The notes below the pieces were generated by a model. It was not told the origin of the DNA. It saw nothing but the letters and a program-made list of their open reading frames with translations, and made no database searches. A stretch of DNA of 64,000 nucleotides from Rhodovulum kholense (GTDB lineage Bacteria > Pseudomonadota > Alphaproteobacteria > Rhodobacterales > Rhodobacteraceae), in the NCBI RefSeq assembly GCF_003053725.1, contig NZ_QAYC01000009.1, forward strand, positions 62,001-126,000, in the 5' to 3' direction. Below, one piece after another: positions 1 to 64,000 of the stretch. A program made the position numbers and the translations under genes. Position 1 is the stretch's first letter, and every line of letters starts with the position of its first letter.

Positions 1-1084
1 GGTGCGACAGCTTGTGGCCCGAGGCGTCGATCTTCATCCGGACCGCCATGCAGGCGCGCGGCACGCCCTCATGCAGCGAACACAGATCGCCCGACAGCCG
101 GTCGGGCAGCATCGGCACCACCCGGTCGGGGAAATAGGTCGAATTGCCCCGCCGCCGCGCCTCGCGGTCAAGCCGCGAGCCCGGGGGCACGTAATGGGCG
201 ACATCGGCGATGGCGACCCAAAGGACATGGCCGCCCGGATTGGCCGGGTCGTCATCGGGTATTGCCAGCACCGCGTCGTCGCGGTCGCGCGCGTCCGCGG
301 GGTCGATGGTAACCAGCGGCAGTGCCCGCAGATCCTCGCGGTTGCCCAGCCCCGCGGGCTTGGCGCGGTCGGCCTCGGCGATCACCTCGTCGGGGAAGTC
401 GTCGGGGATGCCATGCTGATGGATCGCGATCAGGCTGACCGCCTTCGGCGCGGTCGGGTCGCCCAGCCGCTCGACGATGCGGGCGCGCGGCAGGCCCATG
501 CGGCCGCGCGGCCCCGCCAGTTCGGCCTCGACCAGTTCGCCATCCTTCGCGCCATGGGTCAGGCTGGCGGCGACCGTCCATTCCTTGTCGGCGCCCTTGT
601 CGATGGGCACGATCCGCCCGCCCTCGGTCGCCTTGCGGAAGATCCCGAGGATGCGTTTCGGGTTCGAGCCGATCTTGCGGATCAGCCGCGCCTCGTACTG
701 GTGATCCTCGGCGCGGACCTCCTGCAGCTTGGCAAGGATCCGGTCGCCCTCGCCCAGCGCGGCGTCGCTTTGCCGGGGCAGGTACAGCACCTTCGGCGCC
801 GCGCCCTCGCCATGCCATTCCAGCGGCCGGGCAAAAAGATCGCCATCGGCATTGGGCGCGAGGATCGAGAGAACGGTCACCGGCGGCAGCTTTTCGGGGT
901 CGCGGTAGGTGCGTTTGCGCTTTTCCAGATGGCCCTCGTCTTCAAGCTCCTTCAGCAGGCGCTTGAGGTCGATCCGGTCGGCCCCCTTCAGCCCGAACGC
1001 CTTGGCGATGTCGCGCTTGTTGGTCTGGCCGGGATGGGCGGCGATCCAGTCGAGGATCTCGGTCTTGGCGGGGATGCGGGTCAT
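1..1084 (-). CDS. rnr: Ribonuclease R, N-terminal part (runs off the left edge)
   Basis: RNase R is a processive 3'-5' exoribonuclease that degrades structured RNA. The frame starts at ATG 1084 (MTRIPAKTEILDW) and remains open to the window edge, giving about 361 residues of a protein usually above 700. An N-terminal winged-helix segment (ILDWIAAHPG, KRDIAKAF) is followed by a cold-shock-like part and the start of the RNB nuclease domain. The metal-binding aspartate cluster is visible as DPADARDRDDAV. The residue between the second and third Asp of that motif is Arg where Phe is common, but the aspartates are kept. It lies 66 bp downstream of dapE on the same strand and may be cotranscribed. 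The catalytic domain end and S1 domain are outside the window. Confidence 0.9.
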   Translation of the reverse strand, partial: MTRIPAKTEILDWIAAHPGQTNKRDIAKAFGLKGADRIDLKRLLKELEDEGHLEKRKRTYRDPEKLPPVTVLSILAPNADGDLFARPLEWHGEGAAPKVLYLPRQSDAALGEGDRILAKLQEVRAEDHQYEARLIRKIGSNPKRILGIFRKATEGGRIVPIDKGADKEWTVAASLTHGAKDGELVEAELAGPRGRMGLPRARIVERLGDPTAPKAVSLIAIHQHGIPDDFPDEVIAEADRAKPAGLGNREDLRALPLVTIDPADARDRDDAVLAIPDDDPANPGGHVLWVAIADVAHYVPPGSRLDREARRRGNSTYFPDRVVPMLPDRLSGDLCSLHEGVPRACMAVRMKIDASGHKLSH

Positions 1085-1150
1085 GGCCGAGACCTAGCAC
1101 GCGGCCCCTTCGCCGTCAGCCGGAAAGCGCGGGCGCGTCGGCGAAACGGA

Positions 1151-2290
1151 TCAGCCGAAATAGCCGCTCAGGATGCGCGTGTAGATCCGCTTCAGCTCGT
1201 CGATCTGGGCGGTCTCGACCCGTTCGTCGACCTGATGCATGGTCTTGCCGACCAGCCCGAATTCGACCACCGGGCACAGATCCTTGACGAAGCGCGCATC
1301 CGACGTGCCGCCCGAGGTCGACAGCTCGGGCTGCCGCCCGGTCTCGGCCTCGACCGCATCGGCCACCAGCGCCGACAGCGGGCCCGGGGGCGTGACGAAG
1401 CTCTCGCCCGAGACCTTGATTTCCATCCCGATCTCGATGCCGGTCTCTTCGGTGACCCGGGCGGCCTCGGCGGCCATCCAGTCGGCCAGGCTCTCCGAGC
1501 TGTGCGCCTCGTTGAAGCGGATGTTGACGGTGGCCCGGCACTGGCCCGGAATGACATTGGTCGCCGGATTGCCGGTATCGAAGGTGGTCACGGCCAGCGT
1601 AGAGGGGTCGAAATGCCGGGTGCCCTGATCGAGACTGTAGGCATCAAGCCGCTGCACCAGCCGCGCCAGCGCCGGGATCGGGTTGCGGGCGCGCTGCGGA
1701 TAGGCGGAATGGCCCTGCACGCCGCGCGCGGTGAAATAAGCCGTCATCGACCCGCGCCGCCCGATCTTCATCATGTCGCCCATGGCCTCGCGGCAGGTGG
1801 GCTCGCCGACCAGACAGACCGCCATATGCTCGCCCTCGGTCTGCATCCAGTCCAGCAATGCGATGGTGCCATCGGTCGCGTCGCCCTCCTCGTCGCCGGT
1901 CAGGGTCAGCACGATGGCGCCATCGGGCGGGGTGTCGGTCACGAAGTCGATGGCGGCGGCGACGAAGGCCGCGACGCCCGACTTCATGTCGGTGGCGCCC
2001 CTGCCCCAAAGCTGGCCGTCGCGGATCTCGGCCCCGAACGGGTCGGCGGTCCAGGCGCCGGTGTCGCCCGCGGGCACGACATCGGTATGGCCGTTGAAGC
2101 CGAAGGTCCGCTCGTGCCCCCGCCCGCCCCAGCGCGCGAAGAGGTTCGAGGTGCCGTTCCGGTCGACCCGGCGGCAGTCGAACCCGGCCGCCGACAGCCG
2201 GTCGGCCAGCAGGACCAAGGCGCCGCCTTCGGTGGGCGTGACCGAGCGGCAACGGATCAGCTCGGCAGTGAGGGCGACGGGATCGGTCAT
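1151..2290 (-). CDS. dapE: Succinyl-diaminopimelate desuccinylase
   Basis: DapE hydrolyses N-succinyl-L,L-2,6-diaminopimelate to L,L-diaminopimelate and succinate in lysine and peptidoglycan precursor synthesis. The 379-residue length is normal. The M20 metallopeptidase motifs are clear: [10 protein letters not shown] around residue 67 (zinc ligand H68, catalytic D70), [10 protein letters not shown] around residue 100 (bridging Asp), and [10 protein letters not shown] with the catalytic Glu pair. The C-terminal part has the [10 protein letters not shown] and MHQVDE segments typical of DapE. dapD, which makes the succinylated intermediate, is also in this window at 31945, so the succinylase route is represented. 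Cytosolic. Confidence 0.95.
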
Positions 2291-2414
2291 CGGCGGCTCC
2301 GGCGTGGCGTTCGGTCAGACCGATACCCCTGCGAAAGCCATGCTGCAAGGCGGCGTGGACATGTCGGCGCGGCCCCGGTGCCGTCCGCGCGCGGCGGGCG
2401 AGCCTCCGCTGGGC

Positions 2415-3101
2415 CTAGAGCACGCGGGTCGAGACCCGGCCGACTCCCTCGATCTCGACGCTGCAAGTCTGTCCGCGGGCAATAGCGCCCACGCCCGCCG
2501 GGGTGCCGGTATAGATCAGGTCGCCCGGGGCCAGCGCGACCAGCCGCGACAGGTGCGAGACGATCTCGGGCACGGACCAGATCATGTCGCGAAGATCGCC
2601 CTCCTGCCGCAGCACGCCGTCAACATGGCAGACGATCCGGCCCCGGGCGGGATGGCCGATCCGGGCGGCAGGCTGCAGCGCACCGCAGACCGCCGAGGCA
2701 TCGAAGCCCTTGGCCATGTCCCAGGGCCGACGCGCGGCCTTGGCCGCCGCCTGCAGGTCGCGCCGGGTCAGATCGTTGCCCGCCGCATAGCCCCAGACAT
2801 GGTCAAGCGCGGCCGCCGTCGGGATATCGGCGCCGCCCCGGCCCAGGGCGACCACAAGTTCGGCTTCGTGATGCAGATCGGCCGTGGCGGGCGGATAGGC
2901 GATATCGGCATCGCCCGTCACCAGCGCATCGCCGGGCTTGGTGAAGAAGAAGGGCGGCTCGCGGTCGTCCGCCCCCATCTCGCGGGCATGTTCGGCATAG
3001 TTCCGGCCGACGCAGAAGATCCGCCGCACCGGAAAGCGCGCCGCGTCTCCGGCGATGGTCAGCGCCGGGACCGGCGGAAGCGGCAGGGCGTAGGCGGTCA
3101 T
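2415..3101 (-). CDS. Fumarylacetoacetate hydrolase family protein
   Basis: A 228-residue protein of the FAH/HpcE superfamily, whose members hydrolyse or decarboxylate beta-diketo acids or act as acylpyruvases. The fold-defining motifs are CVGRNYAEHAREMG near the N terminus, FTKPGDAL, the metal-binding HHEAELVVALG, and GDLIYTGTPAGVG near the C terminus. The length matches single-domain YcgM/FAHD1-like acylpyruvases. I chose ATG 3101 (MTAYALPLPP) because the 28 residues upstream have no family similarity and overlap the preceding gene. It begins 7 bp after the carboxypeptidase stop, so the two are probably cotranscribed. The exact substrate is not determined. Confidence 0.85.
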   Translation of the reverse strand: MTAYALPLPPVPALTIAGDAARFPVRRIFCVGRNYAEHAREMGADDREPPFFFTKPGDALVTGDADIAYPPATADLHHEAELVVALGRGGADIPTAAALDHVWGYAAGNDLTRRDLQAAAKAARRPWDMAKGFDASAVCGALQPAARIGHPARGRIVCHVDGVLRQEGDLRDMIWSVPEIVSHLSRLVALAPGDLIYTGTPAGVGAIARGQTCSVEIEGVGRVSTRVL

Positions 3102-3108
3102 CGGCGGA

Positions 3109-4713
3109 TCACGACGGGGGCTGGCCGAAGGTGCTGCAGGTCGAGCCGTGCGATTGCAGGCGGCGACAGGCCTGATCGGCCTCAAGCTCTGTCATGCCGA
3201 CGAAATTGGCCTCGAACCCGCGGCGGCCCTGCACCACCTTGCGCAGGGCGTTGTCGAGAATGCCCATCTCCTGCAGGGCGGTGCGCAGCAACACACGCTC
3301 GGCCTGATAGCGCGAATTGTAGTTGCCGACATTGATGCCCCAGTAGCGCCCGCCCGAAGACGACATCCGCGAGACGATCTGGGGCTCGTCCTCGGCCAGC
3401 GCCAGTTCGACCGCATCGGGCGCGGCGGGCGGGGCAGAGGCCGCTGCGGCGGCCGCGGCCGCGACGGCGGCAAGATCGGTGGCGGCGGGTTCGGGGGCCG
3501 CCGCGGCGACGGCCACGGAGTCCGTGCCGGGGGCGGGCGCCACCGGCGCAGCGGTTTCCGGCGCCAGACCGTCGGGCCGGGCCCGCGGCGGGATCGAGAC
3601 CGCAAGAGCCGCGCGGGATGCAGGGGCTTCGGACGCGACTTCGGCTGCGGGAGCGGTCAGTTCGGCCTTGGCCGCGTTGACCGAGCTGCTGACATCGGCG
3701 GCGAGAGCCGCGATCAGCGCCTCGGTCGGAGCATGCGAGCCGGGGCGGGCCCGCGGCCGCACCGAGCGCGCCAGAAGCGCCTGGGCCGGCGCGGCCTCGA
3801 CCGGCGGCACCGCCGCAAGGCGGGCGGCTCCGGTCAGATAGGGCGGCTTTTGCGGGCTGCGCAGGGCGACGCGGCTGGGCGCCTTGCGGAAGCCCAGATC
3901 CAGGAGCTTGGCGACCTCGGCGTTGCGCGCGGCGGTGCTGCGCCCGCCGAGGACAGTGGCGATGATGCGTTCCTGCCCGCGCTTGGCAGAGCCCACGAGG
4001 TTGTAGCCCGCCGCATTGGTATAGCCGGTCTTGATCCCGTCGGCGCCGGAATAGCTTCCGAGAAAGCGGCGGTTGGTGCTGTAGACCTGACGGCCGCCGG
4101 CATCGTCGGTCACCCGCGAAAAGATGTTATAATAGCCCGGATAGTCGTAGACGATGTGCCGCGCGAGGATGGTCAGGTCGCGCGCGGTCGACAGATGGCC
4201 CTCCTCGGTCAGCCCGTTGGCATTGCGGAAGGTGGTGCGGTTCATGCCCATCGCCCGGGCGGTGCGGTTCATCCGCCGCGCGAAGGCGGCCTCGGACCCT
4301 TCCAGCGCCTCGCCTATGGCGGTGGCCGCGTCGTTCGCCGACTTGATGGCGGCGGCCCGGATCAGGTACTTGAACCGGATCTTCTGACCGGCACGCAGGC
4401 CCAGCTTGGAGGGCGGCTCGGAGGCCGCATGGGCCGAGATCGTCACCACGGTTTCAGGGGAAATCTCGCCGTGCTCGATCGCCTCGAAGGCGAGATACAG
4501 CGTCATCATCTTGGTCAGGGAGGCCGGGTGCAGCCTCGTATCGGCGTTCTCGGCATGCAGCACTTCCCCGGTCCGGGCATCGACCACGAACGAGGCCGAG
4601 GGCGCGGCCCGAAGGCCGGTCGCGGCAACCGAAATGCCAAATGCAAGGATTGCGAATAGAAGCGCGTGCCGAACGCACAGACTCGCTCGTCTCACGGGGA
4701 CCTGCCTTTTCAC
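3109..4713 (-). CDS. D-alanyl-D-alanine carboxypeptidase (PBP5/6 type) with C-terminal SPOR-like domain
   Basis: This enzyme trims the terminal D-Ala from peptidoglycan stem peptides in the periplasm. The 534-residue product has a signal peptide (about residues 12-37, ending GLRA). The three serine-peptidase S11 motifs are present: S65-L-T-K68, S125-A-N127 and K228-T-G230. Residues about 280-440 form a low-complexity Ala/Pro-rich linker with repeated ARPG/ARPD pieces. The last 80 residues (from RYWGINVGNYNS) resemble a SPOR peptidoglycan-binding domain, which would direct the enzyme to denuded glycan at the septum. PBP5 of E. coli instead ends in an amphipathic membrane anchor, which is not seen here. 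An unusual pair of palindromes lies about 42 bp upstream. Confidence 0.92.
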   Translation of the reverse strand: MKRQVPVRRASLCVRHALLFAILAFGISVAATGLRAAPSASFVVDARTGEVLHAENADTRLHPASLTKMMTLYLAFEAIEHGEISPETVVTISAHAASEPPSKLGLRAGQKIRFKYLIRAAAIKSANDAATAIGEALEGSEAAFARRMNRTARAMGMNRTTFRNANGLTEEGHLSTARDLTILARHIVYDYPGYYNIFSRVTDDAGGRQVYSTNRRFLGSYSGADGIKTGYTNAAGYNLVGSAKRGQERIIATVLGGRSTAARNAEVAKLLDLGFRKAPSRVALRSPQKPPYLTGAARLAAVPPVEAAPAQALLARSVRPRARPGSHAPTEALIAALAADVSSSVNAAKAELTAPAAEVASEAPASRAALAVSIPPRARPDGLAPETAAPVAPAPGTDSVAVAAAAPEPAATDLAAVAAAAAAAASAPPAAPDAVELALAEDEPQIVSRMSSSGGRYWGINVGNYNSRYQAERVLLRTALQEMGILDNALRKVVQGRRGFEANFVGMTELEADQACRRLQSHGSTCSTFGQPPS

Positions 4714-4754
4714 TGCCTCTCGCCACCCGATTGTCGTGCCGGGCGGTCCTGTTT

Positions 4755-4782
4755 CGTGGTAACCTTACCACGTTGCGCAACG
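4755..4782. promoter_or_regulatory. Two overlapping perfect palindromes upstream of the carboxypeptidase gene
   Basis: Positions 4755-4772 form an 18-bp perfect palindrome centred on CC/GG (arms CGTGGTAAC and GTTACCACG when read inward). Positions 4771-4782 form a second 12-bp palindrome, CGTTGCGCAACG, sharing two bases with the first. The block sits 42-69 bp upstream of the minus-strand start at 4713, a promoter-proximal position. This may be an operator for a dimeric regulator or an RNA hairpin in the leader. No regulator is identified. Confidence 0.5.
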
Positions 4783-4870
4783 AGGGAAAACACCCGTGTT
4801 TCAATGGCATTGGCCACGTTCTTGCGACACTGCAACATGTCGCGGTCGCGCGGGGACCGGCTACAACATG

Positions 4871-5572
4871 TCAGTCCAGCCGGGCGATCAGGTCCGGCAA
4901 TTCGCCCAGATGGCACAGCTCGGCAAAGCGCGCATGGGCCCGGGGCGGCTCGGCATGTTCCAGCTCCCAGGTCAGGTCATGCGGCACGAAGACCCCCCAG
5001 GCGCCCGCCTCGATAGCCGGAATCACGTCGGATTTCAGCGAGTTGCCAACCATCATCGCGCGTTCGGCACCGTCGCCGTGACGGGCGAAGATGGCACCGT
5101 AGCGGGGCGCCGTCTTGTCGCTGACGATCTCGACACCGTCGAACAGGTCGCCCAGCCCCGACTGCGCCAGCTTGCGCTCCTGATCGAGAAGATCGCCTTT
5201 TGTTATCAAAAGGATGCGATGCGTTCTCGCCAGCGCCAGAATGGCGTCGCGGGCCTCGGGCATCAGCTCGATCGGGTGGCGCAGCATCTCCTGCCCGGCC
5301 GCCAGCAGTTCGCGGATCACGGCGGCGGGAACCCGCTCTTCGGTGACCTCGATGGCGGTCTCGATCATCGACAGCACGAAGCCCTTGATGCCGAACCCGT
5401 ACTGCCCGACATTGCGGCGCTCGGCCGCCAGCAGCCGGTCCATCAGCGCCTCGGACGGGACGTAATCCGCCAGGAGATCGGCGAATCGCGCCTGCGTCAG
5501 GCGGAAGAAGCGTTCGTTCTGCCAAAGCGTATCGTCGGCATCGAAACCGATGGTTGTCAGGTTTCCGGCCAT
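4871..5572 (-). CDS. HAD-superfamily hydrolase
   Basis: A 233-residue cytosolic phosphatase-like protein of the haloacid dehalogenase superfamily. Motif I is FDADDTLW, with nucleophile D11 and acid/base D13. Motif II is the Thr of LLITKGD around residue 120, motif III the Lys of VSDKTAPRY, and motif IV falls in MVGNSLKSDVIPA. A helical cap lies between motifs I and II. The family includes phosphoglycolate-phosphatase-like and nucleotide phosphatases; the substrate is not predictable. The gene is divergent from clpS with a 119-bp intergenic region that carries a tandem duplication. Confidence 0.85.
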   Translation of the reverse strand: MAGNLTTIGFDADDTLWQNERFFRLTQARFADLLADYVPSEALMDRLLAAERRNVGQYGFGIKGFVLSMIETAIEVTEERVPAAVIRELLAAGQEMLRHPIELMPEARDAILALARTHRILLITKGDLLDQERKLAQSGLGDLFDGVEIVSDKTAPRYGAIFARHGDGAERAMMVGNSLKSDVIPAIEAGAWGVFVPHDLTWELEHAEPPRAHARFAELCHLGELPDLIARLD

Positions 5573-5598
5573 TCCCGTCCCCTCGCGCGGTTCCGCGT

Positions 5599-5628
5599 CC
5601 CTTTTCAGACCGGCCCTTTTCAGACCGG
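5599..5628. repeat. Perfect 15-bp tandem duplication in the HAD/clpS intergenic region
   Basis: The unit CCCTTTTCAGACCGG occurs at 5599-5613 and again directly at 5614-5628. An AT-rich TATATAAAA stretch follows at about 5639-5647 and could be a -10 region for clpS. The duplication would place two copies of a site just upstream of that promoter. It could be a recent slippage event or a two-copy binding site. Confidence 0.6.
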
Positions 5629-5691
5629 GGCGTCCGCATATATAAAACCACTTGAGCTGAACACCACAACCTTCGCCGGAGCCCGGACCCC

Positions 5692-6033
5692 GTGACGAAC
5701 GACCTTCGCATGATGGCCGACAAGAGTGGCGACCCCGAAGGCGAAACCGGGGTCATCACCAAGACCAAGCCAAAGACCCAGCGGCCGCCGCTTTACAAGG
5801 TGCTGCTGCTGAACGACGACTACACGCCGATGGAATTCGTCGTGCATGTGCTGGAGCGTTTCTTCGGCATGAGCCACGCCCAGGCCTTCGAGATCATGCT
5901 GGTCGTGCACAAGAAGGGCGTTGCCGTGGTCGGCGTGTTCAGCTTCGAGGTGGCCGAGACCAAGGTCGCCCAGGTGATGGATTTCGCCCGCCGTCACCAG
6001 CACCCCCTGCAATGCACGATGGAAAAGGAGTAG
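5692..6033 (+). CDS. clpS: ATP-dependent Clp protease adaptor ClpS
   Basis: ClpS binds N-degron substrates and delivers them to ClpAP. The product (113 residues from GTG 5692) carries the family core: [17 protein letters not shown] (NDD and the M of the N-degron pocket), HVLERFF, and [15 protein letters not shown] with the pocket His. The GTG start is preceded by GGAG at suitable spacing; an ATG at 5710 is an alternative that would shorten the disordered N-terminal extension. clpA is not adjacent; an RsmC-like methyltransferase gene follows 20 bp after the stop. Confidence 0.95.
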
Positions 6034-6053
6034 GGCCCAAGGCCCGCCCGTCC

Positions 6054-7055
6054 ATGACAGTTTCCAGACTGACCCTGGCGCTGCAAGGCGGCGCCGTTTC
6101 ATTGCCGCCCGAGGGGCGGATCGCCGTCTTCGACGCCCCGGCCACGGCCGACCTGTCGGCCCTGCCGCAGGACCGGGTGCAGATCGTCCAGGGCTTCGCG
6201 CCCGACCATGCCGCCTGGGCCGCGCGCGGCTGGGAGGTCGCGGTCGCACCCTCGGGCGCGTTCTCGGCCGCACTTGTCCTGCTGCCGCGCGCCAAGGCCG
6301 CGGCCCAGGCCCGGCTGGTCGAGGCGCTGGGGCTGACCGGCGGCGGGCCGGTGCTGGTCGACGGCGCCAAGACCGACGGGGTCGACAGCCTTCTGAAGGC
6401 GCTGCGCCAGGGCGGCGCCGAGGTCTCGGCCCCCTTCGCCAAGGCCCATGGCAAGACCTTCGCGGTCCGGGCCGACCCTGCGGACTTCGATGCCTGGCGC
6501 CCCGGCGCGGGCGAGCTGGTGGCGGGGCGCTACCGCACCCTGCCCGGCGTCTTCTCGGCCGATGGCGTCGACCGCGGCTCGGCGCTTCTGGTGGGCGCGC
6601 TGCAGACGTCGCTGAAGGGCCGGGTCGCCGATCTGGGCGCGGGCTGGGGCTATGTCGCCGCCGAGGCGCTGGCCGCCCATCCCGGCATCGCCGAGATGCA
6701 TCTGATCGAGGCCGACCACGCGGCGCTGAGCTGCGCGCGCGAGAATGTCAGCGACCCGCGCGCCCGCTTCCACTGGGCCGACGCCACCGCCTTCACCGCC
6801 GAGAAGGGCTTCGACACGGTGCTGACGAACCCGCCCTTCCATGTCTCGCGCGCCGCCGATCCGGGGCTCGGGCGGGCGTTTCTGGCGGCGGCGGCCCAGC
6901 TGCTGGCGCCGCACGGACAGGCGCTGATCGTCGCCAACCGGCACCTGCCCTATGAACGCGACTTGGCTGCGCTGTTCGGGGAAACCCATGAAATCGGCGG
7001 CGATGCGGGGTTCAAGCTGCTGCTGGCGCGGCGGCCGTCTCGCCGCCCCCGGTGA
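6054..7055 (+). CDS. RsmC/RlmG-like class I SAM methyltransferase
   Basis: A 333-residue protein resembling 16S rRNA guanine-N2 methyltransferases of the RsmC type. It has a degenerate N-terminal methyltransferase-like half and an active C-terminal half. In the latter, the SAM-binding motif DLGAGWGYVAAEAL lies near residue 190 and the catalytic NPPF motif of N-methyltransferases appears as VLTNPPFHVSR near residue 255. I chose ATG 6054 (MTVSRLTL) over an earlier ATG at 6012 that would overlap the end of clpS. No good ribosome-binding site sits right before 6054, so translational coupling to clpS is possible. The target base is inferred from the family only. Confidence 0.82.
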   Translation: MTVSRLTLALQGGAVSLPPEGRIAVFDAPATADLSALPQDRVQIVQGFAPDHAAWAARGWEVAVAPSGAFSAALVLLPRAKAAAQARLVEALGLTGGGPVLVDGAKTDGVDSLLKALRQGGAEVSAPFAKAHGKTFAVRADPADFDAWRPGAGELVAGRYRTLPGVFSADGVDRGSALLVGALQTSLKGRVADLGAGWGYVAAEALAAHPGIAEMHLIEADHAALSCARENVSDPRARFHWADATAFTAEKGFDTVLTNPPFHVSRAADPGLGRAFLAAAAQLLAPHGQALIVANRHLPYERDLAALFGETHEIGGDAGFKLLLARRPSRRPR

Positions 7056-7094
7056 AATCGCATAGTCTGACCAACCGAATCAGGAGGCTCCGCC

Positions 7095-7904
7095 ATGTCT
7101 TTCTCCATCCAGGGCAAGACTGCCATCGTCACCGGCGCGGCCAACGGGCTGGGGCTGGCCATCGCCCGGCATTTCAGCGACCGCGGCGCGAACGTGATGT
7201 TCGCCGACCGGGACGAGCCGCGGCTGGTCGACGAATGCGGCAAGAATCCCGAGACCGAAAGCACGGTGCGCTACTTCGCGGGCGACCTGCGCGAGCGGCT
7301 GACCATCGCCAACCTGCTGTCGGCCACCATCGACGCTTTCGACCGCATCGACATCCTGGTCAATGCCAGCCGCCAGATGGTGCTGTCCGATCCGCTGGAC
7401 CCAGACAATGACGGGTTCGACGTGATGATGGAGCAGAACGTGATGACCTCGCTCCGGCTCAGCCAGATCGTGTCGCGGCGGATGATCCGTCAGGCCGAGG
7501 AGGCGGGCCAGACCGAGGGACAGGCCGGCGCCATCGTCAACATCTCGTCGATCGCCGCGACCCGCACCCATGGCGAGCTTCTGGCCTATTCGGTCAGTTG
7601 CGCGGCGCTGGAACAGCTGACCCGCTCGATGGCGGTGGCGCTGGCGCCGCACCGGATCCGGGTCAACGGCGTGGCCTTCGGCTCGGTGATGTCTGCGAGC
7701 CTGCAGAACATCCTCAAGGACCAGCCCGACTACCGCAACGAGATCCGCTCCCACACGCCCCTCGGGCGCATCGCCAAGGCTTCGGAACTCAGCGAGACCG
7801 TTCAGTTCCTGTCCGCGGACGCGGCGCAGTTCATGACCGGCCAGATCCTTGCCGTAGATGGCGGGCGCACCCTGATCGACCCGGTGGCCGCGCCCGCGCA
7901 CTGA
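7095..7904 (+). CDS. SDR-family protein lacking the catalytic lysine
   Basis: A 269-residue short-chain dehydrogenase/reductase fold protein with an AGGAGG ribosome-binding site. The nucleotide-binding motif TGAANGLG (residues 13-20) and the C-terminal GQILAVDGG are typical. The usual NNAG appears as VNAS (residues 89-92). The catalytic Ser (NISS, 151/152) and Tyr165 are present, but the YxxxK motif reads YSVSC: the essential Lys is Cys169, encoded TGC. Lys in this motif binds the nicotinamide ribose and lowers the Tyr pKa, so normal oxidoreductase activity is doubtful. The rest of the fold looks intact, which argues for a conserved non-classical role rather than decay. Confidence 0.85.
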   Translation: MSFSIQGKTAIVTGAANGLGLAIARHFSDRGANVMFADRDEPRLVDECGKNPETESTVRYFAGDLRERLTIANLLSATIDAFDRIDILVNASRQMVLSDPLDPDNDGFDVMMEQNVMTSLRLSQIVSRRMIRQAEEAGQTEGQAGAIVNISSIAATRTHGELLAYSVSCAALEQLTRSMAVALAPHRIRVNGVAFGSVMSASLQNILKDQPDYRNEIRSHTPLGRIAKASELSETVQFLSADAAQFMTGQILAVDGGRTLIDPVAAPAH

Positions 7905-7921
7905 CCGGCGCGCCGCCTCGC

Positions 7922-8335
7922 CTATTGCTTGCCGGTGACCGTCCCGCTGGCCGGATAGCGGGCATCGCAAGCGGACAGCGCGCGCGCCGCGCGCCGCGCG
8001 GCCTCGGACCGCTTGGCCTTCAGTTCGGCGAGGTTGCGCCGTTCCGCATCCAGATCGACCGCCACCGGCACCTCGCGGATCCCCACGTCCGGATAGTCGC
8101 AGAAGGTGAACCCCATCGCCGGGCTGCGCCCGAAACGCGACCCATAGCAGAAATCGAACCGGGTGCGTTCATAGGGTTCGCGGCGATAGCCGTATCCGCG
8201 CGCGATGGTCTGCTCGGACTCGCGGATCAGCGTGTCGAGCACGCGCAGGTCGTAAAGCGCCGCGCGTTCGCAGGACTGGCGCGGCGTGGCGCAGGCGGCA
8301 AGCGGCAGAAGCAACAAGAGGGCTAGCTTTCGCAT
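7922..8335 (-). CDS. Small lipoprotein of unknown function
   Basis: A 137-residue protein with a short lipoprotein signal (MRKLALLLLLPLAAC; lipobox LAAC, Cys15). The mature part has several cysteines (ATPRQSC, FDFCYG, FTFCDY, LSACDA) that could form disulfides, and a charged Arg/Ala-rich helix near the C terminus. I do not recognise a named domain. It is convergent with the SDR gene (17 bp apart) and divergent from hemF. Confidence 0.7.
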   Translation of the reverse strand: MRKLALLLLLPLAACATPRQSCERAALYDLRVLDTLIRESEQTIARGYGYRREPYERTRFDFCYGSRFGRSPAMGFTFCDYPDVGIREVPVAVDLDAERRNLAELKAKRSEAARRAARALSACDARYPASGTVTGKQ

Positions 8336-8457
8336 CGAGGGACTCCCGGTCGGATGGCCTATCCTACGCCGCGGCGCGGGGCAACGGAACCGTGCGGCAT
8401 GGTGGCGCGGGCGCGGATAAGCTGATAACCGGTTAACAAAACAGGGAGACGCGCGCG

Positions 8458-9351
8458 ATGACCGAAATGTTCGACGACCGGAAGGCGCAGGCCTCGGCCT
8501 GGTTCCGCAGCCTTCGCGACGAGATCGTGGCCGCCTTCGAGGCGCTGGAAGAGGCCCCGCCCCCGGCGCCGGTGGCCGATCTCGCGCCGGGCCGGTTCAA
8601 CGTGACCGAGACGCGGCGCCAGTCCGAGGACGGATCTGATGCCGGCGGCGGCCTGATGAGCGTGATGCGCGGCGGCCGGATCTTCGAGAAGGTGGGCGTC
8701 AATGTCTCGACCGTCTATGGCACGCTGAACCCGCGCGCGCAGGCGGCCATGGCCGCGCGCAAGGGGCTTGAGGGGATGAAGGACGACCCCCGGTTCTGGG
8801 CCTCGGGGCTGAGCCTGGTGGCCCATATGCGCAATCCGCACACGCCCGCCGTCCACCTCAACACCCGGATGTTCTGGACCCCGCATGACTGGTGGTTCGG
8901 CGGCGGCACCGATCTCAATCCCTGCCTGCCCCACGACGCGGACACGGCCGATTTCCACGGAGTGCTGAAGGCGCATTGCGACCGGCACGACCTCAGCCAT
9001 TATCCGCGCTTCAAGGCCTGGGCCGACGAGTATTTCTTTGTGCCGCATCGCGGCCGGGTCCGGGGCGTCGGCGGCATCTTCTTCGACGACCTGAATTCGG
9101 GCGACTGGTCGGCGGATTTCGCCTTCACCCAGGATGTCGGCCGCGCCTTCCTGCCGGCCTTCCTGCCGCTGGTCGAGCGGCGCGCGGGCACTGCCTGGAC
9201 CGAGCGCGACCGCGAGGCGCAGCTGGCGCATCGAGGGCTTTATGCCGAATACAACCTGCTTTACGACCGCGGCACACGCTTCGGGCTCGAGACCGGGCAT
9301 GACCCGGAAGCCGTGCTGATGAGCATGCCGCCGCTGGCCAGCTGGCCCTGA
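8458..9351 (+). CDS. hemF: Aerobic coproporphyrinogen-III oxidase
   Basis: HemF uses O2 to decarboxylate coproporphyrinogen III to protoporphyrinogen IX in haem and chlorophyll synthesis. The 297 residues match the family. Hallmarks are GGGLMSVMRGGRIFEKVGVN, the HMRNPHTPAVHLNTRMF block with conserved histidines, WWFGGGTDLNP, and the RGVGGIFFDDLN segment. GGGAGA precedes the ATG. The upstream region holds a TAACCGGTTA palindrome (8426-8435) and a 14-mer shared with the region upstream of the gene at 28586. hemE and hemC follow within 3 kb, but on separate transcripts. Confidence 0.95.
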   Translation: MTEMFDDRKAQASAWFRSLRDEIVAAFEALEEAPPPAPVADLAPGRFNVTETRRQSEDGSDAGGGLMSVMRGGRIFEKVGVNVSTVYGTLNPRAQAAMAARKGLEGMKDDPRFWASGLSLVAHMRNPHTPAVHLNTRMFWTPHDWWFGGGTDLNPCLPHDADTADFHGVLKAHCDRHDLSHYPRFKAWADEYFFVPHRGRVRGVGGIFFDDLNSGDWSADFAFTQDVGRAFLPAFLPLVERRAGTAWTERDREAQLAHRGLYAEYNLLYDRGTRFGLETGHDPEAVLMSMPPLASWP

Positions 9352-9372
9352 GCCCGCGCCAGAGGCCGGGTT

Positions 9373-9990
9373 TCAGTCGTCGCCGGACGCGCAGATCAGG
9401 TCGATCAGCAGGTCGAGGGTCTGCGCGGCCTGGTCCCATTTGCCGCCCGACCGGTTCGGGCCATCGGCATCCAGCGCCAGAACCGCGACGCCATGGATCG
9501 TGGTCCAGAGCAGAAAGGCAAGCTCGCGCGCCTTGCCGGTGCTCCGTCCCCGATACGCACGACAGCGCCGCACGCCCTCGGTCAGCGCCTCGAGCGAGTC
9601 GGGCGGAACGATGACATCGATGATATGGGCGATCCCGCCATCGCCCGGATCGCAATAAAGAAGGCGATAAAGCGCGGGGTTCGTCCGGGCGAACTCAAGA
9701 TGGGCGCGGCCGCCCTCGCGCAGGCGTGTGGGCGGGTGCCCGTCCGGGTCGAAATAGCGGGCGGTCAGCCGGGCCGCGAGCCGGTCGTAACAGACCCGCC
9801 GCAATTCCGAGACCAGCGCATCCCGGTCGGGAAAGGCGGCCCGCACCCGGCCCTCGGGAACCCCCGCGGCCTCGGCCACCTCGCCCAGCGTGAACCGCGC
9901 GGTTCCGCGCTCGCGCAGCAGCAAGATCAGGGCATCGACGACCCTGACGCGAAAGCCGGACGCGGCAAAGAGTTCGGACGGTTGGGCCAT
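9373..9990 (-). CDS. TetR-family transcriptional regulator
   Basis: A 205-residue one-domain repressor-like protein. The N-terminal helix-turn-helix is visible as ARFTLGEVAEAAGVPEGRVRAAFPDRDAL (residues about 33-60). The C-terminal ligand domain (from about residue 80) resembles the TetR C-terminal 'WHG' type, with FLLWTTIHGVAVLALDAD. I chose ATG 9990 (MAQPSELF) with GGGGA just upstream; a start at 10041 is longer but unsupported. Its target is not apparent: neighbours are hemF (convergent) and hemE. Confidence 0.82.
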   Translation of the reverse strand: MAQPSELFAASGFRVRVVDALILLLRERGTARFTLGEVAEAAGVPEGRVRAAFPDRDALVSELRRVCYDRLAARLTARYFDPDGHPPTRLREGGRAHLEFARTNPALYRLLYCDPGDGGIAHIIDVIVPPDSLEALTEGVRRCRAYRGRSTGKARELAFLLWTTIHGVAVLALDADGPNRSGGKWDQAAQTLDLLIDLICASGDD

Positions 9991-10082
9991 GGGTCCCCGG
10001 TCAAGGCATGCGGCAAATTCAACTATAGCTAGCGACCGCAACCGACACCTTCAACCTGACCAAAAGGCGGGCCTCGGCGGGA

Positions 10083-10116
10083 AAACGCCCGCGCGAAGCG
10101 ATCCGCGCGGGCGTTT
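10083..10116 (-). terminator. Rho-independent terminator downstream of hemE
   Basis: A perfect 13-bp stem pairs AAACGCCCGCGCG (10083-10095) with its complement at 10104-10116 around an 8-nt loop. On the minus strand the stem ends in TTTT. It lies 28 bp past the hemE stop. Confidence 0.85.
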
Positions 10117-10143
10117 GCCGTGTTCCGTCCCGAAGGGTGCGCC

Positions 10144-11175
10144 TCAGGCGCGCAGGGCCTCGAGCATCACCGTCACATTCTCGGGATCGGCATCAGGGGT
10201 GATGCCATGGCCGAGATTGAAGATATGCGGCCCTTTCGAGAAGGCTTCCTTGATGCGCCTGGTCTCGTCGATCAGCGCCTGGCCGCCGGTGACCATCAGT
10301 TTCGGGTCCATGTTGCCCTGGACGCAGCCGTCCTTCTGCACGTTCTCGACGGCCCATTCGGCCGAAACCGAATTGTCGAGCGCGACGCAATCGGCGCCGG
10401 TCGCCCTGGCGAAACCGATACACTTGTCGCCCGCCTCGCGCGGGAAGGCGATGCAGGGCAGGCCCGGATGGCGCGCCTTCATCTCGGCGATGATCCGTTT
10501 CGCGGGCTCCATCGCGTATTTGTCGAAGGCCTCGCCCTTCAGCGACCCGGCCCAGCTGTCGAAGATCTTGACCACTTCGCAGCCCGCCTCGACCTGTTTC
10601 GACAGGTATTCGATGGTGGCGTCGGTCAACAGGTCGATCAGCGCCGCGAAGGTCGCCTCGTCCTCGGTGCGCAACGCATGGGCCGGCGCCTGGTCCTTGG
10701 TGCCGCGACCGGCGATCATGTAGGTCGCGACCGTCCAGGGCGCGCCGGCAAAGCCGATCAGCGTGGTCTCTTTCGGCAGCTCGCGCGACAGGATCCGGCA
10801 GGTCTCGTAGACCGGGGCCATGTGGTCGTGGATGTCGTCCTTGCCCTTCAGCGCCTTCAGACCCTCGGGGCCGGTGATCGTCGACATGCGCGGGCCTTCG
10901 CCCGTTTCGAACCACAGCTCGGCGCCCAGCGCCTGCGGCAGCAGCAGGATGTCGGCGAACAGGATGGCGGCGTCGAACCCGTAGCGGCGGATCGGCTGCA
11001 GCGTCACTTCGGCCGCAAGCTCCGAGTTGTAGCAGAGCGACAGAAAGTCGCCCGCTTCGGCCCGGGTGGCCCTGTATTCGGGCAGATATCGCCCCGCTTG
11101 CCGCATCAGCCAGACCGGGGGCACGTCCATCGTCTCTCCGGAAAGTGCCCGCAGCAGTTTTTTAGTTTCCGCCAT
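10144..11175 (-). CDS. hemE: Uroporphyrinogen decarboxylase
   Basis: HemE decarboxylates the four acetate side chains of uroporphyrinogen III to give coproporphyrinogen III. The 343-residue length is typical. The N-terminal signature [16 protein letters not shown] carries the substrate-binding arginines, [12 protein letters not shown] holds the conserved Asp, and [14 protein letters not shown] and the C-terminal [16 protein letters not shown] (conserved His) complete the active site. It is divergent from hemC across about 100 bp and ends at a strong terminator. Confidence 0.96.
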
Positions 11176-11197
11176 CGTCGTCCCCGTTTATGTGTGC

Positions 11198-11239
11198 GGC
11201 CTGTCGTCCCCTGCTTGCGTCAGCATGTCAAGACAGGCC
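11198..11239. promoter_or_regulatory. Inverted repeat in the divergent hemE/hemC control region
   Basis: GGCCTGTC (11198-11205) and its complement GACAGGCC (11232-11239) flank 26 bp between the two starts. A perfect -35-like TTGACA for hemE reads on the minus strand at 11231-11226, without a good -10. For hemC, TTGTCA (11243-11248) and TTAGAG (11265-11270) are a weak promoter candidate. No exact TGT-N12-ACA (PpsR/CrtJ) site is present. Confidence 0.35.
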
Positions 11240-11279
11240 GAGTTGTCAGGACGACGTGACGCGATTAGAGGTTTGGCGC

Positions 11280-12224
11280 ATGGCTATCACACTTCCTTCC
11301 CCCGCTTCACCCCTCAAGATCGGCACGCGCGGCTCGCCGCTCGCGCTGGCTCAGGCCCATGAAACCCGCGAACGGCTGATGAAGGCGTTCGATCTGCCGG
11401 AGGATGCCTTCGAGATCGTGGTGATCAACACGATCGCCGACCGGGTGCTGGACCGCGCGCTGAAGGAGATCGGCGGCAAGGGTCTCTTCACCAAGGAGAT
11501 CGAGGACGCCATGCTGGGCGGCAAGATCGACATCGCGGTCCATTCGACCAAGGACATGGCGGTCGAGCAGCCCGAGGGGCTGGTGCTGGACACCTTCCTG
11601 CCGCGCGAGAACTATCGCGACGCCTTCATCTCGAAAAGCGTCAAGGGGCTGAAGGATCTGGCCGAGGGCGCTGTGGTCGGCACCTCGTCGCTGCGCCGCC
11701 GGGCCCAGCTGCTGAACTACCGCCCCGACCTGAAGGTGATCGAATTCCGCGGCAACGTGCAGACCCGGCTGAAAAAGCTGGAAGACGGCGTGGCCGAGGC
11801 GACCTTCCTGGCCATGGCCGGGCTGAACCGTCTGGGGCTGGAAGAGGTCGCGCAATCGACCATCGAGCCCGAAGAGATGCTGCCCGCCGTGGCGCAGGGC
11901 GCCATCGGGATCGAGCGGCGCAAGGACGACGCGCTGGCCGGTCACCTGCTGGAAGCGCTGCACGACAAGGCCACCGGCGAGATGATGGCCTGCGAACGCG
12001 CCTTCCTCGACGCGCTGGACGGGTCCTGCGAGACCCCCATCGGCGGGCTTGCGCTGCACGAGGGCGGCAGCCTGTGGCTGCGCGGCGAGATCCTGCGCCC
12101 CGACGGGTCCGAACGGATCGCGGGCGAGGATCGCGCGGCCATCGAGGACGCGGCCGAGATGGGCTTTGCGCTGGGCAAGAAACTGCGCGAGCAGGCGGGC
12201 GAAGGCTTCTTCGACTGGGAGTGA
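11280..12224 (+). CDS. hemC: Hydroxymethylbilane synthase (porphobilinogen deaminase)
   Basis: HemC condenses four porphobilinogens into hydroxymethylbilane. The 314-residue product (ATG 11280, MAITLPSP) has KIGTRGSPLALAQA at the N terminus, the catalytic-Asp region GGKIDIAVHSTKDM, the arginine-rich GTSSLRRRAQLL, and the dipyrromethane-anchoring Cys in LDGSCETPIGG. A longer frame from 11190 adds 30 residues that are not family-like. The gene ends at its own terminator at 12282. Confidence 0.96.
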   Translation: MAITLPSPASPLKIGTRGSPLALAQAHETRERLMKAFDLPEDAFEIVVINTIADRVLDRALKEIGGKGLFTKEIEDAMLGGKIDIAVHSTKDMAVEQPEGLVLDTFLPRENYRDAFISKSVKGLKDLAEGAVVGTSSLRRRAQLLNYRPDLKVIEFRGNVQTRLKKLEDGVAEATFLAMAGLNRLGLEEVAQSTIEPEEMLPAVAQGAIGIERRKDDALAGHLLEALHDKATGEMMACERAFLDALDGSCETPIGGLALHEGGSLWLRGEILRPDGSERIAGEDRAAIEDAAEMGFALGKKLREQAGEGFFDWE

Positions 12225-12281
12225 CCCATCCGGGGCGCGCCCCCAGAGATCGGGCCCGCAGCCATCGGGACCAATCGTCAG

Positions 12282-12305
12282 ACGCCCGGCTTTTCGGCCG
12301 GGCGT
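12282..12305 (+). terminator. Rho-independent terminator downstream of hemC
   Basis: ACGCCCGGC (12282-12290) pairs perfectly with GCCGGGCGT (12297-12305) around loop TTTTCG. A T-rich tail (TTGCGTCTTT) follows. It lies 57 bp past the hemC stop. Confidence 0.85.
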
Positions 12306-12343
12306 TTGCGTCTTTAGGGCCTTCCGGTCCGGGAAACGGAGGA

Positions 12344-13762
12344 TCAGTCCTCGCCCGACGGGATCAGCTTGCCGGGGTTCATGATGTTCTGCGGGTCGAT
12401 GGCCGACTTGATCCGGCGCATCACATCGAGCGCGACCGGGTCCTTGCGGCGGGTCATGGTCGAAAGCTTCGAAAGCCCGATCCCGTGTTCGGCCGAGAAA
12501 CTGCCCCTGAGCGCCGCGACCTCGTCCTCGACGGCCTCGCGGATGATCTCCTTCATCTCGGGGCGGTCGGTCGCGGGCCAGACGGTATAATGCAGGTTAC
12601 CGTCGCCCAGATGGCCGACATTGACGGTTTCGGCGCCGGGATCGATCTCTTGCAGCCGGGCCTCCATCCGGTCGAGGAAGGTCCCCACCAGATCGAGCGG
12701 CAGGGCCACGTCATTGTCGATCACCGGCTGGCGCGAAAAGCAGATCTCGGCCGACAATTCGCGCCGGTGCCAGATCTCGGCCCGCTGGGCCTCGTTCTGG
12801 GCGACGACCGCGTCCAGCACCTCGCCCCGCTCCATCGCCTCGGCCAGCGCCTCTTCGAGGATCGCCACGACCGGCAGGCGGCCGTCCGGGCCCGGGGTCG
12901 CGTCGCGCGGCGCGGTGGCGCCGATCTCGACCATGATGTTGATCTCGTGCGGCTCGGCGAAGGGCGGACGCAATTCGGGGCGGCAGCGGAAGAGATGACG
13001 CATGAAGTTGCCGGGCATGTATTCGAAGGCCTCGACCGCGCCGCCGGTGGTTTCCTGCAACCGGTTCAGCAGATCGAGCGCGGCGGGCAGGCTTTCGACC
13101 GCGGCCATCGCCGTGGCATAGGCGCGCGGCCTGGGGAAAAGCCGCACCACGGCGGCGGTGATGATCCCCAGCGTGCCCTCGGCCCCGATCATCAGGTCCT
13201 TGAGGTCGAGCCCGGTATTGTCCTTGTAAAGCGGGCTCATGACGTCCATCACCCGGCCGTCGGGCAGCACCGCCTCGAGCCCGAGGCAAAGCGCCCGGGT
13301 GGTGCCGTAACGCAGCACGTTCGAGCCGCCCGCATTGGTCGACAGCACCCCGCCGATCCGCGCCGAGCCGCGCGCGCCGAAGGTCAGCGGAAAGACCATG
13401 TCCTGGGCCGCGGCCGCGTCGTGCAGTTGCGACAGGATCACCCCCGCCTCGACCGTCGCGGTCCGGGCGCGCGGATTGATCTCGCGGATCCGGTTCAGCC
13501 GTTCGACCGAGATCATCAGCGCGCCATCGGCATAGGCGCCGCCCGCCAGCCCGGTATTGCCCGCAACCGGCACCACCGGAATGCGGTGCCGCGCGGCCAG
13601 GGTCACCACGGCGGCCAGCTGGTCGCGGTCGGCCGGTCGCAGCACGGCGCGGGGCGTGCCCTTGTATTTGCCTGTCCAGTCATGGGCATAGCGCTGGGTG
13701 TCTTCGCCGGTCAGCACATGGGCGGGGCCGAGAAGGTCGGTAAGCTGCGGGATCGGGTCCAA
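12344..13762 (-). CDS. FAD-linked oxidase, D-lactate dehydrogenase (cytochrome)/GlcD-like
   Basis: A flavoprotein of about 472 residues in the family of glycolate oxidase subunit D and cytochrome-linked D-lactate dehydrogenases, which oxidise 2-hydroxy acids and pass electrons to the quinone/cytochrome chain. The FAD_binding_4 domain shows VPVAGNTGLAGGAY and GSARIGGVLSTNAGG. The C-terminal FAD-oxidase domain ends with VNVGHLGDGNLHYTVW and the SAEHGIGLSK motif. I prefer a TTG start at 13762 because GGAGG lies 6 nt upstream and the sequence begins at the family's usual point; an ATG at 13840 adds 26 unlikely residues. No GlcE/GlcF partners are adjacent, favouring the single-subunit D-lactate dehydrogenase type. 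Confidence 0.85.
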   Translation of the reverse strand: MDPIPQLTDLLGPAHVLTGEDTQRYAHDWTGKYKGTPRAVLRPADRDQLAAVVTLAARHRIPVVPVAGNTGLAGGAYADGALMISVERLNRIREINPRARTATVEAGVILSQLHDAAAAQDMVFPLTFGARGSARIGGVLSTNAGGSNVLRYGTTRALCLGLEAVLPDGRVMDVMSPLYKDNTGLDLKDLMIGAEGTLGIITAAVVRLFPRPRAYATAMAAVESLPAALDLLNRLQETTGGAVEAFEYMPGNFMRHLFRCRPELRPPFAEPHEINIMVEIGATAPRDATPGPDGRLPVVAILEEALAEAMERGEVLDAVVAQNEAQRAEIWHRRELSAEICFSRQPVIDNDVALPLDLVGTFLDRMEARLQEIDPGAETVNVGHLGDGNLHYTVWPATDRPEMKEIIREAVEDEVAALRGSFSAEHGIGLSKLSTMTRRKDPVALDVMRRIKSAIDPQNIMNPGKLIPSGED

Positions 13763-13950
13763 GGGTGCCTCCGTCTGTCGAGACGCACCTAACGCCAGCC
13801 GGGCGGTCTTGGCCAGAGGCTTGGGGCATCGCCGCCGCACGTGCCGCGATCCTGTCGTGATCGTCCTGTCACAAAGGCGCGCCTTGCGGCGCCAAATCCC
13901 TGTCTCGGGCCCGGCCTTCGGGCCGGACCTTCGGAGGGGCTGCGCCGGGG

Positions 13951-14682
13951 TCAGCCCCCAGCCGCGGCCTCGGCCCGGGCGACAAGGTCGAGCACGCTCG
14001 GCCCCATCGCCTTGACGACCAGCGCGACGCCTTCGGCCGAGGGGTGGATGCCATCGGCCTGCATGTAGCGCGCCATCGCCTTGTCCCGGTCAGGCAGGTC
14101 GGTCAGCCCCTTGAGGAAGTTCGGGAAATAGAGCGCGTCATGGGCCTTGGCGAGTTCGGGATACATCGCATCGAAGGCCGCCTCGAACTCGGGCCCGTAA
14201 TTGCCCGGCGCGTCGAGCCCGACCAGCAGGACCGGCACATGGGCGGCATCGGCCCGGGTCAGGATCGCGTCGAGATTGGCGCGCGAGGCGGCCGGGTCGA
14301 TGCCGCGCAACAAATCGTTACCGCCAAGCGCAACGATCAGCCCGTCGACCTCGGGCGTGAGCGTCCAGCCGATTCGCGAGAGCCCCCCGGCGGTGGTGTC
14401 GCCCGAGACCCCGGCATTCAGCACCGTGACCTCGGCCCCCTGCGCGTTCAGCCAGGCTTCGAGCTGGGGCACGAAACCCTCTTCCTGCGGCAACCCGTAG
14501 CCCTGGGTCAGGCTGTCGCCCAGCGCGGCGATCGTCACCGGTTCGGCCGCAGCCGCGCCGCCCGCCAGCACCAGGGCTGCGGCGAGCTTGAGCGGGCGGC
14601 GCGCGGCCCCATATCGAAAGAGAGGCAGGCAACGGAGGCAGCGCCCGATGGCAGACCCGATTCTTTCGCTCAGCGACGTCAC
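13951..14682 (-). CDS. Arylesterase / TesA-like GDSL lipase (secreted)
   Basis: An SGNH hydrolase like E. coli TesA (thioesterase/lysophospholipase/arylesterase). Block I is ALGDSLTQGYGLP (catalytic Ser), block III is ALGGNDLLRG (Asn), and the C-terminal DGIHPSAEG gives the Asp-His pair. A hydrophobic signal peptide (LKLAAALVLAGGAAAA) precedes the mature part. The start is uncertain. No in-frame ATG lies near the signal peptide; the nearest usual codon is GTG 14682, which overlaps the first 35 bases of the divergent ABC gene, while rarer start codons lie nearer 14610. An ATG at about 14610 is out of frame. The divergent tesA-ybbA-ybbP layout matches E. coli. The 188-bp gap downstream shows only weak GC-rich hairpins. 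Confidence 0.83.
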   Translation of the reverse strand: MTSLSERIGSAIGRCLRCLPLFRYGAARRPLKLAAALVLAGGAAAAEPVTIAALGDSLTQGYGLPQEEGFVPQLEAWLNAQGAEVTVLNAGVSGDTTAGGLSRIGWTLTPEVDGLIVALGGNDLLRGIDPAASRANLDAILTRADAAHVPVLLVGLDAPGNYGPEFEAAFDAMYPELAKAHDALYFPNFLKGLTDLPDRDKAMARYMQADGIHPSAEGVALVVKAMGPSVLDLVARAEAAAGG

Positions 14683-15343
14683 GCTGACGCTCGACGGCAA
14701 TGCCGGGCCGGTCGAGATCCTGCATGGCATCTCGCTCGACGTGACGCCGGGCGAGACGCTGGGGCTGGTCGGTCCGTCTGGGTCGGGCAAGTCGTCTCTC
14801 CTCATGCTGATGGGCGGGCTCGAACGGGCGACATCGGGCCGCGTGCTGGCGCTGGGCCGCGATCTGACGGCCATGAACGAGGACCAGCTTGCCCGGTTTC
14901 GCAGGGAACATATGGGCGTGGTCTTCCAGTCTTTCCACCTGATCCCGACCATGACCGCGCTGGAAAACGTGGCGACGCCGCTGGAACTGGCCGGGCATCG
15001 CGACGCCTTCGAGCGCGCCGCCGACGAATTGCGCACGGTCGGGCTTGGCGCCCGGATGGACCATTACCCTAGCCAGATGTCGGGCGGCGAACAGCAGCGC
15101 GTGGCGCTGGCCCGCGCCGCCGCGCCGCGCCCGCATCTGCTTTTGGCCGACGAGCCGACGGGCAATCTCGACGGCGCCAACGGGGCCGCGATCATGGATC
15201 TTCTGTTCGGGCTCCGCGACCGCCATGGCGCGACGCTGGTGCTGGTGACCCATGCCCCCGATCTGGCCGCGCGCTGCGACCGGGTGGTCGAGCTGGCCGA
15301 CGGACGGATCACGGGCGAAGCCGCGCGGAGGGCCGCGGAATGA
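14648..15343 (+). CDS. ABC transporter ATPase, YbbA/LolD type
   Basis: A 231-residue ABC ATPase that energises the FtsX-like permease encoded next. Walker A is GPSGSGKSS (residues 42-50), the signature is MSGGEQQRVALAR, and Walker B is LLLADEPTGNLD, followed by the H-loop LVTHAPD. The MacB/LolD-type Q-loop region (VVFQSFHLIPTMTALENV) is typical. ATG 14648 was chosen at MADPILSL. Its stop overlaps the start of the permease by 4 bp, so the two are translationally coupled. Confidence 0.92.
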   Translation: MADPILSLSDVTLTLDGNAGPVEILHGISLDVTPGETLGLVGPSGSGKSSLLMLMGGLERATSGRVLALGRDLTAMNEDQLARFRREHMGVVFQSFHLIPTMTALENVATPLELAGHRDAFERAADELRTVGLGARMDHYPSQMSGGEQQRVALARAAAPRPHLLLADEPTGNLDGANGAAIMDLLFGLRDRHGATLVLVTHAPDLAARCDRVVELADGRITGEAARRAAE

Positions 15344-17862
15344 GCCTGCCGGTCGCGGCGCGGATCGCCCGGCGCGAGCTGCGGGGCGGCCTGCGCGGGT
15401 TTTACGTCTTTCTCGCCTGCCTCGCGCTCGGCGTCGCCGCCATCGCCGCAGTCGGGTCTGTACGCGAGAGCATCGAAGGCGGGCTGATGCGCGAGGGCGC
15501 GGTGCTTCTGGGCGGCGATGCCGAGATGACGCTGACCTACCGCTTTGCCTCGGACGAGGAACGCGCCTGGATGGAGGGCGTGTCGGACGCGCTGTCCGAA
15601 GTGGTCGATTTCCGGTCGATGATCGCGGTGACGCGCGACGGCGAGACCGAACGCGGCCTGACCCAGGTCAAGGCCGTGGACGACGCCTATCCGCTTTACG
15701 GCGCGGTCGCGCTCGACCCGCCGCTGCCGCTGGATCAGGCCATCGCCGGCAATGGCGCGGTGATGGAGCGGGTGCTGGCCGACCGGCTGGGGCTGAGGCC
15801 GGGCGACAGCTTCCGGCTGGGAACCGGCGATTACACCCTGTCGGCGGTGCTGGCGCGCGAACCCGACGGGGCGGGCGACGGCTTCGGGCTGGGGCCGCGG
15901 CTGATCCTGCGCACGGCGGCTCTGGAGCCCTCGGGGCTGTTGGCCCCGGGCACGCTTTACGAGGTCAAGTACCGGCTGAAACTGCCGCCCGGCCATGACA
16001 TCGCGGCGCTGGAACGCGAGGCCGAGACGCGCTTTGCCGACCGGGGCGTGCGCTGGCGCGATGCCCGGAACGGCGCGCCCGGCATGACCCGCTTCGTCGA
16101 CCGGATGGCGTCTTTCCTCGTGCTGGTGGGGCTGGCCGGGCTTGCGGTGGGCGGCGTCGGCGTCTCGGCGGCGGTGCGGTCCTATATCGACGGCAAGACC
16201 GAGGTCATCGCCACGTTAAAGACGCTGGGCGCCGAGGGCCGCACGATCCTTGCCGCCTATCTGATTCAGATCGGGGTGCTGGCCGGGCTGGGCATCGGGC
16301 TGGGGCTTGTGCTGGGTGCGGTGCTGCCGCTGGCGGCGGGGCCGCTGATCGAACCCCGGCTGCCGGTCCCGGCCGATTTCACCGTCCATGCCCGCCCGCT
16401 GATCGAGGCCGCGATCTATGGCGTGCTGACGGCGCTTCTCTTCACGCTCTGGCCGCTGGCCCGGACCGAAGAGGTGCGGGCGGCAGCGCTGTTCCGCGAC
16501 GCCTCGGGCCGGGTCAGAGCCTGGCCCCGGCCGCGCTATGTGGCGGCGACGGCGGGGCTCGCGTTCTTGCTGATCGGGGTCGCGACCGCCTTCTCGGGGG
16601 TGCCGAAGCTGGCACTCTGGGCGGCGGCGGGCATTCTGGGCGCGCTGGGCCTTCTGGTGCTGGCGGCCGCCGCGCTGCGCCTGATCGCCCGGCGTTCGGC
16701 CCGGGCGCGCGCCTTGCGCGGACGCACCGCGCTTCGGCTGGCGATGGGCGCGGTCGGGGGTCCCGGGGGCGAGACCCAATCGGTGGTGCTGTCGCTGGGG
16801 CTCGGCCTGTCTATCCTCGCGGCGGTCGGCCAGATCGACTGGAACCTGCGCAGCGCGATCCAGCAGGAGCTGCCCGACCGCGCGCCCTCCTATTTCGTCG
16901 TCGACATCCAGCCCGACCAGCTTGACGGCTTCCTGAACAGACTGAACCGGGACCCGGGCGTCAGCCGGGTCGAGACGGCACCGATGATGCGCGGTGTCAT
17001 CACCCGCATCAACGGCCGCCCCGCGCGCGAGGTGGCGGGCGATCACTGGGTGGTCACGGGCGACCGGGGCGTGACCTATGCCGCCGAGCCGCCCGCGAAC
17101 ACCGTGGTCACCGACGGGCTCTGGTGGCCTTCCGACTATGACGGACCGCCGCAGATCAGCTTTGCCCGCGAGGAAGCCGAGGAAATCGGGCTGAAGCTGG
17201 GCGACGAGATCACCGTGAACATTCTCGGCCGCGACATCCCTGCAACGGTGACGAGCTTTCGCGAGGTCGATTTCTCGACCGCGGGCATCGGCTTCGTGAT
17301 GACGATGGACCCGGCCGCGGTGCAGGGCGCGCCGCATACCCATATCGCGACGATCTATGCCGAGCCTTCGGCCGAGGCGGCGATCCTGCGCGATCTGGCC
17401 TCGGCCTATCCCAACATCACCGCGATCCGGGTCAAGGACGCCATCGACCGGGTGGCCGAGGTGCTGGCGGGCCTTGCCGCGGCCATCGCCTATGGCGCGT
17501 CGGCCACGCTGGTGACCGGGGTGATCGTGCTGATCGGCGCCGCCGCGGCAGGCCAGCGGACGCGGATCTTCGAGGCGGCGGTGCTGAAGACCGTGGGCGC
17601 GGTCCGGGGCCAGATCCTGGCCTATTTCGCGCTTCGGTCGGCGATGCTGGGCGCGGCGGCGGGCGTGGTCGCGATTTTCGCGGGCGGGATCGCGGGCTGG
17701 GCGGTGATGCGCTTCGTGATGGAGGGCAGCTACCGGTTCGAGCCGGTCTCGGCGCTGGCCATCGTCCTCGGCGGCGCGCTCGCCACGCTGATCGCGGGGC
17801 TCGTCTTCGCCTGGCGCCCGCTGGCGGCGCGCCCGGCGCGGGTGCTGCGGGCACGGGAATAG
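15340..17862 (+). CDS. FtsX-like ABC transporter permease, YbbP family
   Basis: An 840-residue inner-membrane protein with the architecture of YbbP. It has one N-terminal membrane helix (FYVFLACLALGVAAIAAV), a periplasmic domain, a block of membrane helices around residues 255-450, a second periplasmic domain, then three C-terminal helices (SATLVTGVIVLIGAAA; GAAAGVVAIFAGGIAGWAV; ALAIVLGGALATLIAGLVFAW). YbbA/YbbP systems are thought to extract lipophilic compounds or to work with the TesA-like esterase; this is inferred from synteny. Both FtsX domains look complete. Confidence 0.9.
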   Translation: MSLPVAARIARRELRGGLRGFYVFLACLALGVAAIAAVGSVRESIEGGLMREGAVLLGGDAEMTLTYRFASDEERAWMEGVSDALSEVVDFRSMIAVTRDGETERGLTQVKAVDDAYPLYGAVALDPPLPLDQAIAGNGAVMERVLADRLGLRPGDSFRLGTGDYTLSAVLAREPDGAGDGFGLGPRLILRTAALEPSGLLAPGTLYEVKYRLKLPPGHDIAALEREAETRFADRGVRWRDARNGAPGMTRFVDRMASFLVLVGLAGLAVGGVGVSAAVRSYIDGKTEVIATLKTLGAEGRTILAAYLIQIGVLAGLGIGLGLVLGAVLPLAAGPLIEPRLPVPADFTVHARPLIEAAIYGVLTALLFTLWPLARTEEVRAAALFRDASGRVRAWPRPRYVAATAGLAFLLIGVATAFSGVPKLALWAAAGILGALGLLVLAAAALRLIARRSARARALRGRTALRLAMGAVGGPGGETQSVVLSLGLGLSILAAVGQIDWNLRSAIQQELPDRAPSYFVVDIQPDQLDGFLNRLNRDPGVSRVETAPMMRGVITRINGRPAREVAGDHWVVTGDRGVTYAAEPPANTVVTDGLWWPSDYDGPPQISFAREEAEEIGLKLGDEITVNILGRDIPATVTSFREVDFSTAGIGFVMTMDPAAVQGAPHTHIATIYAEPSAEAAILRDLASAYPNITAIRVKDAIDRVAEVLAGLAAAIAYGASATLVTGVIVLIGAAAAGQRTRIFEAAVLKTVGAVRGQILAYFALRSAMLGAAAGVVAIFAGGIAGWAVMRFVMEGSYRFEPVSALAIVLGGALATLIAGLVFAWRPLAARPARVLRARE

Positions 17863-17878
17863 GGGCTGACGCGCGGGG

Positions 17879-18955
17879 TCAGTCCCGGGGCGGCCGGGCC
17901 GCCGCCTCGCGCGCCATTACCCTGCGGGTCCGCGCGACCAGCACCGGCACCACGACCGTCAGCATCAGCAGGCGAAAGACGTGATGCGTGGTCACATAGG
18001 CCGGATCGGCGTTCAGCAGCAAAGACATGGCAATCATCGTTTCAAGCCCGCCCGGAGCGAAGGCGATCAGCGCGCTCAGGATCGGCAGGCCCAGCAGCTT
18101 GGACACCAGCGCCGCCACCGCCAGAGAGACAAGCGTCGCGAATACGGTCAGCAGGCTCGCAGCCCCCAGCGCCTTCCCCAGCATGCTTGGCGTCACGCCG
18201 GAAAAGCGGGTGCCGATCAGGGTGCCCATGGTCACGAAGGCCGGCACCGACAGCCAGGCCGGGACCGAGCCCGAGATCGTGCCGGTGGCATGGCCCAGCG
18301 CCGAAAGCCCCATCCCACCCAGCAGCAGCGCCGCCGGAACCCGGAACCGCTGAAGCGCAAGCCCCGCCAGGGCCGACAGCGCCAGAAGCGGCAGCAGGAT
18401 CCAGAGCGGCATCGGCGGCGCCCCTTGCGGCGGCAGCACCGGCAGGTCGCCATGGCCCAGCAGCGGCGCCAAAAACGGCACCAGAAGGGTCAGCACCAGC
18501 ACCCGGATCGTCTGGATCATCGTGACCTGAAGCAGGTCGGCCCGGACATCGGTCGACAGGCTCAGCACGAAGCTGAGATGCCCCGGCGTCGCGGTCAGCA
18601 GCGCGCTCATCCGGTCGAAGCCGAACAGGCGCCGCAGCAGGCGCGATCCCAGCAGGATGATCGCCAGCACCGAGAGCGCCAGCACCACCAGGCTCAGCGG
18701 CCAGCGGATCGCGGTGTCGATCGCCTCGGGGGTGACGCTGGCCCCGAGATTGACGCCCACCAGCACGAAACAGGCATCGCGGAACCGGTCGGGAAGCCGG
18801 GCCTGCAGGCCCGCCAGCGCGGCCAGCGTCACGCTCAGCGCCGGGCCGGTCAGGAACGGCGCGGGCATCTGCAAAAGCGCGGCAAAAGCCGCGCCCGCGG
18901 CGCCAATGGCGAGGGTCAGAAGGGCGGGGCCTAGCGAAGAGTCGGTCGATATCAT
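17879..18955 (-). CDS. AbrB-family membrane protein (putative transporter)
   Basis: A 358-residue polytopic protein of the AbrB/'ammonia monooxygenase' membrane family, made of two repeated halves. About ten hydrophobic segments are visible. Duplicate-type signatures are FLTGPALSVTLAAL and LGGMGLSALGHATG, and the family motifs TATPGHLSF in the first half and AFAPGGLETMIAM in the second occupy equivalent positions. The physiological substrate is not established; despite the name the family is unrelated to methane/ammonia oxidation. It is divergent from ugd, separated by 195 bp. Confidence 0.85.
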   Translation of the reverse strand: MISTDSSLGPALLTLAIGAAGAAFAALLQMPAPFLTGPALSVTLAALAGLQARLPDRFRDACFVLVGVNLGASVTPEAIDTAIRWPLSLVVLALSVLAIILLGSRLLRRLFGFDRMSALLTATPGHLSFVLSLSTDVRADLLQVTMIQTIRVLVLTLLVPFLAPLLGHGDLPVLPPQGAPPMPLWILLPLLALSALAGLALQRFRVPAALLLGGMGLSALGHATGTISGSVPAWLSVPAFVTMGTLIGTRFSGVTPSMLGKALGAASLLTVFATLVSLAVAALVSKLLGLPILSALIAFAPGGLETMIAMSLLLNADPAYVTTHHVFRLLMLTVVVPVLVARTRRVMAREAAARPPRD

Positions 18956-19150
18956 GCGCGCTTCCGCAGACGTTGTCCGCCTGCCGGGTCCAGAAACCTG
19001 TCTGGCACCGGATTGTCAATTCCGGGCGGACGCTTCGTACCCCGCCGACCACAGGCATGACCCCGCCGCAGGAGCGGCAGGCAAAGCACGGTTGACTTGC
19101 GCCGCGCGCCGTCGCATGCGGCTCCGTGACAGGTTTCGAGGAGACTTTGC

Positions 19151-20476
19151 ATGAAGATCGCGATGGTGGGAACGGGCTATGTCGGGCTGGTCTCCGGGGT
19201 ATGCTTTTCCGATTTCGGGCACGAGGTCGTCTGCATCGACAAGGACCCCCGCAAGATCGAGATGCTGATGCGGGGCGAGGTGCCGATCTATGAGCCCGGG
19301 CTCGAGACGGTGATGGCGCGCAACGTCGCGGCGGGACGGCTGTCCTTCACCGGCGATCTGGCCGGGGCCGTGGCCGGGGCCGATGCCGTCTTCATCGCGG
19401 TGGGTACTCCCACCCGGCGCGGCGACGGCCATGCCGATCTGAGCTACGTGATGGCCGCGGCGGAAGAAATCGCCAAGGCGCTGACCGGCTATTGCGTCAT
19501 CGTCACCAAGTCGACGGTCCCCGTCGGCACCAACCGGCAGGTCGCCGAGGTCGTGTCGAAGGCCAATCCGGCGGCCGAGTTCGACGTCGCCTCAAACCCC
19601 GAATTCCTGCGCGAGGGCGCGGCCATCGACGACTTCATGCGGCCCGACCGGGTCGTGGTGGGGGTCGAGTCTGACCGTGCCCGGGCAGTGATGTCCGACA
19701 TCTACCGGCCGCTTTTCCTGCGCGAATTCCCCATCGTCTACACCGATCTGGAATCGGCCGAGATGATCAAATACGCCGCCAACGCCTTCCTCGCGACCAA
19801 GATCACCTTCATCAACGAGATGGCGATGCTGTGCGAACGGGTCGGCGCCGACATCAAGGCCGTGTCCAAGGGCATGGGGCTCGATGGCCGGATCGGCAAC
19901 AAGTTTCTGCATGCCGGCCCCGGCTATGGCGGGTCGTGTTTCCCCAAGGATACCAATGCCCTGGCCCGGATCGGTCAGGACCATGCCTCGCCATGCGCCA
20001 TCACCGAGACGGTGATCGAGGTCAATGACCGGGTCAAGCGACGGATGATCGACAAGCTTGTCGATCTCTGCGGCGGATCGGTCAACGGCAAGACCGTCGC
20101 GGTACTGGGGGTGACCTTCAAACCCAATACCGACGACATGCGCGAGGCGCCCGCGCTGACCATAGTGCCTGCGCTCGTCGGCGGCGGGGCCAAGGTCCGC
20201 GTGGTCGATCCGCAGGGCCGGCGCGAGGGTGAACACCTGCTGCCCGGCGTCGACTGGGTCGAGGACCCCTATGCCGCCGCCCGCGAGGCCGATGCGCTGG
20301 TGATCCTGACCGAATGGAACGAGTTCCGCGCGCTCGACCTCGGCCAGATGGCCCGGTCGATGGCGACACCGCGCCTGGCCGACCTGCGCAACATCTACCC
20401 CCCCGAGGACGTGCGCGCCGCCGGGTTCGAGGCCTATGTGGCGGTCGGCCGCCGGGGCTTCGGCCTAGACGCCTGA
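19151..20476 (+). CDS. ugd: UDP-glucose 6-dehydrogenase
   Basis: Ugd oxidises UDP-glucose to UDP-glucuronate for capsule, exopolysaccharide or LPS sugars. The 441 residues start with the NAD site KIAMVGTGYVGLVSGVCFSD. The catalytic Cys is in GPGYGGSCFPKDTNAL, and KYAANAFLATKITFINE and LGVTFKPNTDDMREAP are family blocks. GAGGAG precedes the ATG, and a TTGACT box at 19092 may be part of its promoter. No other polysaccharide gene is adjacent. Confidence 0.95.
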   Translation: MKIAMVGTGYVGLVSGVCFSDFGHEVVCIDKDPRKIEMLMRGEVPIYEPGLETVMARNVAAGRLSFTGDLAGAVAGADAVFIAVGTPTRRGDGHADLSYVMAAAEEIAKALTGYCVIVTKSTVPVGTNRQVAEVVSKANPAAEFDVASNPEFLREGAAIDDFMRPDRVVVGVESDRARAVMSDIYRPLFLREFPIVYTDLESAEMIKYAANAFLATKITFINEMAMLCERVGADIKAVSKGMGLDGRIGNKFLHAGPGYGGSCFPKDTNALARIGQDHASPCAITETVIEVNDRVKRRMIDKLVDLCGGSVNGKTVAVLGVTFKPNTDDMREAPALTIVPALVGGGAKVRVVDPQGRREGEHLLPGVDWVEDPYAAAREADALVILTEWNEFRALDLGQMARSMATPRLADLRNIYPPEDVRAAGFEAYVAVGRRGFGLDA

Positions 20477-20548
20477 CGGCCCGACCGCCCGGTTCCGCGC
20501 TCCCTGCCCGGCGGGCGGGGGCGCCGATGCGCAAGGTCGCGCGATGCG

Positions 20549-21235
20549 TCAGGCGGTTGCCAGCGCCTCCAGCCGGGCATGGGCCGAGACGCTGCGCGCA
20601 TCCAGCGTCACGTCATGCAGGAAGCGGCCCAGCGCGAGGCTGGTGATGTGCATCCGCTGTTCGGTGAACTCGGTGTCGAACAGCGTGTCGCGGATCAGCT
20701 GGCGTTCCTCCTCGTCCATCTCGAGGATCTGCGGCTCGGGCGTCGCGGTCTGCAACGAAACGATCGTGATCGGCGGAATCCGCGCCAGCGAGGACTGTTC
20801 GATCACCAGATGCAGATCGCCCGCCCGCATGCCCCGTCGGGCGGCGATCCGAGTCAGGATCTCGCGCCCCCGGACCCGGGCGATGTCGGCGCCGCGCTCG
20901 GCCTCTTCCTCGGGCATCAGCCGGTGACGCCGGTCGGCATTGTCGACCGACAGCACCCGCGACTCGACCAGATAGACGACAAGGAACATGAAGGCCGGAA
21001 ACTGCCCGATCGGCAGCGCCGCCTCGGGAAACAGCAGCATCGCCACCGGAAACGGCGTCAGCGCGGCGCAATAGCGCAGGAACGAGATCTCGGTCGCCAT
21101 GCGCCAAAAGATCGCGCGCCCGAACGAGCCGTGGGGCAACAGCCCCATCCCGTGCCCGATCAGCTGGCGCGGCACTTTCCGGATCCGCATGACGGCCCGG
21201 TTGGTCACGGTCGACGGCGTCACGACATGAAGCAT
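20549..21235 (-). CDS. Conserved-looking membrane protein of unknown function
   Basis: A 228-residue protein that I cannot assign. Residues about 50-90 contain two hydrophobic segments (ISFLRYCAALTPFPVAMLLF and FPAFMFLVVYLVES). A charged cytosolic region follows, including EEEAERGADIARVRGREIL and a second globular part from about 140. The C-terminal stretch has an acidic EMDEEER patch. The start may be ATG 21235 or an internal Met (MRIRKVPRQ). It is convergent with ugd (72 bp) and divergent from pncA (229-bp gap with only weak promoter-like boxes). Confidence 0.6.
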   Translation of the reverse strand: MLHVVTPSTVTNRAVMRIRKVPRQLIGHGMGLLPHGSFGRAIFWRMATEISFLRYCAALTPFPVAMLLFPEAALPIGQFPAFMFLVVYLVESRVLSVDNADRRHRLMPEEEAERGADIARVRGREILTRIAARRGMRAGDLHLVIEQSSLARIPPITIVSLQTATPEPQILEMDEEERQLIRDTLFDTEFTEQRMHITSLALGRFLHDVTLDARSVSAHARLEALATA

Positions 21236-21464
21236 CGGCAGGACTCCGCAAGGTTGTCACTCCATTAGATCTAACCACCTGCGGCCCCGCGTCCAGCCTG
21301 ACGCCTACCCATCGACAGGCACGGGACGGGCCTGTTAGGCTGCCAACGGGGCCCGGTGCGGCAGCCGCGCGCCGCGAGGCGCGGAAAGACTGCGGCAAGA
21401 GCGGGGCATTGACCTGACCCGACCAGCCCCTTACCCCTGATCGACAGTGACCGGAGGAAGGCCA

Positions 21465-22073
21465 ATGCGACCCGCCAACGAAGCCCTGATCGTCGTCGAC
21501 ATCCAGAACGATTTCTGCACCGGGGGCGCCCTTGCCGTGCCGGGCGGCGAAGAGATCATTGCCCGCGTCAACGCCCTGCTCGACGAATTCCAGCTTCGCG
21601 TCTTCACTCAGGACTGGCACCCGGCCGACCACAGCTCGTTCGCCGAGAACCACGAGGGCCACAAGCCCTACGAGGTGATCGACATGCCCTACGGGTCGCA
21701 GATCCTCTGGCCGGTGCATTGCGTGGCCGAGACCACCGGCGCCGCGTTTCATCCCGATCTCGACGTCGCGAAGGCCGATCACGTCGTGCGCAAGGGCACG
21801 AACCCGGCCATCGACAGCTATTCGGCCTTCTTCGAGAACGACCACGAGACCTCCACCGGGCTCGACGACTACCTGTCGTCCAAGGGGATCGAGAAGGTGA
21901 CTCTGGTCGGGCTCGCCACCGATTTCTGCGTGCTCTATTCGGCGCTCGACGCCAACCGGCTGGGCTATGCGGTGACGGTGCTGGAAGGCGCCTGCCGCGG
22001 GATCGACCTGAACGGCTCGCTCGAGGATGCGCGGACCACGATGCTGGATGCCAACATCGTCTTGGAGCCCTGA
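21465..22073 (+). CDS. pncA: Nicotinamidase
   Basis: PncA deamidates nicotinamide to nicotinate in NAD salvage. The 202-residue product has the catalytic Asp in LIVVDIQNDFCTGG, the metal-site motif DWHPADHSSF, the catalytic Lys in VRKGTNP, and the nucleophile Cys in LATDFCVLYSALDA. GGAGGAAG precedes ATG 21465. pncB follows after 3 bp, so the two consecutive salvage steps form one operon. Confidence 0.95.
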   Translation: MRPANEALIVVDIQNDFCTGGALAVPGGEEIIARVNALLDEFQLRVFTQDWHPADHSSFAENHEGHKPYEVIDMPYGSQILWPVHCVAETTGAAFHPDLDVAKADHVVRKGTNPAIDSYSAFFENDHETSTGLDDYLSSKGIEKVTLVGLATDFCVLYSALDANRLGYAVTVLEGACRGIDLNGSLEDARTTMLDANIVLEP

Positions 22074-22076
22074 GCG

Positions 22077-23369
22077 ATGGCTGACATCGCGACCCGGGTA
22101 TACAATCACAAATGGAAGATCGACCCGATTGTCCGGTCCTTGCTGGATACGGACTTCTACAAGCTTCTGATGTGCCAGTCGGTGTTCCGCAACCATCCCG
22201 ACACCAAGGTGCGGTTCTCGCTGATCAACCGGTCGACCGATATCCGGCTGGCCGAGCTGATCGACGAGGGCGAATTGCGCCAGCAGCTGGACCATATCCG
22301 CACGCTCCGGCTGACGCGGGGCGAATCGACCTGGCTCCGTGGCAACACCTTCTACGGCAAGCGCCAGATGTTCCGCCCCGAATTCATGGAATGGTTCGAA
22401 GAGCTTCGCCTGCCGCCCTACACGCTGGAAAAGCGCAACGGCCAGTACGAGCTGACCTTCGAGGGCCGCTGGCCCGAGGTCATGATGTGGGAAATCCCGG
22501 CACTGTCGGTGCTGATGGAGCTGCGCTCGCGCGCGGTGCTGGAACGGCTCGGCAAGTTCGAGCTGCAGGTGCTTTATGCGCGCGCCATGACCAAGCTCTG
22601 GGAAAAGATCGAGCGGCTGCGCGGGCTCGAGGACGTGAAGGTCGCCGATTTCGGCACCCGGCGGCGGCATTCCTTCCTGTGGCAGGACTGGTGCGTGCAG
22701 GCGATGATCGAGGGGCTCGGCACCCGCTTTACCGGCACCTCGAACTGCCTGATCGCGATGCGCCACGACATCGAGGCGATCGGCACCAACGCCCATGAAC
22801 TGCCGATGGTGCAGGCCGCGCTGGCCGAAACCGATGCCGAACTGCGCCGCGCGCCCTACAAGGTGCTGGCCGACTGGCACGAAGAGCATGACGGCAACCT
22901 GCGGATCATCCTGCCCGACACCTTCGGCTCGCGCGGGTTCCTGGAAAACGCCCCGGACTGGCTGGCGGGCTGGACCGGCATCCGCATCGATTCCGGCGAC
23001 CCGGCCGAAGGCGCCGAGGCCGCCATCGCCTGGTGGACGGCGCGCGGCGAGGACCCGACGCGCAAGCTCATCATCTTTTCCGACGGGCTCGACGTCGACA
23101 AGATCGTCGAGCTGCACCACCGTTTCGCGGGCCGGGCCAAGATCAGCTTCGGCTGGGGCACGCTGCTGACCAACGATTTCCGCGGCCTCGTGCCCGGCGA
23201 CGGGCTCGCGCCGTTCAGCCTGGTTTGCAAGGCGGTCAGCGCCAACGGGCGCCCCACGGTCAAGCTCAGCGACAACCCGAACAAGGCGATGGGGCCGGCG
23301 GGCGAGATCGAGCGCTACAAGCGGGTGTTCTCGGTCGGCGCCCAGGCGCCGATGGACGTCGTGGTCTGA
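22077..23369 (+). CDS. pncB: Nicotinate phosphoribosyltransferase
   Basis: PncB makes nicotinate mononucleotide from nicotinate and PRPP. The 430-residue length fits the family. Signatures include [13 protein letters not shown] near the N terminus, [20 protein letters not shown] with the autophosphorylated-His region in [12 protein letters not shown], and the phosphate-binding IRIDSGDP and [11 protein letters not shown]. It directly follows pncA, and transcription probably ends at the large inverted repeat at 23401. Confidence 0.95.
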
Positions 23370-23400
23370 CACCCCGGCGGCACGTCTGTGGCAAGCCTTG

Positions 23401-23470
23401 CGCCTTGGGTATTTCAGCCAAGAAGAAGAGAGACCTGCGCTCCTTCTTCTTGGCAGAAATACCCAAGGCG
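23401..23470. terminator. Large inverted repeat between convergent pncB and kinase genes
   Basis: Arms of 28 bp (23401-23428 and 23443-23470) match with a single mismatch around a 14-nt spacer. Each arm contains the element CTTCTTCTTGGC-NGAAATACCC in one or the other orientation. A diverged partial copy of this element is at 33122. The position between convergent genes suggests a bidirectional terminator, but the long arms and the second copy also mark it as a dispersed repeat. Confidence 0.7.
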
Positions 23471-23503
23471 CGCCGTCGGCCACAGGGCGGCCGCCCGGTC
23501 GGC

Positions 23504-24490
23504 TCACCCGATCCGGAACAGCGGGCGGCCTTCCATCACCGCATGGGCGGTGCGCACGGCCCGGTTCAGATAGGCGCGGATCCGCGGGTCGTGGGGGTCG
23601 AGCCGCGGCATGGTCCAGCCCACCGAGGCCAGCGACCGCAGCATGACGAAGACCGGAAGCATCGTCAGATCGGCCGCGCTCAGCCCCCGTTCGGTGGCAT
23701 AGCCCTCGATGAGCCCTGTCGCGATGGCGTCTAGGCCGGGTTCCTCGAGATTGGGCACGAGCGCGGTCCCGAGATCGTAGATCCGGAAGCCGAAGCCGCA
23801 ATCGTCGAAGTCGATCAGATGCGCCTGGGTCCCGTCGAACAGCACGTTTTCCCGCATCAGATCGGCATGGATCAGCCCCATGTCGCCCCCCGCCGCGGCA
23901 TAGGCCGACAGCTTTTCGCGGGCGAAGCGGCGGGCTTCCTGCAGCAGGATCGCCTCGGCGTCGCTGGCGGCGGGATGATCCCAGAACCGGCCCCAGAATG
24001 GCGCGGGACCGAGGAGGCTGTCGGCGTCCCACCGGAGCCGGACAAAGCCCTGGGGCAGGGTCAGCCGGTCGGTCGCCACGTGAAGCCGCCCGATGGCCCG
24101 CCCGAGCCCGGCGAACCGCGTCATCTGCTCGGCCGGGGTGCCGTCGAGCGGCCGTGCGCCGAGGCCGAGCGGCGCCCCCTCGACCCAGCCCAGCACCGAG
24201 GCCACGCGCCCGTCGTCAAGATGGGCCAGCAGGTCGCCGTCGCCGGTGGTCTCGGGACCGGGCACCGGAATTCCGGCCTGTGCCAAGGCGGCCATCCACC
24301 ACAGTTCCGAGCGGATGGCGTCGACGCTTTGATAGCCGCGGCGGTGCAGGCGCAGCACGCCGCGCCGGCCCTCGGGCAAGGCGATCGCGAAAACCGCGTT
24401 CTCGCGATGCGACAACAGCCGGGGGGCGGTGCAGCCCTCCCAATGGGTGGCGGCCTCCTCGGCCAGGCACAGGGTTTCGGCCTCGGTCAT
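23504..24490 (-). CDS. APH-fold phosphotransferase (hydroxylysine-kinase-like)
   Basis: A 328-residue kinase of the aminoglycoside phosphotransferase/choline kinase fold. The Brenner motif is IHADLMRENVLF (catalytic Asp and Asn) and the metal site is HLIDFDDCGFG. Its first codon overlaps the stop of the upstream phospho-lyase gene by 4 bp, so the two are translationally coupled. In animals, hydroxylysine kinase (HYKK) has this fold and feeds the AGXT2L2 phospho-lyase; bacterial homologues of the two are sometimes fused or adjacent. I infer phosphorylation of a small amino alcohol or hydroxy-amino acid; homoserine-kinase-like activity is an alternative. Confidence 0.8.
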   Translation of the reverse strand: MTEAETLCLAEEAATHWEGCTAPRLLSHRENAVFAIALPEGRRGVLRLHRRGYQSVDAIRSELWWMAALAQAGIPVPGPETTGDGDLLAHLDDGRVASVLGWVEGAPLGLGARPLDGTPAEQMTRFAGLGRAIGRLHVATDRLTLPQGFVRLRWDADSLLGPAPFWGRFWDHPAASDAEAILLQEARRFAREKLSAYAAAGGDMGLIHADLMRENVLFDGTQAHLIDFDDCGFGFRIYDLGTALVPNLEEPGLDAIATGLIEGYATERGLSAADLTMLPVFVMLRSLASVGWTMPRLDPHDPRIRAYLNRAVRTAHAVMEGRPLFRIG

Positions 24491-25761
24491 CGCGGCACCT
24501 CCGTACGGGCCAGGACCCGGTCAACACTATCGAGCACAAGATCGGCATGCTCGCGCGAAAACGGCATCGGCGGGCGGAACTTGAGCGTGTTCATCGCGCG
24601 CCCGATCCGCCCCGCAAGGATGCCCTCGGCGCGGAGCCCCTCGACCAGCCGGATGGCGAAACCGGTAGCAGGTGCGCCGGTCTCGTCGACCAACTCGGCG
24701 CCGAAGAAAAGCCCCCTGCCCCGGACCTCGGCCAGCCAGGGATGGCGAAGCCCCCCAAGCCGGTCCAGAGCGTAGGCACCGACCGTGCGGGCGTTTTCCA
24801 TCAGCCCCTCCTCCTCGATGACCTCAAGCGTCGCCAGCGCCGCGGCCATCGAGACCGGATTGCCGCCAAAGGTGTTGAAATAGCCGAAGGCGCCGCGGAA
24901 GGCGGCCATGATCTCGGGCCGGGTGACGGCGGCGCCGACCGGATGGCCATTGGCCATCGGCTTGCCCAGCGTGACGACATCGGGAGCAAAGCCCAGCACC
25001 TCATGGCCCCAGAAGGCGGTGCCGAGCCGTCCGAAGCCCGGCTGAACCTCGTCGGCGAGGATAAGCCCGCCCGCCTGCCGCACGACCTCGACGGTGGGAT
25101 CGAGAAAGCCCGGGGCCAGCGTCGGGAAACCTTCATTGGCGAAGAACGGGCACAGCATGAAGCCTGCAAAGCCGTGGCCTGCCTCTTCCAGTTCGGCGAT
25201 GGCGCAGGCGACATTGGCGGCGAAGGCTTCGGGCTGGGCCTCGGCGCTGCCGCCAAGCGGGGCGAGGCTGTCAGGGGCGGGCACCAGCCGCACATGGGGC
25301 GGGTAGCCGCCGATCGGCGGGCGCCGGGTCGAGAGCGCGCTGACCGCGGCGGTATTGCCGTGATAGGTGTTGTCGGTCGCGATCAGCCCGGTCTTTCCGG
25401 TCGCCGCCTGGGCCATGCGAAGCGCGACGTCATTGGCCTCGGACCCGGTGCAGACCATCACCGCCTGGCTCAGGTCATGGCCGAGGGTCGCCGTCAGCCG
25501 CTCGACATAATCGAGGATGGTCTCGTGCAGGTAGCGGGTATGGGTATTCAGCCTTGCGGCCTGGGCGGCGATCGCTTCGACCACCTTCGGGTGGCAATGG
25601 CCGACATGGGGGACGTTGTTATAGGCATCCAGGTAGCGCCGTCCGCCGGCGTCCCAAAGCCAGACGCCCTCGCCCCGGACGATATGGACGGGCTCGTCGT
25701 AGAAGGTCGGCACGTTCGGACCGAGCAGCCGCGCGCGCCGGTCGATCAGGGGGTCGGTCAT
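24487..25761 (-). CDS. AGXT2L-like PLP phospho-lyase (class III aminotransferase fold)
   Basis: A 424-residue PLP enzyme. The family features [38 protein letters not shown] and the PLP-lysine segment [14 protein letters not shown] are visible. The [12 protein letters not shown] stretch and the GKPMxNGHPV form are as in the eukaryotic AGXT2L1/AGXT2L2 proteins, which are ethanolamine-phosphate and 5-phosphohydroxylysine phospho-lyases rather than aminotransferases. ATG 25761 (MTDPLIDRR) fits the family start. Coupled to a kinase downstream, it probably eliminates phosphate and ammonia from a phosphorylated amino alcohol. A true aminotransferase role is not excluded. Confidence 0.82.
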
Positions 25762-25827
25762 GGAAGGGCACCTCGGCCGTCTGCGCTCCAATCAGAGCGC
25801 AGCGCCGGGGCGCATGCAAGGCCGACT

Positions 25828-26823
25828 TCAGGCGAAGCCGGGCGCCAGCCGCATCGCGCCGGTCTCGATCCCGCGCCAGTTGAGGATCGGGCCGACCATC
25901 CGCTTCCGCGCGGCCGGATGGGCGGGGTCGAGCGCCCCCAGATGGACCAGAAGCCCGGCAATGGCGGCCTCGGCGGCGCGGGTGGCGCCATCCTCGATCT
26001 TGAGCGCGACGCCAAACCCGCGCTCGGGCAGGAAGGCCACAAACACGCCCTCGGCCCCGGTCTTGACCGCGACGCGGCCCTCCATCGCGCGCATCAGCTC
26101 GGTGCAGGCCCGGCCCTCGCCCGCGACCAGATCGGGATGACGGCGCATCGCCTCGCTCAGCCGTCCGGCGGCGCGGGACCGGGCGTCGCCCGCATCGGGC
26201 CGGGCGGCAGCAAAGACCGCCATCGCGCGGGCAAGCCCCGCGACCGTGGTGGCGAAGTTCGGCGCCGAACAGCCGTCGATGCCAAAGCCGGGGCTCGCCC
26301 TCCCGGTGGCCTCTTCGAAGGTCGCGCGGACCGCGCGCTGCACCGGATGGGCGGGATCGACATAGTCGGGCCCCGCGTGCAGGTGCCGGGCAAGGGTCAG
26401 AAAGCCCGCATGCTTGCCCGAACAGTTGTTGTGCAACTGGCAGGCGTGTTCGCCCGCGCGGATCATCCGGTCGCGCTCGTCGCGGTCGCGGGTCGGTTGC
26501 ACGCCGCACAGCAGGTCGGCCTCGTTCAGACCCAGCCCGTCCAGCCAGGCCGCGACCTTGCCCACATGGAGCGGCGCCCCCTGATGCGAGGCGCAGGCCA
26601 GCGCCAGATGCTCGGACCCGAGACCGGCCGCGTCGGCCGCGCCGCTTTCGACCAGCGGCAGCGCCTGCACCATCTTGCAGGACGACCGGGGCAGGATCAG
26701 CGCCTCGGGATCGCCCCAGGCGGCCACAAGACCCGAGGCATCGCAAATCGCCGCATGGCCGCGATGGCAGGATTCGACCATGCCCCCACGCAGCAGCTCG
26801 ACCATGGCGACGGCACCGGTCAT
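25828..26823 (-). CDS. L-asparaginase, rhizobial (ReAV/class 3) type
   Basis: A 331-residue asparaginase II of the type known from Rhizobium etli, unrelated to E. coli AnsA/AnsB. It hydrolyses L-asparagine to aspartate and ammonia. The serine-lysine pair is in PRSSCKMVQALP (SxxK, near residue 48), and the metal/catalytic Cys-Lys pair in NNCSGKHAGFL. The C-terminal GVFVAFLPERG and KIEDGATRAAE follow the family. ATG 26823 (MTGAVAMVELL) was chosen; upstream codons belong to the promoter region of the divergent ialB gene. The phospho-lyase gene follows after 66 bp on the same strand. Confidence 0.88.
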   Translation of the reverse strand: MTGAVAMVELLRGGMVESCHRGHAAICDASGLVAAWGDPEALILPRSSCKMVQALPLVESGAADAAGLGSEHLALACASHQGAPLHVGKVAAWLDGLGLNEADLLCGVQPTRDRDERDRMIRAGEHACQLHNNCSGKHAGFLTLARHLHAGPDYVDPAHPVQRAVRATFEEATGRASPGFGIDGCSAPNFATTVAGLARAMAVFAAARPDAGDARSRAAGRLSEAMRRHPDLVAGEGRACTELMRAMEGRVAVKTGAEGVFVAFLPERGFGVALKIEDGATRAAEAAIAGLLVHLGALDPAHPAARKRMVGPILNWRGIETGAMRLAPGFA

Positions 26824-26882
26824 TCCCTGCCTCCCATCCGGCCCGGGTCCGGCATCGTGTCCCTGCTCCCCTTCAAGTCCGA

Positions 26883-26911
26883 TTGACTTTGTGCCATGAA
26901 GACTTTCATAT
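26883..26911 (+). promoter_or_regulatory. Sigma-70-like promoter for the IalB-family gene
   Basis: TTGACT (26883-26888) and TCATAT (26906-26911) are separated by exactly 17 bp. The start codon of the plus-strand gene is 112 bp downstream. The same region must also carry the promoter of the divergent asparaginase gene. Confidence 0.5.
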
Positions 26912-27023
26912 CCCCGCGTGCCTAGGCTAGGCTGCGCATATCGAGTTCGGACCTGCCACGCCACTGGAAACGCTTCCCCAAAAGGCGGGCCGAGAGGCAA
27001 AGACAGCTGGAGGCTGTAAGACG

Positions 27024-27557
27024 ATGACATCCCTTTTCCGAGCGGCCATCGCGGGCGGCGCTTTGGCGTTGGCGGTGACAGCGGCGCATGCGCAGGAAGA
27101 ATCGACCAACAACGTGGCGGTCAAGACCGACTGGAACGTGTTCGTCGAGACCGATCCCACCGAATGCTGGAGCGTGTCGCCCCCCAAGAAGACGGTCAAC
27201 ACCCGCGACGGTCAGGTCGTGTCCGTGCGGCGGGGCGAGATCCTTCTGTTCGTGACCTTCCGCCCCGGCGACGGCATCGCGGGCGAAGTTTCGTTCTCGG
27301 GCGGCTATCCGTTCAAGCCCGGCTCGACCGTGGCGCTCAGCGTGGGCGACAGCAATTTCGACCTCTTCACCGAGGGAGAATGGGCCTGGCCGGCCTCGAA
27401 GGCCGACGATGCCAAGATCATCGAGGCGATGAAACGCGGCGCCGAGGCCGAACTGGTCGGCTTCTCGTCGCGGGGGACGAAGACCACCGACACTTTCTCG
27501 CTTTACGGCTTCACTGCCGCGATGGACGAGGCCGCGCGCCGCTGCTCGGGCAACTGA
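27024..27557 (+). CDS. Invasion-associated locus B (IalB) family periplasmic protein
   Basis: A 177-residue secreted protein of the IalB family common in alphaproteobacteria. The signal peptide is residues 1-23 (AAIAGGALALAVTAAHA-QEE). The core has TDWNVFVETDPTECWSVSPP, VSFSGGYPFKPGSTVALSVG and the C-terminal ARRCSGN. The family is named for a Bartonella erythrocyte-invasion locus, but free-living members are widespread and their role is unclear. A bidirectional terminator follows. Confidence 0.85.
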   Translation: MTSLFRAAIAGGALALAVTAAHAQEESTNNVAVKTDWNVFVETDPTECWSVSPPKKTVNTRDGQVVSVRRGEILLFVTFRPGDGIAGEVSFSGGYPFKPGSTVALSVGDSNFDLFTEGEWAWPASKADDAKIIEAMKRGAEAELVGFSSRGTKTTDTFSLYGFTAAMDEAARRCSGN

Positions 27558-27580
27558 GCCGGACGCGCCGGATCGCAGGC

Positions 27581-27609
27581 CGCCAAGGCATCGCCCCGAT
27601 GCCTTGGCG
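27581..27609. terminator. Bidirectional terminator between convergent genes
   Basis: A perfect 13-bp stem, CGCCAAGGCATCG (27581-27593) with its complement at 27597-27609, encloses a CCC loop. It lies between the convergent IalB-family gene and the VPLPA-CTERM gene; T tracts are poor on both sides. Confidence 0.65.
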
Positions 27610-27617
27610 TTCGTGTG

Positions 27618-28586
27618 TCAGGCGCGGCGGCGGATGAGGCCGAAGGCCGCCAGTCCGGACAGGACCAGCGGCAGAGTCGCCGGCACCGGCACGGGCGCCG
27701 GATCCTCCGCCAGGACATAGCGATAAAGCCGCGTATAGGCGTCGAATTCGCCCTCGACCGCCTGCGGGTCGATCACCATCTCGACATACATCTCAAGGCC
27801 GCCATCGGCCAGCTCGCGGAGCGCAAGCCCCTCGGTTTCGAACCGGATGTCGCCCTCGAAGATCGGCAGCTGGAACAGCTCTTCGACATGGCCGGTCGCC
27901 AGATCGAGGCTGTAGACCGATTTCGTGCCGATATCGGTGGACAGGTACATCATCCCGTCCAGAACCTTGGCCCCCTGAACGCGCTTCAGCTCCTGATCCA
28001 TCTGCAGCGTGCCGAGAAAGCTCCAGTCGGTGAGGTCGTAGACGTTGAGCGTGTCGCCCAGCGCCCATTCCTTGCCATAACCCAGCCCGGTCGCATGATC
28101 GATCGCCGTCCAGCTCGCGACATCGTCGCGCCGGTTGGTCGGATCGCCCAGCATTTCGTGAAGCTCGCCGGCATAGGCAAGCGTCGTGGCATCGAAGAAG
28201 GCCACATGCCCGTTCTGATAGTCGCCCTCGGCACTGTCGAGAGAAGCGTGAACGACCCCGTCCCTGATGTCGAAATCGCCGATATGGTCGAAGCCCCGAT
28301 CGGCAAGCGCGGCCGGAATGCCGCTGACGACCTGCCCGGTTTCAAGATCGTAATGCCCGCTGGCCTCGATGAACTGCCAGTCTTCGGTGAACCGGGCGAG
28401 CCCGTATTGCCAGGAGGTGACCCATTCGTTGGCCGCGGCGTTCCAGGCGATGCCCTGGGTCATCTGAAGCCCGGTCTGGTTCTCGTCGAGGAAGGCATAA
28501 TCGGCAAAGCTGTCGAGGGTCCAGCTTGCGGCATGAACCGAACCGGCCGCCAGAACGCCGGCGGCGGTGGTGAACAGAAGACGCAT
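27618..28586 (-). CDS. Secreted protein with VPLPA-CTERM-like sorting signal
   Basis: A 322-residue exported protein. The N terminus is a signal peptide (MRLLFTTAAGVLAAGSVHA). The C terminus has the sorting-signal layout: motif VPVPATLPL, hydrophobic helix VLSGLAAFGL, then the basic tail IRRRA. This matches VPLPA-CTERM signals, thought to be handled by an exosortase-like system in Rhodobacteraceae. The central region has beta-rich repeats such as NGHVAFFDATTLAYAGELHE and VYSLDLATGHVEELFQL, which resemble propeller-like folds. No exosortase is in the window. The function of the passenger is unknown; surface or matrix location is inferred. Confidence 0.75.
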   Translation of the reverse strand: MRLLFTTAAGVLAAGSVHAASWTLDSFADYAFLDENQTGLQMTQGIAWNAAANEWVTSWQYGLARFTEDWQFIEASGHYDLETGQVVSGIPAALADRGFDHIGDFDIRDGVVHASLDSAEGDYQNGHVAFFDATTLAYAGELHEMLGDPTNRRDDVASWTAIDHATGLGYGKEWALGDTLNVYDLTDWSFLGTLQMDQELKRVQGAKVLDGMMYLSTDIGTKSVYSLDLATGHVEELFQLPIFEGDIRFETEGLALRELADGGLEMYVEMVIDPQAVEGEFDAYTRLYRYVLAEDPAPVPVPATLPLVLSGLAAFGLIRRRA

Positions 28587-28651
28587 TCGTCTCTCCAAAA
28601 TGTGAGCCCTGCCCGAGTGCGGGCGCCGCCAGCGTTAGGCGCGGCGCCTGA

Positions 28652-28681
28652 CAATCTGGTAACGTTTTGTTAACCGGATTG
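28652..28681. promoter_or_regulatory. Imperfect palindrome with CtrA-like GTAA-N7-TTAA
   Basis: An imperfect inverted repeat (CAATCTGGTAAC on the left, GTTAACCGGATTG on the right) lies between the divergent VPLPA-CTERM gene and rlmN. Within it, GTAA-N7-TTAA at 28659-28673 differs by one base from the CtrA consensus TTAA-N7-TTAA. The 14-mer at 28664-28677 recurs in reverse upstream of hemF. Confidence 0.4.
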
Positions 28682-28788
28682 TGACGCGATGCCGTTTCGC
28701 GGCGGCGCCCCCCCCGAGGCAAGCGCGACCCTTTCAAAACGGGCGCGACTCTGCTAAGGGGTACCGCTTTCCGAACAGGAGTCCTCCG

Positions 28789-30012
28789 ATGTCCGCGCCC
28801 ATCGTCCAGGATGTGCTGCCGCTGCCCCGCAAGCTGCCGGAAACCGACCGGGTCAATCTGGTCGGCCTGACCCGCCCGCGTCTGCGCGAGGCGCTGATCG
28901 CTGCCGGCACGCCCGAGGCGCAGGCCAAGATGCGGGCGAACCAGCTGTGGCAGTGGATCTACCAGAAGGGCGTACGCGACTTCGACGCGATGACCAATCT
29001 GGCCAAGGACTACCGCGCGCTGCTGAAGGACCATTTCGCGATCGAGGTACCCGAGATCGTCACCCGCTCGGTCTCGGCCGACGGCACCCGCAAATATCTG
29101 GTGCGGATCGCGGGCGGGCATGAGGTCGAGGTGGTCTACATCCCCGAGGACGGGCGCGGCACGCTGTGCATCTCGTCGCAGGTGGGCTGCACCCTGACCT
29201 GTACCTTCTGCCACACCGGCACCCAGCGGCTGGTGCGCAACCTGACCGCGGCCGAGATCGTGGGCCAGGTCATGCTGGCGCGCGACGATCTGGGCGAATG
29301 GCCGAAGCCCGGCCGCAATCCGAAGGACGAAACCCGGCTGATCTCGAACCTCGTGCTGATGGGCATGGGCGAGCCGCTTTACAATTTCGAGGCGGTGCGC
29401 GACGCGATGCTGATCGCGATGGATGGCGAGGGGATTTCGCTGTCGCGCCGCCGGATCACCCTGTCGACCTCGGGCGTGGTGCCGGAAATCGAGCGCGCGG
29501 GCCGCGAGATCGGTTGCATGCTGGCGATCAGCCTGCACGCGACCACCGACGAGCTGCGCAACAAGATCGTGCCGATCAACCGCAAATACCCTATCGCCCA
29601 GCTGTTCGAGGCGCTCCGGGCCTATCCCAAGCTGTCGAACTCGGAACGGATCACGTTCGAATACGTGATGCTGAAAGGCGTGAACGACAGCGATGCCGAT
29701 GCCCGCCAGCTGGTCCGGCTGATTTCCGGCATTCCGGCCAAGATCAACCTGATCCCGTTCAACGAATGGCCCGGCGCGCCCTATCAGCGGTCGGACTGGG
29801 ACCGGATCGAGGCCTTCGCCAACATCGTCTACAAGGCGGGCTACGCCAGCCCGATCCGCACCCCGCGGGGCGAGGACATCATGGCGGCCTGCGGACAGCT
29901 GAAATCGGCGACGGAACGCGCCCGCAAGAACCGCTTCCAGATCGCGGCCGAGGCCGGCCTGCCCGAGCCCGAACGCATCGTCCGCCGCCCCGACGCCCCC
30001 GACGTTCACTGA
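28789..30012 (+). CDS. rlmN: 23S rRNA/tRNA adenine-C2 methyltransferase RlmN
   Basis: RlmN is a radical-SAM enzyme that methylates C2 of A2503 in 23S rRNA and A37 in some tRNAs. The 407-residue product has the CxxxCxxC cluster motif CTLTCTFC preceded by CISSQVG, the GMGEPLYN block, and the resolving/methyl-carrying Cys regions (C in [12 protein letters not shown]-terminal IMAACGQL). The start at ATG 28789 (MSAPIVQD) has AGGAG upstream; a longer frame from 28681 is not family-like. Confidence 0.95.
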
Positions 30013-30116
30013 GCGCGAGGACCTGATCGCCTGCGCGGGCCGCCGGTTTGCGCAGCTTTCGGGTCGCGCGCCCCGGCCCGCCGCGCCAATCTGCCGGAAA
30101 GTGGCAGGAGGGCAAC

Positions 30117-31037
30117 ATGACAACCATCGCGGACCCGGCGGAGCGTCTGACCATGGGGCGGGCCGAATGGGCCATGCTTCTGGCCTTGTCCGTGCTGTGG
30201 GGCGGGTCGTTCCTGTTCGTGGGCATCGCCGTGGCCGAGCTGCCGACCCTGACGCTGGTCTGGCTGCGGGTGGCGCTGGCCGCGCTGGTGCTTTGGGCCG
30301 CGGTCGCGGTGACCGGACGGCCGTTGCCACGCTCGCCCGGAGTCTGGGCAGCCTTCCTCGGCATGGGGCTTCTGAACAATGTCATCCCGTTCAGCCTGAT
30401 CGTGGCCGGACAGCACAGCATCGCCTCGGGGCTGGCCTCGATCCTCAATGCCACCACGCCGCTTTTCACCGTGGTGGTGGCAGGTCTTCTGCTGGCCGAT
30501 GAGCGGCCGGGCGGGCTGAAGCTATGCGGGGTCGCGGCGGGGCTGGCCGGTGTGGCGGTGATGATCGGCCCCGACGCGCTGGCCGGTCTGGGCACGAATG
30601 CGCTGGCCCAGCTGGCGGTGCTGGGCGGCGCGCTGTCCTATGCCTGCGCGGCGGTGTTCGGGCGGCGGTTTCGGCGGATGGGGGTCGATCCACTGGTGAC
30701 GGCGGCCGGGCAGGTCGGCGCCGCGACGCTGCTGCTAAGCCCGGCGATGCTGATCGCCGACCGGCCCTGGACGCTGCCGATGCCGGGCACTGCCACCTGC
30801 GCCGCCGTGCTGGGGCTGGCGGTGCTGTCGACCGCGCTGGCCTATCTGCTTTACTTCCGCATCCTCGCCCGCGCCGGGGCCACCAGCCTGTCGCTGGTGA
30901 CCTTCCTGATCCCGGTCTCGGCGATCCTGCTGGGCGGGCTGGTTCTGGGCGAGCGGCTGGCCCCCACCGATTTCGCTGGCATGGCCTGCATCGCGCTGGG
31001 GCTTGCGGCGGTCGACGGCCGGCTGTTCCGGCGCTAG
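30117..31037 (+). CDS. DMT-family (EamA) transporter
   Basis: A 306-residue inner-membrane protein with ten predicted helices in two EamA repeats. Examples are LLALSVLWGGSFLFVGIAV at the start of the first and GGALSYACAAVFGRRF in the second. EamA proteins export amino acids, purines or other metabolites; the substrate here is unknown. ATG 30117 follows AGGAGGG. Its stop overlaps the stop of the convergent LOG-family gene by 4 bp. Confidence 0.9.
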   Translation: MTTIADPAERLTMGRAEWAMLLALSVLWGGSFLFVGIAVAELPTLTLVWLRVALAALVLWAAVAVTGRPLPRSPGVWAAFLGMGLLNNVIPFSLIVAGQHSIASGLASILNATTPLFTVVVAGLLLADERPGGLKLCGVAAGLAGVAVMIGPDALAGLGTNALAQLAVLGGALSYACAAVFGRRFRRMGVDPLVTAAGQVGAATLLLSPAMLIADRPWTLPMPGTATCAAVLGLAVLSTALAYLLYFRILARAGATSLSLVTFLIPVSAILLGGLVLGERLAPTDFAGMACIALGLAAVDGRLFRR

Positions 31038-31852
31038 CGGGGCGGCGTCCAGCCCTCGATGATTGCAACCGCCTCTTCGGCGGTCTCGACGAAGGAGAAC
31101 AACCGCAGGTCCTCATGGCTGATGGTCCCGGCTTCGGCCAGGGCCTCCCAGTTGATGACCGTCTCCCAGAAGCTGCGCCCGAACAGCAGGAACGGCACCG
31201 GGTCCATGCGCCGGGTCTGGATCAGGGTCAGCGCCTCGAACATCTCGTCCAGCGTGCCGAAGCCGCCGGGAAAGATCGCGATCGCCGCCGCGCGCAGCAG
31301 GAAGTGCATCTTGCGCATCGCGAAATAGTGGAAGTTGAAGCACAGCTCGGGCGTCACATAGGGGTTCGGCACCTGTTCATGCGGCAGCACGATGTTCAGC
31401 CCGATCGACACGCCCCCCGCATCGGCCGCGCCACGATTGCCGGCCTCCATCACCCCCGGCCCGCCGCCGGTCACGATCACATGGTCAAGCCGGTCGCCCT
31501 GCTGCCCCCGCAAGGTCATGCGCCGGGCGAATTCCCGCGCCTCGTCATAGTATTTCGACAGATCGGCCAGGGTTTGGGTCCGGGCGGTGTCGCGATGCGC
31601 GGGGTCGGGGATGCGGGCCCCGCCGAACAGCACGATGGTGCTTTCGATGCCGTAATCCCGCATCATCAGCTCGGGTTTCAGCAGTTCCAGCTGCACCCGG
31701 ACCGCGCGCATCTCGTCGCGGCACAGGAACTCGGGATCGGCGAAGGCCAGGCGGTAGGAGGGCGAGCGGGCCTGCGCCGTGTCCGGGCTGTCCCGCGCGC
31801 TTTCGATGTCGCGGAGAGCGTCGCGGAGAGGGCGGCGGGCGTCGTCATGCAT
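31034..31852 (-). CDS. LOG-family protein (nucleotide 5'-monophosphate nucleosidase-like)
   Basis: A 272-residue Rossmann-fold protein of the LOG/TIGR00730 family. The signature motifs are VTGGGPGVMEAGNRGA and FPGGFGTLDEMFE (PGGxGTxxE). LOG proteins cleave nucleoside 5'-monophosphates to base and ribose 5-phosphate; in plants and some bacteria this activates cytokinins, and in E. coli PpnN controls purine pools. The N-terminal about 60 residues are an extension beyond minimal LOG proteins. It is divergent from dapD. Confidence 0.87.
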   Translation of the reverse strand: MHDDARRPLRDALRDIESARDSPDTAQARSPSYRLAFADPEFLCRDEMRAVRVQLELLKPELMMRDYGIESTIVLFGGARIPDPAHRDTARTQTLADLSKYYDEAREFARRMTLRGQQGDRLDHVIVTGGGPGVMEAGNRGAADAGGVSIGLNIVLPHEQVPNPYVTPELCFNFHYFAMRKMHFLLRAAAIAIFPGGFGTLDEMFEALTLIQTRRMDPVPFLLFGRSFWETVINWEALAEAGTISHEDLRLFSFVETAEEAVAIIEGWTPPR

Positions 31853-31869
31853 GGGGGATCTCGCTTGGA

Positions 31870-31898
31870 TTGCGCGTTGGGCATCTTGCGTCTATAGC
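31870..31898 (+). promoter_or_regulatory. Candidate sigma-70 promoter of dapD
   Basis: TTGCGC (31870-31875) and TATAGC (31893-31898) are 17 bp apart, and the dapD start is 46 bp downstream of the -10 end, with GGGAGG before the ATG. Confidence 0.45.
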
Positions 31899-31944
31899 CT
31901 GACCGCCAACGAGACCAGAAACCTTTTGACGGGAGGTTACGCCC

Positions 31945-32772
31945 ATGTCCAATGCCCAGCTCGAAACGGCCATCGAGGCCGCCTGGGAGGCCCGCGACAC
32001 GATCACGTCCGCCACACGGGGCGAGACCCGCGAGGCCATCGAGGCCACGCTGGAGGCGCTGGACAAGGGCACGCTCCGCGTCGCCGAAAAGCAGGCCTCG
32101 GGCGACTGGCATGTCAACCAATGGGCCAAGAAGGCGGTGCTTCTGGGCTTCCGGATCAAGGACATGGAGTGCCATGAAGGCGGGCCGCAGGACGGTGGCT
32201 GGTGGGACAAGGTCGACAGCAAGTTCAAGGGCTGGGGCCAGGCCGACTGGCGCGCCGCGGGCTTTCGCGCGGTGCCGAACTGCGTGGTGCGCAAATCGGC
32301 CTATATCGCGCCCGGCGTGGTCCTGATGCCCTCCTTCGTGAACCTCGGCGCCTATGTCGACGAGGGCACCATGGTCGACACCTGGGCGACCGTCGGCTCC
32401 TGCGCCCAGATCGGCAAGGGCGTCCATCTCTCGGGCGGCGTCGGCATCGGCGGCGTACTCGAACCGATGCAGGCGGGCCCCACCATCATCGAGGACAACT
32501 GCTTCATCGGCGCCCGCTCCGAGGTGGTCGAGGGCTGCATCGTGCGCGAGGGCTCGGTCCTCGGCATGGGCGTCTTCATTGGCAAGTCGACCAAGATCGT
32601 CGACCGCGAGACCGGCGAGGTGATGTATGGCGAGGTGCCGCCCTATTCGGTCGTGGTCGCGGGCTCGATGCCCTCGAAAGGCGGCGTCAGCCTCTATTGC
32701 GCGGTGATCGTGAAACGCGTCGATGCGCAAACCCGGTCCAAGACCGGTATCAACGAGCTGCTGCGTGACTGA
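31945..32772 (+). CDS. dapD: Tetrahydrodipicolinate N-succinyltransferase
   Basis: DapD transfers succinyl from succinyl-CoA to tetrahydrodipicolinate, the step before the succinyl-DAP aminotransferase and DapE. The 275-residue product has the N-terminal helical domain and a left-handed beta-helix of hexapeptide repeats from about residue 105 to 240 (for example [44 protein letters not shown]). The stop overlaps the start of a small downstream gene by 8 bp. Confidence 0.96.
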
Positions 32773-33091
32773 GAAACCCAGCAGCCGCCAGCAGGTCTAC
32801 ACCCTGCTGGTCGAGGTCGGGCGCAAGCTCGATGACGGCCTGCCCGACGGCGCCACCGGGGCCGGGCTGATGTGCTACGCCTCGGGCGTCGACGAGGCCG
32901 AGGCGGTGCGCGAAACGGTGGCCGTGCTGAAACAGGCGGGCCTCGCCCCGCTAGACGTGACCGGCTACGGCACCCTGGCCGAACGCCGCGACGAGGGCCA
33001 CGAGATCGGCCCCGAGGAAGAGGCCCTGATGGCCCGCGCCCTGGCCGAGAACGCGGTCATCGTGGCCCAGATGGACCCCTTCTTCGACTAG
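32765..33091 (+). CDS. Small hypothetical protein coupled to dapD
   Basis: A 108-residue protein starting at GTG 32765, inside the last codons of dapD, so translation is probably coupled. Two segments ([20 protein letters not shown] and the helix [20 protein letters not shown]) flank a [13 protein letters not shown] stretch. The rest is acidic ([13 protein letters not shown]). I recognise no family. Codon usage matches neighbours, supporting a real gene. An ATG-initiated longer frame from 32723 overlaps dapD more and is less likely. Confidence 0.65.
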
Positions 33092-33121
33092 AGCCGCCGA
33101 TCCCCGAACAGCCCCGCGCCC

Positions 33122-33171
33122 CTCTTCTTCTTGGTCGAAATACCCCGGGGGCGCGGGGGCAGAGCCCCCGC
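33122..33171. repeat. Partial copy of the 23401 repeat plus GC hairpin
   Basis: Positions 33122-33146 carry CTTCTTCTTGGTCGAAATAC, close to one arm of the inverted repeat at 23443-23470. They are followed by a perfect 8-bp hairpin (GCGGGGGC at 33153-33160 with GCCCCCGC at 33164-33171). The site lies between the convergent dapD operon and the TRAP transporter genes, so it may act as a terminator for both. Confidence 0.6.
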
Positions 33172-33181
33172 CCCTGCCGCC

Positions 33182-34510
33182 TCAGCGCAACGCCTCGACC
33201 AGGAAAAGCGACAGCTGCGGCAGGCCCGCCACCACGGCAAGACCCAGAAGACTCGTCAGCAGGAAGGGCGCCGCCCCCCGCGCGATCTGCTCGATGGAGA
33301 GCCGGGTCACGTTGGCCGCCACATAAAGGTTGATGCCGACCGGCGGGGTGAAAAGCCCGATGGCCAGGTTGACCATCACTACCACCCCGAACCAGACCGG
33401 GTCCCAGCCCATCTCGCGCATCACCGGCAGAAAGATCGGCAGCGATATGAACATCACCGTGATCGCATCCATGAACATGCCCGCGACCAGCAGGATCACC
33501 ATGATCGCCAGCAGGATGACCCATTGGTTGTCGCTCAGCCCCAGCAGCGCGCCGGAATAGGTGCCGACCAGATCCTCGACCGTCACCACCCAGCCGAAGA
33601 GCCCGGCATAGGCCACGACCAGCATCACCACCGCCGAGGATGCGGCGGCGTCGGCCAGCGCCTCGTAAAGCCCGCGAAGGGTCAGGGTCCGGTAGGCCAG
33701 CGCGCCGACGCCCAGCGCATAGACGGTGGCGACAAGTGCGGCCTCGGTCGGGGTGAAGACGCCCGAATAGATGCCGCCAAGAATGACAAGAGGCGTCAGA
33801 AGGCCCCAGAACGCCTCGCGGAAGGCGGCGGCCAGCCTCTGGCGGTAAGGCAGCCCGGCATGGGGCGTGGGGCTCAGCGCATCAAGCGCCTCGCGTCCGC
33901 CCCCGCGCCGCCCGGCGAAGGGCAGCGTCGCCAGCATCACCAGCCCCATGAACAGCCCCGGCAGCACGGCGGCGATGAAGAGCTGCGAGATCGAGGTCTC
34001 GGCGATCACCCCGTAGATCACAAGCCCGATCGAGGGCGGGATGACGATGGACAGCGCCGCCCCGGTGCAGACAAGGCCCGCCGCATAGGCACGGTCATAG
34101 CCGTCTTCCTCCATCCCCTTGACGATCATCGGCCCGATGGCCGCGACCGAGGCCGGGCCCGAACCGCTGACCGCGCCCCAGAACAGGCAGACCACGGTGC
34201 CGACGACCCCCATGCCGCCCGGCATCGACCCGATCAGCACCCGGAAGAAGCGGATCATCCGCTCGGCGATCCCGAGCGTGCCCATCAGCGTGCCCGCCAG
34301 GATGAAGAACGGGATCGCCAGCAGCGAGAACTTGGTGACGCCGGCCGCGATCAGATCGCCCGCCAGATCGAAGCCGAAGCCCATCTGTCCCATCGCGTAG
34401 AAGGCCGACAGCCCCAGCGAGAAGGCGACCGGCACCCGCAGCGCCATCAGCACAAAGAACAGGATCACCATCTCGGTGCCCGCGCCGAGACCGGGAAAGA
34501 GATCAAACAT
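33182..34510 (-). CDS. TRAP transporter large permease (DctM type)
   Basis: A 442-residue inner-membrane protein with about twelve helices, the Na+-coupled translocating subunit of a TRAP uptake system. Typical features are the N-terminal VILFFVLMALRVPVAFSLG, the IPFFILAGTLMGTLGIAERM block, and VNLAIGLFTPPVGINLYV near the C terminus. ATG 34510 was chosen (MFDLFPGLG); it overlaps the small permease gene by 8 bp. The substrate depends on the binding protein at 35085. Confidence 0.93.
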   Translation of the reverse strand: MFDLFPGLGAGTEMVILFFVLMALRVPVAFSLGLSAFYAMGQMGFGFDLAGDLIAAGVTKFSLLAIPFFILAGTLMGTLGIAERMIRFFRVLIGSMPGGMGVVGTVVCLFWGAVSGSGPASVAAIGPMIVKGMEEDGYDRAYAAGLVCTGAALSIVIPPSIGLVIYGVIAETSISQLFIAAVLPGLFMGLVMLATLPFAGRRGGGREALDALSPTPHAGLPYRQRLAAAFREAFWGLLTPLVILGGIYSGVFTPTEAALVATVYALGVGALAYRTLTLRGLYEALADAAASSAVVMLVVAYAGLFGWVVTVEDLVGTYSGALLGLSDNQWVILLAIMVILLVAGMFMDAITVMFISLPIFLPVMREMGWDPVWFGVVVMVNLAIGLFTPPVGINLYVAANVTRLSIEQIARGAAPFLLTSLLGLAVVAGLPQLSLFLVEALR

Positions 34511-34997
34511 GGGGCGTCTCCGGCGACACCGTGCCCGAGGCGCCGCCCAGCGCCTCGCGGACATGCTGCAGATAGCGGATCAGGATCAGCGCAAAGCCGA
34601 AGGGCACCGCCGCCTGATAGTACCAGGCCGGGACGCCCAGCGCATAGGACCGCATCCCGTTGCCGTGCAGATTGACCAGCACATCCCAGGACACCCAGGC
34701 CGACAGCGCCAGCAGCAGCGCCGACAGCGCGGCTGCCAGCAAAAACATCGGCTTGCGCAGCACGGGCGGCAAGAGGTCCTGCACCAGCGTGACCGCCAGA
34801 TGCTCGCCCCGCCGCGCGGCGATGGCCGCGCCGAAGACGGTCAGCAGCAGAAAGCCGTTGGTCAGCAGCTCTTCGCTGGCGGCCAGCGAATAATGGGTGC
34901 CGTAGCGCACCACGACATTGGCAAAGCCGATCGCCGTCATGCCCAGAAACAGCAGGGCGCAGACGATCTTCTCGGCCTCTCGAAGCAGGAAGCGCAT
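34503..34997 (-). CDS. TRAP transporter small permease (DctQ type)
   Basis: A 164-residue protein with four membrane helices (for example ALLFLGMTAIGFANVVV and MFLLAAALSALLLALSAWV). The pattern is that of DctQ subunits, including the basic/aromatic AARRGEHLAVTLVQD loop and the WYYQAAVPFGFALILIRY end. DctQ holds the large permease and contacts the binding protein. It overlaps the large subunit gene. Confidence 0.88.
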   Translation of the reverse strand: MRFLLREAEKIVCALLFLGMTAIGFANVVVRYGTHYSLAASEELLTNGFLLLTVFGAAIAARRGEHLAVTLVQDLLPPVLRKPMFLLAAALSALLLALSAWVSWDVLVNLHGNGMRSYALGVPAWYYQAAVPFGFALILIRYLQHVREALGGASGTVSPETPHV

Positions 34998-35031
34998 GGG
35001 CGGGCCTACCGGAATGGACGAAACGCGGTCA

Positions 35032-35077
35032 GGCGCCGGGGTGGGGCCGCCTGTCGGCGACCCCGAGCCCCGGCGCC
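35032..35077 (-). promoter_or_regulatory. Intercistronic stem-loop between dctP-like and dctQ-like genes
   Basis: GGCGCCGGGG (35032-35041) and its perfect complement CCCCGGCGCC (35068-35077) can form a 10-bp stem in the transcript, just after the binding-protein stop. Such structures commonly protect or attenuate so that the binding protein outnumbers its permease. There is no T tract, so full termination is unlikely. Confidence 0.5.
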
Positions 35078-35084
35078 AGCGGGC

Positions 35085-36089
35085 TCAGTTGGTGCCGACG
35101 ATGGCCGACTGGAACGCCTCGACGATCTCGGGGCCGACCTTCCCGGCCCATTTGTCGAAGGCGGGCTTGGTCGCGGCGCGGAACGCCTGCAGTTCCCCGG
35201 CGGTCGGTTCGTAGACCTCCATGCCCTTCTCGCGCAGGAACGCGATGCCCGACGCGGTCGCCTCGCGCGAGATCTGGCGTTGCCAGGCCATCGCCTCCAC
35301 CGCGGCCTTGCGCATCTTCTCCTGGGTATCGGCGTCGAGACTGTCCCATTTCGCCTTCGACACGCCCAGGAAGACCGGATCGTAGGAATAATGCCAGGCG
35401 GTCAGGTATTTCTGCATCTCGTAGACCTGCTGCGGGATGATCACCGCGCCGATCGGGTTTTCCTGCCCGTCAACGACGCCCTGCTGCAGCGCGGTCAGCG
35501 TCTCGGACCATTGCATCTGGGTCGGGTTCGCGCCGAGCGCGTTCATCACGTCGATATACATCGGCCCCGATACCCGCATGTTGAGCCCCTTCATGTCCTC
35601 GGGCGATTTCACCGGGCGGACGTTGTTGGTGAGCTCGCGAAAGCCGTTCTCGCCCCAGGCTAGAACGACGATCCCCTTCTCCAGCAGGATCTTCGCCATC
35701 GTCTCGCCGGGCGCGCCCTGGGTCGTGGCGTCGACCTCGTCATAGGAGCTGTACAGATAGGGCAGCGAGAAGATCGCCATCTCGGGCACCAGAGGCGTCA
35801 CGTTGATCGCCGAGGTCACCACGAGATCCAGCGCCCCGCGCCCGACCATCTCGGCCTGTTTCATCTGGTCGCCGCCCGAAAGCTGCGCATTGGGGAAGAC
35901 CCGAACGGTCATCTCGCCATCCGTCGCCTCGGACAGCAGCTCGCCGAACTTCTCGGCGCCCTTGTGCCAGGTCGTGGTGTCGCCGACATTGTGCGACAGG
36001 CGCAGGGTCTCGGCCGAGGCCGTTCCCAGCATCAGCGCCCCCGCAATCAGGGCGGCCAGCGCCCGCCCTCCCAGTTTCGCAGCCTTCAT
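35085..36089 (-). CDS. TRAP transporter substrate-binding protein (DctP family)
   Basis: A 334-residue periplasmic binding protein. The signal peptide spans residues 1-27 (ALAALIAGALMLGTASA-ETL). The DctP-fold features include the conserved Arg in KGLNMRVSGPMYIDVMNALGANP, which usually ion-pairs with a substrate carboxylate, and ALQQGVVDGQENPI. The substrate is therefore probably an organic acid or a zwitterionic amino compound; it is not determined. GGAGGAG precedes ATG 36089. The operon order is P, Q, M on the minus strand. Confidence 0.92.
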   Translation of the reverse strand: MKAAKLGGRALAALIAGALMLGTASAETLRLSHNVGDTTTWHKGAEKFGELLSEATDGEMTVRVFPNAQLSGGDQMKQAEMVGRGALDLVVTSAINVTPLVPEMAIFSLPYLYSSYDEVDATTQGAPGETMAKILLEKGIVVLAWGENGFRELTNNVRPVKSPEDMKGLNMRVSGPMYIDVMNALGANPTQMQWSETLTALQQGVVDGQENPIGAVIIPQQVYEMQKYLTAWHYSYDPVFLGVSKAKWDSLDADTQEKMRKAAVEAMAWQRQISREATASGIAFLREKGMEVYEPTAGELQAFRAATKPAFDKWAGKVGPEIVEAFQSAIVGTN

Positions 36090-36114
36090 GGTTCTCCTCC
36101 GTCTTTTTGCCCGG

Positions 36115-36149
36115 CCCTGTGGCGCGGTGCCCGATGGCGGGCCACAGGG
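36115..36149. promoter_or_regulatory. Inverted repeat upstream of the TRAP operon
   Basis: CCCTGTGGC (36115-36123) and GCCACAGGG (36141-36149) form a perfect 9-bp inverted repeat with a 17-bp spacer, starting 26 bp before the binding-protein gene in a 286-bp divergent gap. It could be an operator or a leader hairpin. I saw nothing else definite in this gap. Confidence 0.4.
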
Positions 36150-36375
36150 ACCCGCGGGCAACATCAAGACCAGAAGCCGGACCATGGCACAAGCCGTCAG
36201 ACGCCCCGTCACGGTGCGGGGCCTTGCATCATGTCAGCACAGGACGCCCCGGCAGCGCCTCGGCGAGAGCTTGCCCGGACGGCGCGGCACCGATTGCCCC
36301 GGGCGGCATTTCCTGCAATCGAGGGGACAAGCACGACGCGGGTCCCCGCGCGCCCCACGCATCCGGAGGATCGGC

Positions 36376-37539
36376 ATGCCCACATTCCGCACCCCCTGGC
36401 GCGGCGCCGCAGCGGCCTTTGCGCTGAACGGCTTCCTTCTCGGCGCCTGGGCCTCACGCGTGCCCGCCGTGGCCGAGCGTCATGGCCTGTCCGAGGCCGA
36501 GCTTGGCTTCATGATCCTGCTGATGGGGCTTGGGGCGCTGGTCTCCTTCCCGCTGGCCGGGCGCCTCAGCGACGCGCTGGGCGCGGTGCGCCTAACCCGG
36601 CGGATGGCCCCGGTCTATCTGCTGAGCCTCGTTCTCGCCGGTCTGGCCCCCAGCCCCCTGACGCTGGGCGCGGCGCTGGTCCTGTTCGGCGCGGCCCATG
36701 GCGCGATGGATGTGGCCATGAACGGCTGGGCCGCCGAGGTCGAACGCCAGATGGGCCGCTCGGTCATGTCCTCGATCCACGCGATGTGGAGCTTCGGCGC
36801 CGGGATCGGCGCGGCATCGGGGCTGGCGGCGGTCGGCCTCGGCCTGTCGGTCGGACTGCATTTCGCGCTGGCCGCCCTGGCCATCGGGGCCGCGATGGGC
36901 CCCTTCCTGTCGGTCCCCTGGACCTCGCGTATCGCCCCGCGCCGGGGCCGGGCGCCGGTCTTCGCGCTGCCCCGCGGGCCGCTGATCCTGGTCGGGCTGA
37001 TCGCGCTGTCCTCGGGCTTCGGCGAGGGCGCCATGGTCGACTGGAGCGCGATCCTGCTGCGCGAGGGCATCGGCGCCACCGAGGCGCGCGCGGCGCTGGG
37101 CTATACGGTTTATTCGGCCAGCATGGTGGCGATGCGGCTTTGCGCCGACCGTCTGGTGGTCCGGCTCGGGCCGGGACCGGTCGCGCGGGCGGGCGGGCTG
37201 ACGGCGGCGCTGGGCGTGGCGCTCGTCACCGGGCCGATGAGCTTTCCGCTGGCGCTGGCCGGGTTCGCGCTGATGGGGCTGGGGCTTGCGGTGCTGGTGC
37301 CTTTGGCCTTCAGCCGCGCCGCCGCCGACCCCGAGATCCCGCCCGGTCAGGCCATCGCCTCGGTCGCGACCATGGGCTACGGGTCGGTTCTGATGGGGCC
37401 GGCCCTGATCGGGCTGATCGCCGAGGCGACCTCGCTGCGGCTGGCCTTCATGCTGCTGGGGCTGGGCGCGCTTCTGGCCGCGACCCTTGCGCCGGTGCTC
37501 GGCGGCAAGGGGACCCGGCCCGTGGCGGCAACCCCCTAG
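36376..37539 (+). CDS. MFS transporter (YbjJ/FucP-like)
   Basis: A 387-residue twelve-helix major facilitator. Motifs include the N-terminal FALNGFLLGAWASRVPAVAERHGLSE, the loop GRLSDALGAVR (MFS motif A-like) and NGWAAEVERQMGRSVMSSIHAMWSFG, which is typical of the YbjJ/fucose permease-like branch. GGAGG precedes ATG 36376. The substrate is unknown. Its 3' end overlaps the convergent oxidase gene by 4 bp. Confidence 0.88.
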   Translation: MPTFRTPWRGAAAAFALNGFLLGAWASRVPAVAERHGLSEAELGFMILLMGLGALVSFPLAGRLSDALGAVRLTRRMAPVYLLSLVLAGLAPSPLTLGAALVLFGAAHGAMDVAMNGWAAEVERQMGRSVMSSIHAMWSFGAGIGAASGLAAVGLGLSVGLHFALAALAIGAAMGPFLSVPWTSRIAPRRGRAPVFALPRGPLILVGLIALSSGFGEGAMVDWSAILLREGIGATEARAALGYTVYSASMVAMRLCADRLVVRLGPGPVARAGGLTAALGVALVTGPMSFPLALAGFALMGLGLAVLVPLAFSRAAADPEIPPGQAIASVATMGYGSVLMGPALIGLIAEATSLRLAFMLLGLGALLAATLAPVLGGKGTRPVAATP

Positions 37540-38813
37540 GAGATCATGTCCTTCAGCCGGAAGTAGGCGCCCACCACCGGCAGGAACCAGGGCTTGCCGG
37601 TATTGAACGGGATCGGCGGCCAGTCGAGCCCGTTCAGCGGGTTGGTATCGTCCCGCCCCATCGCGATATCGGCCAGCGCCGCGCCGATCAGCGTCGACAT
37701 CTGCGCGCCATGGCCGGAATAGCCCATGCCATAGATCATGCCGTCGGCCTGCCCGGCCCGCGGGAAGCGGTCCTTGGTCATGCCCACGAGCCCGCCCCAG
37801 CAATGGTCGATCTCGACCCGGGCCAGATCGGGGAAGATTGCCGCCATCGAGGCGCGCAGGATCTTGCCCGATTTCGCGTCCGAGCGCTGGTCGGACACCG
37901 CCGAGAACCGCGCCCGGCCGCCGAAGATCAGCCGGTTGTCGGGCGACAGTCGGAAATAGTTGCCGACATTCATCGAGGTCACGCAGGTCCGGTTGCCGGG
38001 CATGGCCCGCGCGGCTTCCTCGGTGCTCAGCGGCCGGGTCGCGACGATGTAGGACCCGACCGACAGGATGCGGCGCCGGAAATAGCCGAAGGTCCGGGGC
38101 GTGTAGGCGCCGGTCGCGAGGATCACCCGGTCGGCGGTCAGCGTGCCCTTGGGCGTCGTCACGGCCCAGCCCGTCACGCCCTTTTCGCGTGCCGTCACCG
38201 GCGCGCCTTCCCAGATGACCGCGCCGTGCCGCCGGGCGGCCTCGGCCAGCCCGGTCACATAGCGGCCCATGTGCATCATCGCCGATTTCGGAAAAAGCAC
38301 CGCGCCGTGAAATGCCTCGGACCCGACCTCGCCCGCCAGATCGGCGCGTTCCAGCCATCGCGTCTCGGGGTCGACCTCGCGGTTGATCAGCTCGTAATTC
38401 GCCTTCAGCCCGTCCACATGGCCGGGCTTCGAGGCAAGCTTCAGCTTGCCCGACCAGCGGAAATCGCAGTCGATGCCCTCTTCCTGCGTGATCGCCTCGA
38501 TCATCCGGATCGAGGCATCATAGGCCTTGTAAAGTCGGTGCGCGGCCTCGGCGCCCAGCGCCGCCTTGGCCTCGGCATAGCCATGGGCAACGCCGTTGTT
38601 CAGATGCCCGCCATTGCGCCCCGACCCGCCCGCGCCGACATGGGCGGCCTCGAGCAGCGCGACCCTGACGCCCGCCTTGGCCAGCTGCCGCGCCGCGTTC
38701 AGCCCGGTGAAGCCGCCGCCGATCACCGCCACGTCGAAACGCCCCGAGACCTTGTCGGGGCAGGCACCCGCAAAGCGCGGCGCGGTCTCGTGCCAGTACG
38801 AGGAATAGTCCAT
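37536..38813 (-). CDS. DAO-family FAD oxidoreductase (gamma-glutamylputrescine-oxidase-like)
   Basis: A 425-residue flavoprotein that oxidises a primary or secondary amine or amino acid, probably with H2O2 release. The FAD-binding motif DVAVIGGGFTGLNAARQLAKAG and the GGSGRNGGHLNNG loop are as in PuuB/OrdL proteins. The C-terminal CWGGLVGMTKDRFPRAG and YGMGYSGHGAQMSTLIG close the FAD site. ATG 38813 (MDYSSYWHET) was chosen; the W/SYW start is usual in this group. It is followed upstream on the same strand by a type-II HAD hydrolase 13 bp away, suggesting one transcript. Confidence 0.88.
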   Translation of the reverse strand: MDYSSYWHETAPRFAGACPDKVSGRFDVAVIGGGFTGLNAARQLAKAGVRVALLEAAHVGAGGSGRNGGHLNNGVAHGYAEAKAALGAEAAHRLYKAYDASIRMIEAITQEEGIDCDFRWSGKLKLASKPGHVDGLKANYELINREVDPETRWLERADLAGEVGSEAFHGAVLFPKSAMMHMGRYVTGLAEAARRHGAVIWEGAPVTAREKGVTGWAVTTPKGTLTADRVILATGAYTPRTFGYFRRRILSVGSYIVATRPLSTEEAARAMPGNRTCVTSMNVGNYFRLSPDNRLIFGGRARFSAVSDQRSDAKSGKILRASMAAIFPDLARVEIDHCWGGLVGMTKDRFPRAGQADGMIYGMGYSGHGAQMSTLIGAALADIAMGRDDTNPLNGLDWPPIPFNTGKPWFLPVVGAYFRLKDMIS

Positions 38814-38826
38814 CGCCCGTCTCCGC

Positions 38827-39492
38827 CTAAAGCCCGACGACGCCGGCCAGCCCCGAGATGTCCTTGATCTCGGTATAGCCGTAATAGGGGTTCGCCGGTT
38901 CATGGCCGCGATTGACCCAGACCTTGTTGACGATGCCCAGATCATGCGCCGTCATCAGGTCGTAGCGGAAAGACGAGGACACATGCAGGATGTCCTCGGG
39001 CCCGACGCCGAGGCTGTCGAGCATGTATTCGAACCCGCGCATCCGGGGCTTGTAAGACCGGGCGTCCTCGGCGGTGAAGACATGGGCGAAGGGCGCGCCC
39101 AGCCGGGCCACGTTCTGGTGGATCTGCGCATTGTCGGCATTCGACAGGATCACCAGCGGAATTTCCTGCGCCACCTTCGAAAGCCCCGCCGGCACGTCGG
39201 GATGCGGGCCCCAGCTCGGCACCAGATCGTAGATCCTGGCGGCCTCGGCCGGGTCGAAGGGCAGACCGTTGGCCTTGCAGGTCCGCTCGACCGCATTATG
39301 GACGACCTCGGCATAGGGCTTCCAGGCGCCCAGCACCTCGTCCAGCCGGTAAGCCGCGAAATTCCTGATGAATTTCGCCAGTTTCCCGGGCGACAGACGG
39401 GGGCCCCAGATTTCGGTGGCGGCCTCGGCCATCGCGAAATGGATCAGCGTGCCGTGACAATCGAAGGTGATGTATTTCGGGCGGAAGGTCAT
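38827..39492 (-). CDS. Haloacid dehalogenase-like hydrolase, type II (copy 1)
   Basis: A 221-residue HAD enzyme of the type-II (L-2-haloacid dehalogenase-like) subfamily. The nucleophile motif is TFDCHGTLI, motif II is VILSNADN, the Lys is in DARSYKPRMRGFEYM, and the fourth motif HVSSSFRYDLMTAH replaces the SSNxxD of true haloacid dehalogenases. That change makes halide release uncertain; phosphatase or another hydrolysis is possible. A paralogue is at 44382. It is cotranscribed with the DAO oxidase. Confidence 0.85.
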   Translation of the reverse strand: MTFRPKYITFDCHGTLIHFAMAEAATEIWGPRLSPGKLAKFIRNFAAYRLDEVLGAWKPYAEVVHNAVERTCKANGLPFDPAEAARIYDLVPSWGPHPDVPAGLSKVAQEIPLVILSNADNAQIHQNVARLGAPFAHVFTAEDARSYKPRMRGFEYMLDSLGVGPEDILHVSSSFRYDLMTAHDLGIVNKVWVNRGHEPANPYYGYTEIKDISGLAGVVGL

Positions 39493-39717
39493 GGGGGTCT
39501 CCGGTCAGTTCGGCCAGAGCATGCGCCCGCCGCCACGGAAGACCTTGCCGCCTTTGCCCGCAGGGGCGCATGAAATTGCGTATCACCCCCGGGCTGCGGC
39601 AGGTCGTGCCGCCAGAGCACCGAGAACGGCCGCATCGCGCGGGGCGCCCCGGGCATTCTGGGGACAGCGCCGCGGAGCCCCTGCCCCGCCCCACCCCGGA
39701 ACCGGATCAAAGACCCC

Positions 39718-40827
39718 ATGCCCCCCGAACTGATGCTTGCCCATCTCGTCGCCTTCCGCACCGTCGTCGGACGGCCGAACGGGGCGCTGATCGACTTCGT
39801 CCGCGACTATCTGATCGAGAACGGCGTGCCGTTTTCGGTGATCGCAGGCCCCGAGGGCGACCGGTTCAACCTCTTCGCCAGCATCGGCCCCGTGGGCGTG
39901 CCGGGCTATATCCTGTCGGGCCATGTCGATGTCGTCCCCGCGGGCGAGCCGGACTGGCGGGCCGATCCCTTCACCCTGCGCGAAGAGGCCGGACGGCTGA
40001 TCGGGCGCGGCGCCTGCGACATGAAGGGGTTCGTCGCCGCCGTGCTGTCGGCGGTGCCCGATCTGGCCCGGCGCGAGCTGGCCGCGCCGATCCACATCGC
40101 GCTTTCCTATGACGAAGAGGCCGGCTGCCTTGGCGTGCCGCATCTGATCAAGCGACTGCCGACGCTTTGCGCGGCACCTCTGGGCTGTATCGTCGGCGAG
40201 CCGACCGGGCTGGTGCCGGTGCTGCGCCACAAGGGCAAGGCGACGATCCGGGTCTCGGCCGAAGGCATCTCGGGGCACAGCTCGCGCCCCGATCTGGGCT
40301 GCAACGCGATCCACCGGCTGATCCCGGTCCTGACCGCGGCCCGCGCGCAGTCGGCCGCGCTCGAGTCCGGGGCGCAGGACGCGCATTTCGCCCCGCCCTG
40401 GTCGACGCTGCAGGTCGGCACCGTTTCGGGCGGGCAGGCGGTCAATATCCTGCCGGCCGCGGCCGAGGCAATGATCGAGGCGCGCGCCATCGCGGGCGTC
40501 GATCCGCAGGGGTTGCTGGGCCCGGTCGTCGCGGCCGCGGGCGAGGGCGTGACGGTCGAGCTTCAGTCCACCTACCCCGCGCTCTCGCTTGACGAAACAA
40601 GCCCGCTGGCCGTGCTCGCCGCCGAACTCTCGGAAAATGCGCCGCTTTCCGCGGTCAGTTTCGGGACCGAGGCCGGGCTTTTCCAGGCGGCGGGGGTGCC
40701 ATCGGTCGTCTGCGGCCCCGGCGACATCGCCCGTGCCCACAAGCCCGAGGAATATCTGACGGTGGATGAACTTCACGCCGCCCGGGCGATGGTGCTGCGG
40801 CTCGGCGACCGGCTTGGCGCCGTCTGA
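39718..40827 (+). CDS. Acetylornithine deacetylase (ArgE/M20 family)
   Basis: A 369-residue M20 metallohydrolase resembling ArgE, which cleaves N-acetylornithine. Motifs are SGHVDVVPAGEPDWRADPF (zinc His and catalytic Asp), GRGACDMKGFVAAVL, and the catalytic Glu pair in ALSYDEEAGCLG, followed by the dimerisation domain HKGKATIRVSAEG. The C-terminal zinc His is in GDIARAHKPEEYL. Because the neighbours are catabolic, it may deacylate another N-acyl amino acid instead of serving arginine synthesis. Confidence 0.85.
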   Translation: MPPELMLAHLVAFRTVVGRPNGALIDFVRDYLIENGVPFSVIAGPEGDRFNLFASIGPVGVPGYILSGHVDVVPAGEPDWRADPFTLREEAGRLIGRGACDMKGFVAAVLSAVPDLARRELAAPIHIALSYDEEAGCLGVPHLIKRLPTLCAAPLGCIVGEPTGLVPVLRHKGKATIRVSAEGISGHSSRPDLGCNAIHRLIPVLTAARAQSAALESGAQDAHFAPPWSTLQVGTVSGGQAVNILPAAAEAMIEARAIAGVDPQGLLGPVVAAAGEGVTVELQSTYPALSLDETSPLAVLAAELSENAPLSAVSFGTEAGLFQAAGVPSVVCGPGDIARAHKPEEYLTVDELHAARAMVLRLGDRLGAV

Positions 40828-40991
40828 ACGCAGCATATCGTGTCGCGCGGGCCGGGCGCATGACAGGAAAATGCCGCCCGGTCCGGCGATCCGGTGGCTT
40901 CTGCCGGGATCGCGCCCCTAGCCTTCGGGACAGGGGGCGCCCCGGCGACCGACCCGGCACCCGACCCGGCGCCCGAACGGATGGAGGTTCA

Positions 40992-41804
40992 ATGATCCCG
41001 ATCGTGCCTTTCGACGACAGCCATCTGGCGGATGGCGTGCGGCTCTCGCAGCAGGCGGGCTGGCCGCATCGGCGCGAGGACTGGGCGCTGGTCCTGTCGG
41101 TCTCGACCGGCGTGGCTGCGCTCGACGCCGAGGGCCGCGTCGTGGGCACCGCCTTCTGCTCCGCCTTCGGGGACCGCGCCGCGCTGAACATGATCATCGT
41201 CGATGCGGCGTTGCGCGGACAGGGGCTCGGCCGCCGTCTGATGGAGGCGGTGATCGCGCTTGCCGGCGACCGCGCGCTGTCGCTGGTCGCAACCCCCGAG
41301 GGCCGCCCGCTTTACGAAAAGCTGGGCTTTGCCGCCACCGGCGAGATCGTGCAGCATCAGGGCGAGGTGGTCCGCCATCTGCCGTCGCCGGGCCTGCCCG
41401 TGCGAACCGGGGGGACCGACGACCTCGACCGGATCGCCGCGATGGACCGGGCCGCGACCGGCGCCGACCGGCGCGCGCTGCTGACAAGGATCGCGGCCTC
41501 GGGCCAGATCCTGATGGCCGAGGGCGGCTTTGCGATGCTGCGCGCGTTCGGCCGGGGCACCGTTCTGGGCCCGCTTGCAGCCGACAGTCCGCTGACCGCC
41601 CGGGCGCTGATCGCGGCCGCCGCCCAGGGGATGCCCGGACGGTTCTTGCGGGTCGACACCCGGCCCGGCCTTGGCCTCGGGCCGCTTCTGAACGAAATCG
41701 GCCTGCCGCATGTGGGCGGCGGGACCGAAATGCACCGGGGCCCCGCCCCCCGGCGCGACGACAGTTTCACAACCTATGCCCTCGCCTCGCAGGCGCTGGG
41801 CTGA
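40992..41804 (+). CDS. GNAT-family acetyltransferase
   Basis: A 270-residue protein with one GNAT domain in the first half. The acetyl-CoA loop is LRGQGLGRRLMEAVIALAG (residues about 75-93), followed by GRPLYEKLGFAATG. The second half (from about residue 140) resembles the extra domain of two-part GNATs (LDRIAAMDRAATGADRRALL). ATG 40992 lies just after GGAGG. Acceptor unknown. The aminotransferase gene follows after 18 bp, so they are likely cotranscribed. Confidence 0.83.
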   Translation: MIPIVPFDDSHLADGVRLSQQAGWPHRREDWALVLSVSTGVAALDAEGRVVGTAFCSAFGDRAALNMIIVDAALRGQGLGRRLMEAVIALAGDRALSLVATPEGRPLYEKLGFAATGEIVQHQGEVVRHLPSPGLPVRTGGTDDLDRIAAMDRAATGADRRALLTRIAASGQILMAEGGFAMLRAFGRGTVLGPLAADSPLTARALIAAAAQGMPGRFLRVDTRPGLGLGPLLNEIGLPHVGGGTEMHRGPAPRRDDSFTTYALASQALG

Positions 41805-41822
41805 ATTTCGGAGACCGCAGCC

Positions 41823-43199
41823 ATGTTGTCGAATTCGCTGATCGAGCTCGATCGCGCGCATCTTGTCCACCCGGTCGCCTCATGGCAGGGCCACGAGGCG
41901 CGCGGCGTGCGTCTGCTGCAATCGGCCAAGGGCGCCACCGTCACCGATGCCGAAGGCCGCGAGCTGATCGACGGCTTTGCCGGGCTCTGGTGCGTGAACG
42001 CCGGTTACGGCCATGAAAGCATCGTCGAGGCCGCCGCCGAGCAGATGCGCCGCCTGCCCTATGCGACGGGCTATTTCGACCTCGGCGCCGAGGCTCCGAT
42101 CCGGCTGGCCGCCGCCCTGGCCGAGCGCGCCCCGGGCGATCTGAACCATATCTACTTTGCCCTCGGCGGGTCGGATTCGGTCGACAGCACGATCCGCTTC
42201 GTCCGCTATTACTGGCATGCCAAGGGCCAGCCCGGCCGCGACCAGTTCATCTCGGTCGCCCAGGGCTATCACGGCTCGACCACGATGGGCGCGGGCCTGA
42301 CCGCCCTGCCGTCCTTCCATACCGGATTTGGCGTGCCCTATGAGTGGCAGCACAAGATTTCGTCCCATTACAGCTACCGCAACCCGGTGGGCGACGACCC
42401 CGAGGCCATCACCGCCGCCTCGGTCGCCGAACTGAAGGCCAAGATCGAGGAAATCGGCCCCGAGCATGTCGCCGCCTTCTATGTCGAACCGATCCAGGGC
42501 TCGGGGGGCGTGCTGGTGCCGCCGCCGGGCTGGGTCAAGGCGATGCGCGAGACCTGCCGCGACTATGGGGTGCTTTTCGTCGCCGACGAGGTCATCACCG
42601 GCTTCGGCCGCACCGGCCCGCTGTTCGCCTGCGAGGACGAAGGGATCGTCCCCGACCTGATGACCACCGCCAAGGGGCTGACCTCGGGCTATGTGCCGAT
42701 GGGCGCGGTCTTCATGGCCGATCATGTCTACGAGACCATCGCCGAGGGCGCGGGCGCGGCCGCCGTGGGCCATGGCTTCACCTATTCGGCGCATCCGGTC
42801 TCGGCCGCCGTCGCGCTCGAGGTGCTCAGGCTCTACGAGGACGGCGGCCTGCTGGAAAACGGCCGCAAGATGGGGGCGCGACTGATGGCGGGGCTGCAGG
42901 GCCTTGCCGATCACCCGCTGGTCGGCGACGTGCGCGGCCGGGGCATGCTGGCCGCCATCGAGATGGTGACCGACAAGGCCAAGAAGACCCCGGTTCCGGC
43001 CGAGTTGAACGCCGCGACCAGGCTTTTCGACCGTGCCTGGGACCAGGGCCTGGTAATCCGCGCCTTCGCCAACGGGATCTTCGGCTATGCGCCGCCGCTT
43101 TGCTGCACCGAGGCCGAGATAGACGCCATCGTCGAGCGCACCCGCAAGGTGCTGGACCTGACGCTGGACGATCCCGAGATCCGGCAGGCGATGGCCTGA
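41823..43199 (+). CDS. Class III aminotransferase (omega-amino acid/amine:pyruvate type)
   Basis: A 458-residue PLP aminotransferase. It has GFAGLWCVNAGYGHESIVEAAAEQ near the N terminus, the phosphate-cup FALGGSDSVDSTIRF, VEPIQGSGG, FVADEVITGFGRTG with the PLP-interacting Asp, and the lysine segment MTTAKGLTSGYVPMGAV. This type transfers amino groups from omega-amino acids, beta-alanine or polyamines to pyruvate or similar acceptors. It overlaps the next gene by one base (TGATG), coupling it to a hydroxy/keto-acid reductase. Confidence 0.9.
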   Translation: MLSNSLIELDRAHLVHPVASWQGHEARGVRLLQSAKGATVTDAEGRELIDGFAGLWCVNAGYGHESIVEAAAEQMRRLPYATGYFDLGAEAPIRLAAALAERAPGDLNHIYFALGGSDSVDSTIRFVRYYWHAKGQPGRDQFISVAQGYHGSTTMGAGLTALPSFHTGFGVPYEWQHKISSHYSYRNPVGDDPEAITAASVAELKAKIEEIGPEHVAAFYVEPIQGSGGVLVPPPGWVKAMRETCRDYGVLFVADEVITGFGRTGPLFACEDEGIVPDLMTTAKGLTSGYVPMGAVFMADHVYETIAEGAGAAAVGHGFTYSAHPVSAAVALEVLRLYEDGGLLENGRKMGARLMAGLQGLADHPLVGDVRGRGMLAAIEMVTDKAKKTPVPAELNAATRLFDRAWDQGLVIRAFANGIFGYAPPLCCTEAEIDAIVERTRKVLDLTLDDPEIRQAMA

Positions 43200-44107
43200 T
43201 GGCCTTTCTTCTGCTGTCCTACCCCGAACGCGGTGCCGTCTGGCGCCGCGTTTTTCATGAGGCGGGCGAGGATCTGTGGGTCGGCACGGACGAGGTCCGG
43301 GACGCGGCCGCCGTCACCCATCTGGCGTGCTGGCAGCCGCCGGACCTGTCCGCCTATCCCAGCCTGAGGGTGCTGCTGTCGGTGGGCGCGGGCGTCGACC
43401 ACATGCCACCGCTGCCGCCGGGCGTGGCGCTGGTCCGCACCGTCGCGCCGGGGATCGACCGGATGGTGCGCGACTGGGTGGTGATGGCCACGCTGATGCT
43501 GCATCGCGATATGCCCACCTATCTGGAAGGCGCCCGGCAGGGCCGCTGGCAACAGCACCCGGTGCGGCTGGCCGCCTCGCGCCGGGTCGGCATCCTGGGA
43601 CTGGGCCGGATCGGCCGGCTGGCCGCGGAAACTCTCGCGGGCCTCGGCTTCGAGGTCGCGGGCTGGAGCCGGTCCGGTACGCCCCTGCCGGGGATCGAGA
43701 CCCATGGCGCGGCCGGGCTCGACGCCTTTCTTGCGCGCACCGACATCCTGATCTGCCTGCTGCCGCTGACCGGCAGCACCCGCGGCCTGCTGAACGCCGG
43801 TCTCTTCGCGAAACTGCCCCGGGGGGCGCATCTGGTCCATGCCGGGCGCGGGGCGCAACTTGACATGGCGGCGCTGTCGGACGCGCTCGATGCAGGCCGT
43901 CTGGCCTCGGCCATGCTCGACGTGACCGACCCCGAGCCGCTGCCCGCCGACCATCCCGCCTGGGCCGATCCACGGATCGTCATCACACCCCATGTCGCGG
44001 CCAACACCGATCCCGAGGAAGGCGCCCGCCATGCGCTGGCGGTGCTGAGCGCCTGGCGCGCGGGCCGGCCCCTGCCGGGCCTCGTCGATCCCGAGGCCGG
44101 ATACTGA
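43199..44107 (+). CDS. Glyoxylate/hydroxypyruvate reductase A-like D-2-hydroxyacid dehydrogenase
   Basis: A 302-residue NAD(P)-dependent reductase of the GhrA branch. The Rossmann motif is GILGLGRIGRLAAETLAGLGF. Catalytic residues lie in LVHAGRGAQLD (Arg), LDVTDPEPLP (Glu) and ITPHVAANT (His). It would reduce glyoxylate, hydroxypyruvate or a related 2-keto acid produced by the coupled aminotransferase. The downstream gap (274 bp) separates it from the HAD/ABC operon. Confidence 0.88.
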   Translation: MAFLLLSYPERGAVWRRVFHEAGEDLWVGTDEVRDAAAVTHLACWQPPDLSAYPSLRVLLSVGAGVDHMPPLPPGVALVRTVAPGIDRMVRDWVVMATLMLHRDMPTYLEGARQGRWQQHPVRLAASRRVGILGLGRIGRLAAETLAGLGFEVAGWSRSGTPLPGIETHGAAGLDAFLARTDILICLLPLTGSTRGLLNAGLFAKLPRGAHLVHAGRGAQLDMAALSDALDAGRLASAMLDVTDPEPLPADHPAWADPRIVITPHVAANTDPEEGARHALAVLSAWRAGRPLPGLVDPEAGY

Positions 44108-44341
44108 GCCGGACCGGGTCGCAACCGGATATGCCGCGTGGGGGGCGGATTCGGTAGTTTCTGCCGCGACGTCCGGATCTTTCGAATATTCCTCTCGCCC
44201 CCCGAACGGCACACTCGGGAAAGGCACAGGCGCTCCGGGACCGCGGAAGCCCTGAAATACAAGGGCGAAACGGCCCGGACCTTCCGGACGCGCCCTTGCA
44301 AAACGCCCCCGGTGCCCGGGTGCGACATACAGAAGAATGTT

Positions 44342-44359
44342 CCATGGCAGGTGCCATGG
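44342..44359. promoter_or_regulatory. Perfect palindrome upstream of the HAD/ABC operon
   Basis: CCATGGCA (44342-44349) and TGCCATGG (44352-44359) flank a GG centre, ending 22 bp before the HAD start codon. It is a good candidate operator, possibly for the Lrp/AsnC regulator at the end of the operon. The rest of the 274-bp gap shows no other clear signal. Confidence 0.45.
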
Positions 44360-44381
44360 CCGCGCGAAGGAAAGGCCGATC

Positions 44382-45122
44382 ATGGACGAGCAAACCGCCG
44401 AGACGCAGGCGCCGCCCCTCACCCGTTTCGATTATGTCAGCTTCGACGTGGTCGGCACGCTGATCGACTTCGAGGGCGCCATCAAGGCCGGGCTCGACAC
44501 CATTGCCAAGGCCGCCGGGATCGATCTGGACGGCGAGGCCGCACTGAGCGTCTACCGCGCCGCGCGCTACGAACCCGGCGCGCTGAAGTTTCCCGACGAC
44601 CTGGGCCGCTGCTACGGGCGCATCGCCGCCGAATTCGGCCTGCCCGACACCCCCGAAGCGCGCCAAAGCATGATCGACGCGGTGGGCGAGGCACAGCCCT
44701 TCCCCGACAGCACCGAGGCGCTGGCGAGGCTGGCAAGACGCTACAAGCTGATCGCGATGACCAATGCCCGCCGCTGGGCCTACGAGAAATACGCCGCCAA
44801 GCTGGGCGAACCGTTCTGGGCCGGGTTCACCACCGACGAGACCGGGACCGAAAAGCCCGATGCGGCCTTCTTCGAACAGGTCTTCGCCCATGTCGCGGCG
44901 ACCGGCGGCAGCAAGGACCGGATCCTGCACACCGCGCAAAGCCAGTATCACGACATCAGCATCTCGCGCGCGCTGGGCATGACCAATTGCTGGATCCAGC
45001 GACGGCATGCGCAGAAAGGCTATGGCGGGACCATCGAGCCCGCCGAATTCACCAGGCCCGACTACCACTTCCACAGCCTCGCGGACCTTGCCGACGCCGT
45101 CGACCGGGCCTTCGCGGACTGA
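44382..45122 (+). CDS. Haloacid dehalogenase-like hydrolase, type II (copy 2)
   Basis: A 246-residue paralogue of the gene at 38827. The nucleophile motif is SFDVVGTLIDF, motif II is IAMTNARRW, the Lys lies in TGTEKPDAAFFEQV, and the fourth motif is HTAQSQYHDISISRALG. As in copy 1, the SSNxxD of true L-2-haloacid dehalogenases is replaced. AAGGAAAGG precedes ATG 44382. It heads a run of genes continuing into the ABC importer, so it probably acts on the imported compound or a breakdown product. Confidence 0.85.
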   Translation: MDEQTAETQAPPLTRFDYVSFDVVGTLIDFEGAIKAGLDTIAKAAGIDLDGEAALSVYRAARYEPGALKFPDDLGRCYGRIAAEFGLPDTPEARQSMIDAVGEAQPFPDSTEALARLARRYKLIAMTNARRWAYEKYAAKLGEPFWAGFTTDETGTEKPDAAFFEQVFAHVAATGGSKDRILHTAQSQYHDISISRALGMTNCWIQRRHAQKGYGGTIEPAEFTRPDYHFHSLADLADAVDRAFAD

Positions 45123-45222
45123 TCCGCCCTCCGGGACAGGCAATCCCGGACACGGCACATCCGGGCCGCAAGCGCATGGCAAAGGCGTCCGGCCCCCCCT
45201 CCAACAGGGAGACGACAAGCCC

Positions 45223-46833
45223 ATGACCTTCAAGCCCACCAACTGGACCGGACGCGACGACGCGGCGGTCGAACACGCGATCCGGCGCGGCGCCTCGCGT
45301 CGCGAGCTTCTGAAGATGCTGATGGCCTCGGGCGTGGCCGCAACGGCCGGGTCCTCGATCCTGCTGCGCGCCGGGGCAGCGGTGGCCGCCACGCCGGTGA
45401 CGGGCGGCACGCTCCGCGCGGCGGGCTGGTCGGCCTCGACCGCCGACACGCTCGACCCGGCCAAGGCGTCGCTGTCGACCGACTACGTGCGCTGCTGCGC
45501 CTTCTACAACCGCCTGACCTTCCTCGACGAGGCCGGACAGGCGCAGATGGAGCTGGCCGAAAGCATCGAGACCGACGACGCCAGGGTCTGGCAGGTCAAG
45601 CTCAAATCCGGCGTCACCTTCCATGACGGCAAGACCCTGACCGCGGCCGACGTGGTCTATTCGCTGAACCGCCATCTCGACGAGAGCGTGGGCTCCAAGG
45701 CCAACTCGATCGCCAAGCAGATGACCGGCATCTCGGCGGTCGACGACCTGACCGTCCGGATCGAGCTGGCAGCCCCCAATGCCGACCTGCCGACCATCCT
45801 GTCGCTGCACCACTTCATGATCCTGGCCGAGGGCACGACCGATTTCACCAAGGCCAACGGCACCGGCGCCTTCCTATGCGAGGTGTTCGAGCCGGGCGTG
45901 CGCTCGATCGGCACGAAGAACCCCAACTACTTCAAGGCCGAAGGCCCCTATCTGGACAGTTTCGAGTTCTTCGCGATCTCGGATGACAGCGCGCGGGTCA
46001 ACGCGCTTTTGTCGGGCGACATCCAGCTGGCGGCCCAGCTCAACCCGCGGTCGATTCGGCTGATCGACAGCCAGCCCCATGTGGTCAAGTCGGTCACCAC
46101 CGCGGGCAACTACACCGATCTGAACATCCGGCTCGACATGGACCCCGGCACCAAGGCCGGCTTCATCGCGGGGATGCGCCACCTCATCAACCGCGAACAG
46201 ATCGTCAAGGCGGTGCTGCGGGGCCTCGGCGAGATCGGCAACGACCAGCCCGTGTCCAGCGCGAACCGCTATCACAACCCCAACCTCAAGCCGGCCGAAT
46301 TCGACCCCGACAAGGCGAAGCACATCTTCGACAAGGCCGGGCTTCTGGGCACCTCGATCCCGGTCGTGGCCTCGGACGCGGCCATGTCGTCGGTCGACAT
46401 GGCGACTGTCGTCCAGCAGGCGGGCGCCGAAATCGGCATGAAGCTCGACGTGCAGCGCGTGCCCTCGGACGGCTACTGGTCGAATTACTGGCTGAAGGCG
46501 CCGGTCCATTTCGGCAACATCAACCCGCGCCCGACCCCCGACATCCTGTTCTCTCTGCTTTACGCTTCGGACGCGCCCTGGAACGAAAGCCACTATGCGT
46601 CCGAGAAATTCGACAGCCTGCTGGTCGAGGCCCGCGGGTCGCTGGACGAAGAGCGGCGGACCGAGATCTACTGGGACATGCAGGAGATGGTCGCGACCCA
46701 GGCGGGCACGCTGATCCCCGCCTATATCTCGAACGTCGACGGGCTGTCGGAAAAGGTGAAGGGGCTCAGGCCGAACCCGCTGGGCGGGATGATGGGCTAT
46801 GCCTTCGCCGAATATGTCTGGCTCGACGCCTAG
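45223..46833 (+). CDS. ABC transporter substrate-binding protein, dipeptide/opine type
   Basis: A 536-residue periplasmic binding protein of the SBP_bac_5 family (DppA/OppA/NikA). The N terminus carries a twin-arginine signal (ASRRELLKMLMASG, then a hydrophobic stretch to AAVAA), unusual for this family. The mature part has TLDPAKASLSTDYVRCCAFYNRL, WQVKLKSGVTFHDGKTLTAADVVYSL and MRHLINREQIVKAV, all typical. Ligands of the family range from peptides to opines, amines and metal chelates. GGGAGA lies upstream of ATG 45223. Confidence 0.9.
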   Translation: MTFKPTNWTGRDDAAVEHAIRRGASRRELLKMLMASGVAATAGSSILLRAGAAVAATPVTGGTLRAAGWSASTADTLDPAKASLSTDYVRCCAFYNRLTFLDEAGQAQMELAESIETDDARVWQVKLKSGVTFHDGKTLTAADVVYSLNRHLDESVGSKANSIAKQMTGISAVDDLTVRIELAAPNADLPTILSLHHFMILAEGTTDFTKANGTGAFLCEVFEPGVRSIGTKNPNYFKAEGPYLDSFEFFAISDDSARVNALLSGDIQLAAQLNPRSIRLIDSQPHVVKSVTTAGNYTDLNIRLDMDPGTKAGFIAGMRHLINREQIVKAVLRGLGEIGNDQPVSSANRYHNPNLKPAEFDPDKAKHIFDKAGLLGTSIPVVASDAAMSSVDMATVVQQAGAEIGMKLDVQRVPSDGYWSNYWLKAPVHFGNINPRPTPDILFSLLYASDAPWNESHYASEKFDSLLVEARGSLDEERRTEIYWDMQEMVATQAGTLIPAYISNVDGLSEKVKGLRPNPLGGMMGYAFAEYVWLDA

Positions 46834-46850
46834 GAGCCGCCCCTGAACGC

Positions 46851-46879
46851 GGGCGCGGGAGGCGATCCCTCCCGCGCCC
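46851..46879 (+). promoter_or_regulatory. Intercistronic stem-loop after the binding-protein gene
   Basis: A perfect 12-bp stem, GGGCGCGGGAGG (46851-46862) with CCTCCCGCGCCC (46868-46879), encloses loop CGATC. It lies 17 bp past the binding-protein stop and before the first permease gene. Without a T tract it is more likely a 3'-end stabiliser or attenuator than a full terminator. Confidence 0.6.
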
Positions 46880-46915
46880 CTCGTCGACGCCCCACGCAGG
46901 AGGAGAGCCACGTCC

Positions 46916-47875
46916 GTGCAGGCATCCCTGATCCCCTATATCCTCGTCGCCCGGCGGCTGGGCATCGCGCTGATCACCCTGATCATCGTGTCCTTCGCCG
47001 TCTTCTTCGCCACCGACCTTCTGCCCGGCGACGTGGCCGAGATCCTGATGGGGCAGGCCGCCACCCCCGAGGCGGTCGCGGGGCTGCGCGAGGCGATGGG
47101 GCTGAACCAGCCCGCCTTCCTGCGCTTCCTGGGCTGGCTCGGCGGGCTTTTCACCGGCGATCTGGGCACCTCCTATGTCAACCAGATGCCCGTGGCCGAC
47201 CTGATCGGCGGCCGGCTGGCGAATTCGCTGAAACTGGCAGGCGTCACCACGGCCGTCTCGGTGCCGCTGGCGCTGTTTCTCGGGATCACCGCGGCGATGT
47301 GGCGCGGCTCGGCCTATGACCGGATGGTGACCGCGCTGACCATCACCGTGATCTCGGTGCCCGAATTCATGGTCGCGACGCTGGCCGTTCTGATCTTCGC
47401 GGTCTGGCTGAAATGGCTGCCCGCGCTCAGCTTCGGGGCCGAGGTCGGCACCTTCTGGGCGCTGCTGAAAGCCTATACCATGCCGGTCATCACCCTGACC
47501 TTCGTGGTTTCGGCCCAGATGATCCGCATGACCCGCGCGGCCCTGATCGAGACCATCGACACCCCCTATGTCGAGATGGCGCGGCTGAAGGGGGCGGGCC
47601 GCATCCGCCAGGTGCTGCGCCACGCGCTGCCGAACGCGCTGGGGCCCATCGCCAATGCGATGGCGCTGTCGCTGTCCTACCTCGTCGGCGGGGTCATCAT
47701 CGTCGAGACGATCTTCAACTATCCGGGCGTCGCCAAGCTGATGGTCGACGCGGTCGCGACCCGCGACCTGCCGCTGATCCAGTCCTGCGCGATGATCTTC
47801 TGCGTCAGCTACCTGACGCTGATCACCCTGGCCGATCTGGTCGCGATCCTGTCCAATCCGAGGCTCCGCCGCTGA
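46916..47875 (+). CDS. ABC transporter permease, DppB type
   Basis: A 319-residue inner-membrane protein with six helices. The first is LGIALITLIIVSFAVFFATDLLPGDVAEILMG, as in DppB/OppB. The EAA-type cytoplasmic loop is YVEMARLKGAGRIRQVLRHALPNALGPI. The start is GTG 46916, supported by AGGAGGAGAG upstream. The stop overlaps the DppC-type gene by one base. Confidence 0.92.
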   Translation: MQASLIPYILVARRLGIALITLIIVSFAVFFATDLLPGDVAEILMGQAATPEAVAGLREAMGLNQPAFLRFLGWLGGLFTGDLGTSYVNQMPVADLIGGRLANSLKLAGVTTAVSVPLALFLGITAAMWRGSAYDRMVTALTITVISVPEFMVATLAVLIFAVWLKWLPALSFGAEVGTFWALLKAYTMPVITLTFVVSAQMIRMTRAALIETIDTPYVEMARLKGAGRIRQVLRHALPNALGPIANAMALSLSYLVGGVIIVETIFNYPGVAKLMVDAVATRDLPLIQSCAMIFCVSYLTLITLADLVAILSNPRLRR

Positions 47876-48720
47876 TGCCCAAACCGATGTTCCTGTCGCC
47901 CGCCCGCCATGGCTTCCGCTTCAACTGGGCCGGCCGGATCGGCCTGGCCATCGTGCTGCTCTGGGGGGCGGTGGCGCTGGTCGGGCCGCTGATCACCCCC
48001 TATCCGGTGGGCGAGATCGTCGACTGGGACTATTTCGGTCCGATGTCGCAGAAATTTCTGCTGGGCACCGATTATCTGGGCCGCGACATGCTTTCGCGCA
48101 TCCTGATGGGCGCGCGCTACACGGTGGGCATCTCGCTGGCCGCCGTCACCATCGCCTGTTCGGTGGGCGTGGTGCTGGGGATGATCGCCGCCGTGGTCGG
48201 CGGGATCTTCGACATGGGACTGTCGCGGCTGCTGGATGCGATCAACGGCATTCCGGGGCTTCTTTTCGGGCTGGTGGTGGTCGCCGCCGTCGGCTCGTCG
48301 CTGACCGTGCTGATCCTGACGCTGGCTACGATCTACATGCCCGGAGCCTACCGCTTTGCCCGGTCGCTTGCGGTGAACGTCAACACCATGGATTTCGTCA
48401 CCGTCGCCCGGGCGCGGGGCGAGCGGACCCCCTATCTGATCGCGCGCGAGATCTTTCCCAACATCCTCGGCCCGGTGCTGGCCGATCTGGGCGTGCGCTT
48501 CGTCTTCATCGTGCTGGTGCTGTCGGGCCTGTCGTTCCTCGGGCTCGGGGTGCAGCCGCCCAATGCCGACTGGGGCGCGCTGGTGCGCGAGAATATCGGC
48601 GCGCTCAGCTTCGGGGCGCCTGCGGTGGTGTTCCCGTCGCTGGCCATCGCCTCGCTGACGATCTCGATGAACCTCTTCATCGACAACCTGCCCACCCGTA
48701 TCCGCGACAGGAGCGCCTGA
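47875..48720 (+). CDS. ABC transporter permease, DppC type
   Basis: A 281-residue inner-membrane partner of the DppB-type subunit. Features are the N-terminal cytosolic and first membrane segment IGLAIVLLWGAVALVGPLI, the FLLGTDYLGRDMLSRILMGARY motif of DppC/OppC proteins, and the EAA loop DFVTVARARGERTPYLIAREIFPNILGPV. It overlaps both neighbours by one base, so the importer genes are translationally coupled. Confidence 0.92.
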   Translation: MPKPMFLSPARHGFRFNWAGRIGLAIVLLWGAVALVGPLITPYPVGEIVDWDYFGPMSQKFLLGTDYLGRDMLSRILMGARYTVGISLAAVTIACSVGVVLGMIAAVVGGIFDMGLSRLLDAINGIPGLLFGLVVVAAVGSSLTVLILTLATIYMPGAYRFARSLAVNVNTMDFVTVARARGERTPYLIAREIFPNILGPVLADLGVRFVFIVLVLSGLSFLGLGVQPPNADWGALVRENIGALSFGAPAVVFPSLAIASLTISMNLFIDNLPTRIRDRSA

Positions 48721-50390
48721 TGCCCGACGCCAGCCAGCCTCTTGTCACCGTCCGCGACCTGCATATCGGCGCGGTCACCGATTCCGGCCGCCAGGTCGAG
48801 ATCATCAAGGGCGTGTCCTTCGACATCCGGCCCGGCGAATTCGTCGCGCTGATCGGCGAATCCGGGTCGGGCAAGACCACCATCGCGCTGTCGCTGATGG
48901 GCTATTGCCGCCCCGGCTGTTCGATCGCGGGCGGCACCGTCACGCTGGACGGCCGCGACGTCACCGCGATGTCCGAGGCCGACCGCGCCGAGCTGCGCGG
49001 CACCGAGGTGTCCTACGTGCCGCAATCGGCCGCCGCCGCCTTCAATCCCTCGAAGCGGATCATGGATCAGGTGGTCGAGATCACCGGCATCCACCGCCTG
49101 ATGCCGCGCGCCGAGGCCGAGGCCAAGGCGGTCTCGCTGTTCCGCGCGCTTGCCCTGCCCCAGCCCGAGACCATCGGGCGGCGCTATCCGCACCAGGTCT
49201 CGGGCGGCCAGCTACAGCGGCTGGCCGCGGCCATGGCGCTGATCGGCGGCCCGAAACTGGTGATCTTCGACGAACCGACCACGGCGCTTGACGTCACCAC
49301 CCAGATCGAGGTGCTGCGCGCCTTCAAGGCGGTGGTGCAGAAAGGCGGCGTCTCGGGCGTCTATGTCAGCCATGACCTGGCCGTGGTCGCCCAGATCGCC
49401 GACCGGATCATCGTGCTGAAAGGCGGCGAGATCCAGGAAGAGAACACCACGCCGAAGATCCTGACCGAGGCCCGCCACCCCTATACCCGGGCGCTGCTGG
49501 CGGCGGTCGATCCGGTGCCGCACCAGCCGCGCAGCATTGCCGGCCTGCAGCCCCGCCCGCCGATCCTCGAAGCAATCGACCTGCATGCGGGCTATGGCAC
49601 CTTCCAGAACGGCGAACCCGCCGTGAAGGTTCTGAAGAACATCAATTTCCGGCTGGAACGGGGCCGCAACCTTGGGGTCATCGGCGAATCCGGGTCCGGG
49701 AAATCGACCCTCGCCCGCGCCGTTTCGGGGATCCTGCCGCCCTATCGCGGCGCGGTTCTGCTGGACGGGCACGAGCTTGACGGCGATCTGAAAGAGCGCC
49801 GCAAGGAAGACCTCAGGCGCATGCAGATCGTGTTTCAGCTGGCCGATACCGCGCTCAATCCGGCCCAGACCGTGGGCAGCATCCTCGCGCGTCCGCTGAA
49901 ATTCTACCACGGGCTCCGCGGCGCGGCCCGCGACGCCCGGGTCGATGCACTGCTGGACATGGTGCACCTGCCCGCCGCGCTGAAATACCGGCTGCCGCGC
50001 GAGCTGTCGGGCGGGCAGAAACAGCGGGTGAACCTCGCCCGGGCGCTGGCCGCCGAGCCCGAGCTGATCCTTTGCGACGAAATCACCTCGGCGCTCGACA
50101 CCGTGGTGGCCGCCGCGATCCTGAAGCTGCTGGAAGAGCTGCAATCCGAACTGAACCTCAGCTACATGTTCATTTCGCACGACCTCTCGACGGTCGAAGC
50201 GATCTGCGACGACGTGCTGGTCATGTACAAGGGCGAGGTGGTCGAGGAACTGCCCGCGGCACGGATGTCGGCCGAGGCCGCGCATCCCTATTCGAAACTG
50301 CTGATCTCCTCGGTGCCGCAGATCGATCCGGGCTGGCTCGACAGTCTCGACCAAGACCCCGAATTGCTGGCCGCCTTCTCGCGCCGCTAG
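48720..50390 (+). CDS. Fused double ABC ATPase (DppD-DppF type)
   Basis: A 556-residue protein with two complete ABC ATPase domains. Domain 1 has Walker A GESGSGKTT near residue 46, signature VSGGQLQRLA and Walker B LVIFDEPTTALD. Domain 2 has Walker A GESGSGKST near residue 325, signature LSGGQKQRVN and Walker B LILCDEITSALD. Between them is the oligopeptide-type linker TEARHPYTRALLAAVDPVP. In dipeptide systems these are usually two genes; here the heterodimer is covalent. The second Walker B has Ile-Thr after DE, conservative. The 3' end overlaps the convergent regulator gene by 4 bp. Confidence 0.92.
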   Translation: MPDASQPLVTVRDLHIGAVTDSGRQVEIIKGVSFDIRPGEFVALIGESGSGKTTIALSLMGYCRPGCSIAGGTVTLDGRDVTAMSEADRAELRGTEVSYVPQSAAAAFNPSKRIMDQVVEITGIHRLMPRAEAEAKAVSLFRALALPQPETIGRRYPHQVSGGQLQRLAAAMALIGGPKLVIFDEPTTALDVTTQIEVLRAFKAVVQKGGVSGVYVSHDLAVVAQIADRIIVLKGGEIQEENTTPKILTEARHPYTRALLAAVDPVPHQPRSIAGLQPRPPILEAIDLHAGYGTFQNGEPAVKVLKNINFRLERGRNLGVIGESGSGKSTLARAVSGILPPYRGAVLLDGHELDGDLKERRKEDLRRMQIVFQLADTALNPAQTVGSILARPLKFYHGLRGAARDARVDALLDMVHLPAALKYRLPRELSGGQKQRVNLARALAAEPELILCDEITSALDTVVAAAILKLLEELQSELNLSYMFISHDLSTVEAICDDVLVMYKGEVVEELPAARMSAEAAHPYSKLLISSVPQIDPGWLDSLDQDPELLAAFSRR

Positions 50391-50887
50391 GTGTCGAGCT
50401 TGCCCGCGAACAGGCTGGTCAGCGGGATCTGCGACTTGATGAAGGGCGACTTGATCACGACGAAGCTGAAATACTTGTCGATGCCGATGTCGCGGTCGAT
50501 CAGGCTTTCCATGATGGTCTGATAGTCGACGATGCCGGCGGTCACGAATTTCAGCAGATAGTCGTAGCCGCCCGACACCAGATGGCATTCGATGCAGGAT
50601 TCGATCTTGGCCACGGTCTGCTGGAACCGCGAAAAGTCGATATGGCGGTGGTTCTTCAGCGTGACCTCGGTGAAGACGGTCAGGGTCTCGCCCAGCTTCG
50701 CCAGATCGATCTGCGCGCTGTAGCCGGTGATATAGCCCGCCGCCTGCAGCTTCTTGACCCGCATCAGGCAGGGCGAGGGCGACAGGTTCACCAGCTCGGC
50801 CAGCTCGACATTGGTGATCCGCCCGTTCTTCTGCAACTCGGACAGGATCTTGATGTCGATGCGGTCAAGTTTCTGGCGGCTGTCCAT
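50387..50887 (-). CDS. Lrp/AsnC-family transcriptional regulator
   Basis: A 166-residue regulator. The N-terminal helix-turn-helix spans RIDIKILSELQKNGRITNVELAELVNLSPSPCLMRVKKL (residues about 9-47). The C-terminal RAM ligand domain carries VSGGYDYLLKFVTAGIVDYQ. Such proteins sense amino acids and form octamers on DNA. Its place next to the ABC importer and divergent from a DAO oxidase suggests that it controls both. ATG 50887 was preferred over 50914. Confidence 0.9.
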   Translation of the reverse strand: MDSRQKLDRIDIKILSELQKNGRITNVELAELVNLSPSPCLMRVKKLQAAGYITGYSAQIDLAKLGETLTVFTEVTLKNHRHIDFSRFQQTVAKIESCIECHLVSGGYDYLLKFVTAGIVDYQTIMESLIDRDIGIDKYFSFVVIKSPFIKSQIPLTSLFAGKLDT

Positions 50888-50999
50888 GGGTCGTCCTCGG
50901 CGGCAAGGCGTCATCGGGGGGCGCCAGAGGCCCCGGCGGGCGGTCTGCGGCCGTCTGACGCAACGTCCGAGAAACGCCTTCTCACGCTGTTCGGCAAGG

Positions 51000-51018
51000 G
51001 CAATTCCGCAGGAAATGC
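51000..51018. promoter_or_regulatory. Candidate Lrp/AsnC operator in the divergent regulator/oxidase region
   Basis: GCAATTCC (51000-51007) and GGAAATGC (51011-51018) form a 7-of-8 inverted repeat around GCA, with a TTTAA following. It lies between the Lrp/AsnC gene and the divergent oxidase gene, in an otherwise GC-rich 209-bp gap. Assignment to this regulator is inference. Confidence 0.35.
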
Positions 51019-51096
51019 TGTTTAAGGCGCGGATTCTGGCAGGTACGGGCGCGTCGGCTGGCCTAACGTCGGCCCCGAACAGACCGGAGTCCCCTC

Positions 51097-52422
51097 ATGC
51101 CCGCGCCCCTTCACCGGATCGAAACCCCAGATATCCTGCCCGAATCCGCCGATTGCGTCGTCATCGGCGCAGGCATCGTGGGCGTGTCGGCCGCCTATTG
51201 GCTGGCCGCGGCCGGACAGAAGGTCGTGCTGCTGGAAAAGGGGCTGGTCGGCGCCGAACAGTCCTCGCGCAACTGGGGCTGGTGCCGCCAGCAGAACCGC
51301 GACGCGCGCGAACTGCCGCTGGCCACCCGAAGCCTCGAGCTGTGGGACCGCCTGACCGCCGAAACCGGCACCGATCTCGGCTTCCGCCGCTCGGGGCTTC
51401 TCTATCTCTCGAACGACCCCGCCGAGATCGAGGGCTGGGCGAATTGGGGCCGCTTTGCCCGGGGCGCGGGCGTCGATACCCGGATGCTGAGTGCCGCCGA
51501 GGCCGCCGAACGCGGCGCCGCGACCGGGCAGGCCTGGGCGGGCGGGGTCTGGTCGCCGACCGACGGCATCGCCGATCCGGCGCGCGCCGCGCCCTTGATC
51601 GCGACCGGCGTGACGAAGCTGGGGGGCACCGTCCTGCAGAACTGCGCCGCCCGCGGGATCGAGCGTGAGGCGGGCGCCGTCAGCGGCGTCATCACCGAAA
51701 AGGGCGTGATCCGCACCCGCCAGGTGGTGCTTGCGGGCGGCGCCTGGGCCGCGAGCTTTCTGCACCAGCTGGGGCTGCGGTTCCCGCAAGCCTCGGTCCG
51801 CAGCTCGATCCTGTCGCTCGCGCCCGGCGGCGGCGATCTTCCGGCGGCGCTTCATACCGCCGCCGTTTCCGTCACCCGGCGCGGCGATGGCGGGCATACG
51901 CTGGCAATCTCGGGCAAGGCCAGTCTCGACCCGACGCCCGGCGCCCTGATGGGCGCGCGGCACTTCCTGCCGATGTTCGCCAAGCGCTGGCAGGCGCTGG
52001 CCCCGGGCGGGTTCCAGGCCTGGGCCGCGGGCTTTGAGACCCGGCGCCGCTGGGCGATGGACGCCCCCACCCCGATGGAGCGGGTCCGCATCCTTGATCC
52101 GCGCCCGGCGCCGAAGCTGATCGCCGAGACGCTGACCCGCGCCCGCCGCCTGCTGCCCGCGCTGAAGACGCTGCCGGTGCAGGCCGAATGGGCGGGGTAC
52201 ATCGACAGCACGCCCGACGGGGTGCCGGTCATCGACGGCGAGATCGGCGTGCCGGGCCTGCTGCTGGCGGCGGGGTTCTCCGGGCACGGCTTCGGCATCG
52301 GCCCCGGTGCAGGCCATCTGGTGGCCGACATCCTGCTGGGCCGCCCGCCGATCACCGAAATCGCGCAATACCGGCTGGCGCGTTATGGCGGGGCGCAATG
52401 GGGCAAGGTCTCGGAGTTCTGA
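51097..52422 (+). CDS. DAO-family FAD oxidoreductase (amino acid/amine oxidase)
   Basis: A 441-residue flavoprotein. The FAD motif is CVVIGAGIVGVSAAYWLAAAG followed by the Glu in LLEKGLVGAEQSSRNWGWCRQQNRD. The C terminus has the STPDGVPVIDGE and FSGHGFGIGPGAGHLVADILLG closing motif. This matches D-amino-acid dehydrogenase/sarcosine-oxidase-like enzymes. It is divergent from the Lrp/AsnC gene and immediately followed, convergently, by a degraded relative (52428-53519). It may be the surviving functional copy. Confidence 0.88.
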   Translation: MPAPLHRIETPDILPESADCVVIGAGIVGVSAAYWLAAAGQKVVLLEKGLVGAEQSSRNWGWCRQQNRDARELPLATRSLELWDRLTAETGTDLGFRRSGLLYLSNDPAEIEGWANWGRFARGAGVDTRMLSAAEAAERGAATGQAWAGGVWSPTDGIADPARAAPLIATGVTKLGGTVLQNCAARGIEREAGAVSGVITEKGVIRTRQVVLAGGAWAASFLHQLGLRFPQASVRSSILSLAPGGGDLPAALHTAAVSVTRRGDGGHTLAISGKASLDPTPGALMGARHFLPMFAKRWQALAPGGFQAWAAGFETRRRWAMDAPTPMERVRILDPRPAPKLIAETLTRARRLLPALKTLPVQAEWAGYIDSTPDGVPVIDGEIGVPGLLLAAGFSGHGFGIGPGAGHLVADILLGRPPITEIAQYRLARYGGAQWGKVSEF

Positions 52423-52427
52423 GCCGG

Positions 52428-53519
52428 TCATCGGGCGAAGCGTCCGATCCCGAACTCGGCCAGCGGGGTCGTGCAGGCCCCCGGTCGCGATCAGCTCGGC
52501 CATCGCGTCGCCGACCCCGGGGCAATGCTGAAGGCATGCAACAGCCCCGGCGTTGTGCCCGACGCCCCCATCACCGGCAGCCCGTCGGCGACATAGCCCT
52601 CGCAGCCCGACCAGGTGCGGATGATCGCGGCATCCCTCAGCGCAGGCAAAAGTCGCACGAGCGCCCGCACCTGCCCCGGCAGCCGCGCCGGATCGGCTTG
52701 GGCATGACCGGGGTCAAGCGCCACCGGCACCCGTTCGGCCGCGCCGCCGAAGACGATGTTGCCGCGCTAGACCTGCCGCAGATAGCCGTTCCGGCCCGCG
52801 TCCCGGGTCCAGAGCCCGACCACCGGCAGCACCCGGTGCGGCAGCGGCTCGGTCACGCCCATCTGCGTGCCGAACGCTTCCAGCGGCACCGGCTCGCCGA
52901 ACCTCGCCGCGATCCCGGCGTCCCAGGCCCCGGCCGCGTTCAGCAGGATCCCGGCGCCAAAGGTGCCTTGCGCGGTCGCAACCTCGAAGCCCGAACCGGT
53001 CTGGCGGATATCAACCCGCCCAGCCTCATCGACGATCCGCACGCCCAGTGCGCGGGCGGCGGCGGCGAAGGCGGGCGCGATCAGGCGCGGATTGGCCGAC
53101 CCGTCCTCGGGCGAGAACGAGGCCGCAATCGCCTCGGGCCCGAACCCCGGAAAGCGCGCGCGGATCTCTGTCGGCGCCAGCTCCTGAAGGTCGAGCCCCC
53201 AGGGCAGGGCGGCCTCGGCAAAGGCGCGCATTTCCGACAGGCCGTCGGCGTCGAAGATCAGCCGCAGATGCCCGGTCGTGCGGAATTCGACATCGCGGCC
53301 CCGAAGCGCCTCGGCCTCGCCCCAAAGCGCGCGGGACCGATGGGCCAGCGGCAGTTGCGGCAGGTGGCGCCCGGTCCGGCGGATATTGCCGAAGGCGGCG
53401 ATGGTGGCGCCGGTGCCGATCCGGCCGCGCTCGATCAGCGTCACCTGAACCCCGCGCCGGGCCAGGAAAAAGGCCGAGGCCCTTCCCATCAGCCCGCCGC
53501 CCGGAACCGGTGTATCCAT
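52428..53519 (-). pseudogene. Degraded DAO-family oxidase
   Basis: The minus-strand frame from ATG 53519 reads as a DAO flavoprotein (GGGLMGRASAFFLARRG; EFRTTGHLRLIFDADGL; NAAGAWDAGIA). It meets an amber codon at 52767-52769 after NGYLRQV, where relatives continue directly into ARGNIVFGG. The frame continues past the stop (RGNIVFGGAAER...GCEGYVADGLPVMG). A base missing from a G run near 52517 then shifts the frame before the conserved APGVGDAMAELIATGG, and another shift precedes the natural end TPLAEFGIGRFAR. About seven residues around the closing HGF motif also appear deleted. It is clearly inactive. Confidence 0.85.
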
Positions 53520-53622
53520 GCTGCCGCCACCTGACTTTGTCCGCTGCAAGCTTGGCGGCGTGGGGTCTTTGCGTCAAAGACCGGATCGGGATAACCTCAT
53601 AAGCCAGACCTATGGAAAGCCG

Positions 53623-54511
53623 ATGCGCGCACGCCAGATGGAGGTCTTTACCGCCATCATGCGGGCGGGCACCGTCACCGCCGCCGCGCGGATGCTGAAC
53701 ATCTCGCAGCCGGCGCTGCGCCAGATCCTTCTGCATACCGAGGACGAACTGGGCTTTCCGCTGTTCGACCGGATCAGGGGCCGCCTGCATCCGACGCCCG
53801 AGGCCATCGGGATCTTCCCCGAGGCCGAACGGATCTTCGCCTATCTCGAAGGGCTGCGCCAGAAGACCGCCGATCTGCGGCATGGCCGGGCCGGGCTGGT
53901 GCGGATCGCGGCCTCGACCCCGCCCGCAATGGCCGTGCTGCCCGGCGCGCTGGCCGCCTTCCGGGCGCGCCATCCCGAAATCCTGCTGCGGTCTCACATC
54001 GCGCCGCTGGCCTCGATGATCCGGATTCTGCGCGAGGGCGATGCCGGGCTGGCGCTGGCGCTTGACGACCGTCTTGCCCCCGATATCGCGGCCGAGGTCC
54101 TGAGCGGTGTCGGCTTCGCCTGCCTTCTGCCCGCAGGGCATCCGCTGGCCGCGCAGGAAAGCCTGAGCCTTGCCGATCTGGCAGAAGCACCGCTGATCTT
54201 CTATCGCGGCGACACCCGCCCCGGCGAAGAGCTGGCCCGCGTCGAGGGCGTGACCCTGACCCCCCAGCCTTGAAATCGACGGCTCGATCTCGGCCGTGGG
54301 CTTCGTGCAGGCGGGATTGGGGCTTGCCCTCGTAGATGCACTGCTGCCCTGGGCGCAGTTCGCGGGTATCGCGGTCCGGCCGCTGGCGGCCAGCCCGACC
54401 GTGCCGCTGGCCCTGCTTTCGGTCCGCAACCGCCCGCTGTCGCAGGCCGAAACCCGGCTGCGCGACCACCTGCGCCAGACCTGCCGTGCCCTGCCCGCGC
54501 TTTCCGCATAA
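53623..54511 (+). pseudogene. LysR-family regulator with one frameshift
   Basis: The frame from ATG 53623 (MRARQMEVFTAIMRAG) gives a normal LysR HTH (TVTAAARMLNISQPALRQIL) and most of the ligand-binding domain. Near 54260-54270, one base too many (a run of six C) produces a premature TGA at 54271-54273. In the +1 frame the protein continues naturally (LEIDGSISAVGFVQAGLGLALVDALLPWAQ) to 54511. Apart from this lesion the gene is intact, so the mutation is recent or an error. It is divergent from the DAO pseudogene and precedes hyuA, so it probably regulated that operon. Confidence 0.85.
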
Positions 54512-54597
54512 GTCCAACTTATGCCGCCGGTCAGGATGCGTCTTGGACCGCGCCCCGGCCTCCGTGCCAGCCTGCGGCCCGACACAGCAAGGGACAG

Positions 54598-56669
54598 ATG
54601 GCCATGGATGCAAGCGCCGCTTTGCCAGCCGACTGGAAGGTCGGCGTCGATATCGGCGGCACCTTCATCGACTTCTGCGCGCTCGAGACGCGCTCGGACC
54701 GGGTGGCCTCGCTGAAGGTGCTGACCACGCCCGACGAGCCGGGGCCGTGCTGATCACCGGCCTTTCCCTGCTGGCCCGAGCGCGAGGGGCTGGCGCCCGC
54801 CGACATCACCCGCTTCGTCCATGGCACCACGGTCGGGATCAACACGGTGATCCAGCGCAAGGGCGCGCGGCTCGCGCTTGTGACCAATGCGGGTTTCGAG
54901 GACGTGATCGAGCTGGCGCGCCTGAGGATGCCCGCCATGTATTCGCTGTTCTGCGCGCGTCCCGATCAGCTGATCGCCCGCGACATGGTCTTCGGCATCC
55001 CCGCGCGGCTGCGGGCCGATGGCCGGGAAACCCTGGCACCGGACATGGCTGCGGTGGCCGGGGCCGTCGCCACGGCCCGCGCCCGGGGGGCCGTGGGGAT
55101 CACGTGCCCTTCCTGCATGCCTGGCGCGACGGCGCGCAGGAGGCCGCGATCAAGGCCGAAATCCAACGCCTTGCACCGGATCTGTTCGTCTTCGCCTCGT
55201 CCGAGGTCTGGCCGGTGATCCGCCAATACGAACGCACGACAGCCGCGATCCTGAACGGGTACGTGCATCCGCGCGTCGCGGGCTATCTCGGCGCGCTCGA
55301 GGACCGGGTGGCCACGCAGGGCGTGCCCACCCGGCCCTTACTGACCAAGTCGAATGGCGGGGTGATGAATGCCGCCGAGGGCAAGACCGCCTGCGTGAAC
55401 ATGCTGCTGTCGGGCACCGCCTCGGAGGTGACCGGAGCCGCCTGGCTGGCCCGGCAGGCGGGCGAGGACAAGGTGCTGACGCTCGATATCGGCGGCACCT
55501 CGGCCGATTTCGCGCTGATCGTCGATGGCACCGCGCAATTCGGCACGGGCGAGCTGGTGGGCGAGTTTCCGTTGCACATCCCTTCGGTCTCGGTCAACTC
55601 GATCGGGATCGGCGGCGGGTCCATCGCCTGGATCGACGATCACGGCGTGTTTCGGGTGGGGCCTGACTCGGCCGGGTCAAGCCCCGGCCCCGCCTGCTAT
55701 GGGCGCAGCGGCACCAAGGCGACGGTGACCGATGCGATGGCCGATTGCGGCTGGCTCGGACATGCGGAAATGGCCTATGGGCAGCTCGACATGGACCCCG
55801 CGTTGGCCCGCGCGGCGGTGGGCGAACTGACCGCGATCCTCGAGCGGCCGCTGGCCGAAACGGCGCAGGCGATCCTCGATATCGCGGTTTCCGAGATGTT
55901 CGTCGAGGTCGAGAAACTGGCCCCGCGCGCGGGCGTCGATCTGCGGGAATTCACCCTGATGCCCTTCGGCGGCGGCCCGATGTTGGGCGCGTTCCTGGCG
56001 CAGGAGATGGGCATCTCGCATGTGATGGCGCCGCGCCGTCCCGGCGTCGTCTCGGCGCTTGGCGGACTGGTGGCCGATCTCAGGGGCGATTTCATCCGCA
56101 GGGTCTTTGCCCTGCCCTCGCCCGAGGTCCTGCCGGGGCTGCGGACCTCGCTGGCCGACCTGATCGCCGAGGGCCGCCAATGGCTGACCCATCAGGGCCA
56201 TGACGGCGCCGTCGATCTGATCCTGTCGGCCGACATGCGCTATCACGGGCAAATCTATGAAATCGAGGTGACGCTGGACCCCGCCTGGATCGAGGCGGGC
56301 GATCTGGGCGCCATCGCGGCGGCCTTCAACGCGACCCATGCCCGGATCTACGATTTCGACGATCCGGCGGGCACGGTCGAGATGGTCAACCTGCGCCTGA
56401 CCGCCATCGGCGCGGGCCCCGCGTTGCAACTTCCCGAGGCAGAAGAGGCAAAGACCGCCGCGACCGCGCTGAAATCCGTCCGGGTCCATACGGGCGGCGC
56501 CGAACAGGATGTGAACCTCTATTCCCGTGACGATCTGACCCCGGGCACAAGGTTCGAAGGCCCCGCCGTCGTCGTCCAGGAAGACACCACCGTCGCGATC
56601 CCGCCCGGGGCGCTGGCCCTTGTGGAGCGGCACCTGAACCTTCATCTGCAGATCGAGGAGCGCGCCTGA
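54598..56669 (+). pseudogene. Hydantoinase/oxoprolinase subunit A with three frameshifts
   Basis: HyuA-type proteins are ATP-dependent amidohydrolase subunits for hydantoins or 5-oxoproline. ATG 54598 starts MAMDASAALPADW and the nucleotide-binding GVDIGGTFIDF, but a G missing near 54744 yields a TGA at 54751. The frame shifts again near 54776-54790 (before EGLAPADITRFVHGTT) and once more near 55101 (before VPFLHAWRDGAQEA). From there it is open to 56669, with the HyuA hallmarks LDIGGTSADFAL, SVNSIGIGGGSIAW and FGGGPMLGAFLA. The stop overlaps hyuB (TGATG), so the original operon structure is preserved. Confidence 0.88.
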
Positions 56670-58604
56670 TGTTTGATCGCATGACCCTTCAGGTTCTCGC
56701 GAAACATGCCCGCGCCGCGGCCGAGAACATGGCCCATACGCTGCACCGCACCGCCCATTCCGCCTTCGTCAAGGAGACGCAGGATTTCACGGTGATGCTG
56801 ATGGACCGCGCGGGCCAGACCTTCGCCGTGCCGATGGATCTGGGCGCCACCTGGTGTCCGGGGCTGACCTGTGGCCGCGCAATCGACATGGTGGATGACT
56901 ACCGCCCGGGCGATGTGGCCTTCACCAACGCCCCCTATTCGGGCCATGTCGCGACCCACGCCCCCGACACCCATCTATGGAAGCCGAGCTTGGCGGACGG
57001 CGAGATCGTCGCCTGGTCTGGCGGGTATATCCACAATACCGACATGGGCGGCGCCGTGCCCGCCTCGCTGTCGCGCGGGCTGACCGAGATCCATCAGGAG
57101 GGCATTTGCGTTCCGCCGATGAAGCTGGTGAACGAGGTGGGGCTTCGACGCGCAGATCCTGCGGATCATGACGACGAACGTGCGCAAGCCCGATCTGAAC
57201 ATCGGCGACATCAAGGCGCTGCTCGGCGCGCTGAACACGGGCGAACGCAAGGCCCATGCGATGATCGCCAAGTTCGGCAAGGCGACGTTTCTGGACGGGG
57301 TGGAGGAGCTGCTCGACCGTGCCGAGGCCCAGGCCCGTGCCGTGCTGGCGGCGATGCCCGACGGGACATGGGAGTTCGCCGATTATGCCGCCGAGGATTC
57401 CGAAAAGGCCAATCCCTGCCGGCTGAAGCTGCGCCTCACGATCCGGGGCGACGAGGCCATCCTCGATTTCACCGGGTCCGATCCGCAGATGGCCAGTTCG
57501 CTTAACGTGCCCTCGGGCGGCGATCCGCGCCACACGGTGCTTTTGGTGGGCGTCTATTACGTCCTTTACGCCCTGAACCCGCAGATCCTGCTGAATACGG
57601 GGCTCACGCGCCCCTTCACCTGCATCGCGCCCGAGGGCACGGTGCTGAACCCGGTGGCGCCCGCCGCGGTCGGCATGCGCTCGCTGACCTGCGCGCGGCT
57701 GCGCTCGGTGATCTTCGGCGCCTTCTCGCAGGCCGTGCCCGACCGCCTGCCCGCAGCACCAGCCGGTAACAACTGCATCGTCAACGTGATGACCACCGAC
57801 GAGCGGACCCGGTGCACCATCATCGCTGCGGTGAACCCGGTCGTGGGCGGTGGCGGCGGCATGCCCCATCGCGACGGCACCAACGGGTCGGACGCCGATG
57901 CGGCCTACCTAAAGAACACGCGCATCGAGATCACCGAAACCGAAACGCCCGTCGAGTTCGTGAAATACGGGCTTGCGCGGGATTCCGGAGGCCCCGGGCG
58001 TTGCCGCGGCGGGCTTGCGACCGATATGGCGTTCCGCGTCTTCGCCCCCGATACCCGCATCACCGCGCGCAACCGCGACCGGTCCTTCTTTCGCCCCTAG
58101 GGCGTACTGGAGGGCCGGGCGGCGGGGTTGTCCGATATGGTCGTCAATCCCGGCACACCGAATGAGCGGCGTCTGGGCAATGTCGATACCGCCGTGCTGC
58201 AACCGGGCGACGTGCTCGAGATCCGCTCGGCCGGGTGCGGCGGGCGCGGCGATCCGATGGCGCGCGAGCCCTGGCGGGTGGCTTGGGACGAGGCGCGGGG
58301 CTATGTCTCGGCCGGGGCCGCCGGTCGCGACTATGGCGTGGTGCTGCCCGAGGGCAGGGTCGACGAGGCCGCGACGGCGGCGCTCCGCGCCCGGGCCACG
58401 CCCGCGGCCTATGACGCGCTTAGTGCGATCCTGTCGGCGCTGCCGATCCACTGGCGGTTCTTCGCCAAGACCGAAATCTTTGCGCGGATGGACGGGCGCA
58501 CCGGCGCCGAAGGCGTCGCGGCCGCGTTTGAGGCGGTCTGCGCCCGTTTCCCCGACCTGCCCCGCTCCGCCAGGGCCACAGAGGCCATTGAGGCCGCCGA
58601 ATGA
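56669..58604 (+). pseudogene. Hydantoinase/oxoprolinase subunit B with frameshift and amber codon
   Basis: The frame from ATG 56669 (MFDRMTLQVLAKHARAAAENM) has the HyuB motifs HSAFVKETQDFTVMLMD and FTNAPYSGHVATHAPD. An extra base in the G run 57138-57142 shifts it. The protein continues in another frame (FDAQILRIMTTNVRKPDLNIGD) until an amber at 58098-58100 after RDRSFFRP, at a position normally Trp (TGG to TAG). The same frame then continues to 58604. About 645 residues would be encoded by the repaired gene, normal for HyuB. It overlaps the next gene by ATGA. Confidence 0.88.
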
Positions 58605-58896
58605 CCGGTCAGTTCGTCCGGCTGGCGGGAAAGGGCCGCCCGCCCGTCCGCTTCATGCTGGATGGCCGCGCCTGTCAGGCCCTGGCGGGCGACACGGTGC
58701 TGACGGCGGTGCTGACATCGGCCCGGAGCCTGCGCGCGGGCGATGCAGGCCCCGAACGGCGCGCCGGTTCTGCCTGATGGGCGCCTGTCAGGACTGCTGG
58801 GTCTGGCAGCGAGACGGGCCGCGGCTCCGCGCCGGTTCGACGCCCGTCGCGCCGGGCATGCGGCTTCTGTCGCAGCCGCCGGAAAGCTGGCCATGA
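58601..58896 (+). pseudogene. [2Fe-2S] small subunit with frameshift
   Basis: A short ferredoxin-like subunit of the SoxA/OoxA/HcnA type that accompanies FAD oxidoreductases. The start MTGQFVRLAGKGRPPVRF and the repeat RACQALAGDTVLTAVL are followed by a frameshift around 58740-58765. After it come RFCLMGACQDCWVWQRDG, with the C-x(4)-C-x2-C cluster, and the natural end. It overlaps the neighbours by ATGA on both sides, as in intact operons of this kind. Confidence 0.8.
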
Positions 58897-59369
58897 CCCG
58901 GGTCGTCATCGTCGGCGCGGGCCCCGCGGGCATCCGCGCGACCGAAACCCTGGCCCATGCCGGGCTTTGCCCGATGGTGATCGACGAGGGCACGCGCGCG
59001 GGGGGCCAGATCTACCGCCCCCCCCCGCAGGCTTCGCCCGCCCTCCTGCCACGCTTTATGGCAGTGAGGCCGCCAAGGCGGTCGCGCTGCATGACTGTTT
59101 CGACGGGCTTGTGGCCCGGGGCCGGATCGACCATTGTCCCGAAAGCTCGGTCGTGGCGATCCGCGACGGGGTGCTGCATGTCCTTGGCCCTGAGGGGCTT
59201 TTGCCCTGCCTCTTCGACCGGCTGATCCTTGCATCCGGCGCCACAGACCGGCTGGCCCCGGTGCCCGGCTGGCAGGCGCCGGGGGTGTTTTAGCTTGGCG
59301 CCGCGCAGATCGCGCTCAAGTCGCAGGGCGTGGCGCTGGGACGGGGGATCGTGCTGGCCGGAAGCGGCC

Positions 59370-61021
59370 GAGGCTGTGTGGAGACGGGCCGGCAGGGGTT
59401 TTCGGATGCTGATTTGCCCGGATGCTCGCTTTAGCCGTCTCAGACATCCCCTGGCGCGCGCGGCGGCCCGCGATCCCTTTCGGGCAAAGCGCAACGTCTG
59501 CGCTTGGGGCGCCGCACCCCCTGATCAGGCCGGAATGGCCCGCATCAGGCCCCGGATGCCGATCAACGCGACCACCCGCTTGATGTTGTAGGCAAGCACA
59601 TTCAGCGCCATCTCGCTGCGGACGTTCTTCAGCCTCCGGGTCAGGAAATGGGTGTGCCCCATCCGGGCCTTGAGCGTGCCGAACGGGTGTTCCACGGTGC
59701 AGCGGCGCGGGGACATCGGATCCGCGTGTCCAGCCAGCCTTTCGCGCATCGCATCGACCAGGTGTTCATGGTCCCACCGGGTGATCCGACGTTCCTTGCT
59801 GGTGGTGCAGCGGTGACGAACCGGACAATCCTAACATTCATTGGTCCAGTGACGGCCGACCCGCAGGCCGTCCTCCTCGCGCGAGTAACGATAGGTCAGC
59901 TCTTCTCCCGCCGGGCAGACATAGACATCGCGGGCCGGATCGTAAGCGAAGTCGGCCTTCACATGCATGCCCTTGCCCAGGTTGCCCGATGTCTCGGGGC
60001 GCGGCACGGTCGCGGTGATCCCCGCCTGAGGACAGGCCAGGATCTGAGACCCGCTGAAATATCCCTTGTCGGCAATGGCGTGCAGTCGTCGCGCTGAAGC
60101 GCTTTCCTGGCTGCCGCCGCCATCGGGCTCAGCTGGTCGCGATCGAAGCCCTGATTGGTCACGTCATGCGTCACGACCAGATGCGTCTCGGTATCGACCG
60201 CGGTCTGGACGTTGTAGCCGACCATGCCGCCGTGCCGGGCGCTGGTCGCCATGGCCCGGGCATCGGGATTGGTCAGGGAGATCTGCCCGTCGGGCGCATC
60301 GGCCAGGGCCCGGTCCATTGCCTTCAGCCGCGTAATTTCCTGCCGGATACGGCCATAACGGCGGGCGAGATGAGCGATCTTGTCAGCCCGTGCCTCGCCG
60401 TCCTCCTGGCGGTCGATGCGGACCATCTCCGTAATATAGCGCTCAACGTCGGTCTCGAGATGCGCCAGGCGGCTGGCAATCTTGTTCTTCGTGAAGTTGC
60501 GATCGCGGTTGTTCACGGCCTTGAACTTGCTGCCGTCGATGGCCACGCAAGCGCCCTTCAGCACCCCGATCCGCCGGCACAGCTCCACGAACCGCGCGCA
60601 GGTCCTGCGGATCGCCGATCCGTTGTCTCGCCGGAAATCGGCGATGGTCTTGTGGTCTGGCGCCAGGCGACCGGTCAGCCACATCAGCTCGACATTGCGA
60701 CCCGCTTCGCGTTCCAGGCGACGGCTGGACGGGATCCGGTTCAGGTCGCCGTAAATGAAGAGCTTCAGCAGCACAGCCGGATGGTAGCCTGGGCGACCGG
60801 TTCGGGCGGGCACACAACGCTCGAAGCCGAGCGCCGGAAGATCAAGCTCCTCGACGAAGAGGTCGACGACACGGCCCAGGTGATCCTCGCCGATCCGGTC
60901 CTCGAGGCGATCAGGGAAAAGCGTGACCTGGTCCCGGTCGGTGCCATCGATGAAGCCCGCCATCCCTGCCTCCCGCTACCTTGCGGAAGCTTAACACGGA
61001 ACAGCGTTTCCACACAGCCTC
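59370..61021 (-). mobile_element. IS1182-like insertion sequence, 1652 bp
   Basis: The ends are imperfect inverted repeats beginning GAGGCTGTGTGGAGACG (left) and GAGGCTGTGTGGAAACG (right end, complemented). The element is flanked by a direct 4-bp target duplication GGCC (59366-59369 and 61022-61025). Deleting the element and one GGCC restores the reading frame of the host gene. It contains one transposase gene on the minus strand. Confidence 0.92.
59525..60963 (-). pseudogene. IS1182-like transposase, disrupted
   Basis: The frame from ATG 60963 (MAGFIDGTDRDQVTLFPD) has the DDE transposase layout of IS1182-like proteins: GRPGYHPAVLLKLFIYGD, VAIDGSKFKAVNN, GGMVGYNVQTAVD. A single-base loss near 60088 shifts the frame before DLHAIADKGYFSG. 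In that second frame an amber near 59833 interrupts HWTNEC-DCPVRHRC. The C-terminal VEHPFGTLKARMGHTHFL and the natural end at 59525 follow. The copy is probably not self-mobile. Confidence 0.88.
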
Positions 61022-62034
61022 GGCCCGCTGCTCACGCTGGTCGCGGCACAGCTGCAGGCGGCCGGAGCCGGGGTCGCCGCCGTTCTAGACACCGCACCGC
61101 TTGGGGCGCAGGCCCGGGCGCTGCCCCGGCTGGCCGCCCGACCCGTCGTCACGCTGCGGGGGCTGGCGATGCGGGCGCGGCTCGGGCGGCTTTGCCGCGC
61201 GGGCGTCACGCTCGGGCGGATCGAGGCAGATGCCGAGGGGCCGACAGCGCTTTGCTGGCCCAACGCGCGCGGACAGGCGCGGCCCCCCTGCGATACCGTC
61301 GCGCTTGGCTGGCACCTGCGGTCCGAAACCCATCTGGCCGAACTGGCGGGCGCGCGCCTTTTCCACGATCCGCTCTGGGCGCAATGGCGGCCCGAGGCCG
61401 ACCCGATGGGCCGGGCGGGTGCCGGGCTTTATCTCGCGGGCGACGGGCTTTGCCTTCTGGGCGCCGACGCGGCCGAGATCGCGGGGCGGCTGGCCGCCAT
61501 CGCCTGCCTTCAGGATCTGGGCCTGCCCCACCCCGCGTCCGATCTGCGCCGCCTCAAACGCCCGCGCCGCTTTGCGGCCGGTCTGGCGCAGGCCTTTCCC
61601 GACCCCGCCGCCAGGGTCGCGGCACCGCCCGACAGATCCGTCATCTGCCGCTGCGAGGGCATCACCGCGGGCGCGCTGCGCGAAAGCGCGGCCCATGGCG
61701 GGGCGGAGGCGAACCGGGTCAAGTCGCTGTCGCGCGCCGGTATGGGCCGCTGTCAGGGCCGCTATTGCCAGATCGCGGCGACCGAAATCCTGGCCGCCGC
61801 CACCGGGATCGCGCCAAGGATGCGGCCGACCGAGGCGGGACGGATGCGGGCCCAGGCCCCGGCGCGGCCGCTGCCGGTCTCGGCCTGCCTGGCCCGCCCG
61901 GACCCCGGCCGGTCGCAGACGATCCTGCCATCCAGGCGGCGCTGACAGCGGAATATGCTGCGCGCCCCGGCGCTTCGGCAGGAAGATACGGGGGCCATCG
62001 GCTAGGCTCGGCCCAAGATCACAGCGGAGGAGCC

Positions 62035-63498
62035 ATGTCGCTCAGTTTCGACCCGGCACGCCTGTCCCTGCCGGAGGGTCATTTCATCGGCGGGCGCTAT
62101 CTGCCCGGCCCCGACGCCATCGAGATCCGCGCGCCCTCGGACGGCCGCATCCTTGGCGCTATCCCGCAAGCCGATGCCGGGACCGTCGACCGCGCGGTCG
62201 AGGCCGCCCGCACGGCACTTGCCCGGTCGGGCTGGGCCGATCTGGCCCCCCGCGACCGGGTTCGCGCGCTGCAGGCCTGGGCCGATCTGATCGAGGCCGA
62301 GGCCGAGGACCTGGCCCGGATCGAGGCCGTGGCCTCGTCCCGCCCGATTGCCGAGGCGGTGCCGGGCGATGTCGCGATCCTGGCCGAACAGATCCGCTTT
62401 TTCGCAGAATTCGCCGACAAGGAGGGCGGCAGCCTGGTGCCGACCGGCGCCGGGCGGATGGGGATGATCGCGTCCGAACCCTATGGCGTCGTCGGCGCCA
62501 TCACGCCCTGGAACTTCCCGCTGTCGATGGCGGGCTGGAAGCTTGGCCCGGCACTGGCCGCGGGCAATGCGGTGGTGCTGAAACCCTCCGAGATGACCCC
62601 CTGGTCGACGCTGCGCCTGGCCGAGCTGTCGGTGCGCGCGGGCCTGCCCGAGGGGCTGATCAACATCGTGCTCGGCGACGGGCCGAACGCCGGCGCGGCG
62701 CTGGTCGCCCATCCCGGCATCGCCAAGGTCTCGTTCACCGGCTCGACCCGGGCGGGCGCAGCGATCATGGAAAACATCGCGCGCAGCGGCATCAAGCCGA
62801 TGACGCTGGAACTGGGCGGCAAGTCGCCGCAACTGGTCTTCGCCGATGCCGATCTGGACCTCGCCGCCGACTGCATCCTGCGCGGCATCACCGCCAATGC
62901 CGGTCAGGTCTGCGTCGCTGGATCGCGCCTGATCGCCGAAGCCTCGGTGGCCGAAGAGCTGGCCGCGAAAATCGCCGCGAAGATGGCCGGGATCGCCCCC
63001 GGCCCGACCTGGGAGGCGGCCACCGGCTATTCGCCGATCATCTCGGAGGCCCAGCTGTCGCGCATCGACGGCATCGTGCAGGCCGCCCGGGCCGAGGGCG
63101 CCGGGGTGCTGTGCGGCGGCGAACGCCTCGACCGGTCCGGCAGCTTCTATGCGCCCACGATCCTGACCGGGCCTGGCGCGGACTCGCCCGCCATCACCGA
63201 AGAGATCTTCGGCCCGGTCCTGACGGTCGAAACCTTCCAGACCGAGGACGAGGCGCTGGCCCTGGCTCGCCATCCGACCTATGGCCTCTGCTCGGGGATC
63301 TACACCCGCGATCTGTCGCGCGCGCTGCGGATGACCCGCGCGATCGAGGCGGGCACGGTCTGGGTCAACCGCTATGGCCGCTCGCGCGACCACATCCTGC
63401 CCACCGGAGGCTGGAAATCCTCGGGCCTTGGCAAGGATCTGGGCCGCGAGGCCTATCTGGCCAACCGACGCCAGAAATCCGTTCTGATCGACCTTTGA
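62035..63498 (+). CDS. NAD(P)-dependent aldehyde dehydrogenase
   Basis: A 487-residue intact aldehyde dehydrogenase. Motifs are TPWNFPLSMAGWKLGPALAAGN, the nucleotide loop SFTGSTRAG, general-base Glu in LELGGKSPQLVF, nucleophile Cys in NAGQVCVAGSR, and EEIFGPVL near the C terminus. GGAGGAG precedes ATG 62035. It lies 89 bp after the broken FAD gene, in the same direction, and probably belonged to that operon; it remains intact. The substrate is unknown; semialdehydes or betaine-aldehyde-like compounds are typical of the group. Confidence 0.9.
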   Translation: MSLSFDPARLSLPEGHFIGGRYLPGPDAIEIRAPSDGRILGAIPQADAGTVDRAVEAARTALARSGWADLAPRDRVRALQAWADLIEAEAEDLARIEAVASSRPIAEAVPGDVAILAEQIRFFAEFADKEGGSLVPTGAGRMGMIASEPYGVVGAITPWNFPLSMAGWKLGPALAAGNAVVLKPSEMTPWSTLRLAELSVRAGLPEGLINIVLGDGPNAGAALVAHPGIAKVSFTGSTRAGAAIMENIARSGIKPMTLELGGKSPQLVFADADLDLAADCILRGITANAGQVCVAGSRLIAEASVAEELAAKIAAKMAGIAPGPTWEAATGYSPIISEAQLSRIDGIVQAARAEGAGVLCGGERLDRSGSFYAPTILTGPGADSPAITEEIFGPVLTVETFQTEDEALALARHPTYGLCSGIYTRDLSRALRMTRAIEAGTVWVNRYGRSRDHILPTGGWKSSGLGKDLGREAYLANRRQKSVLIDL

Positions 63499-63520
63499 GC
63501 CGCCTTTTCAGGAGACGACC

Positions 63521-64000
63521 ATGACCAACCACAAGATCGCCCTGATCCCGGGCGACGGCATCGGCGTCGACGTGACCGATGCCGCGATGGAGATCGCCAC
63601 CGCCGCCGCCCGGCGCTTCGGCTTCACGCTGGCGACCGAGACCTTCCCCTGGTCCTGCGACCATTACCTGGCCACGGGGCGGATGATGCCCGAGGACGGG
63701 ATCGAGACGTTGCGCGGCTTCGAAGCCATCTATCTGGGCGCGGTCGGCTGGCCCGCCACGGTGCCGGATTCCGTGTCGCTGCACGGGCTTTTGCTGCCGA
63801 TCCGCAAGGCCTTCGCGCAATATGCCAATATCCGGCCGCACCGGCTGCTGAAAGGCGTCGAAGGCCCGCTGAGGTCGGAAGGCTTCGACATTCTCTGCAT
63901 CCGCGAGAATACCGAGGGCGAATACTCCGGCGCGGGCGGGCGCGTGCATCAGGGCACGCCGGGCGAGGTCGCGATCCAGACCTCGGTCTTTACCCGGATG
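63521..64000 (+). CDS. Tartrate/D-malate dehydrogenase, N-terminal part (runs off the right edge)
   Basis: The first 160 residues of an isocitrate/isopropylmalate dehydrogenase family member of the tartrate dehydrogenase (TtuC)/D-malate dehydrogenase (DmlA) branch. Visible are KIALIPGDGIGVDVTDAA, YLGAVGWPATVPDSVSLHGLLLPIRKAF, ANIRPHRLL and the substrate/metal loop CIRENTEGEYSGAGGR. GGAGACGACC precedes ATG 63521, 22 bp after the aldehyde dehydrogenase. It would oxidise D-malate, tartrate or a related 2-hydroxy acid. Confidence 0.88.
   Translation, partial: MTNHKIALIPGDGIGVDVTDAAMEIATAAARRFGFTLATETFPWSCDHYLATGRMMPEDGIETLRGFEAIYLGAVGWPATVPDSVSLHGLLLPIRKAFAQYANIRPHRLLKGVEGPLRSEGFDILCIRENTEGEYSGAGGRVHQGTPGEVAIQTSVFTRM

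Follow-up and report, generated by a model that had tools for sequence, protein, structure and literature searches.

What becomes of a catabolic pathway when its middle falls apart, and can the chemistry of the lost part still be read from the remains? The question is posed by six consecutive genes at 52428-61945 of the window (the whole stretch of DNA analysed here, 64,000 nucleotides from Rhodovulum kholense), which the initial annotation described as a complete hydantoinase-type operon in decay, with at least one inactivating lesion in each gene. Base-by-base comparison with an intact syntenic copy in the closest relative, a genome of the same genus (G005), bears out the damage: all six genes are broken in the window, and the G005 locus, at 93% identity, carries the same genes unbroken. 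From these comparisons, the block is most probably a recently inactivated central module of HyuAB type, with the enzyme classes taken jointly as assigned below.

Lesions in six consecutive genes

Lesions were called against the intact G005 locus (L023, equivalent to G005:C18) and are given in window coordinates. On the minus strand lies the pseudogene of DAO2, a DAO-family FAD beta subunit (52428-53519; intact copy L023:6630-7772), with a +1 frameshift at 52478, a 22-base deletion at 52523 and an amber codon at 52769-52767; its predicted product ends at 250 amino acids, against ~380 in G005. The other five genes are on the plus strand. The LysR-type regulator (53623-54511; intact copy ending at L023:8742) has a +1 frameshift at 54260 and an in-frame 9-base deletion at 54241, and its product ends at 216 of ~300 amino acids. 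The ATP-binding subunit gene hyuA (54598-56669; intact copy ending at L023:10904) bears frameshifts of -1 at 54740, +1 at 54775 and -1 at 55101 and an in-frame 3-base deletion at 55966, leaving 51 of ~690 amino acids. Its partner hyuB, encoding the metal-binding hydrolase subunit (56669-58604; intact copy L023:10904-12892), carries a +1 frameshift at 57138, an amber at 58098-58100 and an in-frame 60-base deletion at 58397, with a product of 278 instead of ~662 amino acids. The [2Fe-2S] gamma subunit (Fer2_4; 58601-58896; intact copy L023:12889-13185) is cut to 58 of ~98 amino acids; it has a -1 frameshift at 58767, and its fourth cluster cysteine is replaced by glycine (C79G). Finally, the FAD alpha-subunit gene (58893-61945; intact copy L023:13182-14564) has a -1 frameshift at 59019 and an amber at 59291-59293, is split by an insertion sequence, and would yield 110 of ~460 amino acids. 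The insertion sequence (59366-61025, minus strand), putatively of the IS1182-like family, has 21-base terminal inverted repeats and is itself a pseudogene, its transposase frame being broken near 60085.

In total the block holds nine frame-shifting indels, three ambers, one insertion sequence and one in-frame 60-base deletion, in agreement with the at least eight frameshifts, three ambers and one insertion first counted. The spacing of the operon has been kept, as also described at the outset, with TGATG at 56668 and ATGA at 58601. The 1-base indels at 52478, 54260, 54740 and 59019 fall within homopolymers, including a run of nine C; any one of these, on its own, could be an error.

The genes on both sides are open, as had been claimed. 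Upstream stand an oligopeptide-type ABC importer with binding protein, two permeases and a fused ATPase (45226-50390, plus strand), an Lrp/AsnC-type regulator (50387-50914, minus strand) and the FAD oxidoreductase DAO1 (51097-52422, plus strand; 441 amino acids), all intact and all conserved neighbours of the module; 46003-52384 shows no indel at all relative to the G005 locus. Downstream, an intact aldehyde dehydrogenase gene (ALDH; 62035-63498, plus strand; 487 amino acids) is followed by TtuC (tartrate dehydrogenase) and GabD (succinate-semialdehyde dehydrogenase), which are open and extend beyond the window end on the same contig. Decay of a HyuAB-type system therefore stands, but not decay of the whole system: the loss is restricted to the middle of a larger catabolic island, itself conserved, of which importer, AsnC, DAO1 and ALDH-TtuC-GabD remain open.

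Decay weighed against error and frameshifting

Substitution rates in the fragments, a check proposed with the initial annotation, separate the block from its surroundings. Between the window and G005, dN is 0.040-0.056 in five of the broken genes (the short [2Fe-2S] gene left aside) and 0.009-0.023 in neighbouring genes, a two- to six-fold elevation. At residues at least 95% conserved across 80 homologous loci, the broken genes depart from consensus 80 times in the window against 30 in G005, a 2.7-fold excess, whereas the neighbouring genes depart 27 and 28 times, respectively (Fisher p = 0.003 for window/G005 departures in broken genes versus neighbours). Inactivating lesions relative to an intact orthologue thus coincide with relaxed constraint, and both are confined to the block.

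It is very unlikely that a functional operon has merely been disfigured by sequencing or assembly errors. Several 1-base indels in homopolymers, including the run of nine C, would fit that explanation, but it does not account for deletions of 22 and 60 bases, three ambers of substitution type or an insertion sequence with terminal repeats, and the raised dN and excess of conserved-site departures, found in the same genes only, rule out error as the main cause. Outside the block, moreover, the frame-shifting indels in the stretches compared are intergenic or cancel one another within a few bases at the start of GabD (a 1-base event at 31857 carries no gene assignment). That the broken genes still yield product in pieces, through programmed or tolerated frameshifting, is scarcely credible: the -1/+1 pair in hyuA, 35 bases apart, might suggest it, but the translated frame meets a TGA, ending at 54753, before it reaches the second indel, so that the pair gives no rescue, and terminating lesions occur in six of six genes, with conserved residues lost that include an iron-sulphur ligand.

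Recent gene loss in the block is a clear and fairly ordinary case. The module would have lost its selective value in this lineage, with point, slippage, deletion and insertion lesions building up across the six genes while those for transport and the end of the pathway remained open. A search of the same genome for redundancy found only distant relatives of HyuB, at 26 and 32% identity, and no RNA features reached the gathering score in the window. Intact and decaying copies of one locus within a single genus, with flanking genes as internal controls, make a clean natural experiment, and the two strains are predicted to differ in growth in a way that would help to name the substrate.

A conserved island and its probable flavin dehydrogenase

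The initial annotation could match the gene combination to no named pathway, and in so far as the literature searched offers no published match, substrate or enzyme activity for the exact cluster (recurrent neighbours and their NCBIfam assignments also gave no substrate), this holds. The combination itself is not unusual, and its enzyme classes have a parallel in outline in the nmpABCF genes discussed below. HyuA, HyuB, the [2Fe-2S] and the FAD subunit occur together in all 80 alphaproteobacterial loci retrieved by similarity to HyuB, accompanied by DAO2 in 79 of them and by LysR in 74, although Mesorhizobium predominates and these are not 80 independent lineages. Co-occurrence throughout the retrieved loci rules out a chance assembly of genes. 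Intact copies occur in many soil and sea bacteria; genera with the cluster include Mesorhizobium, Bosea, Azospirillum, Paracoccus and Salipiger, and annotated copies in Alloyangia and Azospirillum lie on plasmids. The cluster also takes in the ABC importer, AsnC and DAO1 upstream and ALDH-TtuC-GabD downstream, and further island genes encode an aminotransferase and ArgE-like, GNAT and GhrA-like proteins. A conserved alphaproteobacterial cluster for which no assigned substrate was found is hereby brought to attention.

A DAO oxidase and a separate, opine-oxidase-like FAD/[2Fe-2S] pair had been proposed; judged by their motifs, the three proteins most plausibly make up a single flavin dehydrogenase of three subunits, akin to the D-hydroxyproline and opine dehydrogenases. 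In those enzymes the gamma subunit carries C-X4-C-X2-C-X11-12-C, the beta subunit R-X-W and the alpha subunit C-X-C-X15-20-C-X4-C (PMC4575208). The G005 gamma subunit has C-X4-C-X2-C-X12-C at position 58, a motif present in 79 of the 80 loci, and its DAO2 has RTW at 311 (R-X-W, FMN) and GGGLMG at 17 (GxGxxG, FAD), with R-X-W-X-G in 79 of 79 DAO2 homologues. The alpha subunit, which matches Pfam Fer2_BFD, has C-X-C and C-X4-C set 32 residues apart, against 15-20 in the published enzymes (PMC4575208). Gamma and alpha genes overlap here as in the known systems, where, however, the beta gene is in tandem; DAO2 is divergent and beside LysR, the system is coupled to HyuAB, and in this genome all three subunit genes are broken. 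We infer that DAO2 pairs with the gamma and alpha subunits. DAO1 is a less likely beta subunit, with R-X-W-X-G in only 42 of 68 homologues, and its gene has stayed open while those of the gamma and alpha subunits decay.

Candidate substrates of the intact module

Intact HyuAB of G005 are full-length Hydantoinase_A/Hydantoinase_B proteins (Pfam PF05378, PF01968, PF19278, PF02538). HyuA has DIGGT at 15 and 294 and GSSPGP at 357, corresponding to the DxGGT phosphate and GxxPGP adenosine motifs that bind ATP in caprolactamase, and the HyuB metal site D39/H97/D100/H122 has spacing identical to that of the CapB ligands D41/H99/D102/H124 (PMC8453981). The closest solved proteins are N-methylhydantoinase (7hk5) and caprolactamase (6yra), the former a single chain of 1288 amino acids, whereas HyuA and HyuB are separate subunits, and both their genes are broken in the window. 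Caprolactamase proper (CapAB) is not indicated: HyuA scores 414 and HyuB 242 bits, far below the NCBIfam equivalog cut-off of 1000.

From these classes we infer an order of reactions and a chemical class of substrate. HyuA would use ATP to phosphorylate a cyclic amide (lactam or hydantoin) taken up by the cell, and the metal hydrolase HyuB would then open the ring, yielding an amino acid. The dehydrogenase formed by DAO2 (beta), [2Fe-2S] (gamma) and FAD (alpha) subunits would convert this through an imine to a semialdehyde, which the adjoining aldehyde, succinate-semialdehyde and tartrate-type dehydrogenases would pass into central metabolism, with LysR regulating the module. For this full sequence, from ring opening through flavin oxidation to the dehydrogenases, the predicted steps have about an even chance of being right. 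Similarly balanced is the broader proposal that the intact island encodes a hitherto undescribed route for breaking down a natural lactam or hydantoin, one that is widespread in Alphaproteobacteria and whose central step is being lost here while uptake and end steps persist.

Two described routes compete with this proposal. In Paracoccus sp. ZQW-1, N-methylpyrrolidone is broken down by nmpAB (N-methylhydantoin amidohydrolase), nmpC (amino acid oxidase) and nmpF (SSADH), and deletion of nmpB abolishes its degradation (PMC12866759). It is improbable, though the better of the two, that the island encodes such a route for N-methylpyrrolidone or a related lactam, with ring opening by HyuAB to 4-(methylamino)butyrate, conversion by a flavin enzyme to succinate semialdehyde and then by SSADH to succinate. 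Compared by published gene classes only, nmpABCDEF of Alicycliphilus BQ1 and Paracoccus ZQW-1 shares the HyuAB-type amidohydrolase, amino acid oxidase and SSADH; the G005 TtuC and GabD exceed the curated thresholds for tartrate dehydrogenase and SSADH, respectively, and a TMADH/OYE-like flavoprotein recurs nearby in some loci. Against it, the description of nmpABCDEF names no [2Fe-2S]/FAD subunits and gives nmpC as a single amino acid oxidase, whereas the oxidase here looks three-subunit; the route has no need for the island's aminotransferase, tartrate dehydrogenase, ArgE-like and GhrA-like genes among its many further genes; and N-methylpyrrolidone, being mainly industrial, is unlikely to be what so widespread a cluster acts on. 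Slightly more doubtful still is breakdown of the N-methylhydantoin/creatinine type, in which sarcosine would be the substrate of the flavin dehydrogenase: N-methylhydantoinase is the best structural match of HyuAB, and the best matches of DAO2 include sarcosine oxidase beta-like folds, but the annotations of the conserved neighbourhoods contain no N-carbamoylsarcosine amidase, and neither SSADH nor tartrate dehydrogenase would be needed.

A related island on plasmid 1 of Paracoccus denitrificans PD1222 (PDEN_RS24750-24625) counts against the proposed reaction sequence. It has in common HyuAB, LysR, ALDH, tartrate dehydrogenase, SSADH, aminotransferase, GhrA-like and HAD proteins, the ABC importer, AsnC and DAO1. 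It differs in that it is intact, its HyuAB are more distant, at only 52-53% identity, and DAO2, [2Fe-2S] and FAD subunits are missing; the flavin dehydrogenase is therefore not obligatory, and an aminotransferase or DAO1 could carry out the amine step.

Loss of the central module in Rhodovulum kholense

Part of a conserved catabolic island, its central module, has undergone a lineage-specific loss in Rhodovulum kholense, and this loss is real. Six consecutive genes at 52428-61945 of the window (contig C9, 62001-126000; source assembly 4.46 Mb in 51 contigs), encoding DAO2, a LysR regulator, HyuA, HyuB, a [2Fe-2S] protein and an FAD protein, are all truncated relative to a syntenic copy (L023) in the same-genus genome G005, in which the frames are open. 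When the hyuAB stretch was searched as DNA against 100 relatives, G005 was the one same-genus match (91% over 4 kb), with more distant matches in G041, G054 and G019. Positions 46003-64000 are colinear with L023 at ~93% identity, interrupted solely by an insertion in the window, and global alignment of the two yields nine frame-shifting indels in the block, TAG in place of three sense codons, and one insertion sequence (IS) splitting the FAD gene. The initial annotation, which had described six inactivated genes with at least eight frameshifts, three ambers and one IS, is thus borne out, as is its view that genes on both sides are intact: 46003-52384 has zero indels against G005, and the downstream ALDH, TtuC (tartrate dehydrogenase) and GabD (SSADH) genes are open, at 96, 98 and 94% identity respectively. 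Across 17 kb further upstream the placed frame-changing differences are all intergenic, a single-base event at 31857 lying outside that placement.

Decay, sequencing error and the insertion sequence

Several 1-base indels are located in homopolymers and each is individually open to doubt, as a sequencing artefact would have it; this explanation is rejected as the main cause because, beyond these indels, raised dN and an excess of conserved-site losses agree and are confined to the broken genes. Against G005, dN reaches 0.040-0.056 in the five broken genes measured (DAO2, LysR, HyuA, HyuB, FAD), whereas five neighbouring intact genes have values of 0.009-0.023. At sites where the same residue stands in 95% or more of the homologous loci (up to 80 of them), the broken genes depart 80 times in the window and 30 times in G005, compared with 27 and 28 in six neighbouring genes (Fisher p = 0.003, indicative only, since sites in one gene are non-independent); among the residues lost in the window is cysteine number four of the [2Fe-2S] motif. 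Taking block dS as ~0.2 and the neighbours' dN/dS as ~0.1, the excess dN suggests, roughly, that constraint has been relaxed for about the final quarter of the period after divergence from G005. Synonymous divergence is itself somewhat higher in the block (dS 0.19-0.22 vs 0.08-0.17 in neighbours), as if synonymous sites of intact genes were also under some constraint.

The IS (59366-61025, 1.66 kb) has 21-base arms at 59366-59386 and 61005-61025, with no clear target duplication seen around it, and its transposase looks IS1182-like. Elsewhere in the genome the element has two further copies of full or nearly full length (90% and 79%), as well as a 106-base fragment (C26:30782-32443, C16:74440-75942, C11:138894-138999). 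Because the copy in the FAD gene has lost one base near 60085, so that its transposase stops at 334 aa, while the frame of the 90% copy is open (about 488 aa), the element was either dead on arrival, having been mobilised by a different copy, or decayed once in place.

Conservation and protein identities

As decay, the block is ordinary; the intact cluster is more interesting. HyuA-HyuB-[2Fe-2S]-FAD occurs in all 80 named loci, accompanied by DAO2 in 79, LysR in 74, AsnC and the ABC ATPase in 69 each, and DAO1 in 68. In Rhodobacterales, among them Paracoccus, Salipiger, Donghicola and Roseovarius, the loci share one order, permeases-ATPase-AsnC-DAO1-DAO2-LysR-HyuAB-[2Fe-2S]-FAD-ALDH-TtuC-GabD, GabD not being recovered in one; the intact syntenic copies that the initial annotation suggested seeking are found both here and in G005. 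The upstream part of the island (37536-50390 in the window) comprises a DAO-family gene, an ArgE-like deacylase, GNAT, a class III aminotransferase, a GhrA-like reductase, a HAD hydrolase and an oligopeptide-type ABC importer with its binding protein, and likewise precedes the cluster in G005 and G054. Plasmid-borne copies are present in Alloyangia and Azospirillum, and within the genus the high-identity cluster is confined to R. kholense and G005 (2 of 16 genomes). The earlier remark that this combination matches no named pathway stands insofar as no substrate assignment for the intact cluster was found in the literature and databases searched, yet the gene set itself is a conserved one.

By Pfam, the intact G005 proteins are DAO2 (DAO), LysR (HTH_1, LysR_substrate), HyuA (Hydantoinase_A with N- and C-terminal domains), HyuB (Hydantoinase_B), the small [2Fe-2S] protein (Fer2_4) and the FAD protein (Pyr_redox_2, Fer2_BFD, SO_alpha_A3). 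Among proteins of solved structure, HyuA and HyuB are nearest to N-methylhydantoinase 7hk5 and caprolactamase 6yra, and the ATP motifs and Asp-His-Asp-His metal site of the caprolactamase CapAB (PMC8453981) recur at equal spacing in G005 HyuAB, although the latter scores below caprolactamase cut-offs. These relatives and motifs place HyuAB among the ATP-dependent hydantoinases/lactamases. The [2Fe-2S] and DAO2 proteins share motifs with the three-subunit dehydrogenases that act on D-hydroxyproline and opines (PMC4575208); the FAD protein has the C-X-C and C-X4-C elements of the alpha subunit, with 32 residues between them where 15-20 are described. Because R-X-W is present in 79/79 DAO2 homologues, and because DAO2 co-occurs and decays with the other two, we infer that it is their probable partner.

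A putative pathway and its variants

In the reaction sequence that we infer, a cyclic amide or its precursor would be imported, HyuAB would open the ring at the expense of ATP, the three-subunit flavin dehydrogenase would oxidise the resulting amino acid, ALDH and/or GabD the semialdehyde, and the tartrate-dehydrogenase-type enzyme would oxidise the product further. GabD passes the curated SSADH cut-off and the tartrate-dehydrogenase-type enzyme its own. The nearest named parallel is the nmp cluster for N-methylpyrrolidone breakdown, whose first and last enzymes belong to these same classes (PMC12866759), a likeness that says nothing on substrate identity.

The flavin module is separable from the island, because the variant on plasmid 1 of Paracoccus denitrificans PD1222 (L138), with a more distant HyuAB, is without DAO2, [2Fe-2S] and FAD. 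Two adjoining DAO1-like genes occupy the DAO1/DAO2 place there, which suggests subunit or enzyme exchange. A TMADH/OYE-like NADH:flavin oxidoreductase also recurs near the cluster, often beside a GcvA-like LysR gene (L031:16754-18841; relatives in L042, L051, L073, L079 and L090; PDEN_RS24625 in P. denitrificans), and could point to a substrate that is N-methylated or an amine.
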